Positions 1 through 64,000 of a stretch of 64,000 bases of DNA are shown one piece after another; positions within the stretch are counted from its first letter, which is position 1, and each line of letters starts with the position of its first letter. Below the pieces are notes generated by a model, which searched no databases, had not been told where the DNA came from, and saw only the letters and a list, made by a program, of their open reading frames with translations. The stretch spans positions 248,001 to 312,000 of the forward strand of contig JAVJRG010000012.1 of NCBI GenBank assembly GCA_040218535.1. Reading direction: 5' to 3'. The DNA comes from Lacipirellulaceae bacterium. GTDB lineage: Bacteria; Planctomycetota; Planctomycetia; Pirellulales; Lacipirellulaceae. The translations under genes were made by a program, and so were the position numbers.

Positions 1-1498
1 TGTTGAAGCGGATTATCCCATGTCCGGCTGCTTTGTAATTCTCCTTGGTTGGATTCGCGTAGGCGACCATCGTGACCTTGTTTTTGAAGCCATCATAAAA
101 ACGGCCTGCAAACTTCAAGTCGGGCAGTTCGCGTTCCGGCGAACCGGGGCCTGCCGAATCCTCCAACGGCCACCACCAGCGCCCGTAGTAGTTGACGATC
201 GAAGGCACGCAGAACGACCAGGGCGCATCCTCCCACTGATTCGTGCCGTGATGGATCACCGTGGCAAGGTGCTGATCGCCGGCGATGTGGAAGGCAAACG
301 CGCGACGCATTTCCTGTAGCGCCCGATTGCGACCACTCTGCGGCCAGCCATTACTATCCAAGTCAGCCAGTAACCGCGCGTCGTACTTGCCGTGGATGTG
401 TGCTCCGCCAGCAAAAATGGTTTGGGAGAGAACCGCCTTCATCTCCGTGCCCTGCCAATCTTGTCCCCACTCGCGCAGGAACTTGAGTTGCCGCTTGCCG
501 AGGAGTTGCGCCTCGGGCAAATCGACCGTCGACGGATCGTACTTCGGATCGTTGATGTGATCGGGCCGCGGGCCTTGTTGAGGGACCAGCCCACCGGGGC
601 CGGTCTTCCACTTGCGGTCTTCGATAATGGCAAAGTCGACACCACCGATGTTCAGTGACGTGTAATAAACGGAGATGTCCTGGCCGACGGGTGTGGCATC
701 GTAAGGATCGGGTAGATGCGCGCACTGAGCTCGCTGCACCATGTTCACATAGTCCGCCGATTTGAAGTAACCACCATCGTCGCCAGCCTGAGTCGTGGCC
801 TTCGCCCCGGCGGCTCCCCACAGGTTGGCCTGACCGACGTCGTGATCGTCGGGGATGGCAACCGTAGGTCGATCCTTAATAATCTCGCCGAACTGTCGTC
901 CGAAGAGTAGCCAGGCATCGTAGTGGCGGTTGTGGTCGTAGCTCTGATCGCCCGAGAAAAACAGCAGGTCCGGGTCTTGCGCTTTGACGTTGTCAACAAT
1001 GTCTTGCCGAGGTCCGCGATCTTTATTCGAGTTTCCAGTAAACGCCGCAACGACGATCTCTTCTTTATCACGCGGGTTTTTGCGAATCGTGCCTTCGTAG
1101 CTCGCCCCGCCAGGATGCGTCAAGCGATAGGGAACTTGCTTGGTGTCGTCCCAATCCTCAATGCGGAAGGTCGTCATCCAGTGCTTTTCGTCGACCTCTT
1201 GCTTCTTGGCCGTCTGCCACTGGCCGTTGCGATTCAGTTCCAAAGTAACTTCGCGAGACTCGCCTTCTTGCAGAGGATAGAGCTGTGCACTGAGCTTGAG
1301 CACTTTGTCCTGCGTTGTGTAGAGAGCGAAACAAATGACTTTGTCGCGATCGACTTTGGGCGTCTCTAGCGGCACTTGCTTCCAGCCAATGTCGATCGGC
1401 TGAGGAGCTTCAGAAGACTCATCACCGTGCGTGCAGCTCACCTGCAACAAAGAGAGAAGAGCGACGAGGCAAAGACGTTGAAAATGGATCGGCTGCAT
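1..1498 (-). CDS. PhoD-like metallophosphatase, C-terminal end cut by window
   Basis: The minus-strand frame from the ATG at 1498 stays open to base 1, so about 499 codons are visible and the 3' end lies outside. The N-terminus is a signal peptide (a hydrophobic LVALLSLL stretch followed by a Cys; the -3 position is Gln, so lipidation is doubtful). After a beta-rich N-terminal part come metal-binding motifs of the PhoD-like calcineurin-type phosphatase family: a SGDQ motif followed by YDHN, then PDDHD with a GQANLWG stretch, and a downstream H-rich segment reading AGDQH. The family hydrolyses phosphomonoesters or phosphodiesters outside the cytoplasm with a binuclear metal centre. The exact substrate is not visible. 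The gene starts 65 bp downstream of the helicase gene on the same strand, so cotranscription is possible. Confidence 0.8.
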   Translation of the reverse strand, partial: MQPIHFQRLCLVALLSLLQVSCTHGDESSEAPQPIDIGWKQVPLETPKVDRDKVICFALYTTQDKVLKLSAQLYPLQEGESREVTLELNRNGQWQTAKKQEVDEKHWMTTFRIEDWDDTKQVPYRLTHPGGASYEGTIRKNPRDKEEIVVAAFTGNSNKDRGPRQDIVDNVKAQDPDLLFFSGDQSYDHNRHYDAWLLFGRQFGEIIKDRPTVAIPDDHDVGQANLWGAAGAKATTQAGDDGGYFKSADYVNMVQRAQCAHLPDPYDATPVGQDISVYYTSLNIGGVDFAIIEDRKWKTGPGGLVPQQGPRPDHINDPKYDPSTVDLPEAQLLGKRQLKFLREWGQDWQGTEMKAVLSQTIFAGGAHIHGKYDARLLADLDSNGWPQSGRNRALQEMRRAFAFHIAGDQHLATVIHHGTNQWEDAPWSFCVPSIVNYYGRWWWPLEDSAGPGSPERELPDLKFAGRFYDGFKNKVTMVAYANPTKENYKAAGHGIIRFN

Positions 1499-1563
1499 AA
1501 AAAGAAATCCCCAAAAAAAGTGATGCTAGAAGACCTGTGACAAGTCTCCTCGATAGCCGTATT

Positions 1564-3579
1564 CTAAGCGGTCGGTCGACGCATTTCTACAAGACGACAC
1601 TTCGGCAGAGAATCCAAGAACGTCCGCCCGTACGACTTCGTTTTTACTCGCGGATCGAGGATCACCACCCGCCCGGTGTCGCGCTGGCTGCGCACCAATC
1701 GGCCAAAGCCCTGTTTCAGTTTCAAGACGGCTTCGGGCAACTGGTACTCGCGGAAGGGTTGGCCCCCGGCGTCTTTGATCGCTTCCAAACGAGCCTCCAA
1801 GAGCGGACGGTCGGGGACGCTGAAGGGCAATTTTGTAATCACGACCAACTGCAACGCATCGCCCGGCACGTCGACTCCCTGCCAGAAGCTATCCGCTCCG
1901 AAGAGCACGCTGCGAGGATTCTCCTTGAACAACTCCAGCATCCGGCTGCGCGGCGTGCCATCGGCTTGGCTAATCAGATTGAGATTATTCTTGGCCAACC
2001 AGCCGGAGAGCCCTGTGGCGGCCTTGCGCATGGTTTCATAGCTGGTGAACAGCACGAATGCCCGGCCATCGCTTTCGCGAATGAAGTACTTCAGCGCGTC
2101 GAGCGACGCCCGTTCGAACGCTTGCCTTTCGCGACTAGGATCGGGCATGTCTGAGAGCGTCACCAGCTCGACTTGGCTCTTGTAGTCAAACGGGCTGTCG
2201 AGGGAAAGTGTCTCGCTACCGGTCAGTCCGATCCGCTCTTTGAAAAAGTCAAACGAGCCCCGCCCCCCAACAGCCAGCGTGGCGCTTGTGAGAACGACCG
2301 TCTTCACTTCTTGAAAGAGTTGCTCGCGCAGTGCCGGCCCTACATCAACCGGGGCGGCAGCAAGCGTCATCCGCGGCCTTCCGCTGCGTGATTGTTGGAT
2401 GTCCGCCCAGTAAACGGCTGAATCCATCAACTGCTTGTGCCAAGCATGGACATCACCCGCGAGGCCCAACAGACGATCGTGCGCGGAGGTGAAATCCTGC
2501 CGCACGGCCTCGTCTTCGAAACGATCTCCGGCTCGCTTCACTCCAGAAGCCAACGCCTTGAGCTCCGAACTCAGCGGATTGACCACATCCAACGGCTCAC
2601 GGACGCGGCCATTTTCGGGAGCCCCGCCATCGCGCCACTCCCAGAGATCACCAAAGAATTCGCTCGCCACGTAACGGCAACTATCGACCAGTTTCGTGAG
2701 CGACTCCAAACCGTGGCCGACCAGCAGTCCTTTGTTGGTTCGTTCATTATAGAGTCGGCTCAACGTCCAATCGATTTGGCTCGTTGAGATCCGCATCCCC
2801 AAGTGATCCGCGGCGACAGCTTCTACCGTATGTGCTTCATCGAGGATCGCCACGTCATAATCAGGCAACAGACTGACGCCTGCACGCCGCAGTGAAAGGT
2901 CGCTAAAGAATAGCGCGTGATTCACAACCAGAATCTGCGCATTCTGCACACGTCGGCGATCTTGGTAGTAAAAACACTGACGATACGTCGGGCAGCGACG
3001 CCCCATGCAATTGCCGTGGTCGCTGGCGACTTCGTCCCAAACGGCAGGGTTGGGCTGGTAGTCGATATCGGCCAGTGATCCGTCGACAGTTGTCTCACTC
3101 CATCGCCGCAGATCGTCGACTTGGTCGTACGCATCGCGGGTCTCAAACAGCGCCGTCGCGCGCGAGTAGGCATTCTTCAAACGCCGCTTGCTCAAGTAGT
3201 TCCTCCGTCCCTTCACCAAAACGGCGGTGAACTCTCGCGGAATGACACTATTCAAGAGCGGCAAGTCCTTGGCGATCAACTGCTCCTGCAAACTGATCGT
3301 ATGCGTGGAGACGACAATCCGCAGTGGCTTCTGTTTCCGAGAATCCTCTTCGCCGGCCGTCGTGGCGGCGAGAATCGCGGGCGTGAGATAGGCGAAGCTC
3401 TTCCCGACACCCGTGCCTGCCTCGACGACGAGATGTCTTTCGTGCTCAATCGCGTTGGCCACGGCCGCGGCCATTTCAAGCTGCTGGGGACGCTCTTCGT
3501 AATTGGCAATCCGTATTGCAATCGAACCGTCGGGGCCGAGGATATCGTGGGCGGTCAGCGGTGTGACGGGGGCATCCAT
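1564..3579 (-). CDS. dinG: DinG-type ATP-dependent DNA helicase (XPD-like superfamily 2)
   Basis: 671 residues, the usual size for the DinG/YoaA family, which unwinds DNA 5' to 3' during repair and R-loop removal. Walker A (EAGTGVGKS) is at about residues 53-61, and the DEAH box (ILDEAH) at about 245-250. The C-terminal helicase part contains [17 protein letters not shown] and a final QGFGRLVRS motif VI. Three cysteines at 191, 196 and 202 have the CX4CX5C spacing of the DinG iron-sulphur domain. The expected first ligand, in the KGRRNYL context near residue 130, is Ser instead of Cys, so cluster binding is uncertain. The start ATG at 3579 gives a normal N-terminus with a Q-motif-like region (RPQQLEMA). 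thiG lies 52 bp upstream on the same strand. Confidence 0.9.
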
Positions 3580-3631
3580 GCTTGGTTGTTAGAAGCGCGG
3601 CTAAGCCGACGAGCGGCCTGCTCTTGAGGAA

Positions 3632-4468
3632 CTATCTTGGCCGTGCCGTGATGGTCCCTTCTTCAGGACTGCTGGCTGTGGCGTAGAGCTTTTTGGGGAT
3701 GCGGCCCGCGAGGTACGATTTCCGTCCCGCTTGAATCGCATGTTGCATCGCTTCGGCCATCATCACTGGATCGGCTGCATGGGCCACAGCCGTGTTGAGC
3801 AGTACCCCGTCGACGCCCAGTTCCATTGCTGCCGCCACGTCACTCGCTCCGCCCACACCGGCGTCCATGATCACGGGATAGTCGGGATCGTCCTCTTTGA
3901 GATACTCCAAACAGATACGGATGTTGTTGGGATTCAGCACGCCTTGTCCCGAGCCGATCGGACTGCCCGCAGGCATCACGCTCGTCGCACCGGCTTCTTT
4001 CAGTCGGCGGGCGACGATCGGATCGTCGCTTGTGTAGACCAGCACCTGAAAACCGTCAGCAACCAGCCGCTCGGTCGCATCAATCGTAGCCACGGGGTCC
4101 GGCAAAAGGGTCTTGGTGTCGGCCAAACATTCCAGTTTCACCCAGTCAGCTCCGGGGTTTTCCAAACCAAGGAGGATCTCACGCCCCAGCTTCGCCACCC
4201 GCACGGCATCGTCCGCGTTGAAGCAGCCTGCGGTGTTGGGAAGCAAGGTGTACCGCGAGGTATCCACGAAGTCGAGCAGGTTGTTCCCCTCCGCATCAAT
4301 CAGCCGCTCGCGCCGCACGGCGACGGTAATGCAATCGGTTCCGCAAGCCTCAAGCGACTGGCCCATCTGCTCGTACGTAGCGTACTTCCCTGTGCCGACG
4401 ATCAGGCGGCTGGAAAGCGTGTGCGTTCCGATGGTGAGTTCGTCAGCGGTGGTGAGTTCTATCGGCAT
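3632..4468 (-). CDS. thiG: Thiazole synthase ThiG
   Basis: 278 residues, slightly longer than the common ~255-260. ThiG forms the thiazole phosphate ring of thiamine from deoxyxylulose phosphate, the ThiS thiocarboxylate and dehydroglycine, in the cytoplasm. It is a TIM-barrel enzyme. The Schiff-base lysine is K111 in the WVKLE motif, and the family motifs LIVGTGKY (near 22-29), LPNTAGC (76-82), [10 protein letters not shown] and VIMDAGVG follow in order. The extra length is at the C-terminus ([15 protein letters not shown]). thiS lies 109 bp upstream on the same strand, separated by a double-hairpin repeat, so both partners of the sulphur transfer are probably cotranscribed. No TPP riboswitch was recognised upstream. 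Confidence 0.96.
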
Positions 4469-4489
4469 GGTGTATTGGTATCAGTAGTT

Positions 4490-4563
4490 CCGGCAGGCTG
4501 TTAGCCTGCGGCTGCCTGCGTTTGCAAATAGTGATGATAGCCGCGTGCTAACAGCACGCCGGT
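4490..4563. repeat. Pair of inverted TGTTA-loop hairpins between thiS and thiG
   Basis: Two 17-nt hairpins with a six-base-pair stem and a TGTTA loop (TAACA on the opposite strand) face each other: GCAGGC/GCCTGC at 4493-4509 and GCGTGC/GCACGC at 4543-4559. Flanking bases CCGGC and GGCTGCC are also shared. A third, single hairpin of the same family lies at 18489-18505. Stem differences between copies are compensating. Position in a thiS-thiG gap suggests a REP-like element. Confidence 0.75.
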
Positions 4564-4577
4564 GCCTTGCTAGACAA

Positions 4578-4778
4578 TCATCCCCCGCCAACCAGAGTGA
4601 CGATCTCGATTCGGTCGCCCTCGGAAAGCTCGGTCGTCGCGTGTTCGGTGCGTGGGGCTAGCTCGAGGTTCCGCTCGACGGCTAAACTGCGAGCGTCGAG
4701 TTCGAGTTCTTTGAGCAAGTCGGCGACAGTAGAACCTTCGACGATGTCACGAGGCTCACCGTTGAGTTGAATCTGCAT
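4578..4778 (-). CDS. thiS: Sulphur carrier protein ThiS
   Basis: 66 residues, the normal size of this ubiquitin-fold carrier. The C-terminus ends in Gly-Gly-Gly after IEIVTLV. ThiS is adenylated at its C-terminal Gly-Gly by ThiF-type enzymes and then carries sulphur as a thiocarboxylate to ThiG. The N-terminus (MQIQLNGEP) and the TVADLLKEL helix match the family. It reads into thiG on the same strand. A hairpin lies in the 5' untranslated region at 4804-4824. Confidence 0.93.
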   Translation of the reverse strand: MQIQLNGEPRDIVEGSTVADLLKELELDARSLAVERNLELAPRTEHATTELSEGDRIEIVTLVGGG

Positions 4779-4803
4779 GGGGGCAACTTCGCTCGTATTC
4801 TAC

Positions 4804-4824
4804 CCGTCGGCTTACGCCTGACGG
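4804..4824. repeat. Short hairpin upstream of thiS
   Basis: A near-perfect inverted repeat with a TTAC loop (CCGTCGGC / GCCTGACGG) lies about 25 bp upstream of the thiS start. It looks like another short palindromic repeat rather than a TPP riboswitch, because none of the conserved thi-box sequence is present. Confidence 0.4.
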
Positions 4825-4843
4825 CTCTTTGACTTTTCAACTC

Positions 4844-5395
4844 TTACTCTTCACCACGCACAAAGGCAGTTCGAAACGGCCCGCCATCAACCAACACGAA
4901 TTGGCCCTTTTGTGGAGCGCCTTTGGCGTTCATGCTGCTATTGAAAGGCAAAGCGTAAGCAAATACTTGCCCACTGGTGGCTTCGGCAATGTAAATCAGG
5001 CTACTACCCAACCGAGCATTCCCCCGACCCCCCGGCAAATCTGCTAAGCCGGTCACCATCAAATACTTGGGGCTCTGTGCCTGCGTGCCGAAGTCCGCTT
5101 GGATGTTGTACTCATAGAAGGCTGTAAACTTGCCGGTGCGACGGCTGATGACTGCTGCACGAAGGTCGCCTGTGAGATAGTCAAGAAAGTAAAACGCTTC
5201 GATCCCTTGATCGACCAATCCCGTGGCGATGGCGAAGTTGTCTTCTCCTTGCGAGGCGGTCGCCTTCACTTGAGTACTGCCGAACTGTCCCGACCAAAAA
5301 GCCATCGCCCCCATGCCTGTAGCGCCGCCAACGATAAAGAGGGCGAGCGTATTGACCAAGCCTTGCCAACGGGCAGTTTGATTTGAGTCAGTCAT
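4844..5395 (-). CDS. Membrane-anchored protein of unknown function
   Basis: About 183 residues from the ATG at 5395; the frame opens 16 codons further upstream, but that start is followed by an acidic stretch and has no better signal. There is one hydrophobic segment near the N-terminus (TLALFIVGGATGMGAMAFW), followed by an extracytoplasmic region of about 150 residues rich in beta-type sequence (IEAFYFLDYLTGDLRAAV, YLMVTGLADL, GSSLIYIAEA, VFAYALPF). No catalytic motif is recognised. It resembles small conserved planctomycete proteins of unknown function. It lies between thiS and the metalloprotease gene on the same strand. Confidence 0.7.
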   Translation of the reverse strand: MTDSNQTARWQGLVNTLALFIVGGATGMGAMAFWSGQFGSTQVKATASQGEDNFAIATGLVDQGIEAFYFLDYLTGDLRAAVISRRTGKFTAFYEYNIQADFGTQAQSPKYLMVTGLADLPGGRGNARLGSSLIYIAEATSGQVFAYALPFNSSMNAKGAPQKGQFVLVDGGPFRTAFVRGEE

Positions 5396-5498
5396 GCGAA
5401 CGGTTCCGGAGAGGGAAGAGATGTCGTCACTGTCGATAATCATCCTACCGCGTTAACGCAAACGAATCCAGGTCCAAGCAATCCATTGCTGCATCACC

Positions 5499-5588
5499 TA
5501 GCCCCTAGCGAAAGCTATGGGTTGAAGTGCTTATTGATTCTATCCCCTTTCAAATGCCAAACCCCTGGCTTGCGCCAGGGGCTAGGGG
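5499..5588. repeat. Inverted pair of palindromes with GNRA-type loops
   Basis: Left arm (5499-5526) and right arm (5561-5588) are reverse complements with several differences. Each arm is itself a hairpin: CCCCTAGC GAAA GCTATGGG on the left, and on the opposite strand CCCCTGGC GCAA GCCAGGGG on the right. The TAGC/GCTA versus TGGC/GCCA difference keeps pairing, and both loops fit GNRA. Confidence 0.7.
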
Positions 5589-5617
5589 TCTCTTGTGAGC
5601 TTGAAATCGAGCGATCG

Positions 5618-6295
5618 TTATTCATCACCGCCGGTGAATCGCATCACGTAGTACAACAAGATCAGCACTGACTGCAACGTCCCAGCTACATAGGTCCAAG
5701 CGGCAGCGTTCAGGACGCTGTTCACTTGTCCCATCTCATTGGAGGGAACCATGCCATGTTCTACCAGCAAGGCTTTCGCACGGTTACTGGCGTCGAATTC
5801 GACCGGCAGATTCACTAGCTGAAAGGCCACTACGCATCCGAACGCGATGATCCCGGCATACACCAACTGTTGCAAGCCGAGACCAATACCGGCAAAGAGA
5901 ATCAGCATTCCCATGCTGCCACCGAAATTCGCTGCAGGGACAGCCATGTTCCGTACAACCAACGGTGCATAACCCTTGGCGTCTTGAAGAGCGTGCCCCG
6001 CCTCGTGAGCGGCAATGCCGACTGCCGCCATCGAGTTTGCGCCATACACACCCTGGCTAAGCCGCAGCACCTTATCACGCGGGTCGTAATGATCGGTCAG
6101 CTCGCCGCCGATTGGCTCGATGCCGACGTCCTGCAATCCGGCATAATCCAAGATGCGTCGGGCAGCCGCGGCACCACTCAATCGAGCCGGCATCTGCGAG
6201 GCCTCAGAGTAAGCCGAACGGACCTTCGCCTGGGCCCAGAACGCGAGCAGCAAACCCGGTGCAAGGTAGACGAAGTACATGGGGTCGAAAATCAT
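5618..6295 (-). CDS. Zinc metallopeptidase, YugP-like membrane protein
   Basis: 225 residues, normal for the neutral zinc metallopeptidase family typified by Bacillus YugP. The HEAGH motif, inside AAVGIAAHEAGHALQ at about residue 97, gives two zinc ligands and the catalytic Glu. The N-terminus is a membrane segment (YFVYLAPGLLLAFWA), and three more hydrophobic segments follow the active site (MGMLILFAGIGLGL, IIAFGCVVAFQLV and a C-terminal VLILLYYVM). The family is widespread in bacteria; its substrate is unknown, with membrane proteostasis the usual guess. The gene is transcribed away from the BI-1 gene, with a 211 bp divergent gap that should hold both promoters. Confidence 0.88.
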   Translation of the reverse strand: MIFDPMYFVYLAPGLLLAFWAQAKVRSAYSEASQMPARLSGAAAARRILDYAGLQDVGIEPIGGELTDHYDPRDKVLRLSQGVYGANSMAAVGIAAHEAGHALQDAKGYAPLVVRNMAVPAANFGGSMGMLILFAGIGLGLQQLVYAGIIAFGCVVAFQLVNLPVEFDASNRAKALLVEHGMVPSNEMGQVNSVLNAAAWTYVAGTLQSVLILLYYVMRFTGGDE

Positions 6296-6506
6296 CTCAT
6301 TAACTCCTAATAACGATTTCTTCCGCTGTCAGCGGCTATTTTAGAGTTCTGCTGGTCTGTTTCTACGCAGGAAGCGAACTTCTGGTTTGAATAGGGCGTA
6401 AAATAGGGTAATTTCATAGGTGACAGCGAGGCAGATTTCCTGATTTTTCGGATTCTTCGACCGACGCTGCTGAAGGGCAAACCGCATTTCCTGTGGAGAG
6501 TTGACC

Positions 6507-7223
6507 ATGCAAGCCACCGAAAACCCGTATGCTCCATCCAACTTCACCATGGCCGCCCACGCTGAGGCGAGCGAGCGGGCAACGTTTATTGCCAAAACGT
6601 ATGCCCACCTCGCGGGAGCGATTCTCGCGTTTGTTGCCCTAACCGCCGTCTTGGTGAATGCGTCGTTTACGCCGGGGCTCATTGAACTCATGCTGGGCAA
6701 CCGTATAAGTTGGCTGATCGTCCTTGGCATTTTCATGGGCGTCAACTGGATGGCGGATAGTTGGGCCAGATCATCAACTTCCCAGGGGATTCAGTACGCA
6801 GGCTTGGGACTTTGTGTGATTGCTTGGTCTATCATTTTCACGCCTCTCCTGTACATCGCCTCGACTCACTTTAGTGGAGTCATTGCAACCGCAGGCATCA
6901 CCACGCTGGCACTGTTTGGGGTCCTGACGGCAATCGTGTTCATCACCCGCCAAGACTTTTCGTTTTTGCGTGGCGTGCTCATGTTTGGCGGAATCGCAGC
7001 GATGGGCTTGATTGCTTGTGCAATCATTTTCAACTTCAGCTTGGGCCCGATCTTTACTTATGCGATGATCGCGCTGGCCTGTGGCTACATTCTGTACGAC
7101 ACCTCGAACGTGATGCTGCACTATCGCACGGATCAGTACGTAGCGGCCTCGCTAGCGTTGTTCGCTTCGGTGGCACTTCTGTTCTGGTACATCTTGCAAT
7201 TGTTTATGTCGGCGGATGACTAG
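6507..7223 (+). CDS. Bax inhibitor-1 family membrane protein
   Basis: 238 residues with seven hydrophobic segments, as expected for the BI-1/YccA/YetJ family of calcium-leak or FtsH-interacting inner-membrane proteins. Segments run from about LAGAILAFVALTAVLV through GYILYDTSNVML, the latter being the conserved YDTS region near the C-terminus, to ALFASVALLFWYILQLF. I chose the ATG at 6507 because GGAGAG at 6495-6500 sits at a proper distance; an in-frame TTG at 6501 is also open. A lipoprotein gene follows on the same strand. Substrate or partner cannot be inferred from sequence. Confidence 0.92.
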   Translation: MQATENPYAPSNFTMAAHAEASERATFIAKTYAHLAGAILAFVALTAVLVNASFTPGLIELMLGNRISWLIVLGIFMGVNWMADSWARSSTSQGIQYAGLGLCVIAWSIIFTPLLYIASTHFSGVIATAGITTLALFGVLTAIVFITRQDFSFLRGVLMFGGIAAMGLIACAIIFNFSLGPIFTYAMIALACGYILYDTSNVMLHYRTDQYVAASLALFASVALLFWYILQLFMSADD

Positions 7224-7261
7224 CATCCGATCGATAGAAGGTTTTCTTGCGAAGTAAGCAC

Positions 7262-8401
7262 ATGAGCGAGCTGCCGCGTATGACAACTCGCTGTGTGTTT
7301 TTTTGCCTGCTTTGTCTGCTGACAGGCTGTCAACAGGGCGAGCCCGCCGCGAGCGGCGGGGCGAAACGGGCTCCACAAGCGAAGCTGCCTTCTGAGGAAG
7401 AACTGCGCGAGCTGGTGGATCGTACGCTCGAATTCACCGAGCATGGCCGCGTTCTCGACCTCGACACGCAAGCAGCATGGCAGATATTGCATGGCGTGCT
7501 GGCCTTTGGGCGAGACTTCACGATGCGCACCAGCGACGGCCCCGAGAACGTCCTCGATTGGGTTTTCTCCGGCAAGCCGATGAAGGGCTGGACACTCGAA
7601 CCCGGCCAAGTCGGCCTGCGGGCTACGATTGAGCCCGGCAAGTTCGGCCAGGGGCACGAGGATCAGTGGCTGGCGGTGATCTCACAATGCGGGGTGCCGA
7701 TCAAACAACCTCTTGAGATTTCGGGGCAGGAAGAAAAGTACACCCTCTACGATCTGCTCAAACAGGCGATGTTCGATTGCTACGAAGGGAAGGAAAGTAG
7801 CTGGACGCTGATCGCGCTCTCGCAATACCTCGACCCGATCGACCAGACATGGACGGGCCGCGATGGCGAGCAGTGGTCCCTGGAGCGACTCGCCGGGATG
7901 GAAGCTGGACCGACTTTGGACGAAACCGCTGGCCAAGCCAAAGTGAACGAGGGTGCCTGTGGCGGAACGCACCGCGTGATTGGGCTGGCGATGGCACTGA
8001 ATCGTTACCGTGCGAAGTACCCTGACCGAAAACTCTCCGGCGGTTGGCTAGCGGCCCAAAAACGGATCGCTTGGGCCATTGCACAGTCCAAAAAGCATCA
8101 ACTTCCCAGCGGAGCTTTCTCGATTCAGTACTTCATGCGTCCGGCAAACAGCGGCAACTTGGCTGAGCACCTCGCCAGCACGGGGCACACGCTGGAATTT
8201 CTCTCCGTCGCTTTACCGACCGCGGAACTGAAAGAACCGTGGGTGCAGCGGTCGGTGGTTTATCTCTGCAACTTGCTAGAAAGAAGCAAAGAGCTAGACC
8301 TGGAGTGCGGGGCACTCTATCACGCGGCCCACGGGTTGGTGTTGTATCGGCAACGTGTCTTCGACTCGCAAGAGTCTTCCGTGGCAATCAGTTCGCAGTG
8401 A
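7262..8401 (+). CDS. Putative lipoprotein of unknown function
   Basis: About 380 residues. The N-terminus carries a lipoprotein signal ending in LLTGC, so the mature protein should be lipid-anchored. The start is uncertain: ATG at 7262, ATG at 7280 (still upstream of the signal), or TTG at 7247, which has GAAGG five bases upstream. The body is alpha-helical, with WQILHGVLAFGRDF, GGTHRVIGLAMALNRY and LPSGAFSIQYF stretches reminiscent of helical-barrel (alpha/alpha toroid) proteins. No catalytic residue set is recognised, and I do not assign a function. It lies 38 bp after the BI-1 gene on the same strand and converges on mqnE, ending 14 bp inside the mqnE 3' end (8388-8401 overlap). Confidence 0.75.
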   Translation: MSELPRMTTRCVFFCLLCLLTGCQQGEPAASGGAKRAPQAKLPSEEELRELVDRTLEFTEHGRVLDLDTQAAWQILHGVLAFGRDFTMRTSDGPENVLDWVFSGKPMKGWTLEPGQVGLRATIEPGKFGQGHEDQWLAVISQCGVPIKQPLEISGQEEKYTLYDLLKQAMFDCYEGKESSWTLIALSQYLDPIDQTWTGRDGEQWSLERLAGMEAGPTLDETAGQAKVNEGACGGTHRVIGLAMALNRYRAKYPDRKLSGGWLAAQKRIAWAIAQSKKHQLPSGAFSIQYFMRPANSGNLAEHLASTGHTLEFLSVALPTAELKEPWVQRSVVYLCNLLERSKELDLECGALYHAAHGLVLYRQRVFDSQESSVAISSQ

Positions 8402-9521
8402 TAGTCTCCCGAGCTTCCCAACCACTCTCGTCACGCTCGATCCGATGATAGAGCGTATCACGCTCAATCGGCTCGCGACCCGCTTCTTCAATCAGGCGGC
8501 GCAGTTCGGCGACGCTCATCATTTCGGGCGTCTCAGCCCCCGCGTCGTGGTAGATCAACTCGTGCCGCACCGTGCCGTCGATATCGTCCGCTCCGTAGCT
8601 CAACGCAATTTGAGCCGAGCCGATGCCGAGCATGATCCAATACGCCTTGATATGCGGAATGTTATCCAGCATCAAACGGCTAATCGCCATGGTCCGCAAG
8701 TCTTCCGGTCCGGATGGCTTCTTGATATGTGAAAGACCTGTGTTGTCAGGGTGGAATGCCAAAGGAATGAACGTCTGGAAGCCGCCTGTCTCATCCTGCA
8801 ATTCCCTAAGCCGGATCAAGTGATCGATCCGATGGAACGGTTGCTCGATGTGCCCATAGAGCATCGTGCAGTTGGTCCGCAGGCCAAGCTCGTGAGCCGT
8901 GCGATGTGTTTCGAACCAGCGTGACGAGTCCGCCTTGTGTTCGCAAATCTGGTTGCGGACCTCGGGGTGGAAAATCTCTGCCCCGCCACCGGGCATACTA
9001 CCGAGGCCCGCTTCGATCATATCTTCCAACACCCAGCGGATCGGTTTCTTGGTGAGACGTTCAAACCAATCGATCTCGACCGGCGTCCACGCCTTGAGAT
9101 GCAGGTTCGGATACGCGTCGTGCAGCAGGCTAATGACTTTGCGATACCATTCGTACTTCGCCTGATGGTGTAGCCCGCCAACGATGTGCATTTCGGTGCA
9201 GCCATTGTTTACCGCTTCCTGCCCACGGGCGAGTACTTGCTCGTCGTTCATCCAGTAGCTCTTCGCATCGCGCAGATCGGCACGAAAGGCACAGAAGGTA
9301 CAACGGTAAACGCAAACATTCGTCGGGTTGAGGTGCGTATTGATATTGTAGTAAGCGGCATTGCCGTTCTTACGCTCGCGCACCAAGTTAGCCAGCTCGC
9401 CCAGTTCAGGCAGCGGCACCTTGGGGTCGTACAGCAGGAGCCCGTCGTCAAAGGAAAGCCGCTCACCGGCTTCGACCTTTTCGCGAATGGGGGCGAGGAC
9501 GGGGGTAGAGGTTCTTAGCAT
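8388..9521 (-). CDS. mqnE: Aminofutalosine synthase MqnE (radical SAM)
   Basis: 377 residues from the ATG at 9521. The frame extends to a TTG at 9563, but that start lies in an inverted repeat. MqnE joins the enolpyruvyl product of MqnA to adenosine through a radical reaction, giving aminofutalosine in the futalosine route to menaquinone. The radical SAM cluster motif CX3CX2C is at residues 70, 74 and 77 (NVCVYRCTFCAF). The MqnE-specific motifs LPGGGAEIF-like (SMPGGGAEIF), TMLYGHIEQ, GGFQTFIPLAFHP and DIDGTVRHELI distinguish it from MqnC. It is the last gene of the minus-strand menaquinone cluster and overlaps the lipoprotein gene tail to tail by 14 bp. Confidence 0.95.
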   Translation of the reverse strand: MLRTSTPVLAPIREKVEAGERLSFDDGLLLYDPKVPLPELGELANLVRERKNGNAAYYNINTHLNPTNVCVYRCTFCAFRADLRDAKSYWMNDEQVLARGQEAVNNGCTEMHIVGGLHHQAKYEWYRKVISLLHDAYPNLHLKAWTPVEIDWFERLTKKPIRWVLEDMIEAGLGSMPGGGAEIFHPEVRNQICEHKADSSRWFETHRTAHELGLRTNCTMLYGHIEQPFHRIDHLIRLRELQDETGGFQTFIPLAFHPDNTGLSHIKKPSGPEDLRTMAISRLMLDNIPHIKAYWIMLGIGSAQIALSYGADDIDGTVRHELIYHDAGAETPEMMSVAELRRLIEEAGREPIERDTLYHRIERDESGWEARETITAN

Positions 9522-9554
9522 GGAAAGCGAATGGAAAGGGTCGACGGGTTGGTG

Positions 9555-9639
9555 AATGACCAATGTCCAGGTCTAAATGACCAATTGGCTTTGGCGACTC
9601 CGGACGACATTGGTCATTTGGAATTGGACATTGGTCATT
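9555..9639. repeat. Inverted repeat between ubiA-like gene and mqnE
   Basis: A perfect 15-bp inverted repeat (AATGACCAATGTCCA at 9555-9569 and its complement at 9625-9639), with a second looser copy of the ATGACCAAT/ATTGGTCAT pair inside. The right arm contains the TGA stop codon (9635-9637) of the upstream prenyltransferase gene. Confidence 0.75.
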
Positions 9640-10618
9640 GAAGCACTAAGTCTAAGGTGCCAACCGCTAGGAGCCCAAGGCTTATCACGGCATTCACGTT
9701 GAAAAAGGCCGTGTTGACCCGGTCAAGGTCGTCGGGCTTCACCAGAGAATGCTCGTAAATTAGCAGCGCAGCAACGGCAACTACGCCGGCGATGTAGATC
9801 CAGCCGAACGCTGGGTAGGCCCAGATGAGAGCTGCCAGAAAGAGAATCGTCCCCAGGTGGCAAACCGCGGCCAGTCGCAGGGCACCGGGGACGCCGAGCT
9901 TGACGGGGACGCTGTGCAACTTGGCTTCGCGGTCGAAATCGACATCCTGGCAGGCGTAAAGGATGTCGAAACCGGCGACCCAAGTGAGGACCGCCCCGCC
10001 GAGTACTGCTGGGGCGAGTAGGTCTGTGGGGTTTGCGAGGACGGTTTGGCCGCGGATGGCAATCCAAGCGGCCAACGGCGAAGACGCAAGCGCGGCGCCA
10101 AGCCAAAAGTGGGCCAGGGAAGTGAATCGCTTCGTCAGGCTGTAGCCAAAGAGAAACAGCAGAACAGGGACGCTCAAGTATAGCGGCAAGCGATTCGGTA
10201 AAAACAACAATGTGCTGGCGATGAACGCGAGGCTCGTGAAAGTCGTGAATATTGTGACTTGTGTCGTGCTGAGGATCCCCGCCGGCAAGTGCCTTCCAGA
10301 GGTACGCGGATTCCCAGCGTCGATCTTGCGATCAACCAGCCGATTAAACGCCATCGCCGCACTGCGAGCGGTGACCATGCAGAGGAGGATGCCGAGGAGC
10401 TCTTGAGGGCGTATTTGCAACTTAGACAATTCGAAGCCGCCGAGATCCAGCGTCATGCCAAAGATGGTCAGCCTAATTCCCTCAACGAATTCTACTGTCG
10501 CGGACTCAAGCGATCTCAATCGCCAAGCCATCACCGCCGCCAACAACGCAAATGGCAGCGCGAAAATGGTGTGGCTAAAGCGGATCAGCGAGAGAAAGTG
10601 GCGGGCGGTCTTGAGCAT
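9635..10618 (-). CDS. mqnP: UbiA-family prenyltransferase of menaquinone synthesis (MqnP-like)
   Basis: 327 residues, an integral membrane prenyltransferase. The first aspartate-rich motif NRLVDRKID is at about 92-100 and the second, DVDFD, at about 225-229; both bind the prenyl diphosphate through Mg2+. There are about eight hydrophobic segments. A stretch of about 40 residues after the first segment (RLRSLESATVEFVEGIRL and onward) is longer than in the E. coli enzyme. UbiA homologues in futalosine clusters (MqnP) prenylate 1,4-dihydroxy-6-naphthoate; the context with mqnE, a UbiX-like gene and ubiE supports this role. The symbol is by context. Its stop codon lies inside a repeat arm. Confidence 0.88.
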   Translation of the reverse strand: MLKTARHFLSLIRFSHTIFALPFALLAAVMAWRLRSLESATVEFVEGIRLTIFGMTLDLGGFELSKLQIRPQELLGILLCMVTARSAAMAFNRLVDRKIDAGNPRTSGRHLPAGILSTTQVTIFTTFTSLAFIASTLLFLPNRLPLYLSVPVLLFLFGYSLTKRFTSLAHFWLGAALASSPLAAWIAIRGQTVLANPTDLLAPAVLGGAVLTWVAGFDILYACQDVDFDREAKLHSVPVKLGVPGALRLAAVCHLGTILFLAALIWAYPAFGWIYIAGVVAVAALLIYEHSLVKPDDLDRVNTAFFNVNAVISLGLLAVGTLDLVLQ

Positions 10619-10628
10619 TGATCAGATA

Positions 10629-10743
10629 GTAGCCCTATCGCTCCGCGATAGGAAATGCGGAAGCTGGAAAGAATTACTTTCATTAAAAAAGTAAAGTACG
10701 TCCTTGAGGGTACTGCTTTCCTGTCGCGGAGCGACAGGGCTAC
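10629..10743. repeat. 115-bp REP-like element, copy 1 of the GTAGCCCT family
   Basis: Both ends are inverted copies starting 5'-GTAGCCCT. Each end is a hairpin with an eight-base-pair stem and a TCC/GGA loop: CCTATCGC/GCGATAGG on the left and CCTGTCGC/GCGACAGG on the right. A second copy of 116 bp is at 36572-36687. The right end contains the TAG stop of the ubiX-like gene (10740-10742). The 5' GTAG before a hairpin is the hallmark of RAYT-mobilised REP elements. Confidence 0.85.
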
Positions 10744-11426
10744 TCTTGGCCCCAGCGTTTGATCAGGCAGTTGTCGACGCCGAGTTGGTCGCATATTCTG
10801 GCTACGATGAAGTCCACTAAGTCGCGGAGCGTACTCACCCCGTGGTACCAACCGGGCGAAGCGGGAAGGATCACCGCACCTGCTTCGCTCGCTTTTCGCA
10901 TGTTCTCAATCGCTGGTCGTGAAAGCGGGGCCTCACGAGGAACGAGAATCAGTTTTCGTCCTTCCTTGAGATGCACTTCCGCGGCCCGTTGAATCAGATT
11001 GCCTGCCGCTCCATGTGCCACGGCACTGAGCGTCGTCCCTGAACATGGCGTGATGACCATTCCTTCGGTGACGAACGAACCGCTAGCGATTGGCGTCATG
11101 AAGTCTTGCCAGTGGTGGTAATGCAACTCGCCCACCGGTCGTGCTTCGACCGACAACACATTGCTATCAGCGGTTCCGATGCCCGCCGAGGCTTGCAACA
11201 GTTTGATCTTGCTATCCGAGGCATTCGTCACATCATGCAGCATCAGGTCCGCGGGTCGGAAATCCTTCAGATCGATCGTGAGATCCATCTCCTGCTTAAT
11301 GACAGCCGCGCCCGAAGGGCTAATCGAAAGATGTACGTCGTGCCCCGTGGCGAGCAGCACCTCGATGAGCCGCAGCGAGTAGACAGCGCCACTCGCGCCG
11401 GTGATTCCAATGCAGATGTTTTTCAT
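10740..11426 (-). CDS. ubiX: UbiX-like flavin prenyltransferase
   Basis: 228 residues. UbiX-type enzymes attach a dimethylallyl group to FMN, making the prenylated flavin needed by a UbiD-type decarboxylase. The N-terminal FMN-binding segment is ICIGITGASGAVYS. The conserved TPCSGTTLSAVAHG and LVPREAPLS motifs follow, as does the C-terminal PASPGWYHG. In the futalosine pathway the homologue (MqnM) serves the MqnL decarboxylase; that partner is not in this window. The protein is longer than the usual ~190-200 residues, with a loop around LLQASAGIGTADSNVLS. The start lies 2 bp from the arm of the four-helix-bundle cassette, and the stop TAG is part of a REP arm. Confidence 0.92.
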   Translation of the reverse strand: MKNICIGITGASGAVYSLRLIEVLLATGHDVHLSISPSGAAVIKQEMDLTIDLKDFRPADLMLHDVTNASDSKIKLLQASAGIGTADSNVLSVEARPVGELHYHHWQDFMTPIASGSFVTEGMVITPCSGTTLSAVAHGAAGNLIQRAAEVHLKEGRKLILVPREAPLSRPAIENMRKASEAGAVILPASPGWYHGVSTLRDLVDFIVARICDQLGVDNCLIKRWGQE

Positions 11427-11427
11427 A

Positions 11428-11908
11428 GTAGGCGGTAGGCAGTAAGCAGTAGGCAGTGCGGGTGCATCAGTCTTCTTCTGGTCATAGTCCTATGGTTCGA
11501 GCGACTTCTTCAATCCGTTCAGAAGTCTGCCAACTTCGCTAGCTGACGATAGCAGGGAATCTTGTTGCGAGCGTTCAATATATTTTAATCGACACGCGAT
11601 CATAATCTGAGTTTCGGCCTCACGCAAAGAGCCATGTGCAATTGAGAGGAAACGCCTGAAGTCCGCCTCAGAAAAACGACCTTGGCCCTCGGCAATGTTC
11701 GATGGAATCGAAACTGCGCATCTTCTCAACTGTGAACACAGTCCGAACTTCTCATCACTGGGAAAAGAGTTTGCTGTTTTATAGACCTCTTCAACAAAGT
11801 CCATCGACTTCTGCCAAACAACTAGGTCTTGATAATTCCGAGACACGAGAGACACCCATCATTTGTCCAACAACAACAACTGCTTACTGCCCACTGCCTA
11901 CTGCCTAC
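11428..11908. mobile_element. 481-bp cassette with 30-bp inverted ends carrying a four-helix-bundle gene
   Basis: The ends 11428-11457 and 11879-11908 are inverted repeats matching at 26 of 30 positions, made of GTAGGCAGT-type heptamers. Between them lies only the gene 11490-11855. The unit fits exactly between ubiE and ubiX: one end is 2 bp from the ubiX start and the other supplies the last three sense codons and the TAG stop of ubiE. Similar GCAGTGGGC-type repeats occur at 17796-17947. Mobility is an inference. Confidence 0.6.
11490..11855 (-). CDS. Four-helix-bundle protein (23S rRNA intervening-sequence family)
   Basis: 121 residues, matching the family of small four-helix-bundle proteins first seen encoded in 23S rRNA intervening sequences (TIGR02436 type). 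Family features present are YQDLVVWQKSMDFVEEVY at the start, FGLCSQLRRCAVSIPSNIAEGQGR in the middle, and the FLSIAHGSLREAETQI motif. The structure is known to form a homopentameric bundle; the function is unknown. Here it is not in an rRNA gene but between ubiE and ubiX on the same strand, enclosed by 30-bp inverted repeats. It is therefore probably an inserted accessory gene that reads through the menaquinone cluster. Confidence 0.93.
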   Translation of the reverse strand: MSLVSRNYQDLVVWQKSMDFVEEVYKTANSFPSDEKFGLCSQLRRCAVSIPSNIAEGQGRFSEADFRRFLSIAHGSLREAETQIMIACRLKYIERSQQDSLLSSASEVGRLLNGLKKSLEP

Positions 11909-12614
11909 TTTTCACGCCAACATAAAGCGTCGCCACGCCGAAGGTAAGTCCACGGTAAGTGACATCGCTCAACCCCACGGCACGCATTCGCTGAGCAAGT
12001 TGTTCTCCCTGGGGAAACTCCCCGACGCTCTCCGGCAAATAGTCATAAGCACTCGCCTCATTTCGTGCGAGCCATTGTCCCAGTTTAGGCAGCACGTTGC
12101 GGAAGTACCAACCGTAGACGGCTTTGAAGGGTTGCCAGCGCGGGGTGCTGAATTCGAGCACGGCCACCTTGCCGCCCGGCTTGCAGACGCGGGTCATCTC
12201 GGTGAGACCGGCATCGGTGTCCGCCACGTTTCTCAAACCGAAGGCGACGCTCACGATGTCGAACTCGCCGTCGGGAAAAGGGAGATTCTGCGTGTCGGCT
12301 TCCAGGAAAGTGAGCTCTCCGCTGGCGCCGGCTTTCTGTCCCTTTTGCTCGCCGAGGGCTAGCATCTCATGGCAGAAGTCGGTGCCGACGATCTCTGCCT
12401 TACCTTTCGATGCCTTGCGATACGCTAGGGCCAAGTCCCCCGTACCGGTACAGACGTCAAGAATCTTCATCCCCGATTCAGGAGCCACTCGCCGAACGGT
12501 CCGCCAGCGCCAGTAGTAGTCCGTACCCATCGAGAGCAGGTGATTCATCCGATCGTATCGACCAGCAATTTGGCCAAACATCTTGCGGACTTTAGGGCCT
12601 GACTTGTCGACCAT
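11898..12614 (-). CDS. ubiE: Demethylmenaquinone methyltransferase UbiE/MenG
   Basis: 238 residues from the ATG at 12614 (MVDKSGPKVRKMF), where the family homology begins; the frame is open 40 codons further but without homology. It methylates demethylmenaquinone with SAM, the last step of menaquinone synthesis. Motif I is ILDVCTGTGDLALAY at about residues 52-66, and the UbiE signatures IAGRYDRMNHLLS near the N-terminus and VAFGLRNVAD in the middle are present. The C-terminal residues Ser-Arg-Gln and the stop TAG are encoded by the inverted end of the adjacent cassette, so the original C-terminus may have been slightly different. It is the first gene of the cluster. Confidence 0.94.
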   Translation of the reverse strand: MVDKSGPKVRKMFGQIAGRYDRMNHLLSMGTDYYWRWRTVRRVAPESGMKILDVCTGTGDLALAYRKASKGKAEIVGTDFCHEMLALGEQKGQKAGASGELTFLEADTQNLPFPDGEFDIVSVAFGLRNVADTDAGLTEMTRVCKPGGKVAVLEFSTPRWQPFKAVYGWYFRNVLPKLGQWLARNEASAYDYLPESVGEFPQGEQLAQRMRAVGLSDVTYRGLTFGVATLYVGVKSRQ

Positions 12615-12790
12615 TGTGGGAGGGATGAAGGTAGAGGGATGAAGAATGATGTCTGCTTGCGGTTCACTTAACGAGCCAAGAAGCGTTAGCTCTCGGGTCT
12701 TCGCATTGCGAATTTTTGAATTATCGCAGTACAATCACGCGTTCGCTAGCGCCAACCGAAGCGGTCGCATAACGGTTAACGCTCTAGATC

Positions 12791-12845
12791 GGGCCTCCAG
12801 GCCTGAGCAGTACTCTAACCAGCTTCAACTCAGGCCTGGAGGCTC
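12791..12845. repeat. Inverted repeat before the ComB-like gene
   Basis: A perfect 15-bp inverted repeat (GCCTCCAGGCCTGAG at 12793-12807, complement at 12829-12843) in the divergent gap between ubiE and the ComB-like gene. The loop is 21 bases. It ends 11 bp before the TTG start, so it would lie in the 5' leader. Confidence 0.7.
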
Positions 12846-12856
12846 GAGCTACTATT

Positions 12857-13627
12857 TTGAAAACTCTCTCCATCCACTACTTGCCGCAATTTGTTGCTGA
12901 GGCCGACTTGGCTGGCTCAACGGTCGTTGTGGTCGATCTGCTCCGCGCTTCGACGACCATTTGCTACGCGCTGGCGAATGGCGCGACTGCCGTCCGGCCA
13001 TTCTTGGAGGTCGCTGGTGTCGCCCAGGCTGTCGCGGATTACGATAGGGACGAGGTAAAGCTCGGTGGTGAGCGTGGGGGCGAGATTCTCGAAGGGTTCG
13101 ACCTGGGGAACTCTCCCCATGAATACACCGCCGGCGAGGTCTTCGGCCAGACGATCCTCTTCACAACCACCAATGGAACGCGGGCACTGCTGCACGCACG
13201 CCTAGCTCAGCGAACCGTGATCGGTGCCGCCGTGAATCGGCAATCGGTCACTGAAGCAATCGCCGACGAAGGGGACATCCACATTCTCTGTGCTGGCACG
13301 GCAGGGGTTGTCACGCGGGAAGACATCCTCGCAGCCGGGGCGATCGCCGCTGAGCTTTTGGCTTCCGGAGCAAGAACGACCAACGAGTGGGCCGAAGCGG
13401 CTGTCCGCGAGTGGCAGGAGTTGGTCAACACAGCCCGCGTGCTGGGACGGAGCGTCAGCGAACAATTCGCCGAGGAACTAAAAACCACCCCCGGTGGTAA
13501 GAACCTGCTGGCCATCGGCCAAGACGAGGATTTGCCCCTCTGTGCACAGCTCGACGTGCTGGACGTCGTGCCGGAGTTGAACCAGCCCGATTCTGATGGT
13601 AGTGGGGGACTCATTGTCTTGCGGTAG
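12857..13627 (+). CDS. comB: ComB-like 2-phosphosulfolactate phosphatase family protein
   Basis: 256 residues starting at TTG 12857; no ATG or GTG is closer to the homology. The ComB family removes phosphate from 2-phosphosulfolactate in archaeal coenzyme M synthesis, but it is widespread in bacteria lacking coenzyme M, where the substrate is unclear. Family motifs are VVVVDLLRASTTI at about 24-36, GERGG followed by GFDLGNSP at about 69-86, TTTNGTRAL, and CAGTAG. No other coenzyme M or sulfolactate genes are near. The gene stands between the divergent ubiE and glyS. Confidence 0.85.
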   Translation: MKTLSIHYLPQFVAEADLAGSTVVVVDLLRASTTICYALANGATAVRPFLEVAGVAQAVADYDRDEVKLGGERGGEILEGFDLGNSPHEYTAGEVFGQTILFTTTNGTRALLHARLAQRTVIGAAVNRQSVTEAIADEGDIHILCAGTAGVVTREDILAAGAIAAELLASGARTTNEWAEAAVREWQELVNTARVLGRSVSEQFAEELKTTPGGKNLLAIGQDEDLPLCAQLDVLDVVPELNQPDSDGSGGLIVLR

Positions 13628-13680
13628 AGAATCTAAAGTTCGCTCGCTAAACTATGTGGCTCTACGAATACGAATCTCGA

Positions 13681-13752
13681 TCTCTCGCTAAGGCGCGAAG
13701 TCGCCAAGTGAGACAATCACACTCCTTAGCGTCTTCGCGCCTTTGCGGGAGA
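13681..13752. repeat. Inverted repeat before glyS
   Basis: Arms containing CTAAGGCGCGAAGTCGC and its imperfect complement GTCTTCGCGCCTTTGCGGG face each other across a short loop. It lies 20 bp before the glyS start and probably in its leader. Confidence 0.65.
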
Positions 13753-13771
13753 CCTATCGTTCAAGAGTCTT

Positions 13772-15382
<1,611 letters not shown>

Positions 15383-15388
15383 TATTTT

Positions 15389-15501
15389 GTGTCATTCCGA
15401 CAGGTGTCTCAGCACCGGAGGAATCTGGCTTGCACTCTGGTTGAGTCAACTTGGCTTCAAACCGGATTCCTCGGTCGCTGGAAGCTCGGTCGGAATGACA
15501 C
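15389..15501. repeat. 113-bp inverted repeat with GTGTCATTCCGAC ends
   Basis: Perfect 13-bp ends (15389-15401 and 15489-15501), with an inner pair AGGAATC/GATTCCT. It starts 7 bp after the glyS stop and ends 14 bp before the next convergent gene's stop. Repeats beginning GTCATTCCGA are common as dispersed palindromes in several bacterial phyla. Confidence 0.75.
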
Positions 15502-15514
15502 TGTGGTTAGCTTA

Positions 15515-16210
15515 CTAAGCCACACGGCGATAGTACGCACTGTCATACCCAGGACGTTGCTCCGTCGCGAACTGCAACGCGTCGAGTTGCCGATCAACAC
15601 CGGCGAGCTGCCGGTTCAGTTGCCGGCTGTTCCGCCAGAGCCGACTGGCCATCCAGGCGAGCCCAACAATCAGGCCTCCCTCACCAGTCAGTGTCATGGC
15701 CAGCGCCTGATTCCACAGCCCCGGCTGTGTTGCAATCGTGCTGTAGATCAAAGCCACCAAGCCAACTGCTAAGGTCAGACCGCTAACCGCCAACAACGTG
15801 CTGAGCCACCAACCCGTTGGCGTCCGGTGCTGGGCGTAGGTGGCCAGGGGTTGAGCTTGTTTCGGCGGCGTCGAACGTCGGATCTCAAGCGGCTGACGAA
15901 CGAGATCGAGCGCGGGGCTCAACTCCTCCGCGGCCACGGGAGACGTGGCCGACAGACGGCGACCAAGTTGCGCTAGTTCCGCCTGCACTTGCTTGCTATC
16001 GAAGACTTCGCGCAAAGGGACAATCTTCGGGGCGTCGAGTTCGGTGAGCTCGATTCCCGCATCCTCAAGTGAATCGCTCCCGCGCTTTTGACGCAGAGCG
16101 TCTGTCAGGACGAACTCGCAACGTGGACAGACTAAAGGGCCCGAGACCTGAGAAGCAATCGCGGGAACTTCTTGCTGGCAATGACGACACCACATACGCG
16201 AACAGCTCAT
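15515..16210 (-). CDS. Zinc-ribbon membrane protein of unknown function
   Basis: 231 residues from the ATG at 16210; upstream codons in frame belong to a repeat. The N-terminus has a zinc ribbon with two CXXC knuckles (WCRHCQQ and LVCPRCEF, about 17 residues apart). A charged linker follows, then two hydrophobic segments near residues 135-160 and 170-195 (LLAVSGLTLAVGLVALIYS and LTGEGGLIVGLAWMA). The C-terminal tail is coiled-coil-like (RQLNRQLAGVDRQLDALQ). The architecture, zinc ribbon plus two membrane helices, is common among uncharacterised planctomycete proteins. I see no enzymatic motif. It converges on glyS. Confidence 0.75.
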   Translation of the reverse strand: MSCSRMWCRHCQQEVPAIASQVSGPLVCPRCEFVLTDALRQKRGSDSLEDAGIELTELDAPKIVPLREVFDSKQVQAELAQLGRRLSATSPVAAEELSPALDLVRQPLEIRRSTPPKQAQPLATYAQHRTPTGWWLSTLLAVSGLTLAVGLVALIYSTIATQPGLWNQALAMTLTGEGGLIVGLAWMASRLWRNSRQLNRQLAGVDRQLDALQFATEQRPGYDSAYYRRVA

Positions 16211-16316
16211 GAGACGAAGAGAAAAGAACGCCAGAACGGTGCGTCCTCGTCTTGAGCGTATCGTCCACCAGCGGCGACAAACTTTAGCGATTCGGTGGAG
16301 TTTGCCGGGCAAGGTC

Positions 16317-16390
16317 GTAGGGTATCGCCGAGGAACGAGGCATACCGAACCCTCGCGCATGGTGTGCCTCGTACCTCGGCAATACCCTAC
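16317..16390. repeat. 74-bp REP-like element, copy 1 of the GTAGGGTAT family
   Basis: Ends of 30 bp match as inverted repeats at 27 positions; each begins 5'-GTAGGGTAT and contains GCCGAGG and CGAGGCA. The loop is 14 bases. It lies between the LysM gene and the zinc-ribbon gene. A second copy at 19347-19504 has a longer interior. Confidence 0.8.
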
Positions 16391-16403
16391 GATGAAAGCA
16401 AAA

Positions 16404-17693
16404 TCAGCGCTGAATCGTCACGCGAGAGCCGACCGAGAGAATGTCATACAGATCATTCACGTCAGGTTGCTTGAGCTTAATCGTCCGCGAGACGGGCTCA
16501 CCGGCGACTTGGCTCGTTCCGGTCGCGGCACGTAGCACGGCAACCTGGCCGCCAACGGCTGACGGGTTGGAGAGCACGATGCTGCGTGACTCGCCTGATT
16601 CCCCTGGGCTTGCCGAGTACAGGCCGCCAGTTGGGGTGATCGGCTTCTGATCAACGAGCCAATTGCCATCCTCAACGGTCAAGCTCGGATCGACTTCGAT
16701 CGCGAAGCGGCCCGCGTAGCGACGACCCAACATGAGGGTCAACTCGCGCGAGCTGATATCGATTTTCGCATTGAAAGGACCGGGAATCACTTTCAACTCT
16801 TGCCCGGTTTGCAAAGCGGCTGGCGAAGCCAAGCCGTTGATCTTCGCCAGCAACTGCCACGGCACGTCGTACTTGGCGGCGATCTGTTGGAGCGTCTCGC
16901 CAGCTTGCACGAGGTAAGGGGCTTCGAGGCGTGGCTCGCTGGAATAAATCACCGTCCCGGCAAGTTGCGACAGCAACTGGTTCACTTCGGCCGTTTCCTC
17001 GGGTGTGAGCGAAGGATCACCGTACCAGTCGGAGAGCAGCAAGAGGGCTTGCGACAACTCGCCACGATCCAAGGCGGCTTGGACGGCGGTACGTGTGGCA
17101 CCGAACAGCGAAGTCTGTGGCGTCGGCGTCGTGGAAGGGGCTGGCTCGGTCGAAACAACGTTATTGCTAGGAGCCGGTTCGACCAAAGGAACTTCAGGAT
17201 CGATACCGAGCGGCTTTTCTTCCTCTTGAATGATGATGCTTGGGGTCACCGTCATGACGGGTTCAGCCTGCTCTCCGCCAGTCATCGGCGAGTCAGCCAT
17301 TTCCGTGGCGTCGCTTTCGACGCTAGGGACGGCAGGCATTGCAGGCAGCTCATTGGAACCCACGCTTGCGGAGGCATCCGCGGGTGGCGTCCAAGCGGGA
17401 GGTGCTTCGCTAGCCGCACCGGGATTGAAAGCCGGCGGAGGACCAGCAGGCGTTGTCGCACTAAAGGCAGGCGGACCCGCACCATCATTCATAGCGAAAG
17501 ATCCCGCGGTCGACCCCGTCGCGAAAGCGTCGGCTCCCGGATCGTCGAGTTCCAGACCGGCTTCGATCTCAAAAGTCCCAACGCCCTCAGGAATAACCGG
17601 CTCAGTCTCGTTGATCTTGAGATACAAAAAGACGCCAACACAAACCAAGATGGTGATCGTCGCTAGGGGTCGAATAGAACTCACGGCTCGCAT
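16404..17693 (-). CDS. LysM-domain envelope protein with degenerate L,D-transpeptidase-like C-terminus
   Basis: 429 residues. A single N-terminal membrane segment (LATITILVCVGVFLYL) anchors it. About 170 residues of low-complexity, Ala/Pro/Thr/Glu-rich linker follow, then a helical part (ALDRGELSQALLLLSDWYG) and one LysM domain (YLVQAGETLQQIAAKYDVP to GQELKVIPG), which binds peptidoglycan-type glycans. The C-terminal 130 residues look like an L,D-transpeptidase (FNAKIDISSRELTLMLGRRY at the front, DVNDLYDILSVGSRVTIQ at the end). The catalytic S-x-G-C-x-R site is replaced by VSRTIKL with no Cys, so it is probably non-catalytic. Its role may be structural, at the cell wall. Confidence 0.8.
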   Translation of the reverse strand: MRAVSSIRPLATITILVCVGVFLYLKINETEPVIPEGVGTFEIEAGLELDDPGADAFATGSTAGSFAMNDGAGPPAFSATTPAGPPPAFNPGAASEAPPAWTPPADASASVGSNELPAMPAVPSVESDATEMADSPMTGGEQAEPVMTVTPSIIIQEEEKPLGIDPEVPLVEPAPSNNVVSTEPAPSTTPTPQTSLFGATRTAVQAALDRGELSQALLLLSDWYGDPSLTPEETAEVNQLLSQLAGTVIYSSEPRLEAPYLVQAGETLQQIAAKYDVPWQLLAKINGLASPAALQTGQELKVIPGPFNAKIDISSRELTLMLGRRYAGRFAIEVDPSLTVEDGNWLVDQKPITPTGGLYSASPGESGESRSIVLSNPSAVGGQVAVLRAATGTSQVAGEPVSRTIKLKQPDVNDLYDILSVGSRVTIQR

Positions 17694-17795
17694 CTCCTGA
17701 TGAGCATAATGTGTGACTCTTGGACCTGGGGCCCGGTTGCTATTGCGGCAGATCGTAGGAAAAGCGAGCGGGGGACGCTATGGCAGTTGTGCGGA

Positions 17796-17947
17796 AGTGG
17801 GAAGTGGGCAGTGGGCAGTGGGCAGTGGGCAGTGGGCAGTGGGCAGTTTGGATTCTGGTCGTCAGATTTGTTGCGCAAGGGGACAGCTTGAGAACTAGCA
17901 AATTTTCCGCAGAAGACCTTGGACTGCCCCCTGCCGACTGCCCACTT
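17796..17947. repeat. AGTGGGC heptamer array with inverted partner
   Basis: Seven tandem copies of a 7-mer (one AGTGGGA then six AGTGGGC) run from 17796 to about 17847. A diverged inverted partner (GGACTGCCCCCTGCCGACTG and onward) is at 17921-17947. Units of the same type form the ends of the cassette at 11428-11908. It fills the divergent gap between the LysM gene and the DUF1499-like gene. Confidence 0.75.
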
Positions 17948-17970
17948 GTTTCCTGCTAAACTAAACAACT

Positions 17971-18450
17971 ATGACCGACACTCCTAAAACTTCTTCGCTT
18001 CGCAAACGAATGGTTTACGTTCTACCGATCGCTGTGCTAGCGTTGCTAGCAACTGTCGCGGCCCAAATTGACGATTGGAGTCGTGATCTGACAACAAACT
18101 TCGCAGAGACTTCGGTCGCAGCAGAAGATCCACTGGATCGCCCACTTGCTGTCGTAGCAGAAGTCGAAGAGATCGAGCAAGCCATCCGCACATTCGTTGA
18201 AAATCAGCCTCGTTGGGAACTCAAGGGTTCGGATTCTTTGCCAAGTATTCGCTCGATTTTTCTGACGCGAAAAACCAAGTGGCTGAAGTTTACCGACGAT
18301 GTGCAAGTCGACATTCACTACTCGCAAGAGCCAATACTCGTTGAAATCAGCAGCCAATCACGCGTTGGTAAAGGGGATTTAGGGCAGAATCCGCGGAATA
18401 TTCGGGAGTTAAATCGAGCGTTGCGTGAGCAGCTTGATGTTGCGAAGTAA
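17971..18450 (+). CDS. DUF1499-like membrane-anchored protein
   Basis: 159 residues. The N-terminal membrane segment is MVYVLPIAVLALLATVAA, followed by an extracytoplasmic domain. The C-terminal half (WELKGSDSLPSIRS, FTDDVQVDIH, VEISSQSRVGKGDLGQNPRNIRELNRAL) matches the pattern of DUF1499 proteins, in which S-x-S-R-x-G-x-x-D-L-G-x-N is the signature. The function of that family is unknown. The ATG at 17971 is the only plausible start. The preceding gap holds the heptamer array. Confidence 0.8.
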   Translation: MTDTPKTSSLRKRMVYVLPIAVLALLATVAAQIDDWSRDLTTNFAETSVAAEDPLDRPLAVVAEVEEIEQAIRTFVENQPRWELKGSDSLPSIRSIFLTRKTKWLKFTDDVQVDIHYSQEPILVEISSQSRVGKGDLGQNPRNIRELNRALREQLDVAK

Positions 18451-18485
18451 TTTTTTGCTCGCGACGACAACTTGCGAGCACTTCT

Positions 18486-18512
18486 CCGGCAAGCTGTTAG
18501 CTTGCGGCTGCC
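18486..18512. repeat. Single TGTTA-loop hairpin
   Basis: A GCAAGC/GCTTGC stem with TGTTA loop (18489-18505), bounded by CCGG and GGCTGCC as in the thiS-thiG element. It is 35 bp after the DUF1499-like gene. The rest of the 18451-18801 gap shows AT-rich sequence and no gene I can support. Confidence 0.65.
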
Positions 18513-18801
18513 TAGTCTGGAAAAAACGTTCGTGCCAATCCGCGCGATCCGTGACCAAAAATTTTGCCGCTATTAGTTCTCGCGCAAACCCTATGCGAAC
18601 AAGCTTGTCAAGCAAAAATTTTTTGAGAGAAGTGTTTGTCAAGTTCACTTCCTGAAGAAACAGCCTTTGTCGTTGTTCGCCTTGCTAACTATAATGGAGA
18701 CATCAGGCGGCTTACCTGAGGCACCATCTGACGAACTCAACTTGTCTTGTGTTCGTCAGGAAACGATAAAACCAAGCCCGCTTGGTGAAAGAAGGTTCGC
18801 G

Positions 18802-19341
18802 ATGATTACCGTACGCCCCAAAGTGGCTGAGCTTAGCTACCAACTTCTTGGGCGGACGGTCCATCCTGAGCTTTTCCAGATTCATCAGTATCGTTCTGTG
18901 GAACGCAATGGCTATCAGGCGAAGGTCTGGATCACCAGCAGTGGCCACGTCGTCACCTGGCACTACGGCGACCTTGTCCTCACGGAGGTCGTTGGCTCAG
19001 CGGCTCAAGAAATGCCGGAACGTCGTCGCCTGAAGACCTACAAGATCGAAGGCGACCGCGTCGAAACTTTCCAGGCCACCGGCGGCATCACGCATGAGAC
19101 GCGTTTCTCGTTAGAGCCTTCCGATCCCGGTCGATTTGCCGCCTATCAGAAAGAGTTAACTCTTCAAGCGACCCGCGCCGGCATGCTTCAGCGATTTGAT
19201 GCGAGTGGACGCTTTGAAGACGGTGCCCTTAGCTACGTGAATGTCGATTCGCGAGACAAAGTCTTCCGCGTGCAGGCGTTTCACACGTTCCCTGCCGACT
19301 ACGCGATGCTCAAAGTGCAATCGTGGTATCGGTTGCCGTAA
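18802..19341 (+). CDS. DUF2617-like protein
   Basis: 179 residues from the ATG at 18802. This start is chosen because GAAAGAAGG lies six bases upstream and because the upstream codons look like leader sequence. The protein begins MITVRPKVAELSYQLLGRTVHPELF and contains YQAKVWITSSGHVVTWHYG, which resembles DUF2617 proteins of actinobacteria and planctomycetes; the function is unknown. The body is beta-rich with conserved polar residues (ETRFSLE, TFPADYAMLKVQSWY). No signal peptide or membrane segment is present, so it is probably cytoplasmic. Confidence 0.75.
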   Translation: MITVRPKVAELSYQLLGRTVHPELFQIHQYRSVERNGYQAKVWITSSGHVVTWHYGDLVLTEVVGSAAQEMPERRRLKTYKIEGDRVETFQATGGITHETRFSLEPSDPGRFAAYQKELTLQATRAGMLQRFDASGRFEDGALSYVNVDSRDKVFRVQAFHTFPADYAMLKVQSWYRLP

Positions 19342-19346
19342 TAGCT

Positions 19347-19504
19347 GTCGGGTATGCCGAGGAACGAGGCATACCTCATATGAAGTCAAAGTGTCGAAAG
19401 GTCGAAGAGTCGAAGGGGAGCAATTTGGGTTTCTCTTCGACCGTTTGACCCTTCGACTATTCGACCGATTTCTTGGTATGCCTCGTGCCTCGGCGATACC
19501 CTAC
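19347..19504. repeat. 158-bp REP-like element, copy 2 of the GTAGGGTAT family, with nested insert
   Basis: The outer arms (19347-19375 and 19475-19504) match the ends of the 74-bp copy at 16317-16390. The loop instead holds a second inverted repeat of a different family, with GTCGAAAGGTCGAAGAG near 19392 and CCCTTCGACTATTCGACC near 19450. The right arm contains the TAG stop of the alpha/beta hydrolase gene (19501-19503). Confidence 0.8.
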
Positions 19505-20325
19505 AAGCTCTTCAGAAACTGCTGCAGCGCTTCATTCACCGCTTCGGCATTCTCAAGCGTCGTCATGTGTCCGGCTTCGGGGATCTCCACGTATTCCGCG
19601 TTCGGTAACGCCTCAGCAATACCTCGCATTTCTTCGGGAGGGCTGATCGCGTCGTTCTCGCCACAGAGCACAAGTGCAGGGCAAGCTATGTCTTTGAGCT
19701 GATCGGTCACGTCCGGTCGCTCCGCCATGCCAAGCTGAGAAGCTGAGACCGCTAGTGGATTTTGGCGAAGGATCATCTCACGTACATCGTCACTGACCTT
19801 CGCTTCCTGTTTAGCAGCCGAGAGCAGCATCGAAAGCATTCCTGTGGCCTCTGAAGTGTCTTCAGCCGACTGCATCAGACGGGCCATCTTTTGACGTTTC
19901 TCGCGGGCTTCGTTGGAATCAGCGATCGCCCGTGTGTCGCAGGCAATGAGAGCCTTCAGACGCTCCGGGTAGTTCAGTGCGAATTGCCAGCCGACGTAGC
20001 CGCCCATTGAGAACCCCGCCAGGACGACCGGCTCGGTGACGCCTAGCTCGTCGAGCAAAGCAAGCACATCGTCAGTGTACTGACGCATCGACACGCCGGA
20101 AGTTGCATCACTGTCAGCGAGCGTCGACCGATTCTCTGGTGTCTGGCCATACCCTCGCAAGTTCGGAGCGATCACCTGATAGTCAGCCGCTAGCGCGTCG
20201 ATCTGCGGTCGCCACATCTCCAGATCAAGCGGAAAGCCGTGCAGTAGAACGACTGGTGTGCCATCGCCTTGGACTTCGTAAGTGAGCGTAATATTATTGA
20301 TTGTTGATCGCTGAATGTTAGTCAT
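19501..20325 (-). CDS. Alpha/beta hydrolase
   Basis: 274 residues from the ATG at 20325. The oxyanion region is VVLLHGFPLDLEMW, the nucleophile elbow is GFSMGG (Ser near residue 100), the acid lies in CGENDAISPP and the catalytic His in AGHMTTLEN near the C-terminus, so the triad is complete. Strand and helix order fit hydrolases of the 3-oxoadipate enol-lactonase/BioH-like group; the substrate is not evident. It begins 4 bp after the stop of the TPR-protein gene, so the two are likely translated from one mRNA. Its stop codon is the TAG of a repeat's GTAG terminus. Confidence 0.88.
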   Translation of the reverse strand: MTNIQRSTINNITLTYEVQGDGTPVVLLHGFPLDLEMWRPQIDALAADYQVIAPNLRGYGQTPENRSTLADSDATSGVSMRQYTDDVLALLDELGVTEPVVLAGFSMGGYVGWQFALNYPERLKALIACDTRAIADSNEAREKRQKMARLMQSAEDTSEATGMLSMLLSAAKQEAKVSDDVREMILRQNPLAVSASQLGMAERPDVTDQLKDIACPALVLCGENDAISPPEEMRGIAEALPNAEYVEIPEAGHMTTLENAEAVNEALQQFLKSL

Positions 20326-20329
20326 CTGG

Positions 20330-22318
20330 CTATCGTTGCTCCAAAGAAGGGCTGCGATTCTTGGTGCGCTGCTCGCGAATTCTTTCGGCTCTCTCCCTGG
20401 CCTCTTTCGACTTGGAATCCCTGGACTTTTCGGCCCTTTCGATCTTGTCTTCGCGAGGTATTGATGGTGAGGGAGCTGCAGGCTTCTTTCCACTCGCTTT
20501 CTCTTGCTCCAGCGCCTCTTCAAATTCTACCAACTGATTCTGCATCACCTGGACGTGGGGCATCTTCGCTACGGCTTCGCGTTGATACTTCACCGCTTTT
20601 TCGAATTCACCTGCTGAAAAGTAGCAGCGAGCCAGGGTATCAAGAAAACCGGCGTTCCCAGGGGAGTACTCCAATGACTTTTTGGAAAAGGCGATCGCCT
20701 TCTGGTAATCTCCCTCGGTATTCCCAATAAGCCATGCCCAGTGATTGTAAAGCCCGGGACTGTCGGGGTTGTCCCCGATCTGGGCAAGCAAACGTCGGCT
20801 CACCCTGCGGATGGTCGCCTTGGTGCGTTTGCGGAACTCTTCGTCCTCGCTCTTGGCGTGGTACATCGCGATCAGGATGTCGGGGTCGTCCTCGTAAGCG
20901 GTCACGGCCAGGGTCAACTGCTTGGCTTGGTTATCAGCATCTCCTAGCGCCCCGTAGTGACACGCTTGATACAAGTGTCGGCGGGCGTAATGGGCGGCGA
21001 GCGGTTCGTAGAAGTAGTAATCAGCTGCCAGTGCTTTCTTGAGCTTTGCTTTTGCGGGCGGATTCTTATCCAGCGCGTCACAACTGGCGGCAAGTAGCTC
21101 AGCCGCCTCGCGATCTTCTCCTCGGTCGTGGTGCCAATCGGCCAGATACCGCCGAGCCAACAAGGCGTTCTTGTCCACCACGGCAAATCCATCGACGACA
21201 TACCGCCACTCGCGCTCCGCCCAAGCAAGCTTGCCGAACGTCTGCAGCAGGTAGCTTCCCAGCCGAACGCGCTGCTCATCGTCGTCGGCAATCAGTTCGC
21301 TGGCACGCAGTGCGGTTTCCTCAGAGAGCTCTGGCTTACCTTGTTTGTCGTAAGCTGCTGCCAAGTAGTAGATGAGCTTTCGCTCTTTGCGAATATCTTC
21401 TTCGTAACGAGTTTCAATCTGCTTCAGAACTTGCCACCGCTCGTTCTTGATGATCCAGTCCAAGACGTGCACCAACCCCTGCGTCGTTTCTCCCCGTCGG
21501 CCATCGATCAAAATCCATTGGCTAAGTTGCACATGGCGAACGAGTGACGCCGTGGTTTCGTCGACAAGTTCCAAACGATTGCAGAGCTTGAGCTCGTGCG
21601 CCAACAAAGAAAACGCGAGCCGTTGCCACTCCGTATCCTGAGAAATCCCTTCGCGTTCTAGCCGGTACATCTCGGCTTGGATGGCATGCTCCCACAAAGC
21701 AACTGCGGCTTTGGGAGTTTTCGCTTCAATGAGACTCGCCCGAACCCACTCGACGGGGGCTCGCTGACTCGAACCGCACTCACGCTCAATCTTTGAAGCT
21801 ACCTGGAGGATCGCGTCGGCCTCAAGTCCGGCCAACTGCAGCGCTGCCTCGCGAGCCAAGCTTGGGGAGGAATCAAAGCGAGCAATCCTAGCCAGTGCCA
21901 CCGCCCCGCGACCTTCGGATAAGAGGGCCAAGCGGTCGATCCGTTCGCCTCGCTCCGTCTCAGGTAACTCACTATAACGCGTTAGCAACTGGCGAACTTC
22001 AGCCGGATCGTCCTCACGCAGCCAATCGATTCGTAACTGATGCAGGATGTAATTGACTCGGGAAGAGATTTCCAAGTCTTCGTGATCGTCATTCTCCTTC
22101 AACTGGTCGAAGGCATCGTGGCCGAATTGCAAAAGCTTCTGCTCGGCTGCTTCTCGCCGGTGATACTCGTCGTCACCTAATTGGGCGATAAGTGCTTCGA
22201 TTTCCTGCGCTTGCTCGGCAGGGCTCGTTTGGGCGTATCCGGTGGTGACGAGAACTTGACATGCAGCCGTGAGCAAGAGTGCAAGTAGAGGCAGCAAGGA
22301 TCGGACGGAAGGTGGCAT
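20330..22318 (-). CDS. Secreted TPR-repeat protein
   Basis: 662 residues. The signal peptide is SLLPLLALLLTAACQVLVTTGYAQ; a Cys is present but the lipobox is poor, so cleavage after YAQ is more likely. The N-terminal region (DDEYHRREAAEQKLLQFGHDAFDQL) resembles HEAT-type repeats often found in planctomycete secreted proteins. The central part is helical repeats, and the C-terminal 120 residues contain clear tetratricopeptide repeats (YQKAIAFSKKSLEYSPGNAG, ARCYFSAGEFEKAVKYQREA). A Lys/Glu/Arg-rich tail closes the protein. TPR domains mediate protein contacts; the partner is unknown. It is translationally close to the downstream hydrolase. Confidence 0.82.
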   Translation of the reverse strand: MPPSVRSLLPLLALLLTAACQVLVTTGYAQTSPAEQAQEIEALIAQLGDDEYHRREAAEQKLLQFGHDAFDQLKENDDHEDLEISSRVNYILHQLRIDWLREDDPAEVRQLLTRYSELPETERGERIDRLALLSEGRGAVALARIARFDSSPSLAREAALQLAGLEADAILQVASKIERECGSSQRAPVEWVRASLIEAKTPKAAVALWEHAIQAEMYRLEREGISQDTEWQRLAFSLLAHELKLCNRLELVDETTASLVRHVQLSQWILIDGRRGETTQGLVHVLDWIIKNERWQVLKQIETRYEEDIRKERKLIYYLAAAYDKQGKPELSEETALRASELIADDDEQRVRLGSYLLQTFGKLAWAEREWRYVVDGFAVVDKNALLARRYLADWHHDRGEDREAAELLAASCDALDKNPPAKAKLKKALAADYYFYEPLAAHYARRHLYQACHYGALGDADNQAKQLTLAVTAYEDDPDILIAMYHAKSEDEEFRKRTKATIRRVSRRLLAQIGDNPDSPGLYNHWAWLIGNTEGDYQKAIAFSKKSLEYSPGNAGFLDTLARCYFSAGEFEKAVKYQREAVAKMPHVQVMQNQLVEFEEALEQEKASGKKPAAPSPSIPREDKIERAEKSRDSKSKEARERAERIREQRTKNRSPSLEQR

Positions 22319-22350
22319 GGCTGTTGTTCAGTAATCGGATTCGATCGCAT

Positions 22351-22666
22351 CTACCCCGAAGGGGTTTCGCACCATAGCCCAGGGTTGGTCAATAGCGAGC
22401 CCCAGCGAGCTTCGACCTACCCTGGGTAAACGATCAAACGTCAAAGGCGACCGAGCAAAAAGGTCGGACTACCAGCGGAACATTGACGAGGTCGCAAAGA
22501 GCTGAGGTTAACCGTTTTCATTTCGACCTCGATCTCGTTTCTCGGTACGCATGCCCTTAAGCTCGGTCGATTCTTGTTGGAACCTTCTCACCCAGGGTGG
22601 CGACCACACTCGCTGGGGCTCGTGATGGTCTTACCCTGGGCTATGGGATGGAACCGCTTCGCGGTA
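22351..22666. repeat. 316-bp palindromic element, copy 1 (AGCCCAGGGT family)
   Basis: The ends are inverted: CTACCCCGAAGGGG at the left and its diverged complement at the right, each followed inward by CATAGCCCAGGGT. Inner complementary pairs (GCGACCGAGC with GCTCGGTCGA, GAGGTCG with CGACCTC) suggest one long nested fold. The second copy is at 25011-25327 (317 bp). It fills most of the gap between the TPR gene and the response-regulator gene; no ORF is supported inside. Confidence 0.85.
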
Positions 22667-22710
22667 TTGTTGGAAACTCTCGTCTAATTGATATTACGCG
22701 ATAATGAACA

Positions 22711-22752
22711 AGCTAATCGCTAACGGATAACGGCTAAACGCTAACAGCTACC
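22711..22752. repeat. GCTAACG-type short tandem region
   Basis: Degenerate repeats of a CTAACGG/CTAAACG motif run into the 3' end of the response-regulator gene and include its stop codon (22748-22750). It looks like one arm of another dispersed repeat; a partner arm was not found. Confidence 0.35.
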
Positions 22753-23185
22753 GCCCGCTTTCCATTTCTTCGATATAGCGTCGTAACCGCTCGAGTTCGT
22801 CGGTCACGCTACTCAGCTTCAGCATGTTTTGCACGCGTTTGAGCAACGAGATCTTATCGACCGGTTTGGAGAGGAAGTCGTCAGTTCCCGAGTTGACTCC
22901 TCGTTCCATGTCGCCTAACTCGTTCAGCGCCGTGACCATCAGCACCATAATGTCGCGAGTTTGAGCGTCTTCTTTGAGTCGTTCGCACACCTCAAAGCCG
23001 CTGAGCTTTGGCATCATTACGTCAAGCAGGATGAGATCAGGCTTGAACGCGGCCACTTTTTCGAGCGTATCCTCGCCATCAACGGCGACCTCCGTCTCGA
23101 CGTCGAGCTCGCCAAGATAGGCGAGCATCAGCTCGACGTTGGCTTCATTGTCGTCAGCGATAAGTATGCGATGTTTGTCTGCCAT
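22748..23185 (-). CDS. CheY-like response regulator with short coiled-coil tail
   Basis: 145 residues: one receiver domain and a short helical C-terminus (SSVTDELERLRRYIEEMESGR), with no DNA-binding output domain. Acidic pocket residues are D11 and D12, the phospho-acceptor is D55 in LILLDVMMPK, and the conserved Lys is K107 in SKPVDK. Single-domain regulators act by protein contact with an output partner or a kinase. No histidine kinase is nearby, so the cognate kinase is elsewhere. The start lies 11 bp from the inverted end of the GxxExxY cassette, which therefore forms its immediate upstream region. Confidence 0.92.
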   Translation of the reverse strand: MADKHRILIADDNEANVELMLAYLGELDVETEVAVDGEDTLEKVAAFKPDLILLDVMMPKLSGFEVCERLKEDAQTRDIMVLMVTALNELGDMERGVNSGTDDFLSKPVDKISLLKRVQNMLKLSSVTDELERLRRYIEEMESGR

Positions 23186-23195
23186 GGTTTGTTTT

Positions 23196-23687
23196 GAACC
23201 GCCAAGGACGCCAAGAGCGCTAAGGGGTTGATGGTTAGTGGTTAGGTTGTGTAAACGATGCGCTTGATGCCACCGTCTTTAAGTCTTGTTGTGTTGAAGT
23301 TGATAAGTAGACCGAGCTGTTTGCTTGTCGCTCTCAGGTAATTGATAACCTGTGCTTCGTGGATCGGGTGGAACGACTCAACAGCTTTTAGCTCTACGAT
23401 TAATTCGTTGCCAACAAGAAAGTCCAGTCGCGCTTCTCCGACGGGCTCGCCTTTGTATTGTAACGCTATCGGCGCTTCACGCTGAAAGGAAATTCCCCTT
23501 CTTCTAAACTCAATCGCTAAGGCTTGCTGATAAACACTTTCAAGAAATCCGGCACCGAGATGCTTATGAACTTCAATGGCAGCTCCAATCGTCTGACTAG
23601 CAAGGTCATCAACCGCTGGGTCAGGCTCTTCCATCCTCGATTCTTTCAGCAATCTGGCCTTGGCGCTCTTGGTGTCCTTGGCGGTTC
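23196..23687. mobile_element. 492-bp cassette with 30-bp inverted ends carrying a GxxExxY gene
   Basis: The ends 23196-23225 and 23658-23687 are inverted repeats matching at 28 of 30 positions (GAACCGCCAAGGAC type, with AAGAGCGC inside). The unit contains only the GxxExxY gene. One end is 10 bp from the response-regulator start, the other is 4 bp after the glyA stop. Architecture and size resemble the cassette at 11428-11908, although the end sequences are unrelated. Mobility is an inference. Confidence 0.6.
23242..23634 (-). CDS. GxxExxY family protein (PD-(D/E)XK nuclease-like)
   Basis: 130 residues from the ATG at 23634; a TTG at 23652 lies inside the inverted repeat. The family-naming motif is GAGFLESVYQQAL (G-x-x-E-x-x-Y). 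A nuclease-like core follows: a Glu in REAPIALQYKG, Asp in EARLDFLVGN, and E-x-K in IVELKAVE. The C-terminus (QVINYLRATSKQLGLLINFN) is typical. The fold suggests a PD-(D/E)XK phosphodiesterase, but the biological role is unknown. It is bounded by near-identical 30-bp inverted repeats and lies between glyA and the response-regulator gene on the same strand. Confidence 0.92.
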   Translation of the reverse strand: MEEPDPAVDDLASQTIGAAIEVHKHLGAGFLESVYQQALAIEFRRRGISFQREAPIALQYKGEPVGEARLDFLVGNELIVELKAVESFHPIHEAQVINYLRATSKQLGLLINFNTTRLKDGGIKRIVYTT

Positions 23688-23691
23688 CAAA

Positions 23692-24954
23692 CTAAACGGC
23701 TGCTGACTCAATTGCTGCCGCGGGCACTGGGAACTGGCTGCACAAATCGCTCACCTGTCCGCGGACTGTTTGCAACACGCCGTCGTCTTCGGGATTGGAC
23801 AAAGCTTGCAGGATCCAGCCGCCTACGGACTTCATCTCGGCTTCGCCCATCCCACGGGTGGTGAGCGCCGGCGTGCCAATGCGGATACCTGAGGGATCCA
23901 TCGGTTGTCGCTGGTCGTAGGGGATCATATTCATATTGACGGTAATGCCGCAGGCGTCGAGCGTCGTTTCGGCCTGCTTGCCGCCGATGCCCAGCGGCGT
24001 CACGTCGACCAACATCAAGTGGTTTTCGGTACCGCCACTGACCAAGTTTAAACCACCGGCGATCAGCGTTTCAGCAAGTGTCTTCGCGTTGTCGATCACT
24101 TGCTGGCCGTAGAGCTTAAACTCTGGCTTGAGCGCCTCGCCAAAGCAAACCGCCTTGCCAGCAATCACGTGCATCAACGGGCCGCCCTGCAATCCGGGGA
24201 AGACCCGGCTGTTGAGCTTCTTGGCGTATTCCTTTTTCGCCAGCACCAAACCACCGCGGGGACCGCGGAGCGTTTTATGCGTGGTGGTCGTCACGAAGTC
24301 TGCCACGGGCACCGGATTATCATGCAAGCCGGCAGCGACCAACCCCGCGTAGTGGGCCATATCGACCATCAGTTTCGCACCGACGTCTTCAGCAATCTCC
24401 GCAAACTTGGCGTGCGGAATCTCACGAGGATAGGCGCTCGCCCCTGCGACAATCAACTTCGGCTTGTGTTCTTTTGCTAGAGCCGCGACTTGATCGAAGT
24501 CGATGCGATGGTCGTCTTCTCGGACTCCGTAGTTAACAAAGTTGTAAAGCATCCCGGAGATGTTCAACTTCATCCCGTGTGTGAGATGCCCACCGTGAGC
24601 CAGATCGAGCCCTAGGACCGTATCCCCTGGTTCGAGTGCCGCCAGGTAGATCGCCATGTTGGCTTGCGAACCCGAGTGCGGCTGGACATTGGCGAAGTCT
24701 GCACCAAAGAGTTCTTTCGCTCGATCACGGGCCAGCGTTTCGACCACGTCCACATGCTCGCAGCCACCGTAGTAACGCCGCCCTGGATAGCCTTCGGCAT
24801 ATTTGTTCGTGAGGACGCCCCCAGCGGCCTGCATAACAGCAGGACTGGTGTAGTTCTCACTGGCGATCATCTCCAGCCCGTCCTGCTGTCGCTCGATTTC
24901 ATTGGCAACGGCCGACCAGACTTCTGGGTCACTGTCTTCTAGAAAGTTAGGCAT
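23692..24954 (-). CDS. glyA: Serine hydroxymethyltransferase
   Basis: 420 residues, normal length. It interconverts serine and glycine with tetrahydrofolate, supplying one-carbon units, in the cytoplasm with PLP. The PLP lysine is K227 in [14 protein letters not shown]. Other family motifs are ASENYTS (31-37), [15 protein letters not shown] (50-64), HSGSQANMA (93-101) and the D-x-A-H pair MVDMAHYAG. The ATG at 24954 fits the family N-terminus. The stop is 4 bp from the arm of the GxxExxY cassette. No glycine riboswitch was recognised upstream; that gap holds the 317-bp repeat. Confidence 0.97.
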
Positions 24955-25010
24955 GTGTTCAATTGGAAATGAAGGAATTTGTCTTTTCGGTAACGGTAAG
25001 GCCCTGAACG

Positions 25011-25327
25011 CTACCCCGAAGGGGTTTCATCCCATAGCCCAGGGTAAGATCGTCCGAGCCTAAGCGAGGAGGATCGCCACCCTGGGTAATAGTTTACTCC
25101 CAAAGGAGCGACCGAGCGATCAGGCATGATTACCGGCGGCACGTGAACGAGGTCGCAACGAGCCGAGGCAAACCTTACACATTTCGACCTCGATGAAGCT
25201 TTACAGTACTCATGGCTTGCTGCTCGGTCGATGTTCGCTGATCTCCGCTAACCCAGGGTACGATCACACTCGCTGGGGCTCGTGATGATCGAACCCTGGG
25301 CTATGGGATGAAACCCCTTCGGGGTAG
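25011..25327. repeat. 317-bp palindromic element, copy 2 (AGCCCAGGGT family)
   Basis: The terminal inverted repeat is perfect over 35 bp (25011-25045 and 25293-25327), beginning CTACCCCGAAGGGG and ending AGCCCAGGGT. Each end then forms its own CCCAGGGT...ACCCTGGG palindrome, and inner pairs match those of the 316-bp copy at 22351. It fills the glyA upstream gap; no ORF is supported inside. Confidence 0.88.
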
Positions 25328-25420
25328 GCCTGTCGCAATAACATCTAACCTAGCGTATGCCATATCATTCATTGTCGAAGTCGAGCCCAAGAGTGTCAAT
25401 CGGGCAGCGGTTGCGATGCC

Positions 25421-26776
25421 CTACTTGGGAGAGATCGTAACCGTTGCATTCCCCTCATTATCCACAAGCCTGCCAGCGTGATCGTTAATGCGAAGATAGA
25501 GTACGCTGTCGGACTCCGGCTCGAGCAGGCCGCCGAGGCCTACGGCCAAGGGACGCGTAAACGTTGCCCGCTCGGTCCCACTCTTCCCCACTGCGACACT
25601 TCCTTCGACGGGTACGAGCGCTGCCAGCAGTCTCCCAAGCGGTTGTCCTTCGTGGTACTCCAGCGTGATGCCCCCTGGCTCGCAAGGCCACGGAGTCGGA
25701 GGCTCCGTCGAGCGGTCGAGCGCGATGCGGTATCTCCCGGTCGCCTCTAGTTGGTACTTTTTGCCCGCAGCGAGCTGCCAGCCGGTTGATTGCCATCCCC
25801 GATCGGACGCAACTTTTATCGTTGCATGAGAAGGTTCGGGGGACGTCGTCTTCACTTCATCGATTCTCATCCGCTGATGATCGTAGCCATAGTCCATGGT
25901 CGAGACCATCGCGAGCCACTGGATTTCTAAGTCACGCCACTTTCGCTGTCCGATCCCACGATAGAAGCGTCGATTGAATCGGCGGCCCCCATCAGGAGCA
26001 AAGTCCAGCCCCCGACGCATCGCGTGGAATTGCTTTTGAAATCTCACATCGTTATCCAACAACCAACAGAGGGCCCAACTCCAGGCGTAGTGCTGCGTGT
26101 CGAGTGGACGGCGGTTGTCGATACGCAACACATCCACCAACCCGTAAGACTTGTCCGCCTTCACCGCATCGTTGATGAGTTTGATCCGCCCCCACATCGG
26201 GAAGTTCTTGCGCGCGTCGGGCATCACTGCAAGCTCAAGAGGCTGTTCTTTATTCTCCGGATGCCAACGGTGCGTCCCTAACAGTTCCGCAAGTCCCTCC
26301 ATGTGCCAACCTGGGCCCGCACCGCCCAAATGCGCTAGCATGAAGGCGTGTGTCCCTTCATGCAGCAACAAGTGGCGGCGATAGTAGTCGCTCGGCTGTT
26401 CGACCAACCACAACTCGCGGTCGTGGGCGAAGCCGTTGAGAAAGTTACGATTGTCTGTCGGGAGCAGGCCGAGTTCGGCAAACTTCTCGCGGTCGCCGAT
26501 CAAAAACGCTTGCACGCGCCATGTGGCAATCTTCTCTTCCGCCACGCCGAAGTACTGACACCAAAGTGGTACTGCGGCATCAAACGCTGCGGGAAGCTCG
26601 TCGATGCTTTCGCTTGAAGGCAGGTCTGTGAATAGCCGCAGGTATTTGCCGCGAAGCTCGCGAATGCCCTGGCTTTCGGTCGCGGCGCGATCGCTTTTGT
26701 GCGGGGGTGGAAGTTGGCCGTTAGTGACACCTCCGAGCAGCACGAAGTTCAAGAATAAAAAAATGAGAGTTCGCAT
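25421..26776 (-). CDS. Secreted HExxH metallopeptidase-like protein
   Basis: 451 residues with a signal peptide (IFLFLNFVLLGGVTNGQ). The zinc motif HEGTH is at residues 139-143 within RRHLLLHEGTHAFML, and a downstream MEGLAELLG at about 159-167 supplies a Glu in the position expected for a gluzincin third ligand. Sequence around W-H-M-E-G-L-A-E resembles DUF1570-type proteins of planctomycetes. The C-terminal third (KYQLEATGRYRIALDRS to NDHAGRLVDNEGNATVTI) looks like a beta-sandwich domain. The protein is therefore probably an extracytoplasmic peptidase, though the substrate is unknown. It lies downstream of the AsmA-like gene on the opposite side of the 317-bp element. Confidence 0.8.
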   Translation of the reverse strand: MRTLIFLFLNFVLLGGVTNGQLPPPHKSDRAATESQGIRELRGKYLRLFTDLPSSESIDELPAAFDAAVPLWCQYFGVAEEKIATWRVQAFLIGDREKFAELGLLPTDNRNFLNGFAHDRELWLVEQPSDYYRRHLLLHEGTHAFMLAHLGGAGPGWHMEGLAELLGTHRWHPENKEQPLELAVMPDARKNFPMWGRIKLINDAVKADKSYGLVDVLRIDNRRPLDTQHYAWSWALCWLLDNDVRFQKQFHAMRRGLDFAPDGGRRFNRRFYRGIGQRKWRDLEIQWLAMVSTMDYGYDHQRMRIDEVKTTSPEPSHATIKVASDRGWQSTGWQLAAGKKYQLEATGRYRIALDRSTEPPTPWPCEPGGITLEYHEGQPLGRLLAALVPVEGSVAVGKSGTERATFTRPLAVGLGGLLEPESDSVLYLRINDHAGRLVDNEGNATVTISPK

Positions 26777-26821
26777 CGTTATTGTTTGTCAACGAATGTA
26801 ACGAATCTGCCGGACTTATCT

Positions 26822-29800
26822 CTACCGCCCCCGGAGCAGCTTCTCCAACTGGCGATTGATTTCATCCCCAATCACGGCACCGGCTGCGTTTTGAATCAAG
26901 TCGGTGATTACCCGGTCGTCAATTTTCCAGCGAGTCAGTGTCCCTCGGACAGGGATTCGTAGCTTCTGGCCGGCGAGTGAACGGAAATACTTGCTGCCGC
27001 GGACCCACTTTTCTTGCACGGGCACTTCGAGATCGAGGTGCAACTGTTCGTCGAAGCTGACCCAGCCGGTGCTTTTCACGGGCACATCGTCAACGAGAAA
27101 TTGCATCTCGCGGTGATAGACTTTTCCGTCAACCACCCGGAGGTCGATCGGTTGCTCTTGCATAGTGATCCCGTTACCGGCGGGGACGTTGCCGTCGGCG
27201 GGAATTTCGCGACCACGGGCGAGCAAATTGATTTGCCGCAGCAGGTCGATCATCGGTTTAGTCGTTTCGCCGGGCAGCACGGCCAGCCGATGAATCGTCA
27301 GACGGCCCCCAAGATCGCTTCGCTTTGGCGTATCCAGCGGGATACGTGCCCCCTCAAGATCGAGAGAGAACTCTCCCTCAGCTCGCGCAGCTCCCGCTAG
27401 AAACGGAGCAGCGTACTTGAGTAATGAGTCACTCACCTTTTCAGATACAGCCACCCGAGTGATGACCGGCCCCTTTGGTAATTGCAGAACCCGCGGCGGC
27501 GGATCCAACACCACTTGTGGCTTCGCCGTAAATCGCCCCTGACCGACCTTTAAATCAATTGGCTTGAACTGCAGTTGCCCGTCTCGCAAGTCGGCTTCTA
27601 GCAACGCAGGTCCGAACGGTAAGCCATAGAGATCAGCCGCTTGCCAGCCGGTGTTGGCAACGACTTGCCAGCGTCGCGACCAATCGACTTCCTCGACGTT
27701 CGCAGGATTCAGCACGCCAACAAACTGAACGCGTGATTGATTGGCTCCTTGGAGCTTCGCACCGGGACCCAACTTTTCCTCAATCAGCTTGTCGAGCGCG
27801 GCTGCGTCGTAAGCGAGCGTCAAGTCGCCCTGCAACCTTTGTGTGGTGGTTGCTTCCTCGACAACTGTCGTGCCGGATGCTTGGATGGTTTGTCCGATGA
27901 CTTTTAAGGGGCTAAGCCGCAAGCGGTCGATGGCTTGTTGGTAGGCGATACGGCCTGAGAGCTCCAGCTTTGGCTCGTTCCATAACACTTTGGGGCGACC
28001 GTAGCCTGCACCGGCCGCCTGCTCGACGGCAACCAAGTCAAGATTCTTTACCGTGCACGTTACGTCTGCTGCCGCTTCGTCGGCTCGACTGTCGAGCGTG
28101 AGGTCACCTTGAGCGATTCCACGGGGCCATGTCGAGTCTCCGCTCCGCATACCACCGAGATCTGCCAAGCGCTCAAGATCCACCGTGTAAGCGATTCGTC
28201 CCTGAGCAACCGGCGGCGTGTCCGCAGCAAGTTGCACAGCGAGATTTTGGCTGCGAAACGCTACAGTGCTAGAAGTAAACTGCAATGCACGTGAGTCCAG
28301 TGAACGGCTCGCCGCTTGCCAGCGCAGATCGCCAACCAGTTTGGCAAGCGGTTCGTTGAAACGAACTTCACCCCACTTACCACGAAGGTCTTCGACCTCC
28401 AGATTGACGTTCGACATGCTCAGCAGCCCGTCAGCAACCACGAGCTGAGCATCGAGAGTCGTCGCGCCGTTCAACTCCTCGGGAATTCCTTCCACCCAAG
28501 GGCGCAGGCGACCAGCCCAACGCGTGAGTGGTCCGCGACCTTTCAGATGCAGTTCGGTAAAGCTCCCATCGGCAGCACCAGCGGGCTGAAGTTCCAACGG
28601 CTTGAGCAGTTCGACCGTAAAGATGTCGCTCACGCCCTGCATCGTTAGCGTGGCACTCGCAAGCTGCTTCAGCTCGTAGTTCTGATGTTGCCCGCTGGTC
28701 TGAACATCAAGGTGCAACCGATCGTCTTCCCAGACTTGCGTTCCTTCGTGCCGAACATCCACCTGTTCGAGATCAGCAAGCAACGTGGCGAGGAAACCGT
28801 TCTCTCCCGTTTCTCTAACTGTCAGCTTCCCGCTGCCAGTCCCACGCAGTTGCCAAGCGGAAAGATCAACAAACTGCCCGAGCTGATCGGCAAGTTGTGC
28901 AAGGTCAAAACGGAAGTTCCCATCGGCCCCTTCCGCGACGGCATCCAGCTTGGCCGAAGCAAACGGCGAGCGAAACGTCACGGTATTTAACCGCGCCGCT
29001 TGCGGCTTAGCCGCCGAGGTTTCTCCAGCGGCTAAGCCACGAGCGGCCACCAGCTCAGCATACGCTTTCACCGGCTGATCCCAACGAATCTCGCGCTGTC
29101 CATCAGTCCCTCTGAGGTCGCGAACTTCTGCATCCACATCCCAACTTCGCCCTGACGCTCCATTCAAGCTTCGCGCTGTCACTTGCACGGTCCCTGAATC
29201 CACCTGCACACCGCGACGCACTTGCAAGGTTCTGGGGAGCTGCCGAGTCAAGGAAACCAAGTCCACTGAGCCGGTGATCGTCGCCGGCTCACTAGGCAGC
29301 TGCTCCAAACTCAGACGACGGAGTTCGTTGATATTGAAATTGCCTTTCACATCACCATTGAACCAATCGCTGACCATCTGAAGCTGTTCAACAGCAATCC
29401 GTTCACCGGCTGCGGAGAGCTTGGTATCGATCGAAGCTTGATTGAGTTGCAACACGTCGCCCGCAAGCGCGTCGGCGGTGAACTTTGCTCGTGAAAAATC
29501 AATCCGGCCGCGCGTCTCCAAAGCGGTGAATGCTTCTGGGTCGTCTGCTGGAGGTAATTGCCAGTTGACACTTATATCGGAAGCCGCATCGCCCGTGATT
29601 CGCGCCCCCGGAGCGACCCGTGCGAGCCACGGCTCGAGCGGCTCCAATGGCAGCTGCTGTGAGACGAGCCGTAGCTCCTGTCGTCCCCCGCCTGGCGACT
29701 TGACTTGGACTTCGATCTTCCCGGGCTGAGAAGCGAGCGCCGCATCGGCGGATACCATCTGCACGTTTGCTATGCCGTCGGCCACCCAAGTTCCCGCGGC

Positions 29801-30415
29801 TGTGTCCGTCATGGCGGTCAGGTTCAGCCCGTGCAGGTTCCACTGCTGGCTAGTCGCCACGTCGCGCGCGGCCAAGCCGCCTTCGGTGATTTCTAATTTG
29901 AGATTGATCTCCACAGGCTTAGGCTGAATCGCGACGTCGGCTTGCTCTTCCGCGTCCTTCTTCTGCCCGCGAAGTCGGGCGAGTGCCGCCTCCCAGTTGC
30001 TTCCCTCGGGGGAGGTCATCAGATTGATTGCTGGGCGGACGATCTTGATCGTTCCCAAGTCGCGTCGGTTGGCGATCAGCGAAGTCAGCGAACGATCGAG
30101 CGAAACGCTTTCCGCCTCGAACAGCGGATTCCCCTCCGCGTCCAGCCATCGAACATTCCTGAGCGTCTGCCCGCCGGTCCAGCCGAGGCTAGCACTCTCC
30201 GTCGTCACACTGCCTGCCCCTTCCGGCAACGCACGGGCAATGACTTCATCGCGCAACGGCGTATTGGCAACAATCGTCGGCAGCGCCGCAGCTAAACCGA
30301 CGAGCGCTAGGAGAAGCAAAACCAAGAACCGTCGTCGCTTCCGCTTCCCTCGCGCATGCCGTGACGGGCCGAGTTCTAGAGGTTCTGAAGCAGAAGTCTT
30401 CCGGCGACGAGCCAT
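26822..30415 (-). CDS. Large AsmA-like envelope protein
   Basis: 1197 residues. A Lys/Arg-rich N-terminus precedes one membrane segment (FLVLLLLALVGLAAALPTIVA), followed by an AsmA-like N-terminal domain (GWTGGQTLRNVRWLDAEGNPLFEAESVSL). The rest is a long beta-rich chain with repeated amphipathic strands, and an AsmA-2-like C-terminus (GGRLTIHRLAVLPG, VYHREMQFLVDDVPVKSTGWVSFDEQLHLDLEVPV). Such proteins bridge inner and outer membranes in diderms and are linked to phospholipid transport. That role is inferred from the family. It ends in a helix (NAAGAVIGDEINRQLEKLLRG). The gene overlaps no neighbour, with the HExxH protein 45 bp downstream. Confidence 0.8.
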   Translation of the reverse strand: MARRRKTSASEPLELGPSRHARGKRKRRRFLVLLLLALVGLAAALPTIVANTPLRDEVIARALPEGAGSVTTESASLGWTGGQTLRNVRWLDAEGNPLFEAESVSLDRSLTSLIANRRDLGTIKIVRPAINLMTSPEGSNWEAALARLRGQKKDAEEQADVAIQPKPVEINLKLEITEGGLAARDVATSQQWNLHGLNLTAMTDTAAGTWVADGIANVQMVSADAALASQPGKIEVQVKSPGGGRQELRLVSQQLPLEPLEPWLARVAPGARITGDAASDISVNWQLPPADDPEAFTALETRGRIDFSRAKFTADALAGDVLQLNQASIDTKLSAAGERIAVEQLQMVSDWFNGDVKGNFNINELRRLSLEQLPSEPATITGSVDLVSLTRQLPRTLQVRRGVQVDSGTVQVTARSLNGASGRSWDVDAEVRDLRGTDGQREIRWDQPVKAYAELVAARGLAAGETSAAKPQAARLNTVTFRSPFASAKLDAVAEGADGNFRFDLAQLADQLGQFVDLSAWQLRGTGSGKLTVRETGENGFLATLLADLEQVDVRHEGTQVWEDDRLHLDVQTSGQHQNYELKQLASATLTMQGVSDIFTVELLKPLELQPAGAADGSFTELHLKGRGPLTRWAGRLRPWVEGIPEELNGATTLDAQLVVADGLLSMSNVNLEVEDLRGKWGEVRFNEPLAKLVGDLRWQAASRSLDSRALQFTSSTVAFRSQNLAVQLAADTPPVAQGRIAYTVDLERLADLGGMRSGDSTWPRGIAQGDLTLDSRADEAAADVTCTVKNLDLVAVEQAAGAGYGRPKVLWNEPKLELSGRIAYQQAIDRLRLSPLKVIGQTIQASGTTVVEEATTTQRLQGDLTLAYDAAALDKLIEEKLGPGAKLQGANQSRVQFVGVLNPANVEEVDWSRRWQVVANTGWQAADLYGLPFGPALLEADLRDGQLQFKPIDLKVGQGRFTAKPQVVLDPPPRVLQLPKGPVITRVAVSEKVSDSLLKYAAPFLAGAARAEGEFSLDLEGARIPLDTPKRSDLGGRLTIHRLAVLPGETTKPMIDLLRQINLLARGREIPADGNVPAGNGITMQEQPIDLRVVDGKVYHREMQFLVDDVPVKSTGWVSFDEQLHLDLEVPVQEKWVRGSKYFRSLAGQKLRIPVRGTLTRWKIDDRVITDLIQNAAGAVIGDEINRQLEKLLRGR

Positions 30416-30515
30416 GCGCGGACCTTCACCCTAGGGGGCGACACTTGAGAGAACGGGGCAATTGCGAATTCTAGGGGCCTAGCAAATCCAAGACCAGAGA
30501 ACTGCAATCCGAGTG

Positions 30516-31211
30516 CTAGCACGATCCGGCAAGCGTGTGACCCGTTTTCTCTTCAAGTAGGGCGAGGAATCGCTCGACATCTGCCGCGGGAACCTTGAGT
30601 CGCAGGTCACCGTCGTAGCGACGGAGGAGGAAGGTGTCGGGGTGCTTGGTACGCTTGATGCCGCGGATGTAGGCCCAGGGGATGGGCTGACCCAGGCCGA
30701 TGAGTGACACATCACTTAGAGCAACGGGCTTTCTCCATTCGAACGCGAAACTTACTAGATGGCTGCTCATAAAAATGCCGTAGAACGCTAAAGCAACCAC
30801 AGAGAAAAGTCCCCATCCTCCCGGTGGCGGACTTTCTTCTAACGCCGCACCTAGTGTTAACATGATTGGAAAGAACAAAAACCAACCAAGCTTTAACACT
30901 CGTCTTGCGCGAGACCCTGGTAGGCTTCCCTTCACTAGCAAACAGGTATCGCGATACTTCACCACAAAGTTTCGACGCTTTGCTAGTGCTTGTAATGTTG
31001 AGGGGACAGCAAAAACTAGAGCACTCGCCCACAGAATTGCCAAACTTATTTGCCCGTCAATCTTCAATTCGCGCACAAGTGGCGCGAGAACTGAACAAAG
31101 TACTGCCGCTACCACCATGCCAATCAGAAGCGAGCGAGTGCTGTAACGCACGGAGTAATCCGCGAGTTGCTCACTCGCCGATTCGTGTTGTGCTTCTTCA
31201 GCATCCGCCAT
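30516..31211 (-). CDS. Membrane protein of unknown function
   Basis: 231 residues with four hydrophobic segments (LLIGMVVAAVLCSVLAPLV, ISLAILWASALVFAV, LGWFLFFPIMLTLGAA, FSVVALAFYGIFMSSHLV). The segments are followed by a soluble C-terminal part (DVSLIGLGQPIPWAYIRGIKRTKHPDTFLLRRYDGDLRLKV), shaped like a bacterial PH-type domain. A short acidic, hydrophilic N-terminus precedes. No enzyme motif was found. It lies between the AsmA-like gene and the RAYT locus on the same strand, and its start is at the edge of the RAYT-associated direct repeat. Confidence 0.7.
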   Translation of the reverse strand: MADAEEAQHESASEQLADYSVRYSTRSLLIGMVVAAVLCSVLAPLVRELKIDGQISLAILWASALVFAVPSTLQALAKRRNFVVKYRDTCLLVKGSLPGSRARRVLKLGWFLFFPIMLTLGAALEESPPPGGWGLFSVVALAFYGIFMSSHLVSFAFEWRKPVALSDVSLIGLGQPIPWAYIRGIKRTKHPDTFLLRRYDGDLRLKVPAADVERFLALLEEKTGHTLAGSC

Positions 31212-31217
31212 GCAAAT

Positions 31218-31278
31218 TAATCCCGTAGGGATGCCCTTATGCCAGCCCAGGGTGGAGCCCCGCGCAACCCTGGGAAAC
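31218..31278. repeat. RAYT-flanking direct repeat, left copy
   Basis: About 60 bp with a small CCCGTAGGG palindrome, then AGCCCAGGGT and ACCCTGGG separated by GGAGCCCCGCG. The same unit recurs in direct orientation at 31995-32054. The core CCC-loop-GGG, spacer, AGCCCAGGGT, loop, ACCCTGGG order is the same as at the ends of the 316/317-bp elements. Confidence 0.75.
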
Positions 31279-31320
31279 TAACCCTGGGTAATTAACCCTG
31301 GGTAATTAACCCTGGGAAAC
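31279..31320. repeat. Three tandem 14-mers containing CCCTGGG
   Basis: TAACCCTGGGTAAT is repeated twice exactly and a third time with a changed end. It follows the left direct repeat and looks like amplification of its ACCCTGGG half. Confidence 0.8.
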
Positions 31321-31343
31321 GGGTCGGCCCAAAAAAATCAAAC

Positions 31344-31853
31344 AGCCCCAACGGGGCGACCCTAATCCCACACATACCGCTCATCCAATTCAATTCCGTG
31401 CCGCTCACACAACTGACGAAACTCGTCTTGGTAGGTCATTGTCTGATGATGTTCTTCCTGCCGGACAATGTACTTTTTCACGGCTGGTGCATTCGATTCG
31501 CTCACGGAAAACGCACCGTATCCACTTTGCCATTGAAACTCGCTGAGGCTCGGACTTTGTTTCTTGATCCACTTGGCCGTTTCTGTCTTCGCTTTCTTCA
31601 CCACGTCCATGATGGCAACTTTGCGAGAGAGTTGGCAAAGAATATGCACGTGATCTTTCACGCCGCCGATCAAGAGCGGTGGCGAGTCAACTTCGTCACG
31701 CAGAATCGTCGCTTTATAGGCGTAGAGTTGCTCTCGCAAGTCAGCACTCTCGAGCCAGGGCGTGCGGTGTTTCGTACTATAGACGAAATGAACCAGAACC
31801 TTGGCTAGCGATTGCGGCATAATTCAAGGAGATAAGGTCGCCCCGTTGGGGCT
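31344..31853. mobile_element. RAYT transposase unit with 18-bp perfect inverted ends
   Basis: Ends AGCCCCAACGGGGCGACC at 31344-31361 and its exact complement at 31836-31853 enclose the transposase gene. Each end holds a CCCCAACGGGG palindrome. Larger direct repeats (31218-31278, 31995-32054) lie outside. A second short inverted pair (CCCGGGG near 31880, CCCCGGG near 31920) lies between the unit and the right direct repeat. Confidence 0.75.
31362..31820 (-). CDS. RAYT-type REP-associated Y1 transposase (IS200/IS605 family)
   Basis: 152 residues, the normal length of TnpA-REP/IS200-like Y1 proteins. The HUH motif is H57-V-H59 in KDHVHILC, and the catalytic Tyr is probably Y117 in AVKKYIVRQEEHH. 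The N-terminus VHFVYSTKHRTPW and IGGVKDHVHIL are family signatures. Such enzymes cut and rejoin single-stranded DNA at hairpins and, as RAYTs, are held to mobilise REP elements. There is no accessory TnpB. The ORF is intact. Direct and inverted repeats related to the 316/317-bp elements surround it, making it the best candidate in this window for their mobilisation. Confidence 0.92.
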   Translation of the reverse strand: MPQSLAKVLVHFVYSTKHRTPWLESADLREQLYAYKATILRDEVDSPPLLIGGVKDHVHILCQLSRKVAIMDVVKKAKTETAKWIKKQSPSLSEFQWQSGYGAFSVSESNAPAVKKYIVRQEEHHQTMTYQDEFRQLCERHGIELDERYVWD

Positions 31854-31994
31854 TTCGTGGTTATGGGGCGATTGATACCCGGGGTTTCGCAAGGTTCGCT
31901 GTTGCTCACCATTGCTCCACCCCGGGCTGACCTAGGATCGCCACTTCGTGGCTATTCTGGCACGGCTGAACGTGCGAGGCAAGTTTCCTGGACC

Positions 31995-32054
31995 AATCCC
32001 AAAGGGATGCCTCTAAGCAAGCCCAGGGTGGAGCCCCGCGCAACCCTAGGTAAC
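31995..32054. repeat. RAYT-flanking direct repeat, right copy
   Basis: Same 60-bp unit as 31218-31278, with CCCAAAGGG instead of CCCGTAGGG and one change in the final ACCCTAGG. The interval 31854-31994 between it and the transposase unit holds short palindromes and no gene. Confidence 0.75.
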
Positions 32055-32173
32055 TGTCACCCAGCCCCAACGCCTCACCGCTAGGCATTGGGTTCCTTTC
32101 GCTGGCAGCGCAATCCCACTCAGGATAAATTGATCAAGGCGCACCACTCCTGATTCAACCTGGAGCCCTGTCG

Positions 32174-33466
32174 ATGAAAAATTCTGTCCGCTATTTCACT
32201 CTGCTCTACCTTCTGCTGCTGACTTTTTCGGTTGCGATCTCCGCTGATCGCTGTCTCGCTCAAGGCAATCCATTTGAGGACTCTTCAGACAACCCCTTTG
32301 GTGGCCCCTTCGACGATCCTTTTTCCGGCGAAACCCAAGCCCAAAAGGATTACATGCGTCGACAACAAGAAGCGGAAGAAAAACGGGAGCGTGAAAAGGA
32401 CGCGAAAATCGCTGCGCTGCGTAAGGAACAAGACATCGCCAAGCTGAAAGCGATGTTGGAGGAATCTTACGAACACATCAACCAACTCAAGCGTGAAATC
32501 CACGAACGCCATTATGAATTGGACAGGCTTCAACAGGAACACGACGAAGTGCGCGTTGATGGTGAACGCATGCGTGAAACGCTGGGGCGAGACGTCGAGG
32601 AGATGACCAACTTATTCGCAGAAGCACAGTCGATTCAGCGACAGCTTATCAAGCGTCTGCTCAGTGCCAAGCATCCTGAGGCGACGCTTGCCACGCTGAA
32701 CTTTCTATCACGCTGGGGGCAAGTCAATCGCGATGCCAATGCGAGGCCTCACCCGTTGGATAAGGAAACCATCCGACTCCTCGACGCGCTGGCCGACTCT
32801 GAGGACCGTCAGATACGTCAACTCGCACGAGATGCTCTCGTGCAGCATTCGCCGGCGGTGGCCAATCGGATGGGATTCCAGGAGGCCCACGGCTATTGGC
32901 TGCCGGTCACAACTTCCGAAACCAAAGACATTCAGGTCTCGAACGACTCTGTTCGCGCGCGTTTGAATAGCAAGATTCTCATCGACTTTATCGAGATACC
33001 CTTGGAAGATGCCCTGGAATACATCGGCGACTTCTGCGACGTCGAAATTCGTCTGCCGGAGCCACTCCGTAAAGACCCAAGCCACGAAGACTTCGACGAG
33101 CAACTGCTCACCTACGAATCGGATGAGGGAACCGCGCGTGCGGCACTTGAAGAGTTGCTCGGCCAGCTTGATCTCACTTATTGCATTGAAGGCAACAGCG
33201 TGAAGATCATTTCGACCGACGACCCCAAGACAACCGTCAGGCTCACCTACAACATCCGCGGACTCCTAACCGACGAGATCGACATGAAGAAGATCGAACA
33301 GTTGCTCATCGATCAATTCACCAAGGAGGGCAAAGTCGAAGAAAAGATCGAAGTCCGCGAGCCGGGCACCGTGATTCAAACCATCGACAAACACCGACTC
33401 GTGGTGACGGCCAGCGAGTCGACGCAGCATGAAGTCTCGGTGTTACTAGGTTCGTTGGTACGGTGA
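32174..33466 (+). CDS. Secreted coiled-coil protein with secretin N-domain-like C-terminus
   Basis: 430 residues. A signal peptide (LLYLLLLTFSVAISADRCLAQ) is followed by a Pro/Phe/Asp linker. A long charged coiled coil spans about residues 55-160 (YMRRQQEAEEKREREKD, HINQLKREIHERHYELDRL), followed by a HEAT-like helical stretch. The C-terminal region has two copies of an alpha/beta unit (SKILIDFIEIPLEDALEYI with LEELLGQLDLTYCIEGNSVKII), resembling the secretin/TonB short N-terminal domain. The last part (VRLTYNIRGLLTDE and onward) is a further repeat of this type. It is probably periplasmic and assembly-related. No secretin pore domain is present, so it is not a channel itself. Confidence 0.72.
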   Translation: MKNSVRYFTLLYLLLLTFSVAISADRCLAQGNPFEDSSDNPFGGPFDDPFSGETQAQKDYMRRQQEAEEKREREKDAKIAALRKEQDIAKLKAMLEESYEHINQLKREIHERHYELDRLQQEHDEVRVDGERMRETLGRDVEEMTNLFAEAQSIQRQLIKRLLSAKHPEATLATLNFLSRWGQVNRDANARPHPLDKETIRLLDALADSEDRQIRQLARDALVQHSPAVANRMGFQEAHGYWLPVTTSETKDIQVSNDSVRARLNSKILIDFIEIPLEDALEYIGDFCDVEIRLPEPLRKDPSHEDFDEQLLTYESDEGTARAALEELLGQLDLTYCIEGNSVKIISTDDPKTTVRLTYNIRGLLTDEIDMKKIEQLLIDQFTKEGKVEEKIEVREPGTVIQTIDKHRLVVTASESTQHEVSVLLGSLVR

Positions 33467-33719
33467 GACTGTGCTTTGATTGAATTCAGGGGCACGCTGC
33501 TGAGTAGGCTTGCATCGCCATCCAACTAGAAGCGTTCTGTTGATTGCCTCGGCGTTTCACACTTGGGTAGGATAGCCAGGAATCCTAGGACGCAAATGAG
33601 GGTCACTCCTTTGTACTTAAGGATAAGCGAACAGTGCCGCCCTGTCGTTGTGACCAGGGGGGCGGGTCTCGCCTAAGCCGTTGTGCGATGGACTGGAAAG
33701 TTCGAGCTGAGGGATCACA

Positions 33720-36044
33720 ATGGGACCTATGACTATAAACTGCCCACTACCTACCGTTCTCGTTGCCCTCCTTTCGTCTTTCGCCCCGATTGGAGCACAT
33801 GCGGCTGAAGAGTTAGCGATTAGCAATCGCCATCTCTCAGCGATCTTTGATCAAGGAGCCGGCGTTCTCACGATCCTCTCCAAAGATACCGACACGACGT
33901 TCATCCGGGACAAGCTGAGTTCGCGAGAGCCGTCTTCGGCGAGAGTGGTCGAGATAGAACACGCTGTGTTCGGGGCTGGCGAAGCGATTGAGTTGACCTA
34001 CGCCAACGGGCGCGTTGATCAGATAGCGGCCTACGAAGATGTCGAATTCCTGTTCCTCCGGCCAACGCTTGCCAACACTAGCGACCGGACCATCAACCTC
34101 AAGGAGGTCGATCTTCTCGATACCGCGCTCAGCCTGGGCAAACCTGTCGGTTCACTCAAGGCGCTAGGCACGGCTGGCTTGACCGCTGTCGACGGTCAAA
34201 CCGGAAGCTATATGTTCCTGGCGTTGGCTGATCCCGCGACCAATCACGGCGTCGTTGGGGCATGGCTGTCTTCTGACCGGGGCAGCGGGATTGTGTTCAG
34301 CGGAAAACAGCAAGACCAAGCGACCCTCAGGGCCCGGATCGACTACGGTCGCCTTCGTATTGCTCCTGGGGAACAGGCAGAAGGTGAGACGTTTGTCATC
34401 GGCCACTTCAAGGACGCCCGGCGAGGACTTGAGGAGTACGCCGATCTGGTCGCTCAGAACTACGGCATCAAACTGCGGCCTCAACCCGCAGGCTACTGCA
34501 CTTGGTACAGCAATCCGCATGGCGGCGCCTGCGACCAAGAACGCATCATCGAGATAGCAAAAACCGCCGCGCAGGAGCTCAAACCCTACGGCTTCGACTT
34601 AGTGCAAATCGATGATGGGTGGCAGGATGGAAAGGAACGCAACGGACCCGCCAAGGTATTCGAAAGGGTTAAACCTGAAGGCCAATACTCAGATGGCATG
34701 AAACCGGTTGCCGATCAAATTACCGACCTGGGCCTCACCGCCGGCATCTGGTGGATGCCGTTCGCGGGCGACCGACGTGCCCCCTACTTCGCAGACAAGC
34801 AACCGTGGTTTACGAAGAAAGCCGACGGTACGCCGTACCATACTCCTTGGGGCGGCACGGCGCTCGACCTGACGAATCCTCGGGTTCGCGACTTCGTCGG
34901 TTTCCTGAGCAATCGCATGGCCAACGAGTGGGGCTACAAGTACTTTAAGATGGACGGCCTGTGGATGGGCACATCGACCAAGCAGGCCTATATCAACAAC
35001 GGCTACCGCGAGGATGACGAACTCGGCGTCCCGGGCGTTCATGATCCGAACATCACGCCGATCGAGGCCTACCGCCTCGGCTTGAAACAGGTCCGCGACT
35101 CCGCCGGCGACGACGTCTTCTTCTTGGGATGCAACGTTTCGCAGAACATGCGTTCGTTTGGTGCGACCTACGGCTTGGTCGACGCCATGCGGGTAGGGCC
35201 CGACAACGGGGCCAAGTGGGACCGACTGGTCCGCGGCCCCTGGCACAGCTCAAACCGGTACTTCCTCCACCGACGCGTCTGGTACAACGACCCCGACCCG
35301 CTGTACATCCGAGCGAGCGTGCCGTTGCACCATGCCAGGCTTATCTGCTCCTGGATCGCCGTCTCGGGCCACCTATCGGTCTGCAGCGAATGGCTCCCGG
35401 AACTTCCGGAGGAGCGCGTCGACATGCTCCGCCGCACGCTGCCGAGCCACGACGCCTTTGCTCGGCCAGTCGACATCTTCGAAAACCCGCTCGCCAAGAT
35501 CTGGCTGCTGCAGGACGACCGCTCGGGGGTCTTGCGCAATGTCATTGGACTCTACAACTGGAGCGACAAGCAAAGCGAGCGAATCGACTACGACCTTGCC
35601 AAGCTGGGACTCGATCCCACGAAGCAGTACGTCGGCTTCGACTACTGGAGCAATGAGTTCTTGTCGCCTTTCACCGCCAAGCTCGCTGCCGAACTTGAGC
35701 CTGCTACTTGTCGCGTCTTGGCGCTCCGCGAACTTACCGATCACCCTGTGCTTGTCTCGACATCCAGGCATATCACGCAAGGCATCGTCGACGTAGTTCA
35801 TGAGAAGTGGAATCGGCAAGAACGCACCCTCTCTGGGACCAGCAGACTCGTCGGCGGCGATCCGTACGAATTAAGATTTGCTCTACCCGCATCGAGCACT
35901 TCTTGGAAGCTGGCCTCGTTCGAAGTGGCTTCAGACACGGTGACGGTCGTGTCCGAAACGCAGAAGGGCTCGTTTCTGCGGGTGGGACTGTCTACAGAGC
36001 AAAGCAGGGAAATTGAATGGACTGCCCATTTCTCTCCCGAGTAA
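33720..36044 (+). CDS. GH36-type alpha-galactosidase, secreted
   Basis: 774 residues, within the usual 700-750+ range of the clan GH-D alpha-galactosidases. An N-terminal signal peptide (VLVALLSSFAPIGAHA) is followed by a beta-sandwich domain and then the TIM barrel (GYCTWYSN near residue 260, DLVQIDDGWQ). The nucleophile Asp is D412 in YFKMDG and the acid/base Asp is D495 in RVGPD. A C-terminal beta domain ends in SREIEWTAHFSPE. It should cleave terminal alpha-galactosides (or related alpha-linked sugars) outside the cytoplasm. GAGGGATCACA just upstream supports the ATG at 33720. Its first codons overlap a CTGCCCACTACCTACC stretch resembling the dispersed repeats. Confidence 0.88.
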   Translation: MGPMTINCPLPTVLVALLSSFAPIGAHAAEELAISNRHLSAIFDQGAGVLTILSKDTDTTFIRDKLSSREPSSARVVEIEHAVFGAGEAIELTYANGRVDQIAAYEDVEFLFLRPTLANTSDRTINLKEVDLLDTALSLGKPVGSLKALGTAGLTAVDGQTGSYMFLALADPATNHGVVGAWLSSDRGSGIVFSGKQQDQATLRARIDYGRLRIAPGEQAEGETFVIGHFKDARRGLEEYADLVAQNYGIKLRPQPAGYCTWYSNPHGGACDQERIIEIAKTAAQELKPYGFDLVQIDDGWQDGKERNGPAKVFERVKPEGQYSDGMKPVADQITDLGLTAGIWWMPFAGDRRAPYFADKQPWFTKKADGTPYHTPWGGTALDLTNPRVRDFVGFLSNRMANEWGYKYFKMDGLWMGTSTKQAYINNGYREDDELGVPGVHDPNITPIEAYRLGLKQVRDSAGDDVFFLGCNVSQNMRSFGATYGLVDAMRVGPDNGAKWDRLVRGPWHSSNRYFLHRRVWYNDPDPLYIRASVPLHHARLICSWIAVSGHLSVCSEWLPELPEERVDMLRRTLPSHDAFARPVDIFENPLAKIWLLQDDRSGVLRNVIGLYNWSDKQSERIDYDLAKLGLDPTKQYVGFDYWSNEFLSPFTAKLAAELEPATCRVLALRELTDHPVLVSTSRHITQGIVDVVHEKWNRQERTLSGTSRLVGGDPYELRFALPASSTSWKLASFEVASDTVTVVSETQKGSFLRVGLSTEQSREIEWTAHFSPE

Positions 36045-36571
36045 CCAGCCCATAGCTCGCGCTTCGTACGTCAAATCCAACCCCGGGTAGAGATCGTGCC
36101 CAAGGAGGTGGTCTTTCTACACGAAAGCGTAAGAACTGAGGTACGCAGTTCGTGCATAAGGTGGCATCGTCCTTACGCTCAAAAGGCGTTTGCCCAATTG
36201 CGTTCAGCTTCATCGGCCGACGCACGAAACTGACTTTCATCTGCCGTGCCGCTCGCTTTCGAAATCCCTTCCCCGGCGAAATTGGCCACCAGCCCTGGTA
36301 AAATTGAGTCCCGTATTGTCACTGCGGCTTCACCTGATCAATCGACGACCGCGTCAATCGACGTAAGTCGCAATGGCGAAACGGCCTGAGGAAGACTTCT
36401 GCAAAGCAAAAGTCGAGAGGCCGCGGGAGTTGCTATCGTGTAAGACATTTGCTGGCAAGCGTTTCGTCGTCGTCTGCGATACGAACGTCTGGGACTTTTG
36501 CACAGTGAAACCGCGTTTCCGTGCAAAAAGCAGAAATCGAGCCTGAACGACTTACGACGATTGCGCGCATC
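36045..36571. other. Intergenic region without a recognised gene
   Basis: 527 bp after the GH36 gene. Open frames here are short and have no codon-like or family pattern. The only structure seen is weak palindromes near 36100-36180 and low-complexity sequence near 36330-36420. A promoter for the DUF4914 gene must lie here or in the following repeat, but none stands out. Confidence 0.5.
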
Positions 36572-36687
36572 GTAGCCCTGTCGCTCCGCGACAGGAACCG
36601 CGAAAGCTGTGCAGTGCTTCTGATCCGGAAAAGGAATGTAGCGTGTCGAACGGTCCTGGCTTTGCTACCGCGGAGCGGTAGGGCTAC
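36572..36687. repeat. 116-bp REP-like element, copy 2 of the GTAGCCCT family
   Basis: Inverted ends start 5'-GTAGCCCT, as at 10629-10743. Stems are CCTGTCGC/GCGACAGG on the left and CTACCGC/GCGGTAG on the right, so stem positions vary between copies but stay paired. It lies 91 bp upstream of the DUF4914 start. Confidence 0.85.
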
Positions 36688-36778
36688 ATGTACCGACTAT
36701 TTCACCCGCCCCAGGGCATGGTACAATCACCGATTCGTCCCAACCACAACGCCCTCAGCCATTACGAAAGCCCCCGCC

Positions 36779-38722
36779 ATGCCCCTCTCTGCTCTCCCTG
36801 AACTTACTCTCTCCAACAGCGCTATGTCTGTGCTGGAAGCGGCGGAAAAGGCGGGCCGTTTGCATCTGGCCGGCAGCGTCGAGGAGTTGGTCCAACTTGC
36901 CACGCCTGATGCCTCGCTGGGCCTCGGGGAAGTCGCCCCCGATGGTCGTTACACGGTTGGTTACGACGTCGATGGCAAGTTCCGCCCCGAAGTCGAGGTC
37001 TGCCAAATCAAGAACGGCGTCGCCGCCAACTATCTCGAAGCGTACATGCGTCGTCGCGACCCGAACTGCATGGTCGTGGGCGATGATACCGTCACTGATA
37101 AGCCGACCTACCAGGAGCGGTTCAACGAGCCATTCAACGACTTACGCGAAGCAACGCTTGACTGGCTCCGCGAGCAACCGATCGCGGCATTCTTCTTTCG
37201 CACCGGTTTACCGGATAAGCCGCTCAACGCGGTGGCGATTGCTCCGGCCAATGCAGGCTTCTTTGCTTTGGGCCTAGCCATGCTGCAAGGCATCGTGCCT
37301 TTGGATGAAGTGAAGGCCGAAGGGGCGAACTACAACCATGAAGCGGTTCTCTACATCGCCCCGCCGTTTCGCCACACGAAGTTCGATGGCAAGCAGGTAG
37401 TCGTTCATAACCGCCGCTTCGAGCAAGAAAACGACTTCAATCTCCACGAGTTGTTCTCCTATAACCTTTACCCCGGTCCTTCGGCGAAGAAGGGCGTCTA
37501 CGGAATGTTGCTCACCCTGGGTGAGCGCGATGAGGAACCTTGGACGACGGCGCATTGCTCGACGGTTGAAGTCGTCACGCCGTATGAAAACTCGACCGTG
37601 ATTATGCACGAGGGGGCTTCGGGTGGCGGCAAGAGCGAAATGCTCGAACACATGCACCGCGAACGCGACGGTACACTGCTGTTGGGCACCAACACCATCA
37701 CCGGCGACACACGCAAGCTCACCATGCCCCGGGGTTGCGATCTACGTCCCGTGACCGACGACATGGCCCTCTGCCATTCCGCTTTGCAACATCACGACGG
37801 CCCGCAGAAGAAACTCACGCTAATCGACGCGGAAAACGCTTGGTTCGTGCGTGTGAACCATATCGACCATTACGGCATCGATCCACAGCTTGAACGGCTG
37901 ACCATCGACCCGCCTGGTCCGCTGCTGTTCTTGAACATTGATGCGCAGCCCGCTTCAACGGCGCTCATCTGGGAACACAAAATGGACGACCCCGAGACGC
38001 CCTGTCCGAATCCACGGGTCGTCGTTCCTCGCAAATTCGTTCCAAACGTCGTGAGCGAACCGGTAACGGTCGACATCCGCAGTTTCGGCGTCCGTTGTCC
38101 TCCCTGCACCGCCGAGAAGCCGACCTACGGCATCCTCGGCCTGTTCCATGTCTTGCCGCCATCCCTAGCTTGGCTCTGGCGTTTGGTTGCCCCGCGAGGT
38201 CACGGTAATCCTTCGATCGTCGATCAAGGCGGCATGCAATCAGAAGGCGTCGGCTCGTTCTGGCCGTTTGCTACCGGGCGGAAAGTCGATCAGGCGAACA
38301 TCCTGCTCGACCAAATCATGGACACGTCGAGTACGCAATTCGTGCTGATCCCCAACCAGCACGTCGGCTGTTGGAAAGTCGGCTTCGCTCCGCAATGGGT
38401 CACCCGCGAGTACCTCGCCCGCCGGGGTGCCACGCCATTCAAGACCGAGGACCTCAAAGCAAGCCGCTGCCCACTGTTGGGTTACAACAAAGAGACGATC
38501 CAAGTCGAAGGCCAGACGATCGGCAGTTGGTTCATGGATGTCGCCAACCAACCCGAAGTCGGCGAAGCCGCTTACGACGCTGGGGCAAAACTGCTGACCG
38601 ACTTCTTCCACCAGCAGGTGAAAGAGTTCCTCGTCGACGACCTCGACCCGCACGGACGGAAGATCATCCAGGCGTGCCTGGACGGGGCATCGGCGGAGGA
38701 TTATGTGGGGCTGGGAAGTTAA
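36779..38722 (+). CDS. DUF4914 family protein with P-loop-like motif
   Basis: 647 residues from the ATG at 36779; codons upstream lie in the repeat and have no homology. The body matches the DUF4914 family (YEAYMRRRDPN-like LEAYMRRRDPNCMVVGDD near 95-112 and PFNDLREATLDWL). A glycine-rich motif EGASGGGKSEM, with K285, resembles the phosphate-binding loop of phosphoenolpyruvate carboxykinase. Further conserved patches are TLIDAENAWFVRVNHID, PRVVVPRKFVP and LIPNQHVGCWKVGF. No function is established for this family, so an ATP- or nucleotide-dependent role is only an inference. It is not linked to an evident pathway gene nearby. Confidence 0.82.
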   Translation: MPLSALPELTLSNSAMSVLEAAEKAGRLHLAGSVEELVQLATPDASLGLGEVAPDGRYTVGYDVDGKFRPEVEVCQIKNGVAANYLEAYMRRRDPNCMVVGDDTVTDKPTYQERFNEPFNDLREATLDWLREQPIAAFFFRTGLPDKPLNAVAIAPANAGFFALGLAMLQGIVPLDEVKAEGANYNHEAVLYIAPPFRHTKFDGKQVVVHNRRFEQENDFNLHELFSYNLYPGPSAKKGVYGMLLTLGERDEEPWTTAHCSTVEVVTPYENSTVIMHEGASGGGKSEMLEHMHRERDGTLLLGTNTITGDTRKLTMPRGCDLRPVTDDMALCHSALQHHDGPQKKLTLIDAENAWFVRVNHIDHYGIDPQLERLTIDPPGPLLFLNIDAQPASTALIWEHKMDDPETPCPNPRVVVPRKFVPNVVSEPVTVDIRSFGVRCPPCTAEKPTYGILGLFHVLPPSLAWLWRLVAPRGHGNPSIVDQGGMQSEGVGSFWPFATGRKVDQANILLDQIMDTSSTQFVLIPNQHVGCWKVGFAPQWVTREYLARRGATPFKTEDLKASRCPLLGYNKETIQVEGQTIGSWFMDVANQPEVGEAAYDAGAKLLTDFFHQQVKEFLVDDLDPHGRKIIQACLDGASAEDYVGLGS

Positions 38723-38759
38723 TCGGCCACCGAATCTACCGAGCCTACTTCGATCAAAC

Positions 38760-41012
38760 TTATAGATCGAAATTGAACGTCCGCGACAGATACCGACCTA
38801 GTCGAGCCGCCACGGTGCGTGGCTCCGTTTCGATGCGTGCTTGGCCGATCAGTCCGTGGCGGAGTAAGCCTTGGGGATCGCTTAGGCGGGCTTGGGCTCG
38901 GTAGGCTTTTTCGATGGGGCGGGTGACGCCGTCGGCGTCGGGTTGGGAGGGAAGCGGGCCGCCGCTGGTACTTGCCAAACGTGGTGGGGCGACGTCGAGT
39001 TCTTCGTTGCTGGCGACGTACTCCACTTCGGTTACGTACACGTGGTAGACGCTCTCCTCGAACATGATCCGCACCTCTTGCCCGCGGCGGACGTCGGCAA
39101 TGTCGTCTTGGTTGATCACCAGCACGGCATCCCACTCTTTCGGGTCGCCGATCTGGCAAAGCAGGTTCTGCGGTCCGTCGGGGGTGAGCAGCGCGCCAAG
39201 GTTCTTCTTATCCAAGGGAGAACCGTACCAAGTGGCGAGTTCTTCCTCTTTGTCGCCGGGGGGTTCGGGAACGCGGAGTGGTGGGATGACGGTGCCGTCG
39301 ATTGGCGCGGTGATTCGCAAACGGTCGCGATCTTTGAGTCTTTGGGTGAGTTGTTCCTCAGTCGCGGCAAGTTTCTCGCGGACGACTCGCAGTTCGAGGG
39401 TGGCTTGCTCGCCCCCTTCGCGGAAGCGCATCCCCTTGAGCGTCTTCACCTGAGTTTCGAGCGAGGCTTTTTCTCCTTCAAGCCGCTTGATGGCCATTTC
39501 CAGATCGACGTTGGTCAACTGGGCGAGGAGGTCTCCTTTTTTGACGACCGTACCCGGTTCGACGGCCCACTCCAATGTGCCGGGCGCTTCGATGTAGACG
39601 CTCTCTGCGCCGTGCGGCTCCAGCTCGAAGAGGGCGATCACCTTCGAAGGCAATGGCACCAAGAACAAGGTTGAGATCAGTCCCGCGATGATCAGCAGCG
39701 AGACGAACATACGCAGGCGTTTCACTTTTTGGATTCTCCCGGGAACGCGGAAAAACTTGAAGAGTTTCACAAAGGGCATCACGACCAAGCCGTATAGCGA
39801 AGCACAAGCGATCGCTTGGCCGAGGACTTTCAGGCCGTACGGTTCGAAGACTTTATTCAAGAAGTACAGAATGGAGAGCAGGATCACCCAGCGATAGATA
39901 AACGACGCGACGGTGTAGAGTGCGAAGAGCGTTTGATGCCGTTTAGGAAGAAACGGATCTTCTTGTTCTTCGAGACCGAGGCACCACTTACCGAGCTTTC
40001 GGTTGAGGATCGAACTAGATTTTTGGCGGAGGTTGGGTATCTCCAGGATATCGCTAAGGATGTAGTAGCCATCGTAGCGGAGCAGCGGGTTGGCGTTGAA
40101 TAGAATCGTACTGACCGAGCTGACGAACATCACGTTCAGGCACATATAGTTCAGCCAGCCGGGCTCGCTAAACCACCAGATGAAGGTGGCAACCGAGGCA
40201 ATCACGACCTCGACGTACATCCCGGCAGCACCGATCGCTGCCCGATGCCAACGGTTGGGCAGCATCCAAGAGTCGCTCACGTTGCAGTACAGGCAAGGCG
40301 TGAGCACGAGGAACATCACGCCCATCTCATGGCACTCGCCGCCGAAATGTTTGCAAGAGAGCCCGTGGCCGAACTCGTGGATGACCTTGGTGACCATCAA
40401 CACGCTACCAAGCACCAGCCAGTTTTTCGCGGCAAAGAACGAGTGAAAATCGGGCAGGCGTGATTGGAAAACGTCGAACTGCACGATCACTAACGTGGCG
40501 GCAGCCAAGGCCAGCATGCAGCTTAGAATTGTCGCGGTTGGGGTGAAAAACCAACTGACCCAGGGGTACAACCCATTGAGGATTCGCTCTGGGTCGAACC
40601 CGCGGAAACGGAAAGCGAGGACGTTACTTAAAGAGCCGATGAGCTCTTTGCGTTTCTTCTCGTCGCGCCGTTCTTTGAGCTGAACGCCCTGCCCCGAAGC
40701 ATCGGAGAGCACGAGGCCGCTCTTGTGGAGCATGCCGATGAAGTTTTGGAGTTCCTCGACACGGATGGTCTGCGGTGGAAAGTCCGCCTCGAACTGCTCG
40801 GCAATCTCTTCGAGGCTCGACTCACCATCAAGCATCTGCAGGATGGCAAACTCTTCTTCCTCGAAGCGGTAATACTGCAGGCTAACAGGCTCTTTCACAA
40901 CCCAATAATTGCGGCCCTGGTAGCGCTGCTTGCGTGCCGTTAAGTCAGGCCTAACGCGAATGGCAAGCCGCCGCGACGAGCTGGAGACGATGCTGTCAGC
41001 GAGGGTTGCCAT
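38760..41012 (-). CDS. PqqD-like / M50 site-2 protease-like / HlyD adaptor fusion
   Basis: 750 residues in three parts. The first (about 30-105) is a PqqD-like winged-helix fold (YYRFEEEEFAILQMLDG, LEEIAEQFEADFPP). The second (150-440) is an M50-type membrane metalloprotease-like region with HEFGHG, H212-E213-H216, the second zinc-site motif NPLLRYDG (N308-D314) and about six hydrophobic segments. The third (450-740) is a HlyD-type lipoyl/coiled-coil adaptor (APGTLEWAVEPGTVVKKGDLLA, ITAPIDGTVIPPLRVPEP). Related fusions accompany peptide maturation and export systems. It is the last gene of a minus-strand operon after the two HlyD genes. Confidence 0.88.
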   Translation of the reverse strand: MATLADSIVSSSSRRLAIRVRPDLTARKQRYQGRNYWVVKEPVSLQYYRFEEEEFAILQMLDGESSLEEIAEQFEADFPPQTIRVEELQNFIGMLHKSGLVLSDASGQGVQLKERRDEKKRKELIGSLSNVLAFRFRGFDPERILNGLYPWVSWFFTPTATILSCMLALAAATLVIVQFDVFQSRLPDFHSFFAAKNWLVLGSVLMVTKVIHEFGHGLSCKHFGGECHEMGVMFLVLTPCLYCNVSDSWMLPNRWHRAAIGAAGMYVEVVIASVATFIWWFSEPGWLNYMCLNVMFVSSVSTILFNANPLLRYDGYYILSDILEIPNLRQKSSSILNRKLGKWCLGLEEQEDPFLPKRHQTLFALYTVASFIYRWVILLSILYFLNKVFEPYGLKVLGQAIACASLYGLVVMPFVKLFKFFRVPGRIQKVKRLRMFVSLLIIAGLISTLFLVPLPSKVIALFELEPHGAESVYIEAPGTLEWAVEPGTVVKKGDLLAQLTNVDLEMAIKRLEGEKASLETQVKTLKGMRFREGGEQATLELRVVREKLAATEEQLTQRLKDRDRLRITAPIDGTVIPPLRVPEPPGDKEEELATWYGSPLDKKNLGALLTPDGPQNLLCQIGDPKEWDAVLVINQDDIADVRRGQEVRIMFEESVYHVYVTEVEYVASNEELDVAPPRLASTSGGPLPSQPDADGVTRPIEKAYRAQARLSDPQGLLRHGLIGQARIETEPRTVAARLGRYLSRTFNFDL

Positions 41013-41130
41013 TTGGAGAAAGTAGGAGGTAGAGAGGTGAAAGTAGAGAGGATGATTGGTAGCCTGCGAGCTACGTCTCGCCCGGAATGATACACAGACA
41101 ATTCACTTGCTTGAGCTACGTGTTAGTAAA

Positions 41131-42054
41131 CTACTTCGCACCTTGAGTTGGTTTCATCGCGGTTTCGCTCACGTGGATGGTCATCGATGCTTGCAGGCCG
41201 GGGCGGACGAGCCAGTAGTCGCCGGTACGCTGGTTCGCAATTTCAGCGCGGACGAGGTATTGGCCGTCAGACTGGACCGATTGGCTGACATAGATCACTC
41301 GGCCTTCAAAAGAAGCCTGGCGACCACGGGCCAGATTCACTCGCACCGTGACTGGCTTGCGAGCCACGTCAACGGGGTCGAATTCGGCCGAGTCTACAAA
41401 GCATTCGACCTGCATCGTCTCAAGCTTGAGCAATCGGAGGATCGGCTCGCCCGGATTAAGCCACTCGGATTGATGCTTGTAGAGTGTTTGCACGTCGCCA
41501 TCGAAGGGGGCGCGGATGACGCGACGATCGACGGCCATCTTCGCAGCATCCAGTTCGGCCAGCTTCACGTCAGCATCTTTGCCGGCGAGGAACTGGTCTT
41601 TCTCAGCCTTTTCAATTTGCAAGATCGACCGTTCCCAATCGAGCTTTTTGCGGCGGAGTTGAATTTCAGCGACGGCTCCCGGGTTGCTGCGATTCGCCTG
41701 GAGATCCTGTTCCCAGTCAGTCTTTGCCACAGCAGCGGCTTTGCGAGCGTACTTTTCCTCAATTTTGTCGTCAGCGCGAGCTCGGGCCGCTTCTAAACTG
41801 AACTCGGCCACCTTGAGTTGTGCCTGAGGCATCCGGTCGTCAATGCGACCAATGACATCCCCTTTTTTCACGCGAGAACCTTCGCGGACGAGCAGTTCGA
41901 TGAGCACGCCTTCTTCTTCGCCGGGAATGTCGATATCGTCCTGAACTTTAACGCGAACATCGTTGAACGTGGGGTCGCCCTCGTAGCGGGAATTCTGGGC
42001 GTAACTGTTGGCAGCTAGGAGGAAAGCCAAGGCGATGGGGACGAAGGTTTTCAT
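41131..42054 (-). CDS. HlyD-family periplasmic adaptor
   Basis: 307 residues from the ATG at 42054, which begins a signal peptide (FVPIALAFLLAANSYAQ). The adaptor has a lipoyl half-motif (VREGSRVKKGDVIGRIDD), a long helical hairpin with coiled coil (AEFSLEAARARADDKIEEKYARKAAAVAK), a second lipoyl half (RAPFDGDVQTLYKHQSEWLNPG) and a beta-barrel region (RKPVTVRVNLARGRQASFEGRVIYVS). This is the fold of efflux-pump or type I secretion adaptors. The upstream GAF-HlyD gene ends within 71 bp. Its partners probably include the other two genes of the operon. Confidence 0.88.
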   Translation of the reverse strand: MKTFVPIALAFLLAANSYAQNSRYEGDPTFNDVRVKVQDDIDIPGEEEGVLIELLVREGSRVKKGDVIGRIDDRMPQAQLKVAEFSLEAARARADDKIEEKYARKAAAVAKTDWEQDLQANRSNPGAVAEIQLRRKKLDWERSILQIEKAEKDQFLAGKDADVKLAELDAAKMAVDRRVIRAPFDGDVQTLYKHQSEWLNPGEPILRLLKLETMQVECFVDSAEFDPVDVARKPVTVRVNLARGRQASFEGRVIYVSQSVQSDGQYLVRAEIANQRTGDYWLVRPGLQASMTIHVSETAMKPTQGAK

Positions 42055-42124
42055 AGTTCGATTCCCTATTCTGTTCATGCCTAAGGAGTTCATGGGAGCG
42101 AGGTACGCGGCGTACCCTACATGC

Positions 42125-44302
42125 CTAGAGGCGAAATAAAATTCGCGACTGAATGAACTCAAATAAATCGTGGAATAATACATACCCGACCGGGCGGGTG
42201 CCGCAGTCGATTTTGACTTTGACATCTTGGCCAACTTTCAAGTCGTTGACGATGTCGTTGATACCGAGCTGATTCTTCAGCAAGGCTTGGTCAAAGGAGG
42301 CGGTCATGCGGACGGTGTTTCCCTGGTCGCCGTGGACTTCGGCGGAGGTGTGGATCTCCTGGACGGTGCCTTCCAGTTTCTCGCCGGGATGGGTGGCGAG
42401 AATGAAAGTGAGTTTCAGTTTCGCGCCGGGATCTTTCTCTTGCAGTTTTTGTAAGCGCTCAATGACATGACCCATCTTCGACTCCGGGACGAAGATATCG
42501 AGTTCCCAATCTTGGGTCGGATCGGCGACTTCCATCAATTGCTGACCCTTGCGCACCGGTCGACCCTTGAGCCGTTCTTCGACGCGCCAGGTGACAACTT
42601 TCCCATCGATCGGGCTGCGAACTTGCAGACCTTCGCGTTTCTTATCAAGCAAGCGCCGTTGGGCCTCGTAGCTGTCCATCACTTTCAGGAGCTGCTTGAT
42701 CTCGCCCGTGACTTGGGCCATGTCGGCTTCGCTTGCCCGGGAACGCTGATCGAGCATCATCTCGCGTCGTTTTCGTGCCGCGGCGATCTGCTCAGAGGTT
42801 TTCTGTAATTCACCGTCTAACGAAGCGGCTTCCGCTTCGAGATCGGTGGATCGCATTTCAGCGACCACATCTTTTTCCTTAACCGGCGAGTTCAGGGAAA
42901 CCTTGACGTCTTCGATGGTGCCATCCAGATCAGCGAACACATTGCGGCGAACCTCGGGCAAAAGCTGGCCGTCGGCGACCATGGTGAAGTCATATGGCAC
43001 GAGGATCGCCGCGGCAATCAAACCGGCCAGTACGATGGTCGCGGCGATCGTTTTGGGGAGGTTACGGGCGGTCGTCAGCACGCGGCTTTTGCCGATGAAC
43101 TTCCACAGCGGCAGCAGGAACAGGCCCTCGTGCGATTGGGCGTTGGTCAGCGATGTAGCGCTGTGCTTGCGCACGACATCGACTCGTTGCATCAGGCCAT
43201 CGGGGGGGCGGCTATCGACGAGTTGCTCAATGATGATCGCCCCGAGCATGTTCTCCTTCTTACGACGGTTTTCCTTGTCATCCTCGTTGGGATCGGCTTC
43301 TCGCAGCGGCAGCACCGAAAGCTGTTTGGTGTGCGATTCGTCAACGTATGCGTTGACCGCTTTCTCCACTTGAGGCGCTAGATCCGAAGTGTCGCCGGTG
43401 TACCAAAGGTCCTCTCCGCTCTTGCAAACCACTTTGGAGAGGTTTCGCAAAAGACGAACAACGTTGGAACGCTTATCGAAAGTATCTTGCCCGCTGATCG
43501 ACTCAACGACGTATTTGGTACCCTTCTTGAGGACGACCGTTACGCGATCGCAACCAATCAGCCGGCGACCTTCATTGGCAATCGTGTAGGCCGTCTCGCG
43601 GGAATCGAGGTGCTGGTGAACTTGCGAGGTGAACGACTCGAGTTGTTCCCAAAGCGTTTGCTTGGTGGCAAAATGGCGGAGGCGGCGAGTCTTCAGGTAC
43701 TCGCCGGCCAGCTCACACAGTTGCATCAGAAAACGCAAATAGCCGCGCTGCGTGGTCGGGCGTGCGCCGGGACGTTGGAAGACTTCCACCAGACCGTCCA
43801 CGCCACGGTCGGTCTGAATCGGCGCGACGACTAAGAGGTGATCTGTGGGGTTGGCGGCAACGTGGTCGTCATCATCCCCTTCGCCACCCGAGCCGGAATG
43901 GGGGGCAACGAGCGTCGGCTCGCCTTTCTTGGCGATATCTTCCAAGAGACGAGCGTGCTGCATCTGGGCGGCCGGATTATCGGCGAGCCCTGAGCCCCGA
44001 AGGTTCGACTGATACTCGAGTTTGAAGCCGGTCGTTTCGTCGATGCTCCAGACGACGCCACCGATGGCAGCGAGAGCAGCGACGGCCCGGTCGAGCAGGC
44101 CCGCATAGAACTCAGCCGTCTCGACATCGCTCTTAGAGAGCTCGACGACTTCCTGGACGAGACCTTGAATCTCCTGTTTTGCGCGATTGACATCATCTCC
44201 GTCCGGCATCGACGCGCTCGCACTGGGAGTTTCGGTAGAATTCGACACGGGGTGGTTTGCCGGAGAGGTCGTAGTAATGGCTTTATTGAGGGAGCTACAC
44301 AA
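42125..44302 (-). CDS. GAF-domain and HlyD-type membrane-fusion protein
   Basis: 725 residues from a TTG at 44302; an ATG at 44209 (MPDGDD) would remove a 31-residue Ser/Thr-rich tail and is equally plausible. The first half is cytoplasmic, with two GAF-like domains (AAIGGVVWSIDETTGFKLEY to GVDGLVEVFQRP; and SRETAYTIANEGRRLIGCDRVTVVL). A membrane segment follows near residue 430 (TIAATIVLAGLIAAAILVP), then an extracytoplasmic HlyD-type adaptor (GTIEDVKVSLNSPVKEKDVVAEM, VRSPIDGKVVTWRVEERLKG). GAF domains bind small molecules or partners, so adaptor assembly or export may be signal-dependent. This is the first gene of the operon. Confidence 0.85.
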   Translation of the reverse strand: MCSSLNKAITTTSPANHPVSNSTETPSASASMPDGDDVNRAKQEIQGLVQEVVELSKSDVETAEFYAGLLDRAVAALAAIGGVVWSIDETTGFKLEYQSNLRGSGLADNPAAQMQHARLLEDIAKKGEPTLVAPHSGSGGEGDDDDHVAANPTDHLLVVAPIQTDRGVDGLVEVFQRPGARPTTQRGYLRFLMQLCELAGEYLKTRRLRHFATKQTLWEQLESFTSQVHQHLDSRETAYTIANEGRRLIGCDRVTVVLKKGTKYVVESISGQDTFDKRSNVVRLLRNLSKVVCKSGEDLWYTGDTSDLAPQVEKAVNAYVDESHTKQLSVLPLREADPNEDDKENRRKKENMLGAIIIEQLVDSRPPDGLMQRVDVVRKHSATSLTNAQSHEGLFLLPLWKFIGKSRVLTTARNLPKTIAATIVLAGLIAAAILVPYDFTMVADGQLLPEVRRNVFADLDGTIEDVKVSLNSPVKEKDVVAEMRSTDLEAEAASLDGELQKTSEQIAAARKRREMMLDQRSRASEADMAQVTGEIKQLLKVMDSYEAQRRLLDKKREGLQVRSPIDGKVVTWRVEERLKGRPVRKGQQLMEVADPTQDWELDIFVPESKMGHVIERLQKLQEKDPGAKLKLTFILATHPGEKLEGTVQEIHTSAEVHGDQGNTVRMTASFDQALLKNQLGINDIVNDLKVGQDVKVKIDCGTRPVGYVLFHDLFEFIQSRILFRL

Positions 44303-44497
44303 CTTTCAACACTCTAATTCTTCTGCGTTTTCAGGCAAACGTCAAACAAAGCGAGGAGAAGATTGGTTGAATGATTCCTCCGGACGGCGACTTGGAGCGA
44401 TTAGGGGCGATTGGGGCCGAATAATCGGCAAACTCGGCAAGTGATGAACTTTGCGGACGAAAGAGTGCCACGCCAGACTGGCTCAGAAGGGCCGGAT

Positions 44498-44526
44498 TGG
44501 ACGTAACCTGCAAAACTGCTAGAATT
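44498..44526 (+). promoter_or_regulatory. Putative sigma-70-type promoter for infA
   Basis: TTGGAC (44498-44503) and TAGAAT (44521-44526) are separated by 17 bases, about 84 bp before the infA start. The -10 is close to consensus, but the -35 is weak. The rest of the 44303-44609 gap shows nothing recognisable. Confidence 0.3.
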
Positions 44527-44609
44527 TAGCCCAATTCGAGGCGAGAGTTGTGACTGAGGCATAGTCGCGGCGGCTGGCCATATTTCACAGATGAGGATTC
44601 CGCATTTCG

Positions 44610-44834
44610 ATGGCAAAAGAAAAAGAAGAAGCTCTGGAAGTCGAGGGGGTGGTTACCCAAGCCCTCGCCAACACGCGATTCCGTGTTGAAATTGAGGGGG
44701 GACATATCGTCCAGGCACATGTGGCCGGGCGGATGCGTAAGCACTTTATTCGTATCGTGCCAGGGGACAAGGTCCGCGTGGAGCTTTCTCCCTACGATCT
44801 GACCAAAGGCCGCATTACTTACCGCGAACGCTGA
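44610..44834 (+). CDS. infA: Translation initiation factor IF-1
   Basis: 74 residues, the standard size. The OB-fold sequence is [19 protein letters not shown], then [19 protein letters not shown] and [22 protein letters not shown], a near-perfect match to bacterial IF-1. It binds the A site of the 30S subunit and helps IF-2 and IF-3 in initiation. It stands alone, unlike the ribosomal-protein operon context in many bacteria. Confidence 0.97.
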
Positions 44835-44857
44835 TTTGCAACCCCTAGATGTGATGC

Positions 44858-44929
44858 AAGCACGAAGCGCAAGCGAGTCTCTCAAGCAGAATCTGCGGGA
44901 ACGCGAGACTCTGTTGCGCTTCGTGCTTT
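44858..44929. repeat. Inverted repeat after infA
   Basis: Ends of 22-23 bp (AGCACGAAGCGCAAG type) match as inverted repeats except at two positions. The stretch 44930-45164 downstream contains no gene I can support. Confidence 0.75.
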
Positions 44930-45164
44930 CGTTAGCTGCTTAAAGTTCGTGGCAAATAACGGTTTTTCTAGCAAGACAGTCCCCACCACCGGCGAAAGCC
45001 ACTATATTTTGAGGTCGCCCCAGTAACGTGACCAATGACCCTTTCAGGAGTTTCGTGGGGAACTCCGACCCTCGTTACTGCGTACTGACTTGATGCAAGC
45101 CAGTCCCCCTGGCGACCCAACATCCTAGCGACCCAACCTCAACCCCCCTCGGGAGATCACGACG

Positions 45165-46898
45165 GTGAGCCAATCCTTCCAACGTACCACGTCCCAACGC
45201 ACCATCTCTTTTGTGCTCGGCCTGTTGGCCAGCGTCGCCCTCTTCTGCTGTGCATCAGCTACTGATGCGAAAGCCCAGGAGAGTTCCGAGAAGCCTGTCG
45301 CCGTCGTGGCCTTTAGTGGTTACGACGCTCTGATGACGGATATCGACTTCATCGGCAACCTTGGCAACGTGCCAAATCTTTCCGCCCAGATCGACGGCAT
45401 GCTGGGAATGTTCACCCAAGGCAAGGGCCTGGCGGGGCTCGATAAGGGCAAACCGATCGGCGTCGTGGTAAGAATGGACGAGAATGGTGCCCCAGCAGGC
45501 GCCATTTGCTTGCCAGTGACCGATCTACAAGCGCTGGTTGGCATTGGCCAAGGCTTCGGCGTTACCGCGGAAGACAAGGGCAATGGCCTGTGGGAAATCA
45601 GCTCGCCCGGTCAGCCGGAACCCATGTTTGCCCAAGAAGGTAACGGCTGGGCCTTTCTTGCTCCTTCTGAGCAGATGCTGGAAGGAGCCCCTGCTGACCC
45701 CGATGGCGTGCTTGGTGCCCTGACCAAGGAGTACGATCTGGCGGTCAAGATCAACGTTCAAGAAGTGCCCGAAGCTTTCAAGCAACAGTATGTTGAGTTC
45801 ATCGCCCAAATGTCGGAACAAGGTTTACGGCAAAACCCTGGTGCCGAGGATGCTGACATCGAGGAACTTCTTGCAGAGCAACGCAAGGCAATGCAAGAAG
45901 GCATGAAGGACATGGACACGCTGACCGTGGGCCTTTCGCTCGACAGCGGACAACAGCGGACGTTCTTAGACTTCGTCTCGACAGCCATCCCCGGCAGTGA
46001 TGCGGCAAAGCAGGTCGCCGGCATGCAAGACGTGACGACTGACTACGCTGGGTTCATCCAACCAGATGCGGCCATGATGATGACGATGGCACTCAAGATG
46101 GACGAGAAGGCTCAAAAGCAGTTCATCCAGTCGCTCAGCCTGAATAAGCAACAAGCCCTTGCCTCGATCGAGAACGAGGACGATTTGGACGACGAGGCCA
46201 AGAAGGTCGTCAAGAGTGCGATTGACGATTTGTGGGCCGCGCTCGAAGCAACCGTCGCGAAAGGCAAGTTCGACATCGGGGCCGTTATGAATCTCGGTGC
46301 CGACGATTTCTCCTTCGTCGCTGGCGGATTCAATGGCGACCCCTCGAAGATCGAAAGCGGCATCAAGAAGCTGATGGAAGTCGCTAAAGAGAACGAAGAG
46401 TTCCCCGAAGTGAATTGGAATGCTTCCTCCCACAATGGCGTCCAGTTCCACACGGCCAGTAAGGAGATCCCTGCCGACGAAGAAGAAGCTCGCCAAATTT
46501 TCGGTGACACATTGACGATGGCTCTCGGCTTGGGCGAAGAGAGTGCTTACTTTGCTGTCGGTCGCAATGCCGTGAACGCGATCAAAGAAGTGATGGATGC
46601 TTCCGCCTCAGCAGGTAGCAAGACGGTTCCTCCGATGGAAATCTCGTTTGCTGCTACTCAGATCACTGAGTTTGCCAGTGTGATTGCCGGTGTCGAAGGC
46701 GGAGCCGAAGCCCAAGCGATGATCGAAGGCGTGTCGAACATGCTCGCCAACGACGCCAGCGGTCGCGATCACATTCGCATGCTGCTGACCATCATTCCCA
46801 ACGGCTCGAAGTTCCGCATCGAAGCTGAGGAAGGTGTCCTGCGTGCGATCGGCATGCTGGTGATGCAAGCTCAGATGCAGCAAGCAGGTGCCTTCTAA
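45165..46898 (+). CDS. Secreted protein of unknown function, planctomycete type
   Basis: 577 residues starting at GTG 45165, with GGGAG nine bases upstream. The signal peptide (ISFVLGLLASVALFCCASATDAKAQ) predicts export. The mature region is acidic with helical stretches and repeated alpha/beta patterns (VAVVAFSGYDALMTDIDFIG, LTVGLSLDSGQQRTFLDFV, VGRNAVNAIKEVMD). The architecture resembles a duplicated periplasmic domain. No catalytic motif is visible. Proteins of this kind are found mainly in planctomycetes. The gene stands alone, with 127 bp to the next gene. Confidence 0.72.
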   Translation: MSQSFQRTTSQRTISFVLGLLASVALFCCASATDAKAQESSEKPVAVVAFSGYDALMTDIDFIGNLGNVPNLSAQIDGMLGMFTQGKGLAGLDKGKPIGVVVRMDENGAPAGAICLPVTDLQALVGIGQGFGVTAEDKGNGLWEISSPGQPEPMFAQEGNGWAFLAPSEQMLEGAPADPDGVLGALTKEYDLAVKINVQEVPEAFKQQYVEFIAQMSEQGLRQNPGAEDADIEELLAEQRKAMQEGMKDMDTLTVGLSLDSGQQRTFLDFVSTAIPGSDAAKQVAGMQDVTTDYAGFIQPDAAMMMTMALKMDEKAQKQFIQSLSLNKQQALASIENEDDLDDEAKKVVKSAIDDLWAALEATVAKGKFDIGAVMNLGADDFSFVAGGFNGDPSKIESGIKKLMEVAKENEEFPEVNWNASSHNGVQFHTASKEIPADEEEARQIFGDTLTMALGLGEESAYFAVGRNAVNAIKEVMDASASAGSKTVPPMEISFAATQITEFASVIAGVEGGAEAQAMIEGVSNMLANDASGRDHIRMLLTIIPNGSKFRIEAEEGVLRAIGMLVMQAQMQQAGAF

Positions 46899-46922
46899 GG
46901 CATCGCAAGACAGAAACGCCCT

Positions 46923-46993
46923 GAGCCGTTAGTCGTTAGCCATCGGGTTGAATTCGCATGAAGAATCACCCGACGCCTTACGGCTAACGGCTC
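46923..46993. repeat. Inverted repeat with GAGCCGTTAG ends
   Basis: Arms of about 26 bp (46923-46948 and 46968-46993) pair imperfectly with a 19-base spacer. They lie between the secreted protein gene and the ACT-domain gene. Confidence 0.6.
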
Positions 46994-47025
46994 TTGGCAA
47001 CTCCTAACATGGGTGTAAGCGAGCA

Positions 47026-47556
47026 GTGAACCAGGTTACGATCGTTGCAACAGTGATTGGTGAAGATCGTCCAGGTCTCGTCGAATCGATCGCTGAGACG
47101 GTAGTTGCCAACGGCGGGAACTGGGTAGAAAGCCAAATGGCTCACCTAGCAGGCCAGTTCGCGGGCATCCTCAAAGTCGGGGTGCCTGCGGAGAGTGTCG
47201 CTCAGCTTGAGACTGCACTGTCCGGATTGCAAGCGACCGGGTTGCAAACGATCGTCCGCACGGATGACTCGTCGCCCGATGGGATTCAGGCCGAATCGCT
47301 GCTGCTCGAGCTGGTCGGACACGACCGTCCGGGCATTATCCGTGAGGTGACCGGTGTACTTGCAAGCCTTGGAGTGAATGTCGAGGAGCTGGGCACCGAA
47401 ATCACAGCAGCCGCCAACACGGGGCAACCGCTATTCAATGCCGCGGCAACGCTCAGATTGCCAGCCGGCGTGGACCGTGCCCAGTTGCAGGCCGCTTTAG
47501 AAGAAGTCGCTGGGGACCTGATGGTGGACATCCAGCTCAAGGCGAATGAGCTATAA
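47026..47556 (+). CDS. Two-ACT-domain protein, GcvR-like
   Basis: 176 residues, starting at GTG 47026. Two ACT domains are evident, each with a GEDRPGLV/GHDRPGII loop that binds small ligands such as amino acids: residues about 5-75 (VIGEDRPGLVESIAETVVANGGN) and 95-165 (ELVGHDRPGIIREVTGVLASLGVNVEEL). The layout matches GcvR-type regulators of the glycine cleavage system, but the gcv genes are not in the window, so the target is unknown. A ferredoxin gene follows 193 bp later. Confidence 0.85.
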   Translation: MNQVTIVATVIGEDRPGLVESIAETVVANGGNWVESQMAHLAGQFAGILKVGVPAESVAQLETALSGLQATGLQTIVRTDDSSPDGIQAESLLLELVGHDRPGIIREVTGVLASLGVNVEELGTEITAAANTGQPLFNAAATLRLPAGVDRAQLQAALEEVAGDLMVDIQLKANEL

Positions 47557-47749
47557 TTTCCCCATCCGCTGAGATGCTAGCCCGAGCTCGATATTTGACC
47601 AATGAGGCTTGATTTCAGCTTGGCGTCAGGCCGAGTAGGAAATAAGATGAATGAAACATCGTGAAAGAATTCACGAAGTTTCAATTCTACGAAATGGTAC
47701 CCACAGAGAGCCCGAGGCGGGGCAGCACCTTAACCCCCACGATTTCGTC

Positions 47750-48145
47750 ATGGCGAAAAAAGGTCCTAGAAAGAAAGTTCCCAAGGAACTGGCGATCATC
47801 AACGCCGACAACTGCACCGGGTGCGAGTCGTGTCTCGAGGTCTGCCCTGTGGACTGCATTGAGCTGAAGTCGCTCAATGGCGGCATCATCAAGGGCAACC
47901 AGCAGTGGTGCGAGATCGACCTTGAGCGTTGCGTCGGTTGCGAAGTGTGCGTCCACATCCCGGGTAAAAAGAGCAACCCTTACGAACTACTGGTCTGCCC
48001 CTGGGACGCGATCGAAATGGTGCCCACGGAAAACGCGGCTGTGGTCATGGCACAAGTTGGCGGCCCGCCGGAATACATCGAAGAACATTGGGACCGACTT
48101 GTGGGGACGGCACAGCATCTGGCTGAACTGCGGGCAGCAACCTAA
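47750..48145 (+). CDS. 4Fe-4S ferredoxin with interrupted second cluster
   Basis: 131 residues from the ATG at 47750; upstream codons have no homology. The first cluster motif is standard (CTGCESCLEVCP, CX2CX2CX3C). The second reads CVGCEVCV and then a 15-residue gap before CP (SNPYELLVCPWDAIEMV), so its fourth Cys is displaced. An N-terminal Lys-rich MAKKGPRKKVPK stretch and an acidic C-terminal helix follow. The partner oxidoreductase is unknown. It lies between the ACT-domain gene and a convergent isomerase gene. Confidence 0.85.
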   Translation: MAKKGPRKKVPKELAIINADNCTGCESCLEVCPVDCIELKSLNGGIIKGNQQWCEIDLERCVGCEVCVHIPGKKSNPYELLVCPWDAIEMVPTENAAVVMAQVGGPPEYIEEHWDRLVGTAQHLAELRAAT

Positions 48146-48178
48146 CACGTATTCTTGGTTTTCTGCCGGGGCAGTTCG

Positions 48179-48257
48179 CACCACGAATTAGACGAATAAC
48201 ACGAATCTAACTTGTGTCTCGTCATCTTCATTCGTGCTATTCGTTGGATTCGTGGTG
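48179..48257. repeat. Inverted repeat with CACCACGAAT ends
   Basis: Arms 48179-48206 and 48230-48257 match as inverted repeats at 24 of 28 positions (CACCACGAATTAGACGAATA type). The right arm contains the TAG stop (48237-48239) and the last six codons of the isomerase gene. Confidence 0.75.
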
Positions 48258-49094
48258 TATCGAAACACTCTCGCAAACCTTTTTCATGTAATCGATACTT
48301 TGCTTAGCGATCTCAAGCGGGCTCGGCTCATAGCGAAAAACTTCTACGGATACCCAATCGTCGTAGTTGGTTTCTTGGAGTGCCTCGAAAATCGGCGCGA
48401 ACTCGACGTCGCCCATTCCTGGCCCCAACAAGTTGGGGTCGTTTGCGTGGAAGTGGGCAGTGTGCTCGGCATTGTCGCGAATGATCTGTTTGATCGAGAT
48501 GGCTTCACTCGACATCGCCTTCACGTCGAGATGCAATCGGCAATTGGGGGATGCAACAAGCTGCATCAACCGCACGGCACTGGCAGCCGTCGTGAGGAAG
48601 TCGCCCTCGGCTGGGCCTAGCGGCTCAAGTGCGATGGTCACTCCTAAATCTTCACAGGTTGGCGTCGCCGCTTTCAGCACTTCGGCAGCGTGGCTCTCGG
48701 CCTGCTCGTAGGTGACTCCCGGGAGCAGGTTCCTTTGCTGCGGCGAGCCCAGCACCATGACCTTCCCTCCGAGATCGTGACAGAGCTGCGCGAGTGCTCT
48801 GAAGTACTCGCTCGTCTGCTTTCGCACCTCGCCGTCAGGGCTCGTGAGATAGAAGCCTTCCGTCTTGGCGAGCAACCAATGCAACCCGACGACTTCTAGC
48901 TGGGCGTACGCGGCTTGTTGTTTCACCTCGGCACGCCTTGCAGAAGAGACATCACGAACATCGGTGATGTCGCCACCTTCGCCGAGCGTGAAAGGGGCAA
49001 TCTCAACACCGGTGTATCCTAGCTCACGCGCTTGTGGCCAGGCTCGGTCAAACGGCTCGCTGCCGAAGAGTTCGTTGCAGAAGGCGTATTTCAT
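48237..49094 (-). CDS. Sugar phosphate isomerase/epimerase-type TIM-barrel protein
   Basis: 285 residues from the ATG at 49094 (MKYAFCNELFGSEPFDRAW). The sequence fits the xylose-isomerase-like TIM-barrel superfamily: GYTGVEIAPFTLG at about 28, LEVVGLHWLLAKTEGFYLTSPD near 75, VTIALEPLGPAEGDFLTT near 155, LHLDVKAM near 187, and HFHANDPNLLGPGMGDVEFAPIF near 220. The Glu, Asp and His in these strands suggest a metal-dependent isomerase or epimerase; the sugar is unknown. The C-terminal residues IHHESNE and the stop are encoded by a repeat arm, so the ancestral end has probably been replaced. Confidence 0.85.
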   Translation of the reverse strand: MKYAFCNELFGSEPFDRAWPQARELGYTGVEIAPFTLGEGGDITDVRDVSSARRAEVKQQAAYAQLEVVGLHWLLAKTEGFYLTSPDGEVRKQTSEYFRALAQLCHDLGGKVMVLGSPQQRNLLPGVTYEQAESHAAEVLKAATPTCEDLGVTIALEPLGPAEGDFLTTAASAVRLMQLVASPNCRLHLDVKAMSSEAISIKQIIRDNAEHTAHFHANDPNLLGPGMGDVEFAPIFEALQETNYDDWVSVEVFRYEPSPLEIAKQSIDYMKKVCESVSIHHESNE

Positions 49095-49212
49095 GGCATT
49101 TGATGGAAGGGGCAATTCGAGAAACAACACGACGGATCGGGCCGTTGCGCTGCGGCCCCTGAGCGGCTAGAATTTTACCAAGAACAGGTCACAGCCGATA
49201 AGGATGCTCTCA

Positions 49213-50145
49213 ATGTCTTTAGCTCAAGGAACGATCCATCAAGGCGATTGCCTTGACCTAATGAAGCAAATCGGCGACGAGAGCGTGGATCTCGCCTTTG
49301 CCGATCCGCCTTTCAATATCGGCTATGAGTACGACGAGTACGACGACCGGCAAGAGGACGAAAAATACCTCGATTGGTGCGAAACTTGGATCGGCGAAGT
49401 GTACCGGCTGCTCAAACCGAACGGCACTTTTTGGCTGGCAATCGGAGACGAGTATGCAGCGGAGCTGAAAGTTGCCGCGACGCGTTCGCTGAAACCGGGC
49501 TTCCACATGCGTAGCTGGGTGATCTGGTATTACACGTTCGGTGTCAACTGCAAGACGAAGTTCAGCCGCTCTCATGCGCACCTCTTTCACTTTGTGAAGA
49601 ACGAGAAGGTGTTCACGTTCAATGCGGAAGACCCTTCGATTCGGGTTCCTTCGGCACGAGCGTTGGTCTATGGCGATAAGCGAGCAAACCCGAAGGGCAG
49701 ACTCCCCGACGACACGTGGATTCTCAGGCCGCAAGACGCCCCGGAGAGTTTTCAGTCAATGGACGACACGTGGTACTACAGTCGCGTGGCCGGCACTTTC
49801 AAGGAACGGCAGGGATTCCACGGGTGCCAAATGCCCGAGCAACTCCTGGGGCGGATCATTCGTGTGAGCAGCAATGCTGGCGATGTCGTGTTCGACCCAT
49901 TTACTGGCAGCGGCACGACCCTAGCTGTGGCGAAAAAGCTCGGACGTGAGTTTATTGGCACCGAACTCTCATCGGACTATGCGCAATACGCAGAAGAACG
50001 ACTCCGAGAGATTACACCGGGAGATTCGCTTGATGGGCCTGCCGATCCGTTATCAAGCTCGCCAAACACCAAAAGCGGCGTGACGCTAGAACAACGAAAG
50101 CAGCGCAGAACCAGCACGAAGGCAAAGGCGAAAACCAACCGTTAG
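49213..50145 (+). CDS. Solitary DNA (amino) methyltransferase
   Basis: 310 residues from the ATG at 49213, chosen because AAGGA lies eight bases upstream. The catalytic motif is DPPF in [19 protein letters not shown] (about residue 30), followed by the SAM-binding [25 protein letters not shown] near the C-terminus, so the motif order is of the beta type. A target-recognition region of about 150 residues lies between. The tail is basic ([18 protein letters not shown]). No restriction endonuclease or specificity subunit is adjacent, so it is a solitary methylase, possibly regulatory like CcrM. The stop overlaps the stop of the convergent protease gene. Confidence 0.9.
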
Positions 50146-50768
50146 TTCGCCCCGGCCCGTGGTGGGATTCTTGTCCCGCGGGCGAGCAATTCGTCCTCGG
50201 CATCGGCTCCCGTCACGTCGACGAGGAAGGCTCCGTCGAGGAAGTTACGACCGAGCAGCATCGCGTAGCTCATGGCGGAGCGGTCGTTCAGAGAGACCAG
50301 CACCGTACGCTGGATTCCTTCGACCAGCAGCGTCATGGGGATTTTGTAGCGTTTTTCTTCGCGTTCGCTGGTGCGAATGACGGCGACTTCTTCGATCGTT
50401 CGCTCCAGCCACTGGGAATCGCCTTGTCGGTTGGAGATCTGGAAGCGGATCGTCTTGCCGAGGTTCTCTTCCATGACGTCTGAAGCATCTTCGATGGTCC
50501 AGGAATCGGCATGCAACGAGCAGGTCTTCGCTCCGGTATCAACGCGGGAGAGGAAGAGCATCGACTGGTCGCTAACCTCGAAATCGATCAGCGAAACATC
50601 CGCAGTTGGCCCGAGAATGTGGATTTCTTCGCCCGAATGCTCGATAGTTTTTCCCGCGAGCGACTTCCCGGGAGCTTGCAGATCGAGCGACAGCACAAAA
50701 CCGGTGGCGGCTAGCAGCAGTGCCAGGATGGCAAACAGAGCAATGGTTTGTCGACTGAAGTTTTTCAT
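50142..50768 (-). CDS. RimB-like retropepsin-type aspartyl protease
   Basis: 208 residues from the ATG at 50768; a GTG at 50780 would add four. The N-terminal hydrophobic segment ([20 protein letters not shown]) is a signal anchor. The active-site motif is [14 protein letters not shown], and [16 protein letters not shown] is the second conserved patch; this pair defines the family annotated as putative ATP-dependent zinc protease (PF05618), which is retropepsin-like with one aspartate per subunit. Most family members are cytoplasmic, whereas this one is exported or membrane-anchored. The substrate is unknown. Its 3' end overlaps the methyltransferase stop codon (bases 50142-50144). Confidence 0.85.
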
Positions 50769-50949
50769 AGCGAAGCTCACGAGTCTGATGATCGTATCGA
50801 AGCAGGCCTATCTCACGCGTAACCTTTCGTTCCCTAAAACCGATAAGGTCTGCCACAAAGCCGATGCATAAGCCGTACCGAACGGCAGACGTTATCGCTA
50901 CTAAATTATACCTGCGCGTCTGGCGAGGGGCCAAAAATGACGTAACACC

Positions 50950-52044
50950 TTATGCAGTAATAACTTTAAGTTGTTTTGCGATTTCCCGATTTTCTCGCTG
51001 CACAAGCTGTCCGCACGCGGCTGCGACATCCGCGCCAAGGCTATAGCGAATTGTCGTTTGCAAACCGGCCTCTTTGAGAAGGTTGGCAAACGCCTCGCGT
51101 GTCTCACAGCTGCTACTCTCCAGGTGCGGCGCGTCATCAATCGGATTGAAGGGTATCAAGTTGAGATGCACGTTCAGCCCCGTCGTCCACTGGATGAGTT
51201 CCTCAGCGTCCTCAGAGGAGTCGTTCAGCCCGGCGAGCATGAGGTACTCGATCATGATCGTCTTGCCAGGCTTCTGATATTGCTGCACCTCCTCAAGGGC
51301 GGCTCGCAGCTCTGCCAGCGGATGCTTCTTGGCGAGCGGGATAATCGATTCGCGTTTCTCCTGGTTCGCACTGTGGAGGCTGAGAGCCAAATTGACGTTT
51401 GGGAACGCCTTGGCGAATCGCACCATTGCCTCTGGAACACCTACGGTCGAAACGAGAATGCGACCCGGCGAGTGATAGAAGAATTCAGGGGAAATCAGCA
51501 GACGAAGTGCCTCATGCAGTTCCTGCTCGTTATGAAACGGCTCACCCATACCCATGAAGACGAGATTGCGGATTTGGCGGCCTTCCTCAGCCAGCAATTG
51601 GTTCGCCTGCGTGACCTGGTCGAGAATTTCTGCGGTGGTGAGATTCTGAGCGACGCCCATCTTGCCGGTAGCGCAGAAATCGCAAGCAGCTGCGCAGCCG
51701 ACTTGGCTGGAGAGGCAAAGCGTCGTGCGACCGGTCTCGATGCGAAGGATGACCGACTCGATCAACATGCCGCTGGCGGTGCGAAAGAGCAGCTTGGTGG
51801 CGCCGTCTTGCTGGGAATCGCAACGCTGGTGGAGCTTGAGCACGTGAAGCTGGACTCGCTCCGCGAATTGAGAGCGTGCTTGCTCAGGCAATTCAGCCAA
51901 AGCAGCTTCATCCTGGCCGTGGTGCTTCAGCACCACGGTCCGTAGTCGGCGCAAGTGTTGCGGGTCGAGTTTGAGATCGCGACGTGCGGACTCTACTTCA
52001 CGCTCGTCAAAAATGGTTGCTTGGTTTTCGGCCACGGATTTCAC
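50950..52044 (-). CDS. rlmN: 23S rRNA (adenine-2503-C2)-methyltransferase RlmN
   Basis: 364 residues, standard length. RlmN methylates A2503 of 23S rRNA and A37 of some tRNAs by radical SAM chemistry. The cluster motif CX3CX2C is at residues 117, 121 and 124 (CAAACDFC). GMGEPFHN follows, and the C-terminal cysteine in SLGADVAAACGQL (about 344) is the methyl-carrying residue. The N-terminal helical RNA-binding part is KLDPQHLRRLRTVVLKHHG. It lies next to epmB and efp, so three translation-acting genes are clustered. Confidence 0.95.
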   Translation of the reverse strand: MKSVAENQATIFDEREVESARRDLKLDPQHLRRLRTVVLKHHGQDEAALAELPEQARSQFAERVQLHVLKLHQRCDSQQDGATKLLFRTASGMLIESVILRIETGRTTLCLSSQVGCAAACDFCATGKMGVAQNLTTAEILDQVTQANQLLAEEGRQIRNLVFMGMGEPFHNEQELHEALRLLISPEFFYHSPGRILVSTVGVPEAMVRFAKAFPNVNLALSLHSANQEKRESIIPLAKKHPLAELRAALEEVQQYQKPGKTIMIEYLMLAGLNDSSEDAEELIQWTTGLNVHLNLIPFNPIDDAPHLESSSCETREAFANLLKEAGLQTTIRYSLGADVAAACGQLVQRENREIAKQLKVITA

Positions 52045-52092
52045 GGATTAGTCGCAAGGCGGAACATTCTTATCGAGGGTCGATACTTCAAT

Positions 52093-52161
52093 CGTAACCC
52101 GAAGCGTAAGCGAGGGAAAAACCGCTTTTGGCGTAGCCCCTCGCTTACGCATCGGGTTACG
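52093..52161. repeat. 69-bp inverted repeat between rlmN and epmB
   Basis: Arms of 24 bp (CGTAACCCGAAGCGTAAGCG type, 52093-52116 and 52138-52161) are inverted with one mismatch. It lies between rlmN and the epmB stop at 52178. Confidence 0.8.
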
Positions 52162-52177
52162 AAGAGCGATTGCACTA

Positions 52178-53218
52178 CTATAGGAGAACCTGCTTTGAAG
52201 TTTCTCCGGCTTCTTCTTTCACATAACGCGGCACAAGATAACCGGGCAAACGCTGACGCAGTTCAGTAATGATTTCCCTTCCTCGATCCTCCGAAACTTC
52301 AAAGTGTGCCGCTCCGGCGACGCGATCGAGTTGGTGCAAGTAGTACGGCGTCACCCCCTGCTGGATGAGTTGCTCACTCAAGTCGCATTGGGCTTCAACG
52401 CTGTCGTTCACGCCGCGGAGTAGGACCGCTTGATTCAGCAATACCGCCCTCACCGCTCGCAACTTTTCCGCGGCGTTTGCGGTTTCGCCGTCAAGCTCCT
52501 GTGCATGGTTGACGTGCAGAACGATGATCGTTTGCAAGCGCGACTGCGCCACGCATTCGAGTAAGCCTTTGGTAACACGGGAGGGAATCATGATTGGCAA
52601 ACGCGTGTGGATCCGCAGGCGCTTGACGTGGTCGATCGCTTCAATACGCGCTATCAAGCTTAGCAGCCGTTCATCAACCAGCATCAGTGGATCCCCGCCG
52701 CTGAGGATGACTTCTCGAATCGCCCTGTCAGATTGGATCGCTTCAATCGCTTCGTCCCAAGCCGCATCACTGTGCGGAGCCGTTTCGTAGGGGTAGTGAC
52801 GGCGAAAGCAGTAGCGGCAATGTACGGCACACGCGCCGGTGGTGATCAGCAACACGCGGCCTTGATATTTATGCAATAGGCCAGGCGCTTCCTCAACGGC
52901 TAGGTCACCGACGGGATCGGGAATGAACCCGGGAACCGCTTGCCCCTCCTCGGCGAGCGGCAAGACTTGCCTGAGGAGCGGATCGCTTAGGTCGCCGTGA
53001 GCGATTTTGGCTAGGTAGGCGGGCGGCACGAACACGGGGAACTGCCCTGCCCCCGCTGCGGCTTCTTGGGCCAAAGCCGCTGGAAAGCCAAGACGTTCGC
53101 AGAGCACTTGTGGGTCGCGGATGGCGGCCTTGATGTCGGCTTGCCAACGGGGTTCTGGGGCTTGAACCCCTTTGGAACGGGCGCGGACAGGCTCCGCTGT
53201 AGGCGTTAAACTGATCAT
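52178..53218 (-). CDS. epmB: EF-P beta-lysylation protein EpmB
   Basis: 346 residues, typical for EpmB, a lysine 2,3-aminomutase-like radical SAM enzyme that makes beta-lysine for EF-P. The cluster motif is CAVHCRYCFRRHYPY near residue 135, with CX3CX2C spacing. Further aminomutase signatures are EVILSGGDPLML, LRIHTRLPIMIPSR and TIIVLHVNHAQE. EpmB is shorter than lysine 2,3-aminomutases proper and lacks their long C-terminal part. It is divergent from efp with an 80-bp gap. Together with epmA at 56860, the complete lysylation set is present in 5 kb. Confidence 0.93.
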   Translation of the reverse strand: MISLTPTAEPVRARSKGVQAPEPRWQADIKAAIRDPQVLCERLGFPAALAQEAAAGAGQFPVFVPPAYLAKIAHGDLSDPLLRQVLPLAEEGQAVPGFIPDPVGDLAVEEAPGLLHKYQGRVLLITTGACAVHCRYCFRRHYPYETAPHSDAAWDEAIEAIQSDRAIREVILSGGDPLMLVDERLLSLIARIEAIDHVKRLRIHTRLPIMIPSRVTKGLLECVAQSRLQTIIVLHVNHAQELDGETANAAEKLRAVRAVLLNQAVLLRGVNDSVEAQCDLSEQLIQQGVTPYYLHQLDRVAGAAHFEVSEDRGREIITELRQRLPGYLVPRYVKEEAGETSKQVLL

Positions 53219-53299
53219 CTACCAAATCACTAAGTCTTCGCTGGGTGTGCCTTCATACTTCGCCTAGCATCATACACGAATTATCCGAGGAAAGATTCT

Positions 53300-53881
53300 G
53301 TGGGAACCTACAGCACCAATGAGTTCAAGAAGGGCCTGAGGATTCAGATCGATGGCGTGCCCTATCAGATGATCGAAATGAACTTCCGCAAGCCCGGTAA
53401 AGGGACGGCACTCTACGAGTGCAAGCTGCGGAATCTCATCCGCGGAACGGTCACCGATAAGACCTACCGGGCGGGCCAATCGGTGGAATCGGCCGATGTC
53501 GAGGAATTTACTGCCCAATATTTATACCGCCAAGGCGAATCATTTGTATTCATGAACAATGACGACTTCGAACAGTACGAGCTGACCGAAGAGCAAATGG
53601 GCGATGCGGCCAAGTTCCTCAAGGAAAATATGGACTGCCAAGTCATGGTCTGGGACAACCAGCCCATCGCGATGACCCCGCCGAATCACGTGGTCGTGCA
53701 AGTGGAATACTGCGAGCCCGCCGCGAAAGGCAACACGGCAACCAATGTAAGTAAGCCCGTGAAGCTGGAAACGGGAGCGGAGATCCTCGCCCCCGCTTTC
53801 ATCAACATTGGTGACTGGCTACGGGTGGATACGCGGACCGGCGAGTATGTTGAGCGGACGAAAGATCCAGATGCGAACTGA
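53300..53881 (+). CDS. efp: Elongation factor P
   Basis: 193 residues, starting at GTG 53300 with GAGGAAAG about six bases upstream. The lysylation loop RKPGKGTA places K34 at the same position as in E. coli EF-P. EF-P enters the ribosomal E site and relieves stalling at polyproline. The C-terminal OB domain is normal (ETGAEILAPAFINIGDWLRVDTRTGEYVER). The 80-bp gap to epmB should contain the divergent promoters. A large inverted repeat follows 20 bp after the stop. Confidence 0.97.
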   Translation: MGTYSTNEFKKGLRIQIDGVPYQMIEMNFRKPGKGTALYECKLRNLIRGTVTDKTYRAGQSVESADVEEFTAQYLYRQGESFVFMNNDDFEQYELTEEQMGDAAKFLKENMDCQVMVWDNQPIAMTPPNHVVVQVEYCEPAAKGNTATNVSKPVKLETGAEILAPAFINIGDWLRVDTRTGEYVERTKDPDAN

Positions 53882-53900
53882 GTCATAATCCACAAATTTT

Positions 53901-54129
53901 TGAACCACAGAGGCCACGGAGAACACGGAGACCGGTTGGTTAATTTGCAAACAGATTAGCCACCAATCATGAATTTCACCTTTTCACAGAAGACTCGAAT
54001 TTATTCACAATTATCGTTTCTAAAGAATAACACCTTTACCATTGAGTAGTTGTCTTGATGGTTGTTTGTTTAGACCTGCGAGCAAAGCAACTAACAAACC
54101 TCCGTGTTCTCCGTGCCCTCTGTGGTTCA
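53901..54129. repeat. 229-bp element with 30-bp inverted ends upstream of lemA
   Basis: Ends TGAACCACAGAGG-type at 53901-53930 and 54100-54129 are inverted and match at 29 of 30 positions. The 170-bp interior is AT-rich and contains no supported gene. It fills the efp-lemA gap and ends 33 bp before the lemA start. Confidence 0.85.
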
Positions 54130-54161
54130 ATACCTAACGCCACCCATATTTTGAGGTCCCC

Positions 54162-54764
54162 ATGCAACCCTGGCTTATCACACTGATTGTTCTTGGTGTT
54201 CTGGCACTTTTGCTCATCGGCTGGGTGACCGGGATTTACAACCGGTTGGTCACTTTGCGTAACCGTTTGGAAAACGCATTTTCGCAAATCGAAGTGCAGC
54301 TAAAGCGTCGTTACGACTTGATTCCAAATCTGGTCGAGACCGTCAAAGGCTACATGGCGCACGAGAAGGACACCCTCGAAGCGGTGATCAACGCGCGCAA
54401 CCAGGCGATGGGTGCTGTCAAAGCGGCATCGGATAGTCCGGGGGATCCGTCGGCAATGGCTCAACTGGCCGCTGCGGAACAGGGACTCGGCGGGGTACTG
54501 GGGCGGCTCTTTGCCCTGTCGGAAGCTTATCCCGACCTCAAAGCCAATGAGAACATGCAGCAGTTGACTGAAGAGCTGACCGCGACCGAGAACAAAGTCG
54601 CCTTCGCACGACAGGCTTACAACGATTCGGTCACGCAATACAACACCTATCGCCAGACGTTCCCACCAGTGATCTTCGCCGGCATGATGGGGCACGGACA
54701 AGATGCTGAGCTGCTGGAATTCGACAGCGCGGCGATTGCTGAAGCACCGAAGGTAAGTTTCTAA
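54162..54764 (+). CDS. lemA: LemA family protein
   Basis: 200 residues. A single N-terminal membrane segment (LITLIVLGVLALLLIGWVTG) is followed by a helical domain with the LemA signature NRLENAFSQIEVQLKRRYDLIPNLVETVKGY. LemA proteins are membrane-anchored and of unclear function; their genes commonly sit beside HtpX/M48 metalloproteases, as here. The gap to the next gene is 118 bp and holds another diverged repeat. The ATG at 54162 is the only start. Confidence 0.92.
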   Translation: MQPWLITLIVLGVLALLLIGWVTGIYNRLVTLRNRLENAFSQIEVQLKRRYDLIPNLVETVKGYMAHEKDTLEAVINARNQAMGAVKAASDSPGDPSAMAQLAAAEQGLGGVLGRLFALSEAYPDLKANENMQQLTEELTATENKVAFARQAYNDSVTQYNTYRQTFPPVIFAGMMGHGQDAELLEFDSAAIAEAPKVSF

Positions 54765-54880
54765 GGCCTTTAGGTCGTTAGGCTGTAGGCTCTAGGGTTG
54801 AGCTAGAACGCTTAGCACCTCGATAGTACTAACTGGCTGAATTCCCCCTACCGCCTAAAGCCTAATCCCCTCCAGCCTAC
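54763..54880. repeat. Diverged inverted repeat between lemA and the M48 gene
   Basis: Left GGCCTTTAGGTCGTTAGGCT and right CTACCGCCTAAAGCCTAAT segments can pair loosely. The stop codon of lemA (54762-54764) lies at the left edge. Pairing is poor, so this is a weak call. Confidence 0.4.
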
Positions 54881-54882
54881 GT

Positions 54883-56856
54883 ATGGCTACTGACTTTTTC
54901 GAGCGACAATCGGCAGCGCGAAAGTCCACGAAGTGGCTGGTGATGATGTTTTCGCTCGGCGTCCTGGGGATCGTCGGTGGGATTACCGCCCTTACCTGGT
55001 ACGCCTTGGACGAGCTTCCGCTAGTGAATACGGAAGTCTCGTCTCAGCTTTGGGGACAGCCTCAAGAGCACGTGACGATTCCAGTATTAGCCGGACTGGC
55101 AGCTTTGGTGCTGATTGGAGGAGGCACGTGGTACAAGCTCGCGCAGTTACGTGGCGGGGGAACCGTCGTGGCGGAAAGCTTGGGGGGCACGCGGGTCTAT
55201 CCCAACGTCGAAGGCTTTGCAGAACGGCGGTTACTGAACGTCGTTGAGGAGATGGCCTTGGCGAGTGGCGTGCCCGTTCCACCAGTTTACATCCTCGAGG
55301 GAGAACGAGGCATCAACGCCTTCGCTGCCGGCTATGCCCCCAGCGACGCAGTGGTCGCTGTGACGCGTGGCTGTGCGGAAACCTTGTCGCGAGAAGAACT
55401 GCAAGGCGTGGTTGCCCATGAGTTCAGCCATATCCTCAATGGCGACATGCGGCTGAACATACGGCTGATCGGAGTGTTGCATGGTCTGTTATTGCTGGGA
55501 CTGATCGGGCGAATCCTCCTCCGAAGCGGTGCCGGTTCTTCTCGACGCAGCTCGCGCGATAACAACGGTAGTGCTCTGCTGATGATTGGCCTCGCGATGC
55601 TGATCCTCGGCTACGTCGGCACGCTGATGGGCAGCCTCATCAAAGCGGCTGTATCTCGCCAGAGGGAATACTTGGCCGACGCTTCAGCGGTACAGTTCAC
55701 GCGAAATCCGGGGGGACTCTCGGGGGCGCTGAAGAAAATTGGGGGCTTCATCTCAGGATCGAAACTGGAATCCGCGAATGCCTCGGAAGCTAGCCACATG
55801 TTCTTCGCCCAAGGCGTTTGGGAGGGGTTCACCTCGCTCACGGCGACCCACCCTCCGCTCAAGAAACGCATCTTGGCCTTGGAGCCAAACTGGAATGGCA
55901 AATTTCCAGCTATCACCAAAGCTGCGGCAAGTCGTTTCGGAAGTGAGGCCGTCTCTGGGTTGGCAGGTGACGAGCATGTGGAGCTCAGCGATGCCGACGA
56001 TAAGGTTCCGCTTGCCGTTGTCGAACATGCGGCTGAACAGGTGGGCGAACCTACCGAATTACACCGCACTTATGCAGCCGAATTGGTGAGCGAGTTGCCG
56101 CCTGCGGTTCTCGAATCCATTCACGAACCCTACGGGTCACGTGCCGTGGTCTACTGTTTGCTGATGGATCGCGAAGCGAGCGTACGACAGAACCAGTTTG
56201 CCGCGCTGGAGAAACACGCAGCCAAGGATGTCTTCCAGCTGACGAGGAAACTCTTGCCAACGATCGACCAGCTCGACGCGAGCGTGCGGCTGCCGATGGT
56301 GGATATCGCCTTGGCCTCGCTCCGCGCGATGAGCGACTCGCAGTACCGCACCTTTATTCGCTGCTTTAAGGAACTGGTGGAAGCGGATCAGCAGCTCGCC
56401 CTGTTCGAGTGGACGCTCTACCAAATTGTGCTTCGGCACCTACGACCCCAGTACGAGAAGACGGCCGCACCCGCGATTGCTTACTATGGGCTCCAACGCA
56501 TGGGTGGGGCTTGTTCCATGTTGCTTTCAACGCTTGCTTATGCGGACAACCGCCGGGCGGAAGCCCCGGCTGCGTTTGCTCGCGGAGCCGAGCGTCTACC
56601 GAACGTGAATGTCGAATTACTCACGCCAGAAGCTTGTGGGCTCAAGGGGCTGAATGAGTCGCTTGAGCAACTGACACGAGTGGCGAGCAAGCAGCGTAAG
56701 TTTGTCGTTGAAGCATGTGCCGCCTGTATCTGTGCTGATCACGACGTCACGGTGGCGGAAGCGGAGCTTTTCCGTGGAATCTGCGACATGCTCGACTGCC
56801 CGATGCCGCCACTGTTGCCGGGGCAGAATGTCAGAGTGATGAATGACGAGCGATGA
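54883..56856 (+). CDS. M48 metallopeptidase with long C-terminal extension
   Basis: 657 residues, roughly twice the length of HtpX. Two N-terminal membrane segments (LVMMFSLGVLGIVGGITALTW, VLAGLAALVLIGGGTW) precede the peptidase domain. The zinc motif HEFSH is at 179-183 and the third ligand E262 in QREYLADASAVQF; two further hydrophobic segments lie between. The C-terminal half (from about 330) contains HEAT-like helical stretches and ends with a TerB-like segment (VVEACAACICADHDVTVAEAELFRGICDML). Its role is probably quality control of membrane proteins, with the extension possibly a docking region. lemA is directly upstream. Confidence 0.9.
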   Translation: MATDFFERQSAARKSTKWLVMMFSLGVLGIVGGITALTWYALDELPLVNTEVSSQLWGQPQEHVTIPVLAGLAALVLIGGGTWYKLAQLRGGGTVVAESLGGTRVYPNVEGFAERRLLNVVEEMALASGVPVPPVYILEGERGINAFAAGYAPSDAVVAVTRGCAETLSREELQGVVAHEFSHILNGDMRLNIRLIGVLHGLLLLGLIGRILLRSGAGSSRRSSRDNNGSALLMIGLAMLILGYVGTLMGSLIKAAVSRQREYLADASAVQFTRNPGGLSGALKKIGGFISGSKLESANASEASHMFFAQGVWEGFTSLTATHPPLKKRILALEPNWNGKFPAITKAAASRFGSEAVSGLAGDEHVELSDADDKVPLAVVEHAAEQVGEPTELHRTYAAELVSELPPAVLESIHEPYGSRAVVYCLLMDREASVRQNQFAALEKHAAKDVFQLTRKLLPTIDQLDASVRLPMVDIALASLRAMSDSQYRTFIRCFKELVEADQQLALFEWTLYQIVLRHLRPQYEKTAAPAIAYYGLQRMGGACSMLLSTLAYADNRRAEAPAAFARGAERLPNVNVELLTPEACGLKGLNESLEQLTRVASKQRKFVVEACAACICADHDVTVAEAELFRGICDMLDCPMPPLLPGQNVRVMNDER

Positions 56857-56859
56857 ACG

Positions 56860-57798
56860 ATGAGTAGTTTGACACGGCGAGAGAATCTGCAACGTCGAGC
56901 TCAGTTGTTGAAGGAAACGCGGCGTTTTTTTGACGAGCGTGGGTTTCTCGAAGTCGAGACTCCGCTAGTTTCTGCGGAAGTGATTCCGGAGCTGCACATC
57001 GAGCCGCGTGGTCTTGCTGATGGAAACTACTTCTTGCAGGCTTCCCCTGAGCTGCACATGAAGCGGCTGTTGTGCGAAGAATTCGAGTCGATTTATCAGG
57101 TGACTCGTTCGTTTCGCGGTCACGAGTCAGGCCGGTTGCACTCTCCGGAGTTCACAATCGTCGAATGGTATCGCGTTGGCGAAGCAATGAACGAAGGAAT
57201 CGGGCTGCTCGATCAGTTCCTGCAAACTGTCGCTGGCACGGCTCCAGCAAAGAGGACGAGCTACCAAGAAGCCTTTCAAAAAGAACTAAACCTCGACCCT
57301 CATACGGCAAGTTGTGATGAATTGGCTGACAAAGCTTCGGAAAAGCGACTTGCAGTTCCTGATGATCTCAAACGAGACGACCGTGACGAGTGGCTGAATC
57401 TTCTGCTTTCGTTCTGCATCGAACCGACGCTCGGCAATGAGGTGCCAGAGATTCTCTACGACTATCCGCAGAGCCAAGCCGCGCTGGCCAAGGTGAAACT
57501 CCTCGAAGACGAAACTCCTGTCGCGCGGCGGTTTGAACTCTATTGGCGAGGCGTTGAGTTAGCCAATGGATACGATGAGTTGACTGACGCGGTGGAGTTG
57601 CGAGAACGGTTATTGCTTATCAACGGGCAACGCGAGAGCGAAGGCCGCCCTGCCCTCCCCTTGCCCGAATCGCTTTTTGAGGTGATGTCGGAGCCGGGTC
57701 TGCCTCCATGCAGCGGGTGTGCCTTGGGGTTTGATCGGCTGGCGATGCTGGTTTGTGGGTGCGACTCGATTGGTGAGGTGCGAAGTTTCCCGAGTTGA
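56860..57798 (+). CDS. epmA: EF-P lysine aminoacylase EpmA
   Basis: 312 residues. EpmA is a lysyl-tRNA-synthetase-like enzyme lacking the anticodon domain; it attaches (R)-beta-lysine to K34 of EF-P. The class II motifs are FLEVETPLVSAEVIPELHIEPRG (motif 1), TRSFRGHESGRLHSPEFTIVEWYRVG (motif 2) and ALGFDRLAMLVCGCDSIGEVRSFP (motif 3). The start is 4 bp after the M48 stop, so the two are cotranscribed, although epmB and efp lie 3 kb upstream. This supports a functional lysylation pathway. Confidence 0.95.
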   Translation: MSSLTRRENLQRRAQLLKETRRFFDERGFLEVETPLVSAEVIPELHIEPRGLADGNYFLQASPELHMKRLLCEEFESIYQVTRSFRGHESGRLHSPEFTIVEWYRVGEAMNEGIGLLDQFLQTVAGTAPAKRTSYQEAFQKELNLDPHTASCDELADKASEKRLAVPDDLKRDDRDEWLNLLLSFCIEPTLGNEVPEILYDYPQSQAALAKVKLLEDETPVARRFELYWRGVELANGYDELTDAVELRERLLLINGQRESEGRPALPLPESLFEVMSEPGLPPCSGCALGFDRLAMLVCGCDSIGEVRSFPS

Positions 57799-57805
57799 AT
57801 AGGCG

Positions 57806-58390
57806 TCAACGAGCGAGCTTCGCACAGTCTTTGTGACGGTAGCAACTCACCAGATGGTCGTTCACCAGTCCGGCGGCTTGCATGTGGGCGTACATGATCG
57901 TGCTGCCGACAAACTTGAAGCCACGTGCTCTTAGGTCTTTGCTGAGGGCGTCGGATTCTTTCGTGGTGGCGGGAACTTGCTTGAGTGTCTTCCAGCGGTT
58001 TTGGATCGGCTTGCCGTCGACGAACTGCCAGATGTAGTTGGCAAAGCCCTCGTATTCCTCTTGCACTTCGAGGAATGCACGTGCGTTGGTGACTGCCGCG
58101 TTGACTTTTAGCTTGTTGCGAACGATGCCGGGATTCTCCAGCAGCTTGGCGATCCGCTTTTCCGTGAACCTGGCGACCTTCTGGACATCGAACTGAGCGA
58201 ACGCTTTCCGGTACCCCTCGCGCTTGTTGAGAATCGTCGACCAACTCAAACCGGCTTGGGCGCTTTCGAGGGTGAGGAACTCAAACTGCCGCTGATCGTC
58301 GTAGACGGGCACGCCCCATTCCTGGTCGTGGTACGTAAGGTAAAGGTCGCTCGACTCGCACCAGGGGCAGCGTTGTTGTTTCTTAGGCAT
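57806..58390 (-). CDS. tag: DNA-3-methyladenine glycosylase I
   Basis: 194 residues from the ATG at 58390; the longer frame would start inside a repeat. Tag removes 3-methyladenine from alkylated DNA. The zinc-site residues are the Cys pair in QRCPWCE at the N-terminus and H/C in YRHKDC near the C-terminus, as in E. coli Tag. YHDQEWGVPVYDD, SAQAGLSWSTILNKREGYR and FVGSTIMYAHMQAAGLVNDH are family-specific. It ends 8 bp from the convergent epmA stop. Confidence 0.94.
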   Translation of the reverse strand: MPKKQQRCPWCESSDLYLTYHDQEWGVPVYDDQRQFEFLTLESAQAGLSWSTILNKREGYRKAFAQFDVQKVARFTEKRIAKLLENPGIVRNKLKVNAAVTNARAFLEVQEEYEGFANYIWQFVDGKPIQNRWKTLKQVPATTKESDALSKDLRARGFKFVGSTIMYAHMQAAGLVNDHLVSCYRHKDCAKLAR

Positions 58391-58433
58391 AGGCGTTTTC
58401 GCATTCACAATCCATGACGTGGCGAGACGTATT

Positions 58434-58508
58434 TTTGGGCCACGGATTGCACGGATGACACGGATTTTCGAAACTCGTCCGTGCAATCCGTTTCATCCGT
58501 CGCCCAAA
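58434..58508. repeat. Inverted repeat between tag and folA
   Basis: Arms of about 30 bp (TTTGGGC followed by ACGGATTGCACGGAT-type sequence, and its complement) lie end to end. The right end, TCGCCCAAA, touches the folA stop codon (58509-58511). Confidence 0.65.
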
Positions 58509-59012
58509 TTATTTGCGATGGTAGATCGAAAACATATGCGCGTGGTCATTCTTCTCATCTGCCGGAACTTTCTCTGCTTCAACTTGTTTCCATTCAGACC
58601 AATCGATCGCGGGGAAAGTCGCGTCGCCCTCGACTTCCGCTTCGACGTGTGTGAAGTACAGTTTGCTCGCCAATGGCAATGCCGCTTCGTAGAGTTGGGC
58701 ACCGCCGATCAGGTAGGTTTCCTCTCCGCCGGGTAAGCTAGAGGCCACTTCAATCGCATCTTCAAGTGTGTGAACGACGTGCACTTCCTCGAATTCCGTG
58801 CAATAGCCTTCTTGCCGTGTGACAACCACAGAAGATCTGCCTGGCAGTGGCTTGCCGATCGAATCCCAGGTCTTTCGCCCCATGACGATCGGATGGCCCA
58901 TAGTGATCCGCTTGAATCGCCTCAGGTCCGCGGATAAACGCCAGGGAAGATCGCCTTCGCGACCGATGACGCCATTCTTGGCGGCGGCGACGATAATCGA
59001 AAGAATTGCCAT
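58509..59012 (-). CDS. folA: Dihydrofolate reductase
   Basis: 167 residues, the normal size. The N-terminus LSIIVAAAKNGVIGREGDLPWRLSADLRRFKRITMG contains the conserved VIG...LPW and substrate/NADPH regions, and MGRKTWDSIGKPLPGRSSVVVTRQ and YLIGGAQLYEAALP follow. It reduces dihydrofolate to tetrahydrofolate with NADPH. It follows thyA by 13 bp on the same strand, so the two form a thymidylate-cycle operon. Confidence 0.96.
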   Translation of the reverse strand: MAILSIIVAAAKNGVIGREGDLPWRLSADLRRFKRITMGHPIVMGRKTWDSIGKPLPGRSSVVVTRQEGYCTEFEEVHVVHTLEDAIEVASSLPGGEETYLIGGAQLYEAALPLASKLYFTHVEAEVEGDATFPAIDWSEWKQVEAEKVPADEKNDHAHMFSIYHRK

Positions 59013-59025
59013 GAACTACTGCCGC

Positions 59026-59820
59026 TCACACTGCAACAGGGGCTTTGATATGTGGGTGTGGGTCGTAGTTCTCCAGCGTGAAATCGTCGTATTTGAATTC
59101 GAAAATGGAATTCACTTTGGGATTCAAACGCATGTTTGGCAAACCGCGTGGATCACGCTCGAGCTGTGTGCGAGCTTGATCAAGATGGTTTTCGTAGAGG
59201 TGCGCGTCGCCCAACGTGTGAACAAAGTCGCCGGACTGGAGGCCGGTCGCTTGCGCAACCATCATCGTGAGCATGGCGTAGGAAGCGATGTTAAAGGGAA
59301 CCCCTAAAAAGACGTCGGCGCTGCGTTGGTATAGTTGGCAGGAGAGTTTGCCTTCCGCAACGTAAAACTGAAACAGCAGGTGGCAGGGTGGGAGGGCCAT
59401 CTTTGATAGCTCGCCCACGTTCCACGCGCTGACAATCAGCCGGCGGGAATCGGGGTTGGTTTGGATTTGCTCAACGAGTTCGGTGATTTGATCGACCACC
59501 CCGCCATCGGCAGTCGGCCAACTCCGCCACTGGTGGCCGTAGACGGGACCAAGCTCGCCCTGTTCGTCAGCCCATTCGTTCCAGATGCTAACACCGTTCT
59601 CTTTCAAGTAGGCGATGTTCGTCTCGCCGCGGAGGAACCACAGTAGTTCGTGAATGATGGAACGAAGGTGCAGTTTCTTCGTCGTGAGTAGCGGGAAGCC
59701 TGCGGAAAGATCGAACCGTAGTTGGCGACCAAACACGCTCCGCGTCCCGGTACCGGTGCGGTCGGATTTCTTGGTGCCGTTGTCGAGGACGTCTTGGAGG
59801 AGATTTAGGTATTGCCGCAT
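59026..59820 (-). CDS. thyA: Thymidylate synthase ThyA
   Basis: 264 residues, the E. coli-type length. The catalytic Cys is C146 in [23 protein letters not shown] at the start, [26 protein letters not shown] and the C-terminal PAVxI-like [11 protein letters not shown] are all present. It converts dUMP to dTMP using methylene-tetrahydrofolate, producing the dihydrofolate that FolA then reduces. An inverted repeat begins 8 bp upstream of its start. Confidence 0.97.
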
Positions 59821-59828
59821 TGGAGGCT

Positions 59829-59973
59829 AGTTTTCAGTGTTCAGTTTTCAGTGTTCAGCACACGAACACGAGCCGATTAGACCATTCTAAGCGGTCGAAA
59901 GATCAACGGGCCACGTATCTTTTACTAGCTTTGCGAACTCAGACTGAAAACTGAACACTGAAAACTGAAAACT
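59829..59973. repeat. 145-bp element with TTTTCAGTGTTCAG inverted ends
   Basis: Arms of 30 bp (59829-59858, 59944-59973), each made of two related TTTTCAG/TGTTCAG units, face each other. They fill the whole gap between the thyA start (59820) and the stop of the upstream gene (59976). Confidence 0.8.
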
Positions 59974-59975
59974 TT

Positions 59976-60275
59976 TTACCCTTGCTCATTCATCAACTGT
60001 TCCAGCTTTTTCGCTAGCATCTGCGGATCGTCACTCTTGACGATTTTCGTGATCTCGGCGGGTTTAACGCTCAGTTTTTCCAGGGCTCCCGCGGCTTGTT
60101 TCCACTTGGTGGCTCTGGCCTTACCCTCAGCCAAATAGAGGTCCGTGACCAGCTCACCCAGACGCTGGATGCCGATGGCCTCGCGATTGTCGTAGAAGTT
60201 CTTGATCGCCTTTTGCTGGAATTTGGTGTACTGGCGGGCCATGCGGCGGGGTTCCTTCGTTTTGGCGGGGCTCAT
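59976..60275 (-). CDS. Small conserved helical protein of unknown function
   Basis: 99 residues from the ATG at 60275; a second ATG at 60242 (MARQYTKFQQK) may be the real start because the conserved-looking part begins there. The sequence is helical and Lys-rich (KFQQKAIKNFYDNREAIGIQRLGELVTDLYL, KWKQAAGALEKLSV, KIVKSDDPQMLAKKLEQLMNEQ). No known motif was found. Its position upstream of thyA-folA on the same strand suggests cotranscription. Confidence 0.75.
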   Translation of the reverse strand: MSPAKTKEPRRMARQYTKFQQKAIKNFYDNREAIGIQRLGELVTDLYLAEGKARATKWKQAAGALEKLSVKPAEITKIVKSDDPQMLAKKLEQLMNEQG

Positions 60276-60388
60276 TCAGCGGCAATCATCCCACTTTATC
60301 CGCTGCCGCACGTGCGGTAGATTATGGTATCGACTGTCGCTACCTGTGGGTAGCACCACTCTCCGCCCGATTGAAGGCTTTCGTACTC

Positions 60389-60802
60389 ATGCCGGTTATT
60401 AAGTTCACCAAAGAAAAAGTTGAGATTGAAGTCCCCGAGGGAGCCAACCTACGGACCGAGGCCGTCAAAGCGGGCGTGAATGTCCATCAGGGGGTGAATG
60501 GCTTTGGAGCGGGGCTCAACAAAATGGTCAACTGCCACGGCTGGGGCCAATGTGGCACCTGTCGGGTGCTGATTACTGAGGGCATGGAGAACGTCAGCAA
60601 AATGGGAATGGTCGAAAAAGCGCGCTTCAAGGTGCCTATCCCCACGCCTGTGACACCCGGCGGGTTCGATCCCCTGCCCTGCTTGGCATACGTTGGAAAT
60701 GAAGAAAACATGCGGCTTTCCTGCCAAGTGAAAGTCAATGGCGACATCGAAGTGGAAACCGGTCCGGAACTCGACCTGTTTGGCGAGAATTTCTTTAGTT
60801 AA
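60389..60802 (+). CDS. 2Fe-2S ferredoxin, adrenodoxin-like spacing
   Basis: 137 residues from the ATG at 60389; a TTG at 60371 is in frame but adds a non-homologous start. The cluster cysteines are in VNCHGWGQCGTCRVLI (C-X5-C-X2-C) and LSCQVKV for the fourth. The beta-grasp fold is indicated by IKFTKEKVEIEVPEGANLR at the start. A segment of about 35 residues (MENVSKMGMVEKARFKVPIP and on) lies between, longer than usual and with an additional Cys (LPCLAYVG). It probably transfers electrons to an unknown partner. PII follows 21 bp later. Confidence 0.85.
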   Translation: MPVIKFTKEKVEIEVPEGANLRTEAVKAGVNVHQGVNGFGAGLNKMVNCHGWGQCGTCRVLITEGMENVSKMGMVEKARFKVPIPTPVTPGGFDPLPCLAYVGNEENMRLSCQVKVNGDIEVETGPELDLFGENFFS

Positions 60803-60823
60803 GGGAGAAGCTATCAGCTTCCC

Positions 60824-61138
60824 ATGAAACAAGTCGTCGCCATCGTGAAGCCGTTTCTTGCGGAGCGAATCTTGGAGAGCTTGCGTCGTTCTCCTCTTGA
60901 AGCCGTTCATGTCCGCGAGGTGAAGGGTTACGGACGACAGAAGAGCTATCTCGACGAGTATGCGGATAGCGAGTATTCGGAAGCGTTTCTCCCCAAGGTC
61001 GAGATCACCGCTTGGGTCGAAGATGCCCGTAGCGAAGAAGTCATCCGTCAGATGGTCGAGGTAGCTCGCACTGGCCGTATGGGCGACGGAAAGATCTTCG
61101 TGCTAGGCGCTGAGCATGTCGAAGCGGGATTAATGTAG
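60824..61138 (+). CDS. PII-family nitrogen regulatory protein
   Basis: 104 residues, slightly short of the canonical 112. MKQVVAIVKPFLAERILESL and the T-loop region EVKGYGRQKSYLDEYADSEY are typical, followed by FLPKVEITAWV and GKIFVLGAEHV. The T-loop Tyr (in the DSEY segment) would be the uridylylation site. The protein senses ATP/ADP and 2-oxoglutarate and adjusts nitrogen metabolism. It converges on glnE, whose product adenylylates glutamine synthetase under PII control, so the two are functionally matched. No amtB or glnA gene is in the window. Confidence 0.9.
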   Translation: MKQVVAIVKPFLAERILESLRRSPLEAVHVREVKGYGRQKSYLDEYADSEYSEAFLPKVEITAWVEDARSEEVIRQMVEVARTGRMGDGKIFVLGAEHVEAGLM

Positions 61139-61165
61139 CGTTGGCAAGTAGAGTGCGGGCTCGCT

Positions 61166-64000
61166 TCACTCACTTATCACGTCGGTTGGTTCCTCAACTT
61201 CCACTGGTGGCGGGAAGAACTCGTTGAAGCGGCTACGCACCGTGCGGAAAACTTGCTCCGCTTCGACGGCCAACGCCGCAGCATTCTCGTAGCCCAACAG
61301 CATGGCCAAGCGTGCCAGCTCTTTGTTATCGTCGGGAAACTCGTGGCGCCCGGGAGAATTCATTAACCGTATGCGAGACTCAACGACCCGTTGGAAACGA
61401 TAAGCTTTGCTCAAGAGATCTGCCGTCTCGAGAGTCAAGAGTTTCGCCGCAGCGAGTGCTTCAAGTGCTTTGAGCGTATTCGGCTGGCGGATTTCAGGGC
61501 GGTTTTCACCATGCTTTAATTGCAACATCTGGACGACGAACTCAGTATCCATCGTCCCGCCCGGGGCTCGTTTCAGGTTCCTTTCGGACGCAGACTCTTC
61601 GAGCTTTGAGCGCATCTGGCGGATCGACTCAATGTCGTCTTCCGCAAACGGCTGGCCATAAATCGATTGGTGAATCACCGCCTCGGTCCGCCTGACGGCT
61701 TGCTCAGAGGAGGTCAGTACGCGAGCTTTGCATAACGCCAATCGCTCCCAAAGCTGACCCTTGCCACTATCGAAGTACTCTCGGAAGGAGTCCAACGAGA
61801 CTGCTAGCCGACCGTTACGTCCTGTGGGACGGAGTCGTGGATCCACTTCGTAGAGCTGACCTTGCGGGCCGAACTGATTCACCTTCTGGATAATTCGCTG
61901 AGATAGCTCCCCAAAAAAGTGGCTATTCGTCGTTGATTGGACGCCACGGTGTGTCGGTACCGTTTCGCCTTCTGCTTCGTAAAGGAAAACAAGATCCAAA
62001 TCGCTGTGGAAGTTCGGCTCGCTGCCACCGAGTTTGCCGATCGCGACCACGACCAGTTCACAACGTTGGCCCAATCGGTCTAGCGGAAGACTCCAGGGGG
62101 TGATCTCTGCGGCAATCGACTCATCTTGACAGACCGCTTCGGGAAGGTCAGCAGCGATCCGTGGCTCGCCGAATTTTTCAATCAGTGCTTCGTATTCCGT
62201 CGCGATGACTTTCTTGAGGCAGACTTCTGCCGTATCGGAGAGCGCTTGGTGCGTCGCGTGAATGGCATCTTTGCCGAGGATGTCGCGGACGCCGATTCGC
62301 AAATGCTGCGAGGCTTTGAAGCTGTGGAGAATTGGCGCTAGCGACTCGGCTCCTTTGGCTAATTCGGCAAGTGACTGCTCGATGCGTTGGTAATCCGGCA
62401 ATTTGCTAGTCACTAGGCTATCGGTGAGCTCGTCGATCATACCGGGGTTCGTCGTGAGAATGCCCGTCAAATAAGGGCAAGCAGCGCACAGAGTCACGTA
62501 AAGGTTCATCGAGGGATGATTCTCGCTGAACAACTCCCAGAGTGCTCCTTTACCGCCGAGAGAATCGCTCACACGGCTTAGCGCGATCAGCGTCGCATCG
62601 GGATCGGGAGTATCCGTGATGGCGGTGAGCAGACGCGGTGCGATTGAAGCGAGAAACAACCGACAACGGCGTGTCGATAAGAAGGGAATGGTCTCCGTGG
62701 CCAGCGACATCAGATGCTCGTAGGCTACCTGAGGGTCGCGGAACGGGTAACGTCCTAGGACCAGATCAATAGTTTCTTCGCTGGGGTCTGGATCGTTGAC
62801 GAGATCGACTTCAGGCTGTTGATCGACACTATCCTCGAAAGCATCGTGGAGCAAATGATCGAGAATGCGGCGATTCTCCGCTGTTCTAAGATCATAGTCC
62901 TGCTGGAACAGGGAGCGTGCGGTTTCTGTCGGAGTTGATTCGTAGCCGAGTCGGCGGGCGAGCTTCTGCAACTCTTCGCGACTCATGGGCAGTTCGTGCG
63001 TCTGCAGATCGAACATAATTTGCAGACGATGCTCGACCTGCCGTAGGAAACGATAGTTTGCATCCAAGATGCTGCGTTCCTGATCGGTCAAGCACCCGGC
63101 TTGAGTGAGCTGGCTGATGGCTTCCAGGGTGTTCCCGGTGCGCACACCAGGGATCGCTCCTCCATTGAGCAATTGTAGAAACTGGATCACAAATTCGATA
63201 TCTCGGATACCACCGTGACCCGTCTTGACGTTCGTGTGGGTCACGCCCTGATGATCGGCCCGCTTCTCGATACGTCGTTTGAGCGACTGGATTCCCGAAA
63301 TATCCGCCAAGCTAAGATAGCGCCGATAAACCCACGGCTTAAGTAATTTGAGGAACTGCTCGCCGAGTTCGAGTTCTCCGGCAATGACACGTGCTTTGAC
63401 GTAGGCCTGCCGCTCCCATGTCCGACCACGGAGATCGTAATAAGCGAGCGCCGCGTCGACATCCATGCTGAGAGGGGCCCGCTTTCCTTCAGGCCTGAGT
63501 CGCATATCCACGCGATAAGATGCCCCCGAGTCGGTCGACGTCAGTAGGTGGATCAAACGTTGTGCAACTTCGTGTGCAAACTGGTCGGCCGCACTTGGGG
63601 AAGTTCCCGCAGGGTGACTGTGGATAATGATCAGATCGATATCACTGGAGTAGTTCAGCTCTTGGCCGCCCAGTTTCCCAAGTGCCAGAATCGAAATCTG
63701 AGGAGCCGTGCCAGGGAACTGGATTCGATTGGCGTGCTCTCGCAATGCGTAGGAAAGGGCTGCCTCGACACTGGCATCGGCCACGTGGGAGATTTGCCGA
63801 GTGACTTGATCGATCGGATGGTCAGCAACGATGTCTCCATAGGCAATCCTGAGAATCTCACGTCTTTTGAATCGCCGCAAATGGGCGATCACTTCCTCAT
63901 CAGATTCCAGTTTCTCAACGTCGGCAACCAACTCTTCAACAATCTTGTCACGCGCGTAGGGTAACCCTTCGGTCATTCGCAACAAGTCGTAGCTTTCTGG
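61166..64000 (-). CDS. glnE: Glutamine synthetase adenylyltransferase/adenylyl-removing enzyme, N-terminus cut by window
   Basis: About 944 codons are visible; the frame is open to the window edge. In E. coli the conserved RFRNREMLRIAWRD-type helix lies around residue 100, whereas here the match (HLRRFKRREILRIAYGD) is only about 46 codons after the first possible TTG, so the real start is beyond base 64000. Two nucleotidyltransferase domains are present: GKLGGQELNYSSDIDLIIIH (adenylyl-removing half) and GKLGGSEPNFHSDLDLVFL (adenylyltransferase half). Each has the D-x-D metal pair. The enzyme adds or removes AMP on glutamine synthetase in response to PII. PII is encoded convergently 27 bp away. 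Confidence 0.93.
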   Translation of the reverse strand, partial: PESYDLLRMTEGLPYARDKIVEELVADVEKLESDEEVIAHLRRFKRREILRIAYGDIVADHPIDQVTRQISHVADASVEAALSYALREHANRIQFPGTAPQISILALGKLGGQELNYSSDIDLIIIHSHPAGTSPSAADQFAHEVAQRLIHLLTSTDSGASYRVDMRLRPEGKRAPLSMDVDAALAYYDLRGRTWERQAYVKARVIAGELELGEQFLKLLKPWVYRRYLSLADISGIQSLKRRIEKRADHQGVTHTNVKTGHGGIRDIEFVIQFLQLLNGGAIPGVRTGNTLEAISQLTQAGCLTDQERSILDANYRFLRQVEHRLQIMFDLQTHELPMSREELQKLARRLGYESTPTETARSLFQQDYDLRTAENRRILDHLLHDAFEDSVDQQPEVDLVNDPDPSEETIDLVLGRYPFRDPQVAYEHLMSLATETIPFLSTRRCRLFLASIAPRLLTAITDTPDPDATLIALSRVSDSLGGKGALWELFSENHPSMNLYVTLCAACPYLTGILTTNPGMIDELTDSLVTSKLPDYQRIEQSLAELAKGAESLAPILHSFKASQHLRIGVRDILGKDAIHATHQALSDTAEVCLKKVIATEYEALIEKFGEPRIAADLPEAVCQDESIAAEITPWSLPLDRLGQRCELVVVAIGKLGGSEPNFHSDLDLVFLYEAEGETVPTHRGVQSTTNSHFFGELSQRIIQKVNQFGPQGQLYEVDPRLRPTGRNGRLAVSLDSFREYFDSGKGQLWERLALCKARVLTSSEQAVRRTEAVIHQSIYGQPFAEDDIESIRQMRSKLEESASERNLKRAPGGTMDTEFVVQMLQLKHGENRPEIRQPNTLKALEALAAAKLLTLETADLLSKAYRFQRVVESRIRLMNSPGRHEFPDDNKELARLAMLLGYENAAALAVEAEQVFRTVRSRFNEFFPPPVEVEEPTDVISE

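Follow-up and report, generated by a model that had tools for sequence, protein, structure and literature searches.

Two single-gene cassettes between housekeeping genes

The window, a 64,000-nt stretch of a contig from a Lacipirellulaceae bacterium (phylum Planctomycetota), contains two short cassettes, each of which consists of one small gene enclosed by inverted arms. Cassette 1 begins with a left arm at positions 11427 to 11457 (plus strand) that is an iterated heptamer of the AGTAGGC type (five cores by eye; best lag 7, z = 8.3), continues with a minus-strand gene at 11490 to 11855 for a 121-aa protein of the four-helix-bundle/23S rRNA-IVS type (4HB), and ends with a minus-strand right arm at 11879 to 11909 that is the reverse complement of the left one. 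The arms are 31 nt long and 87% complementary, and the cassette measures 483 bp from outer end to outer end. Cassette 2 comprises a left arm at 23188 to 23225 (plus strand; AACC followed by three CGCCAAG-type units, best lag 9, z = 3.2), a minus-strand gene at 23242 to 23652 that starts with TTG and encodes a 136-aa GxxExxY protein (GXY) of the PD-(D/E)XK nuclease family, and a right arm at 23658 to 23695 (minus strand), again the reverse complement of its partner. Here the arms are 38 nt long and 89% complementary, and the whole spans 508 bp, or a few bases more with gapped extension. The initial annotation had recognized the inverted ends, which it put at ~30 bp; its cassette lengths of 481 and 492 bp are replaced by the values above.

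Each cassette holds a single gene in the same direction as both neighbors and fits tightly into a housekeeping gap, as had been described. Cassette 1 separates genes for a flavoprotein (PF02441) and a UbiE/COQ5 methyltransferase; the outermost base of its left arm abuts the start codon of the flavoprotein gene, and its right arm contains the stop codon of the UbiE frame. Cassette 2 is found between a response regulator gene and a serine hydroxymethyltransferase (SHMT) gene, the stop codon of the latter being located within the right arm.

The proteins and end sequences of the two cassettes do differ, but the designation of the genes as orphan families has to be given up, for both families are named (TIGR02436/PF05635 and TIGR04256/PF13366) and the first is known from hairpin elements within 23S rRNA. 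The cassette 1 protein matches TIGR02436 (23S-rRNA-IVS family) with 134.7 bits (cutoff, 24) and PF05635 (S23/IVP) with 140.6 bits (cutoff, 33.8). The cassette 2 protein has no match to PF05635 and matches TIGR04256 with 149.2 bits (cutoff, 35) and PF13366 with 145.3 bits (cutoff, 22); these family scores, together with its D-(D/E)xK residues, assign it to the PD-(D/E)XK nuclease superfamily. Residues D77, E87, and K89 are invariant in a 16-row alignment, and across 74 GXY loci the active-site D, E, and K are conserved in fractions of 0.99, 0.92, and 0.92, respectively. When modeled with AlphaFold from its single sequence, the GXY protein gave a poor result (mean pLDDT, 48.5), and a sequence search at an E value of 0.1 found no related solved structure.

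Bracketing and arm words are specific to each family

Inverted repeats bracket the genes of these two families and rarely other genes. Where only two cassettes had been noted, a scan of the window's genome gives 11, with all 11 of the 4HB and GXY genes bracketed, compared to 9 of the 634 other genes sampled over 864 kb (Fisher p = 9e-19); a simple longest-ORF rule supplied the control genes, whose spans were measured from ORF ends instead of the profile-match ends used for family genes, a small difference in method. Bracketing was defined across a set of 220 loci as an inverted repeat score of ≥14, and among the own-genome and same-phylum loci such repeats were present in 61 of 69 cases, compared to 14 of 525 swapped-flank pairs, in which the left flank of one locus was combined with the right flank of another. 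Over the full set, drawn from many phyla, bracketing was seen at 106 of the 146 4HB loci and 62 of the 74 GXY loci, and a repeat of this score was absent at 40 and 12 loci, respectively; 13 of these armless loci come from a single genome (G079), in which no 4HB copy has arms. The set is composed so that genome searches contributed mostly the top match of each genome, related loci are the best 80 of 577, and the multicopy genomes (G079, G011, G012, and G068) were picked for their many matches. Both families are common and multicopy within the phylum (57 and 55 of 119 genomes searched, for 4HB and GXY, respectively).

The same pattern is observed at greater distances. Among 4HB loci of many phyla (the best 80 of 577), 59 were bracketed versus 5 of 100 neighbor genes, and 4HB loci on viral contigs, which were scored after the rule had been formed, were bracketed in 39 of 49 cases (32 of 39 once near-identical proteins were removed). 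A search of viral contigs for GXY relatives with a single-protein or small-alignment query and narrow search patterns found none. Small genes might merely lie between common repeats in a hairpin-rich genome such as this one, which has 141 inverted repeats of score ≥15 in 864 kb, but the gene and swapped-flank controls already refute chance, and with the recurrence of the pattern in other phyla and viral contigs we give this explanation virtually no credence. The shared cassette design of two unrelated families is strongly supported, far beyond the window's genome.

The words within the arms follow the enclosed protein in both period and number. In all sets combined, 76 of the 103 4HB loci that could be scored had a period of 7 nt, compared to none of 46 scorable GXY loci, all of which had periods of 8 to 10 nt (Fisher p = 1e-19); 15 of 62 GXY arm pairs had a period too weak to call. 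Since 27 of the 103 4HB arms also have a longer period, of 8 or 9 nt, the families are not separated by period alone. On genome contigs, leaving out planctomycete-named loci, the ratio of period 7 to periods of 8 to 10 was 41/10 for 4HB and 0/13 for GXY, and viral-contig 4HB arms had a period of 7 in 36 of 39 cases (29 of 32 after removal of near-identical proteins). There are four to five units per arm in 4HB cassettes versus three in GXY cassettes, where an outer ACC often precedes the word units. A 5-mer classifier trained on same-phylum arms identified the family of genome-contig loci with an AUC of 0.96 (0.95 in the reverse direction), values that stayed within 0.004 when nine planctomycete-named loci were left out. 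Many different word families are present within individual genomes. We also considered protein-wide coevolution of arms and proteins, which was dropped because the Mantel correlation of arm with protein similarity over all loci was not significant for 4HB (rho = 0.03; 126 of 500 permutations as high) and weak for GXY (rho = 0.13; 9 of 500); mean arm similarity climbs only above ~55% protein identity.

The initial annotation had offered two explanations for the common design, a mechanism provided in trans and the action of the proteins on their own repeats. Under the former, one trans-acting enzyme, such as a Y1/RAYT transposase, would move any repeat-bounded cargo, and the two genes would be passengers. 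The window does encode a Y1/IS200-type transposase with palindromic ends (31362 to 31820), 844 kb of the genome contain 50 hairpins that have periodic arms but no gene, and a few host genes lie between such repeats (an ABC permease gene at L190 and a CxxCxxCC protein gene at L212, each of which, judged by eye, seems to have a separate solo repeat on either side). However, word period and unit number vary with the enclosed protein, other bracketed cargo is rare (the 9 of 634 genes above), the ends of the Y1 gene form a palindrome different from the cassette arms, and the copy number of one repeat type peaks where the cognate GXY gene is present (see below), so that a common mechanism in trans is a poor fit and, in our judgment, unlikely. 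Action of the proteins on their own repeats is the better fit of the two, with exceptions in the armless loci and the overlapping periods; we infer the binding and the chemistry that it would involve.

A different proposal is that the arms matter only as RNA, with a transcribed stem that lets RNase III excise the insert, which would then be tolerated between cotranscribed genes while the proteins ignore the repeats. Both window cassettes lie between codirectional genes, and a report on Coxiella describes the same architecture as being cut by RNase III in vitro, with its authors favoring a role for the RNA (PMC4990558). Against this, RNA-level selection on the stems was rejected, as a sense-strand G.U excess was sought among the arm mismatches and none was found (G-T versus A-C, 104/100 for 4HB and 55/77 for GXY); furthermore, a stem by itself could do without iterated words and without a period particular to each family, and a copy number that depends on the gene is left unexplained. 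We regard this proposal as improbable.

Gene-less hairpins and the probable movement of elements

The window also contains hairpins of similar arms without a gene, to which no strand is assigned. Heptamer hairpins are located at 9555 to 9639 (ATTGGTC type), 17802 to 17947 (AGTGGGC, for which the arms of cassette 1 are the nearest resident arms), and 59829 to 59973 (AGTTTTC/AGTGTTC). Nonamer hairpins are located at 48179 to 48257 (CACGAAT type), 53900 to 54130 (best resident match to the arms of L013, a GXY element in another part of this genome), and 58434 to 58508 (CACGGAT, best resident match to the arms of GXY element L019 of the same genome). A hairpin at 13681 to 13752 carries CGCTAAGG/CGCGAAG with a best lag of 8, and its nearest resident arms are those of L014 (GXY).

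For one repeat type, copies are most numerous in the genomes that encode the matching protein. The L323 arm pattern was counted in 61 Flavobacterium genomes and reached a median of 1.88 per Mb in those encoding a GXY protein of ≥75% identity (n = 10) versus 0.27 per Mb in the 35 genomes that lack any subfamily member (p = 3e-5), a correlational comparison of one repeat type in small samples. Counts in Flavobacterium genomes with GXY relatives of 56 to 72% identity were no different from those of noncarriers, and 22 copies persist in one genome whose GXY gene has decayed. Within the window's phylum, the 13 genomes with at least four 4HB genes had a mean of 1.08 heptamer hairpins per 100 kb, compared to none in 461 kb sampled from 14 genomes without a 4HB match (p = 0.015), and the hairpin was absent in 9 of the 13, of which 18 to 40 kb each was examined; for these solo counts, each genome was sampled in one to four stretches of ≤20 kb, and the window's own genome in 39. 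Dispersed gene-less hairpins are in this way tied to the cognate gene, as in RAYT/REPIN systems, by correlation and in small samples.

In Flavobacterium, gene and arms are inherited as a unit and have been swapped at a single site in a pattern that conflicts with the host-gene history. The words of the 19 elements at site 1 are either CA[AG]AG (10 elements) or CT[AG]AG (9 elements), and no element contains more than one word of the opposite type. The tree of the 4HB proteins, with 17 rows, requires a single change of this label, a number as low as which was obtained in 0 of 500 shuffles, and support for the branch parting the word types is modest (74/47). On the flanking-gene tree the label changes five times, at least four changes being forced with 19 rows and at least three with the same 17 rows as in the protein tree. 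Arms and gene change together, at odds with the host-gene tree, and linkage of arm and gene is expected of any neighbors, whatever their function.

Elements also differ in their presence and location. Flavobacterium site 2 is occupied by a GXY element, by other hairpins (scored by script, with period 8 in L358 and L359 and none clear in L362 and L363), or by a 25-bp gap; one site is seen in full, gene-less, and empty states. The same GXY element occurs at another site in a further genome (G172), where the gene is 82.5% identical and the arms align but the flanks do not, such that one element is found at different sites in different species. Enzymatic activity, an excised form, and a target-site duplication were not seen; at the empty sites, the spacers are too diverged for a duplication to be defined.

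The concerted change of words with protein would also fit if the proteins were regulators or nucleoid proteins and the arrays their operators, with inversion and solo hairpins being regulatory and exchange reflecting ordinary recombination. The solo hairpins of the window's genome are also closer to resident than to foreign arms (11.47 versus ≤10.61 in 60 draws, with base composition uncontrolled). The symmetric bracketing of the gene itself, the occurrence of one element at unrelated sites, the empty and solo states of one site, and the many word families per genome all fit a mobile element better, and we consider a purely regulatory account very improbable.

A proposed model and its relation to known systems

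We propose, with a probability of roughly 0.7, that the cassettes are small single-gene mobile elements of two parallel kinds, each with a protein that recognizes the iterated words of its own arms. The 4HB kind would present approximately four to five words of 7 nt per arm, with words of 8 to 9 nt in a quarter of cases, and the GXY kind approximately three words of 8 to 10 nt, often behind an outer ACC. The protein may bind its own words, most likely in a DNA hairpin, a cruciform, or the single strand exposed at replication. The GXY protein would then cut at the words with its own PD-(D/E)XK active site, while a 4HB oligomer could bind about five words and recruit an enzyme encoded elsewhere, by analogy to Avd and its reverse transcriptase. 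The gene-less hairpins may be remnants still able to be copied in trans, a scheme already proposed for REPINs and RAYTs.

We know of no catalytic residues in the 4HB protein, and the solved structures of its relatives (2gsc and 2rld) list five chains each. The diversity-generating retroelement protein Avd, which works together with a reverse transcriptase, is homologous to 4HB; the cassette 1 protein matches bAvd (PF22296) with 37.7 bits and NF033474 with 36.5 bits, both below the curated cutoffs (40 and 80 bits, respectively). A reverse transcriptase-like YxDD motif was found at 5 of 49 viral 4HB loci, which is a weak test.

Cassettes of the 4HB kind share their architecture with rRNA IVSs. 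The 23S rRNA IVSs of Coxiella, Haemophilus, and Leptospira resemble cassette 1 in belonging to the same PF05635 family, in being short, and in having complementary ends; the Coxiella IVS is described as 428 nt with a 4HB gene, a 28-bp stem, and tandem heptamers upstream of the S23 frame, at the first of which lies the RNase III site, and the authors of that work consider the S23 protein probably not expressed and the IVS RNA more important (PMC4990558). Cassette 1 has the stem-forming ends in its 31-nt arms, but it is located in the flavoprotein/UbiE gap between protein genes and not within a 23S rRNA gene; an Rfam scan of the window returned no family at the gathering threshold, and hence there is no rRNA in it. 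The heptamer rule described here, moreover, spans phyla. No rRNA counterpart of the GXY cassettes was found in the literature searched.

RAYT genes are flanked by their own REPs, and the likeness to the cassettes lies in dispersed gene-less hairpins associated with specific small genes. RAYTs differ in carrying a Y1 (HUH) domain, for which neither cassette protein has a match (PF01797), and the cassette arms are iterated words of 7 to 10 nt instead of a REP palindrome. REPINs, the hairpin doublets of the REP-associated tyrosine transposases (RAYTs), are dispersed in genomes in association with specific small genes and are proposed to be mobile (PMC3116915).

The STRRs of cyanobacteria are heptamer tandem repeats between genes, and together with GGGAATC in Xanthomonas and TAACTGA in Beggiatoaceae they resemble the cassette arms; they differ in that no protein family is attached to them in the descriptions consulted. 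GGGAATC heptamers often form close inverted pairs, with 70 cases in Xcc (PMC4692102), and Xanthomonas campestris is also the organism from which structure 2gsc was solved. For TAACTGA, an unknown binding protein was raised as a possible mobile element (PMC4679880). A broader reading, for which we would offer slightly less than even odds, is that the protein fixes the word length of the ends (about five words of 7 nt for a pentameric 4HB and about three of 8 to 10 nt for GXY), that the heptamers, the commonest unexplained intergenic tandem repeats of prokaryotes, are largely footprints of 4HB elements, and that rRNA IVSs are a special niche of these elements. We found no description linking a repeat type to a 4HB or GXY protein in the full-text collection searched, from which the majority of subscription papers are absent, and earlier studies of IVSs or cyanobacterial repeats outside it may come close.

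The data suggest two kinds of tiny mobile elements and a possible origin for common intergenic repeats, and because each repeat type is tied to one protein of ~120 to 135 residues, the connection is directly testable. Should the proteins indeed read iterated words, they would also be candidates for compact, modular nucleic acid binders. Counting against the model, one study notes 4HB genes in cas loci and connects them there with CRISPR function (PMC3936711).

Two repeat-bounded cassettes and their gene families

The two cassettes described in the initial annotation were both recovered in place, with small corrections to their lengths and arms. Cassette 1 (11427-11909) spans 483 bp between arms of 31 nt that are 87% complementary, and cassette 2 (23188-23695) spans 508 bp between arms of 38 nt that are 89% complementary. 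Each holds a single gene on the minus strand, the strand of both its neighbors, which are a flavoprotein gene and ubiE for cassette 1 and genes for a response regulator and serine hydroxymethyltransferase (SHMT) for cassette 2. The flavoprotein start codon directly adjoins the first base of the first arm of cassette 1, and the UbiE and SHMT reading frames each terminate at a stop codon inside the right arm of the respective cassette. The cassette 1 protein belongs to the four-helix-bundle, 23S rRNA-IVS family (4HB; TIGR02436, 134.7 bits; PF05635, 140.6 bits) and also resembles the bAvd/Avd models, with scores under their cutoffs. The cassette 2 protein is a GxxExxY member of the PD-(D/E)XK nucleases (GXY; TIGR04256, 149.2 bits; PF13366, 145.3 bits) with active-site residues D77, E87, and K89; across 74 GXY loci the D, E, and K are conserved in fractions of 0.99, 0.92, and 0.92. 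A search for a solved relative of this second protein found none.

Family searches of the whole genome (5.36 Mb, 13 contigs) recovered 4 TIGR02436 and 7 TIGR04256 genes, all 11 of which are bracketed by inverted repeats whose sequence differs for each gene. At the same threshold only 9 of 634 other genes were bracketed in an 864-kb sample (the window plus 40 stretches, one deliberately placed on a 4HB gene), and these 9 include a Y1 transposase that has palindromic ends of its own. The design is therefore neither confined to two cases nor explained by chance bracketing, the two outcomes that the initial annotation had named as fatal to it. In a wider set of 220 loci, an inverted repeat scoring at least 14 brackets 106 of 146 4HB and 62 of 74 GXY genes, leaving 40 and 12 loci without one; among genome-contig loci, 59 of 80 4HB genes were bracketed compared to 5 of 100 neighbor genes. 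Median element length is 478 bp for 4HB and 516 bp for GXY. Arms were absent from all 13 4HB copies read in one genome, G079 (L258-L269), where the related blocks exceed the gene, with homology of up to 740 bp; these copies are probably another kind of element.

Arm words and the encoded protein

Reading of the arms indicated iterated heptamers in 4HB elements and three units of 8 to 10 nt, often behind an outer ACC, in GXY elements. Periods were then scored by a script blind to protein family. Among loci with a clear period of 7 to 10, 4HB arms had a period of 7 nt in 76 and 8 to 10 nt in 27, while GXY arms had 7 nt in none and 8 to 10 nt in 46 (Fisher, 1e-19); outside this comparison fell 2 weak and 1 lag-6 4HB loci and 15 weak and 1 lag-11 GXY loci. 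The difference held when scoring was restricted to the same-phylum and genome-contig sets (64/15 for 4HB versus 0/36 for GXY) and in genome-contig loci without planctomycete-named ones (41/10 versus 0/13). A 5-mer arm classifier trained on loci from the same phylum as the window recovered the family in genome-contig loci with an AUC of 0.96 (0.95 in reverse), values that shifted by at most 0.004 once 9 planctomycete-named loci were removed. Units per arm also differed: three core definitions gave medians of 4 to 5 in 4HB arms and 3 in GXY arms, and the loosest gave 7 and 4. As an independent set, 49 4HB loci on viral contigs were fetched only once the period rule had been formed: 39 were bracketed and 36 of these had a best period of 7 (32 of 39 and 29 of 32 without near-identical proteins). 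Some 4HB elements, for example in Flavobacterium, have 8-nt words.

Viral, perhaps prophage, contigs commonly carry 4HB elements with heptamer arms (L409-L457); our narrow search patterns found no GXY genes there. The 4HB elements L083, L105, and L123, which come from two Betaproteobacteria and a bacterium labeled Chitinophaga, have 65 to 68% protein identity and share AGGAT-type heptamers, which suggests that whole elements have been transferred between phyla. In the GXY subfamily of the Flavobacterium element L323, loci L379-L383 have composite arms built of two CGGAT-type pairs that surround a small palindrome (TCGCTATCGCGA and variants of it).

Exchange, movement, and gene-less copies

One intergenic site (site 1) was followed in 61 Flavobacterium genomes, of which 50 were read (30 + 20). 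In 19 loci (L228-L245 and L255) it is occupied by a 4HB element with 8-nt words. L312 has another 4HB gene, matching PF05635 at 103.6 bits, with arm words of GTTTAAA; L251 has a broken gene resembling that of L312, and L247 a decayed gene. Gene-less hairpins occur with a best period of 7 in L249, L250, L252, L253, L256, and L257 (z, 2.4 to 3.5) and in L308, with the 8-nt CAAAG words of the full element in L310, and with no clear period in L248. L299-L301 have apparent single arms; L298 and L302-L306 have only 31 to 76 bp with no inverted repeat detected; and L307, L309, L311, and L313-L317 are mixed or unclear, L315 being masked. In two species (L246 and L254) REP-like palindromes (TCCTCACCCCAACCCTCTCC...) replace the 4HB element. 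With both arms pooled, the 19 elements carry either CA[AG]AG words (10) or CT[AG]AG words (9), and no element has more than one word of the opposite type. A single change of this label suffices on the tree of 17 4HB proteins, from which two elements whose longest frame is below 90 aa were omitted (none of 500 shuffles was as low; branch support, 74/47). The flanking host-gene tree requires five changes; its well-supported branches force at least 4 changes with 19 rows (99 and 91 of 500 shuffles gave values this low) and at least 3 when limited to the 17 rows of the protein tree (198 and 191 of 500 shuffles). Judged from these trees, gene and arms were evidently swapped as one at site 1, contrary to host history.

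A second site (site 2), that of the GXY element L323, was compared in 12 Flavobacterium genomes. Four have the element, L357 has a 25-bp gap, L364 is a compound arrangement, and AT-rich hairpins of another type are present with period 8 (L358 and L359) or no clear period (L362 and L363); the left arm of the hairpin in L360 and L361 is that of L326, another GXY element of the query genome. In genome G172 the L323 element lies at a different site with unrelated flanks, its gene 82.5% identical over 400 bp and its arms aligned, and in G011 two copies (L020 and L270) are 88% identical over 452 bp spanning the gene and one arm.

Gene-less copies tend to accompany the cognate gene. Across the 61 Flavobacterium genomes, the median frequency of the L323-arm pattern was 1.88 per Mb in the 10 with a GXY protein of at least 75% identity, 0.24 in the 16 whose subfamily relatives are more distant, and 0.27 in the 35 that have none (first versus last group, p = 3e-5, or 8e-5 excluding the query genome); one genome with a decayed GXY gene retained 22 copies. 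In the window's phylum, comparisons with small samples and kinship uncorrected gave no heptamer hairpins in 461 kb from 14 genomes without a 4HB match versus a mean of 1.08 per 100 kb in 13 with at least four (p = 0.015), although 9 of those 13 had none in the sampled DNA; 8- to 10-mer hairpins, compared by GXY between groups of 13 genomes, were found at 0.88 versus 0.10 per 100 kb (p = 0.026), and other hairpins did not differ (p = 0.25). Fifty gene-less hairpins scored a mean of 11.47 against resident arms of their own genome and 8.86 against the arms of random sets of 11 foreign elements, where none of 60 draws exceeded 10.61; base composition was uncontrolled. Best resident matches were GXY elements for hairpins at 53900 (L013), 58434 (L019), and 13681 (L014), and cassette 1 (L009) for that at 17802.

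Proposed working and known relatives

Since word length is family specific, it is best explained by the encoded proteins reading the words of their own arms. Of the two proposals in the initial annotation, action of each protein on its own repeats is favored, and a single mechanism provided in trans for both cassettes is disfavored. No sense-strand G.U excess was found among arm mismatches, so it may be in DNA, not RNA, that pairing of the arms matters. With its intact nuclease motif, the GXY protein could cleave hairpins or cruciforms formed at the arms. The 4 to 5 words per 4HB arm and the five chains in each solved relative of the cassette 1 protein (2gsc and 2rld) suggest that one 4HB subunit might bind each word. 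We know of no nuclease motif in the 4HB protein. Its relative Avd is described as required for reverse-transcriptase-based retrohoming (PMC10053308), so by analogy the 4HB protein may recruit an enzyme encoded elsewhere. Under this reading, two abundant protein families of unknown function, and the question of how common intergenic repeats arose, become open to a concrete and inexpensive test.

In 23S rRNA IVSs, complementary ends enclose a gene for the 4HB protein, and for that of Coxiella tandem GACAGAT heptamers and RNase III cutting in vitro are reported, the authors considering the protein probably not expressed (PMC4990558). Cassette 1 is thus an IVS-like element, but outside rRNA. 4HB genes have also been noted within cas loci (PMC3936711), where insertion of such elements could be an alternative explanation. 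Our literature search found no paper that presents a general association of these repeats with 4HB or GxxExxY genes. RAYT/REPIN systems are alike in combining a gene with hairpins (PMC3116915), though the proteins of the two cassettes are not Y1 transposases.

The window also holds a RAYT-like unit distinct from both cassettes (31344-31853), with a Y1/IS200-type transposase gene (31362-31820; PF01797) flanked by inverted palindromic repeats (AGCCCCAACGGGGCGACC). A REP-like, long and imperfect inverted-repeat pair occurs in two copies that share sequence (TACCCCGAAGGGGTTTC...), one on each side of cassette 2 (22352-22666 and 25011-25327), and another palindromic repeat family (GTAGCCCT...CGCTCCGCG...) is present at 10628-10744 and 36572-36687.
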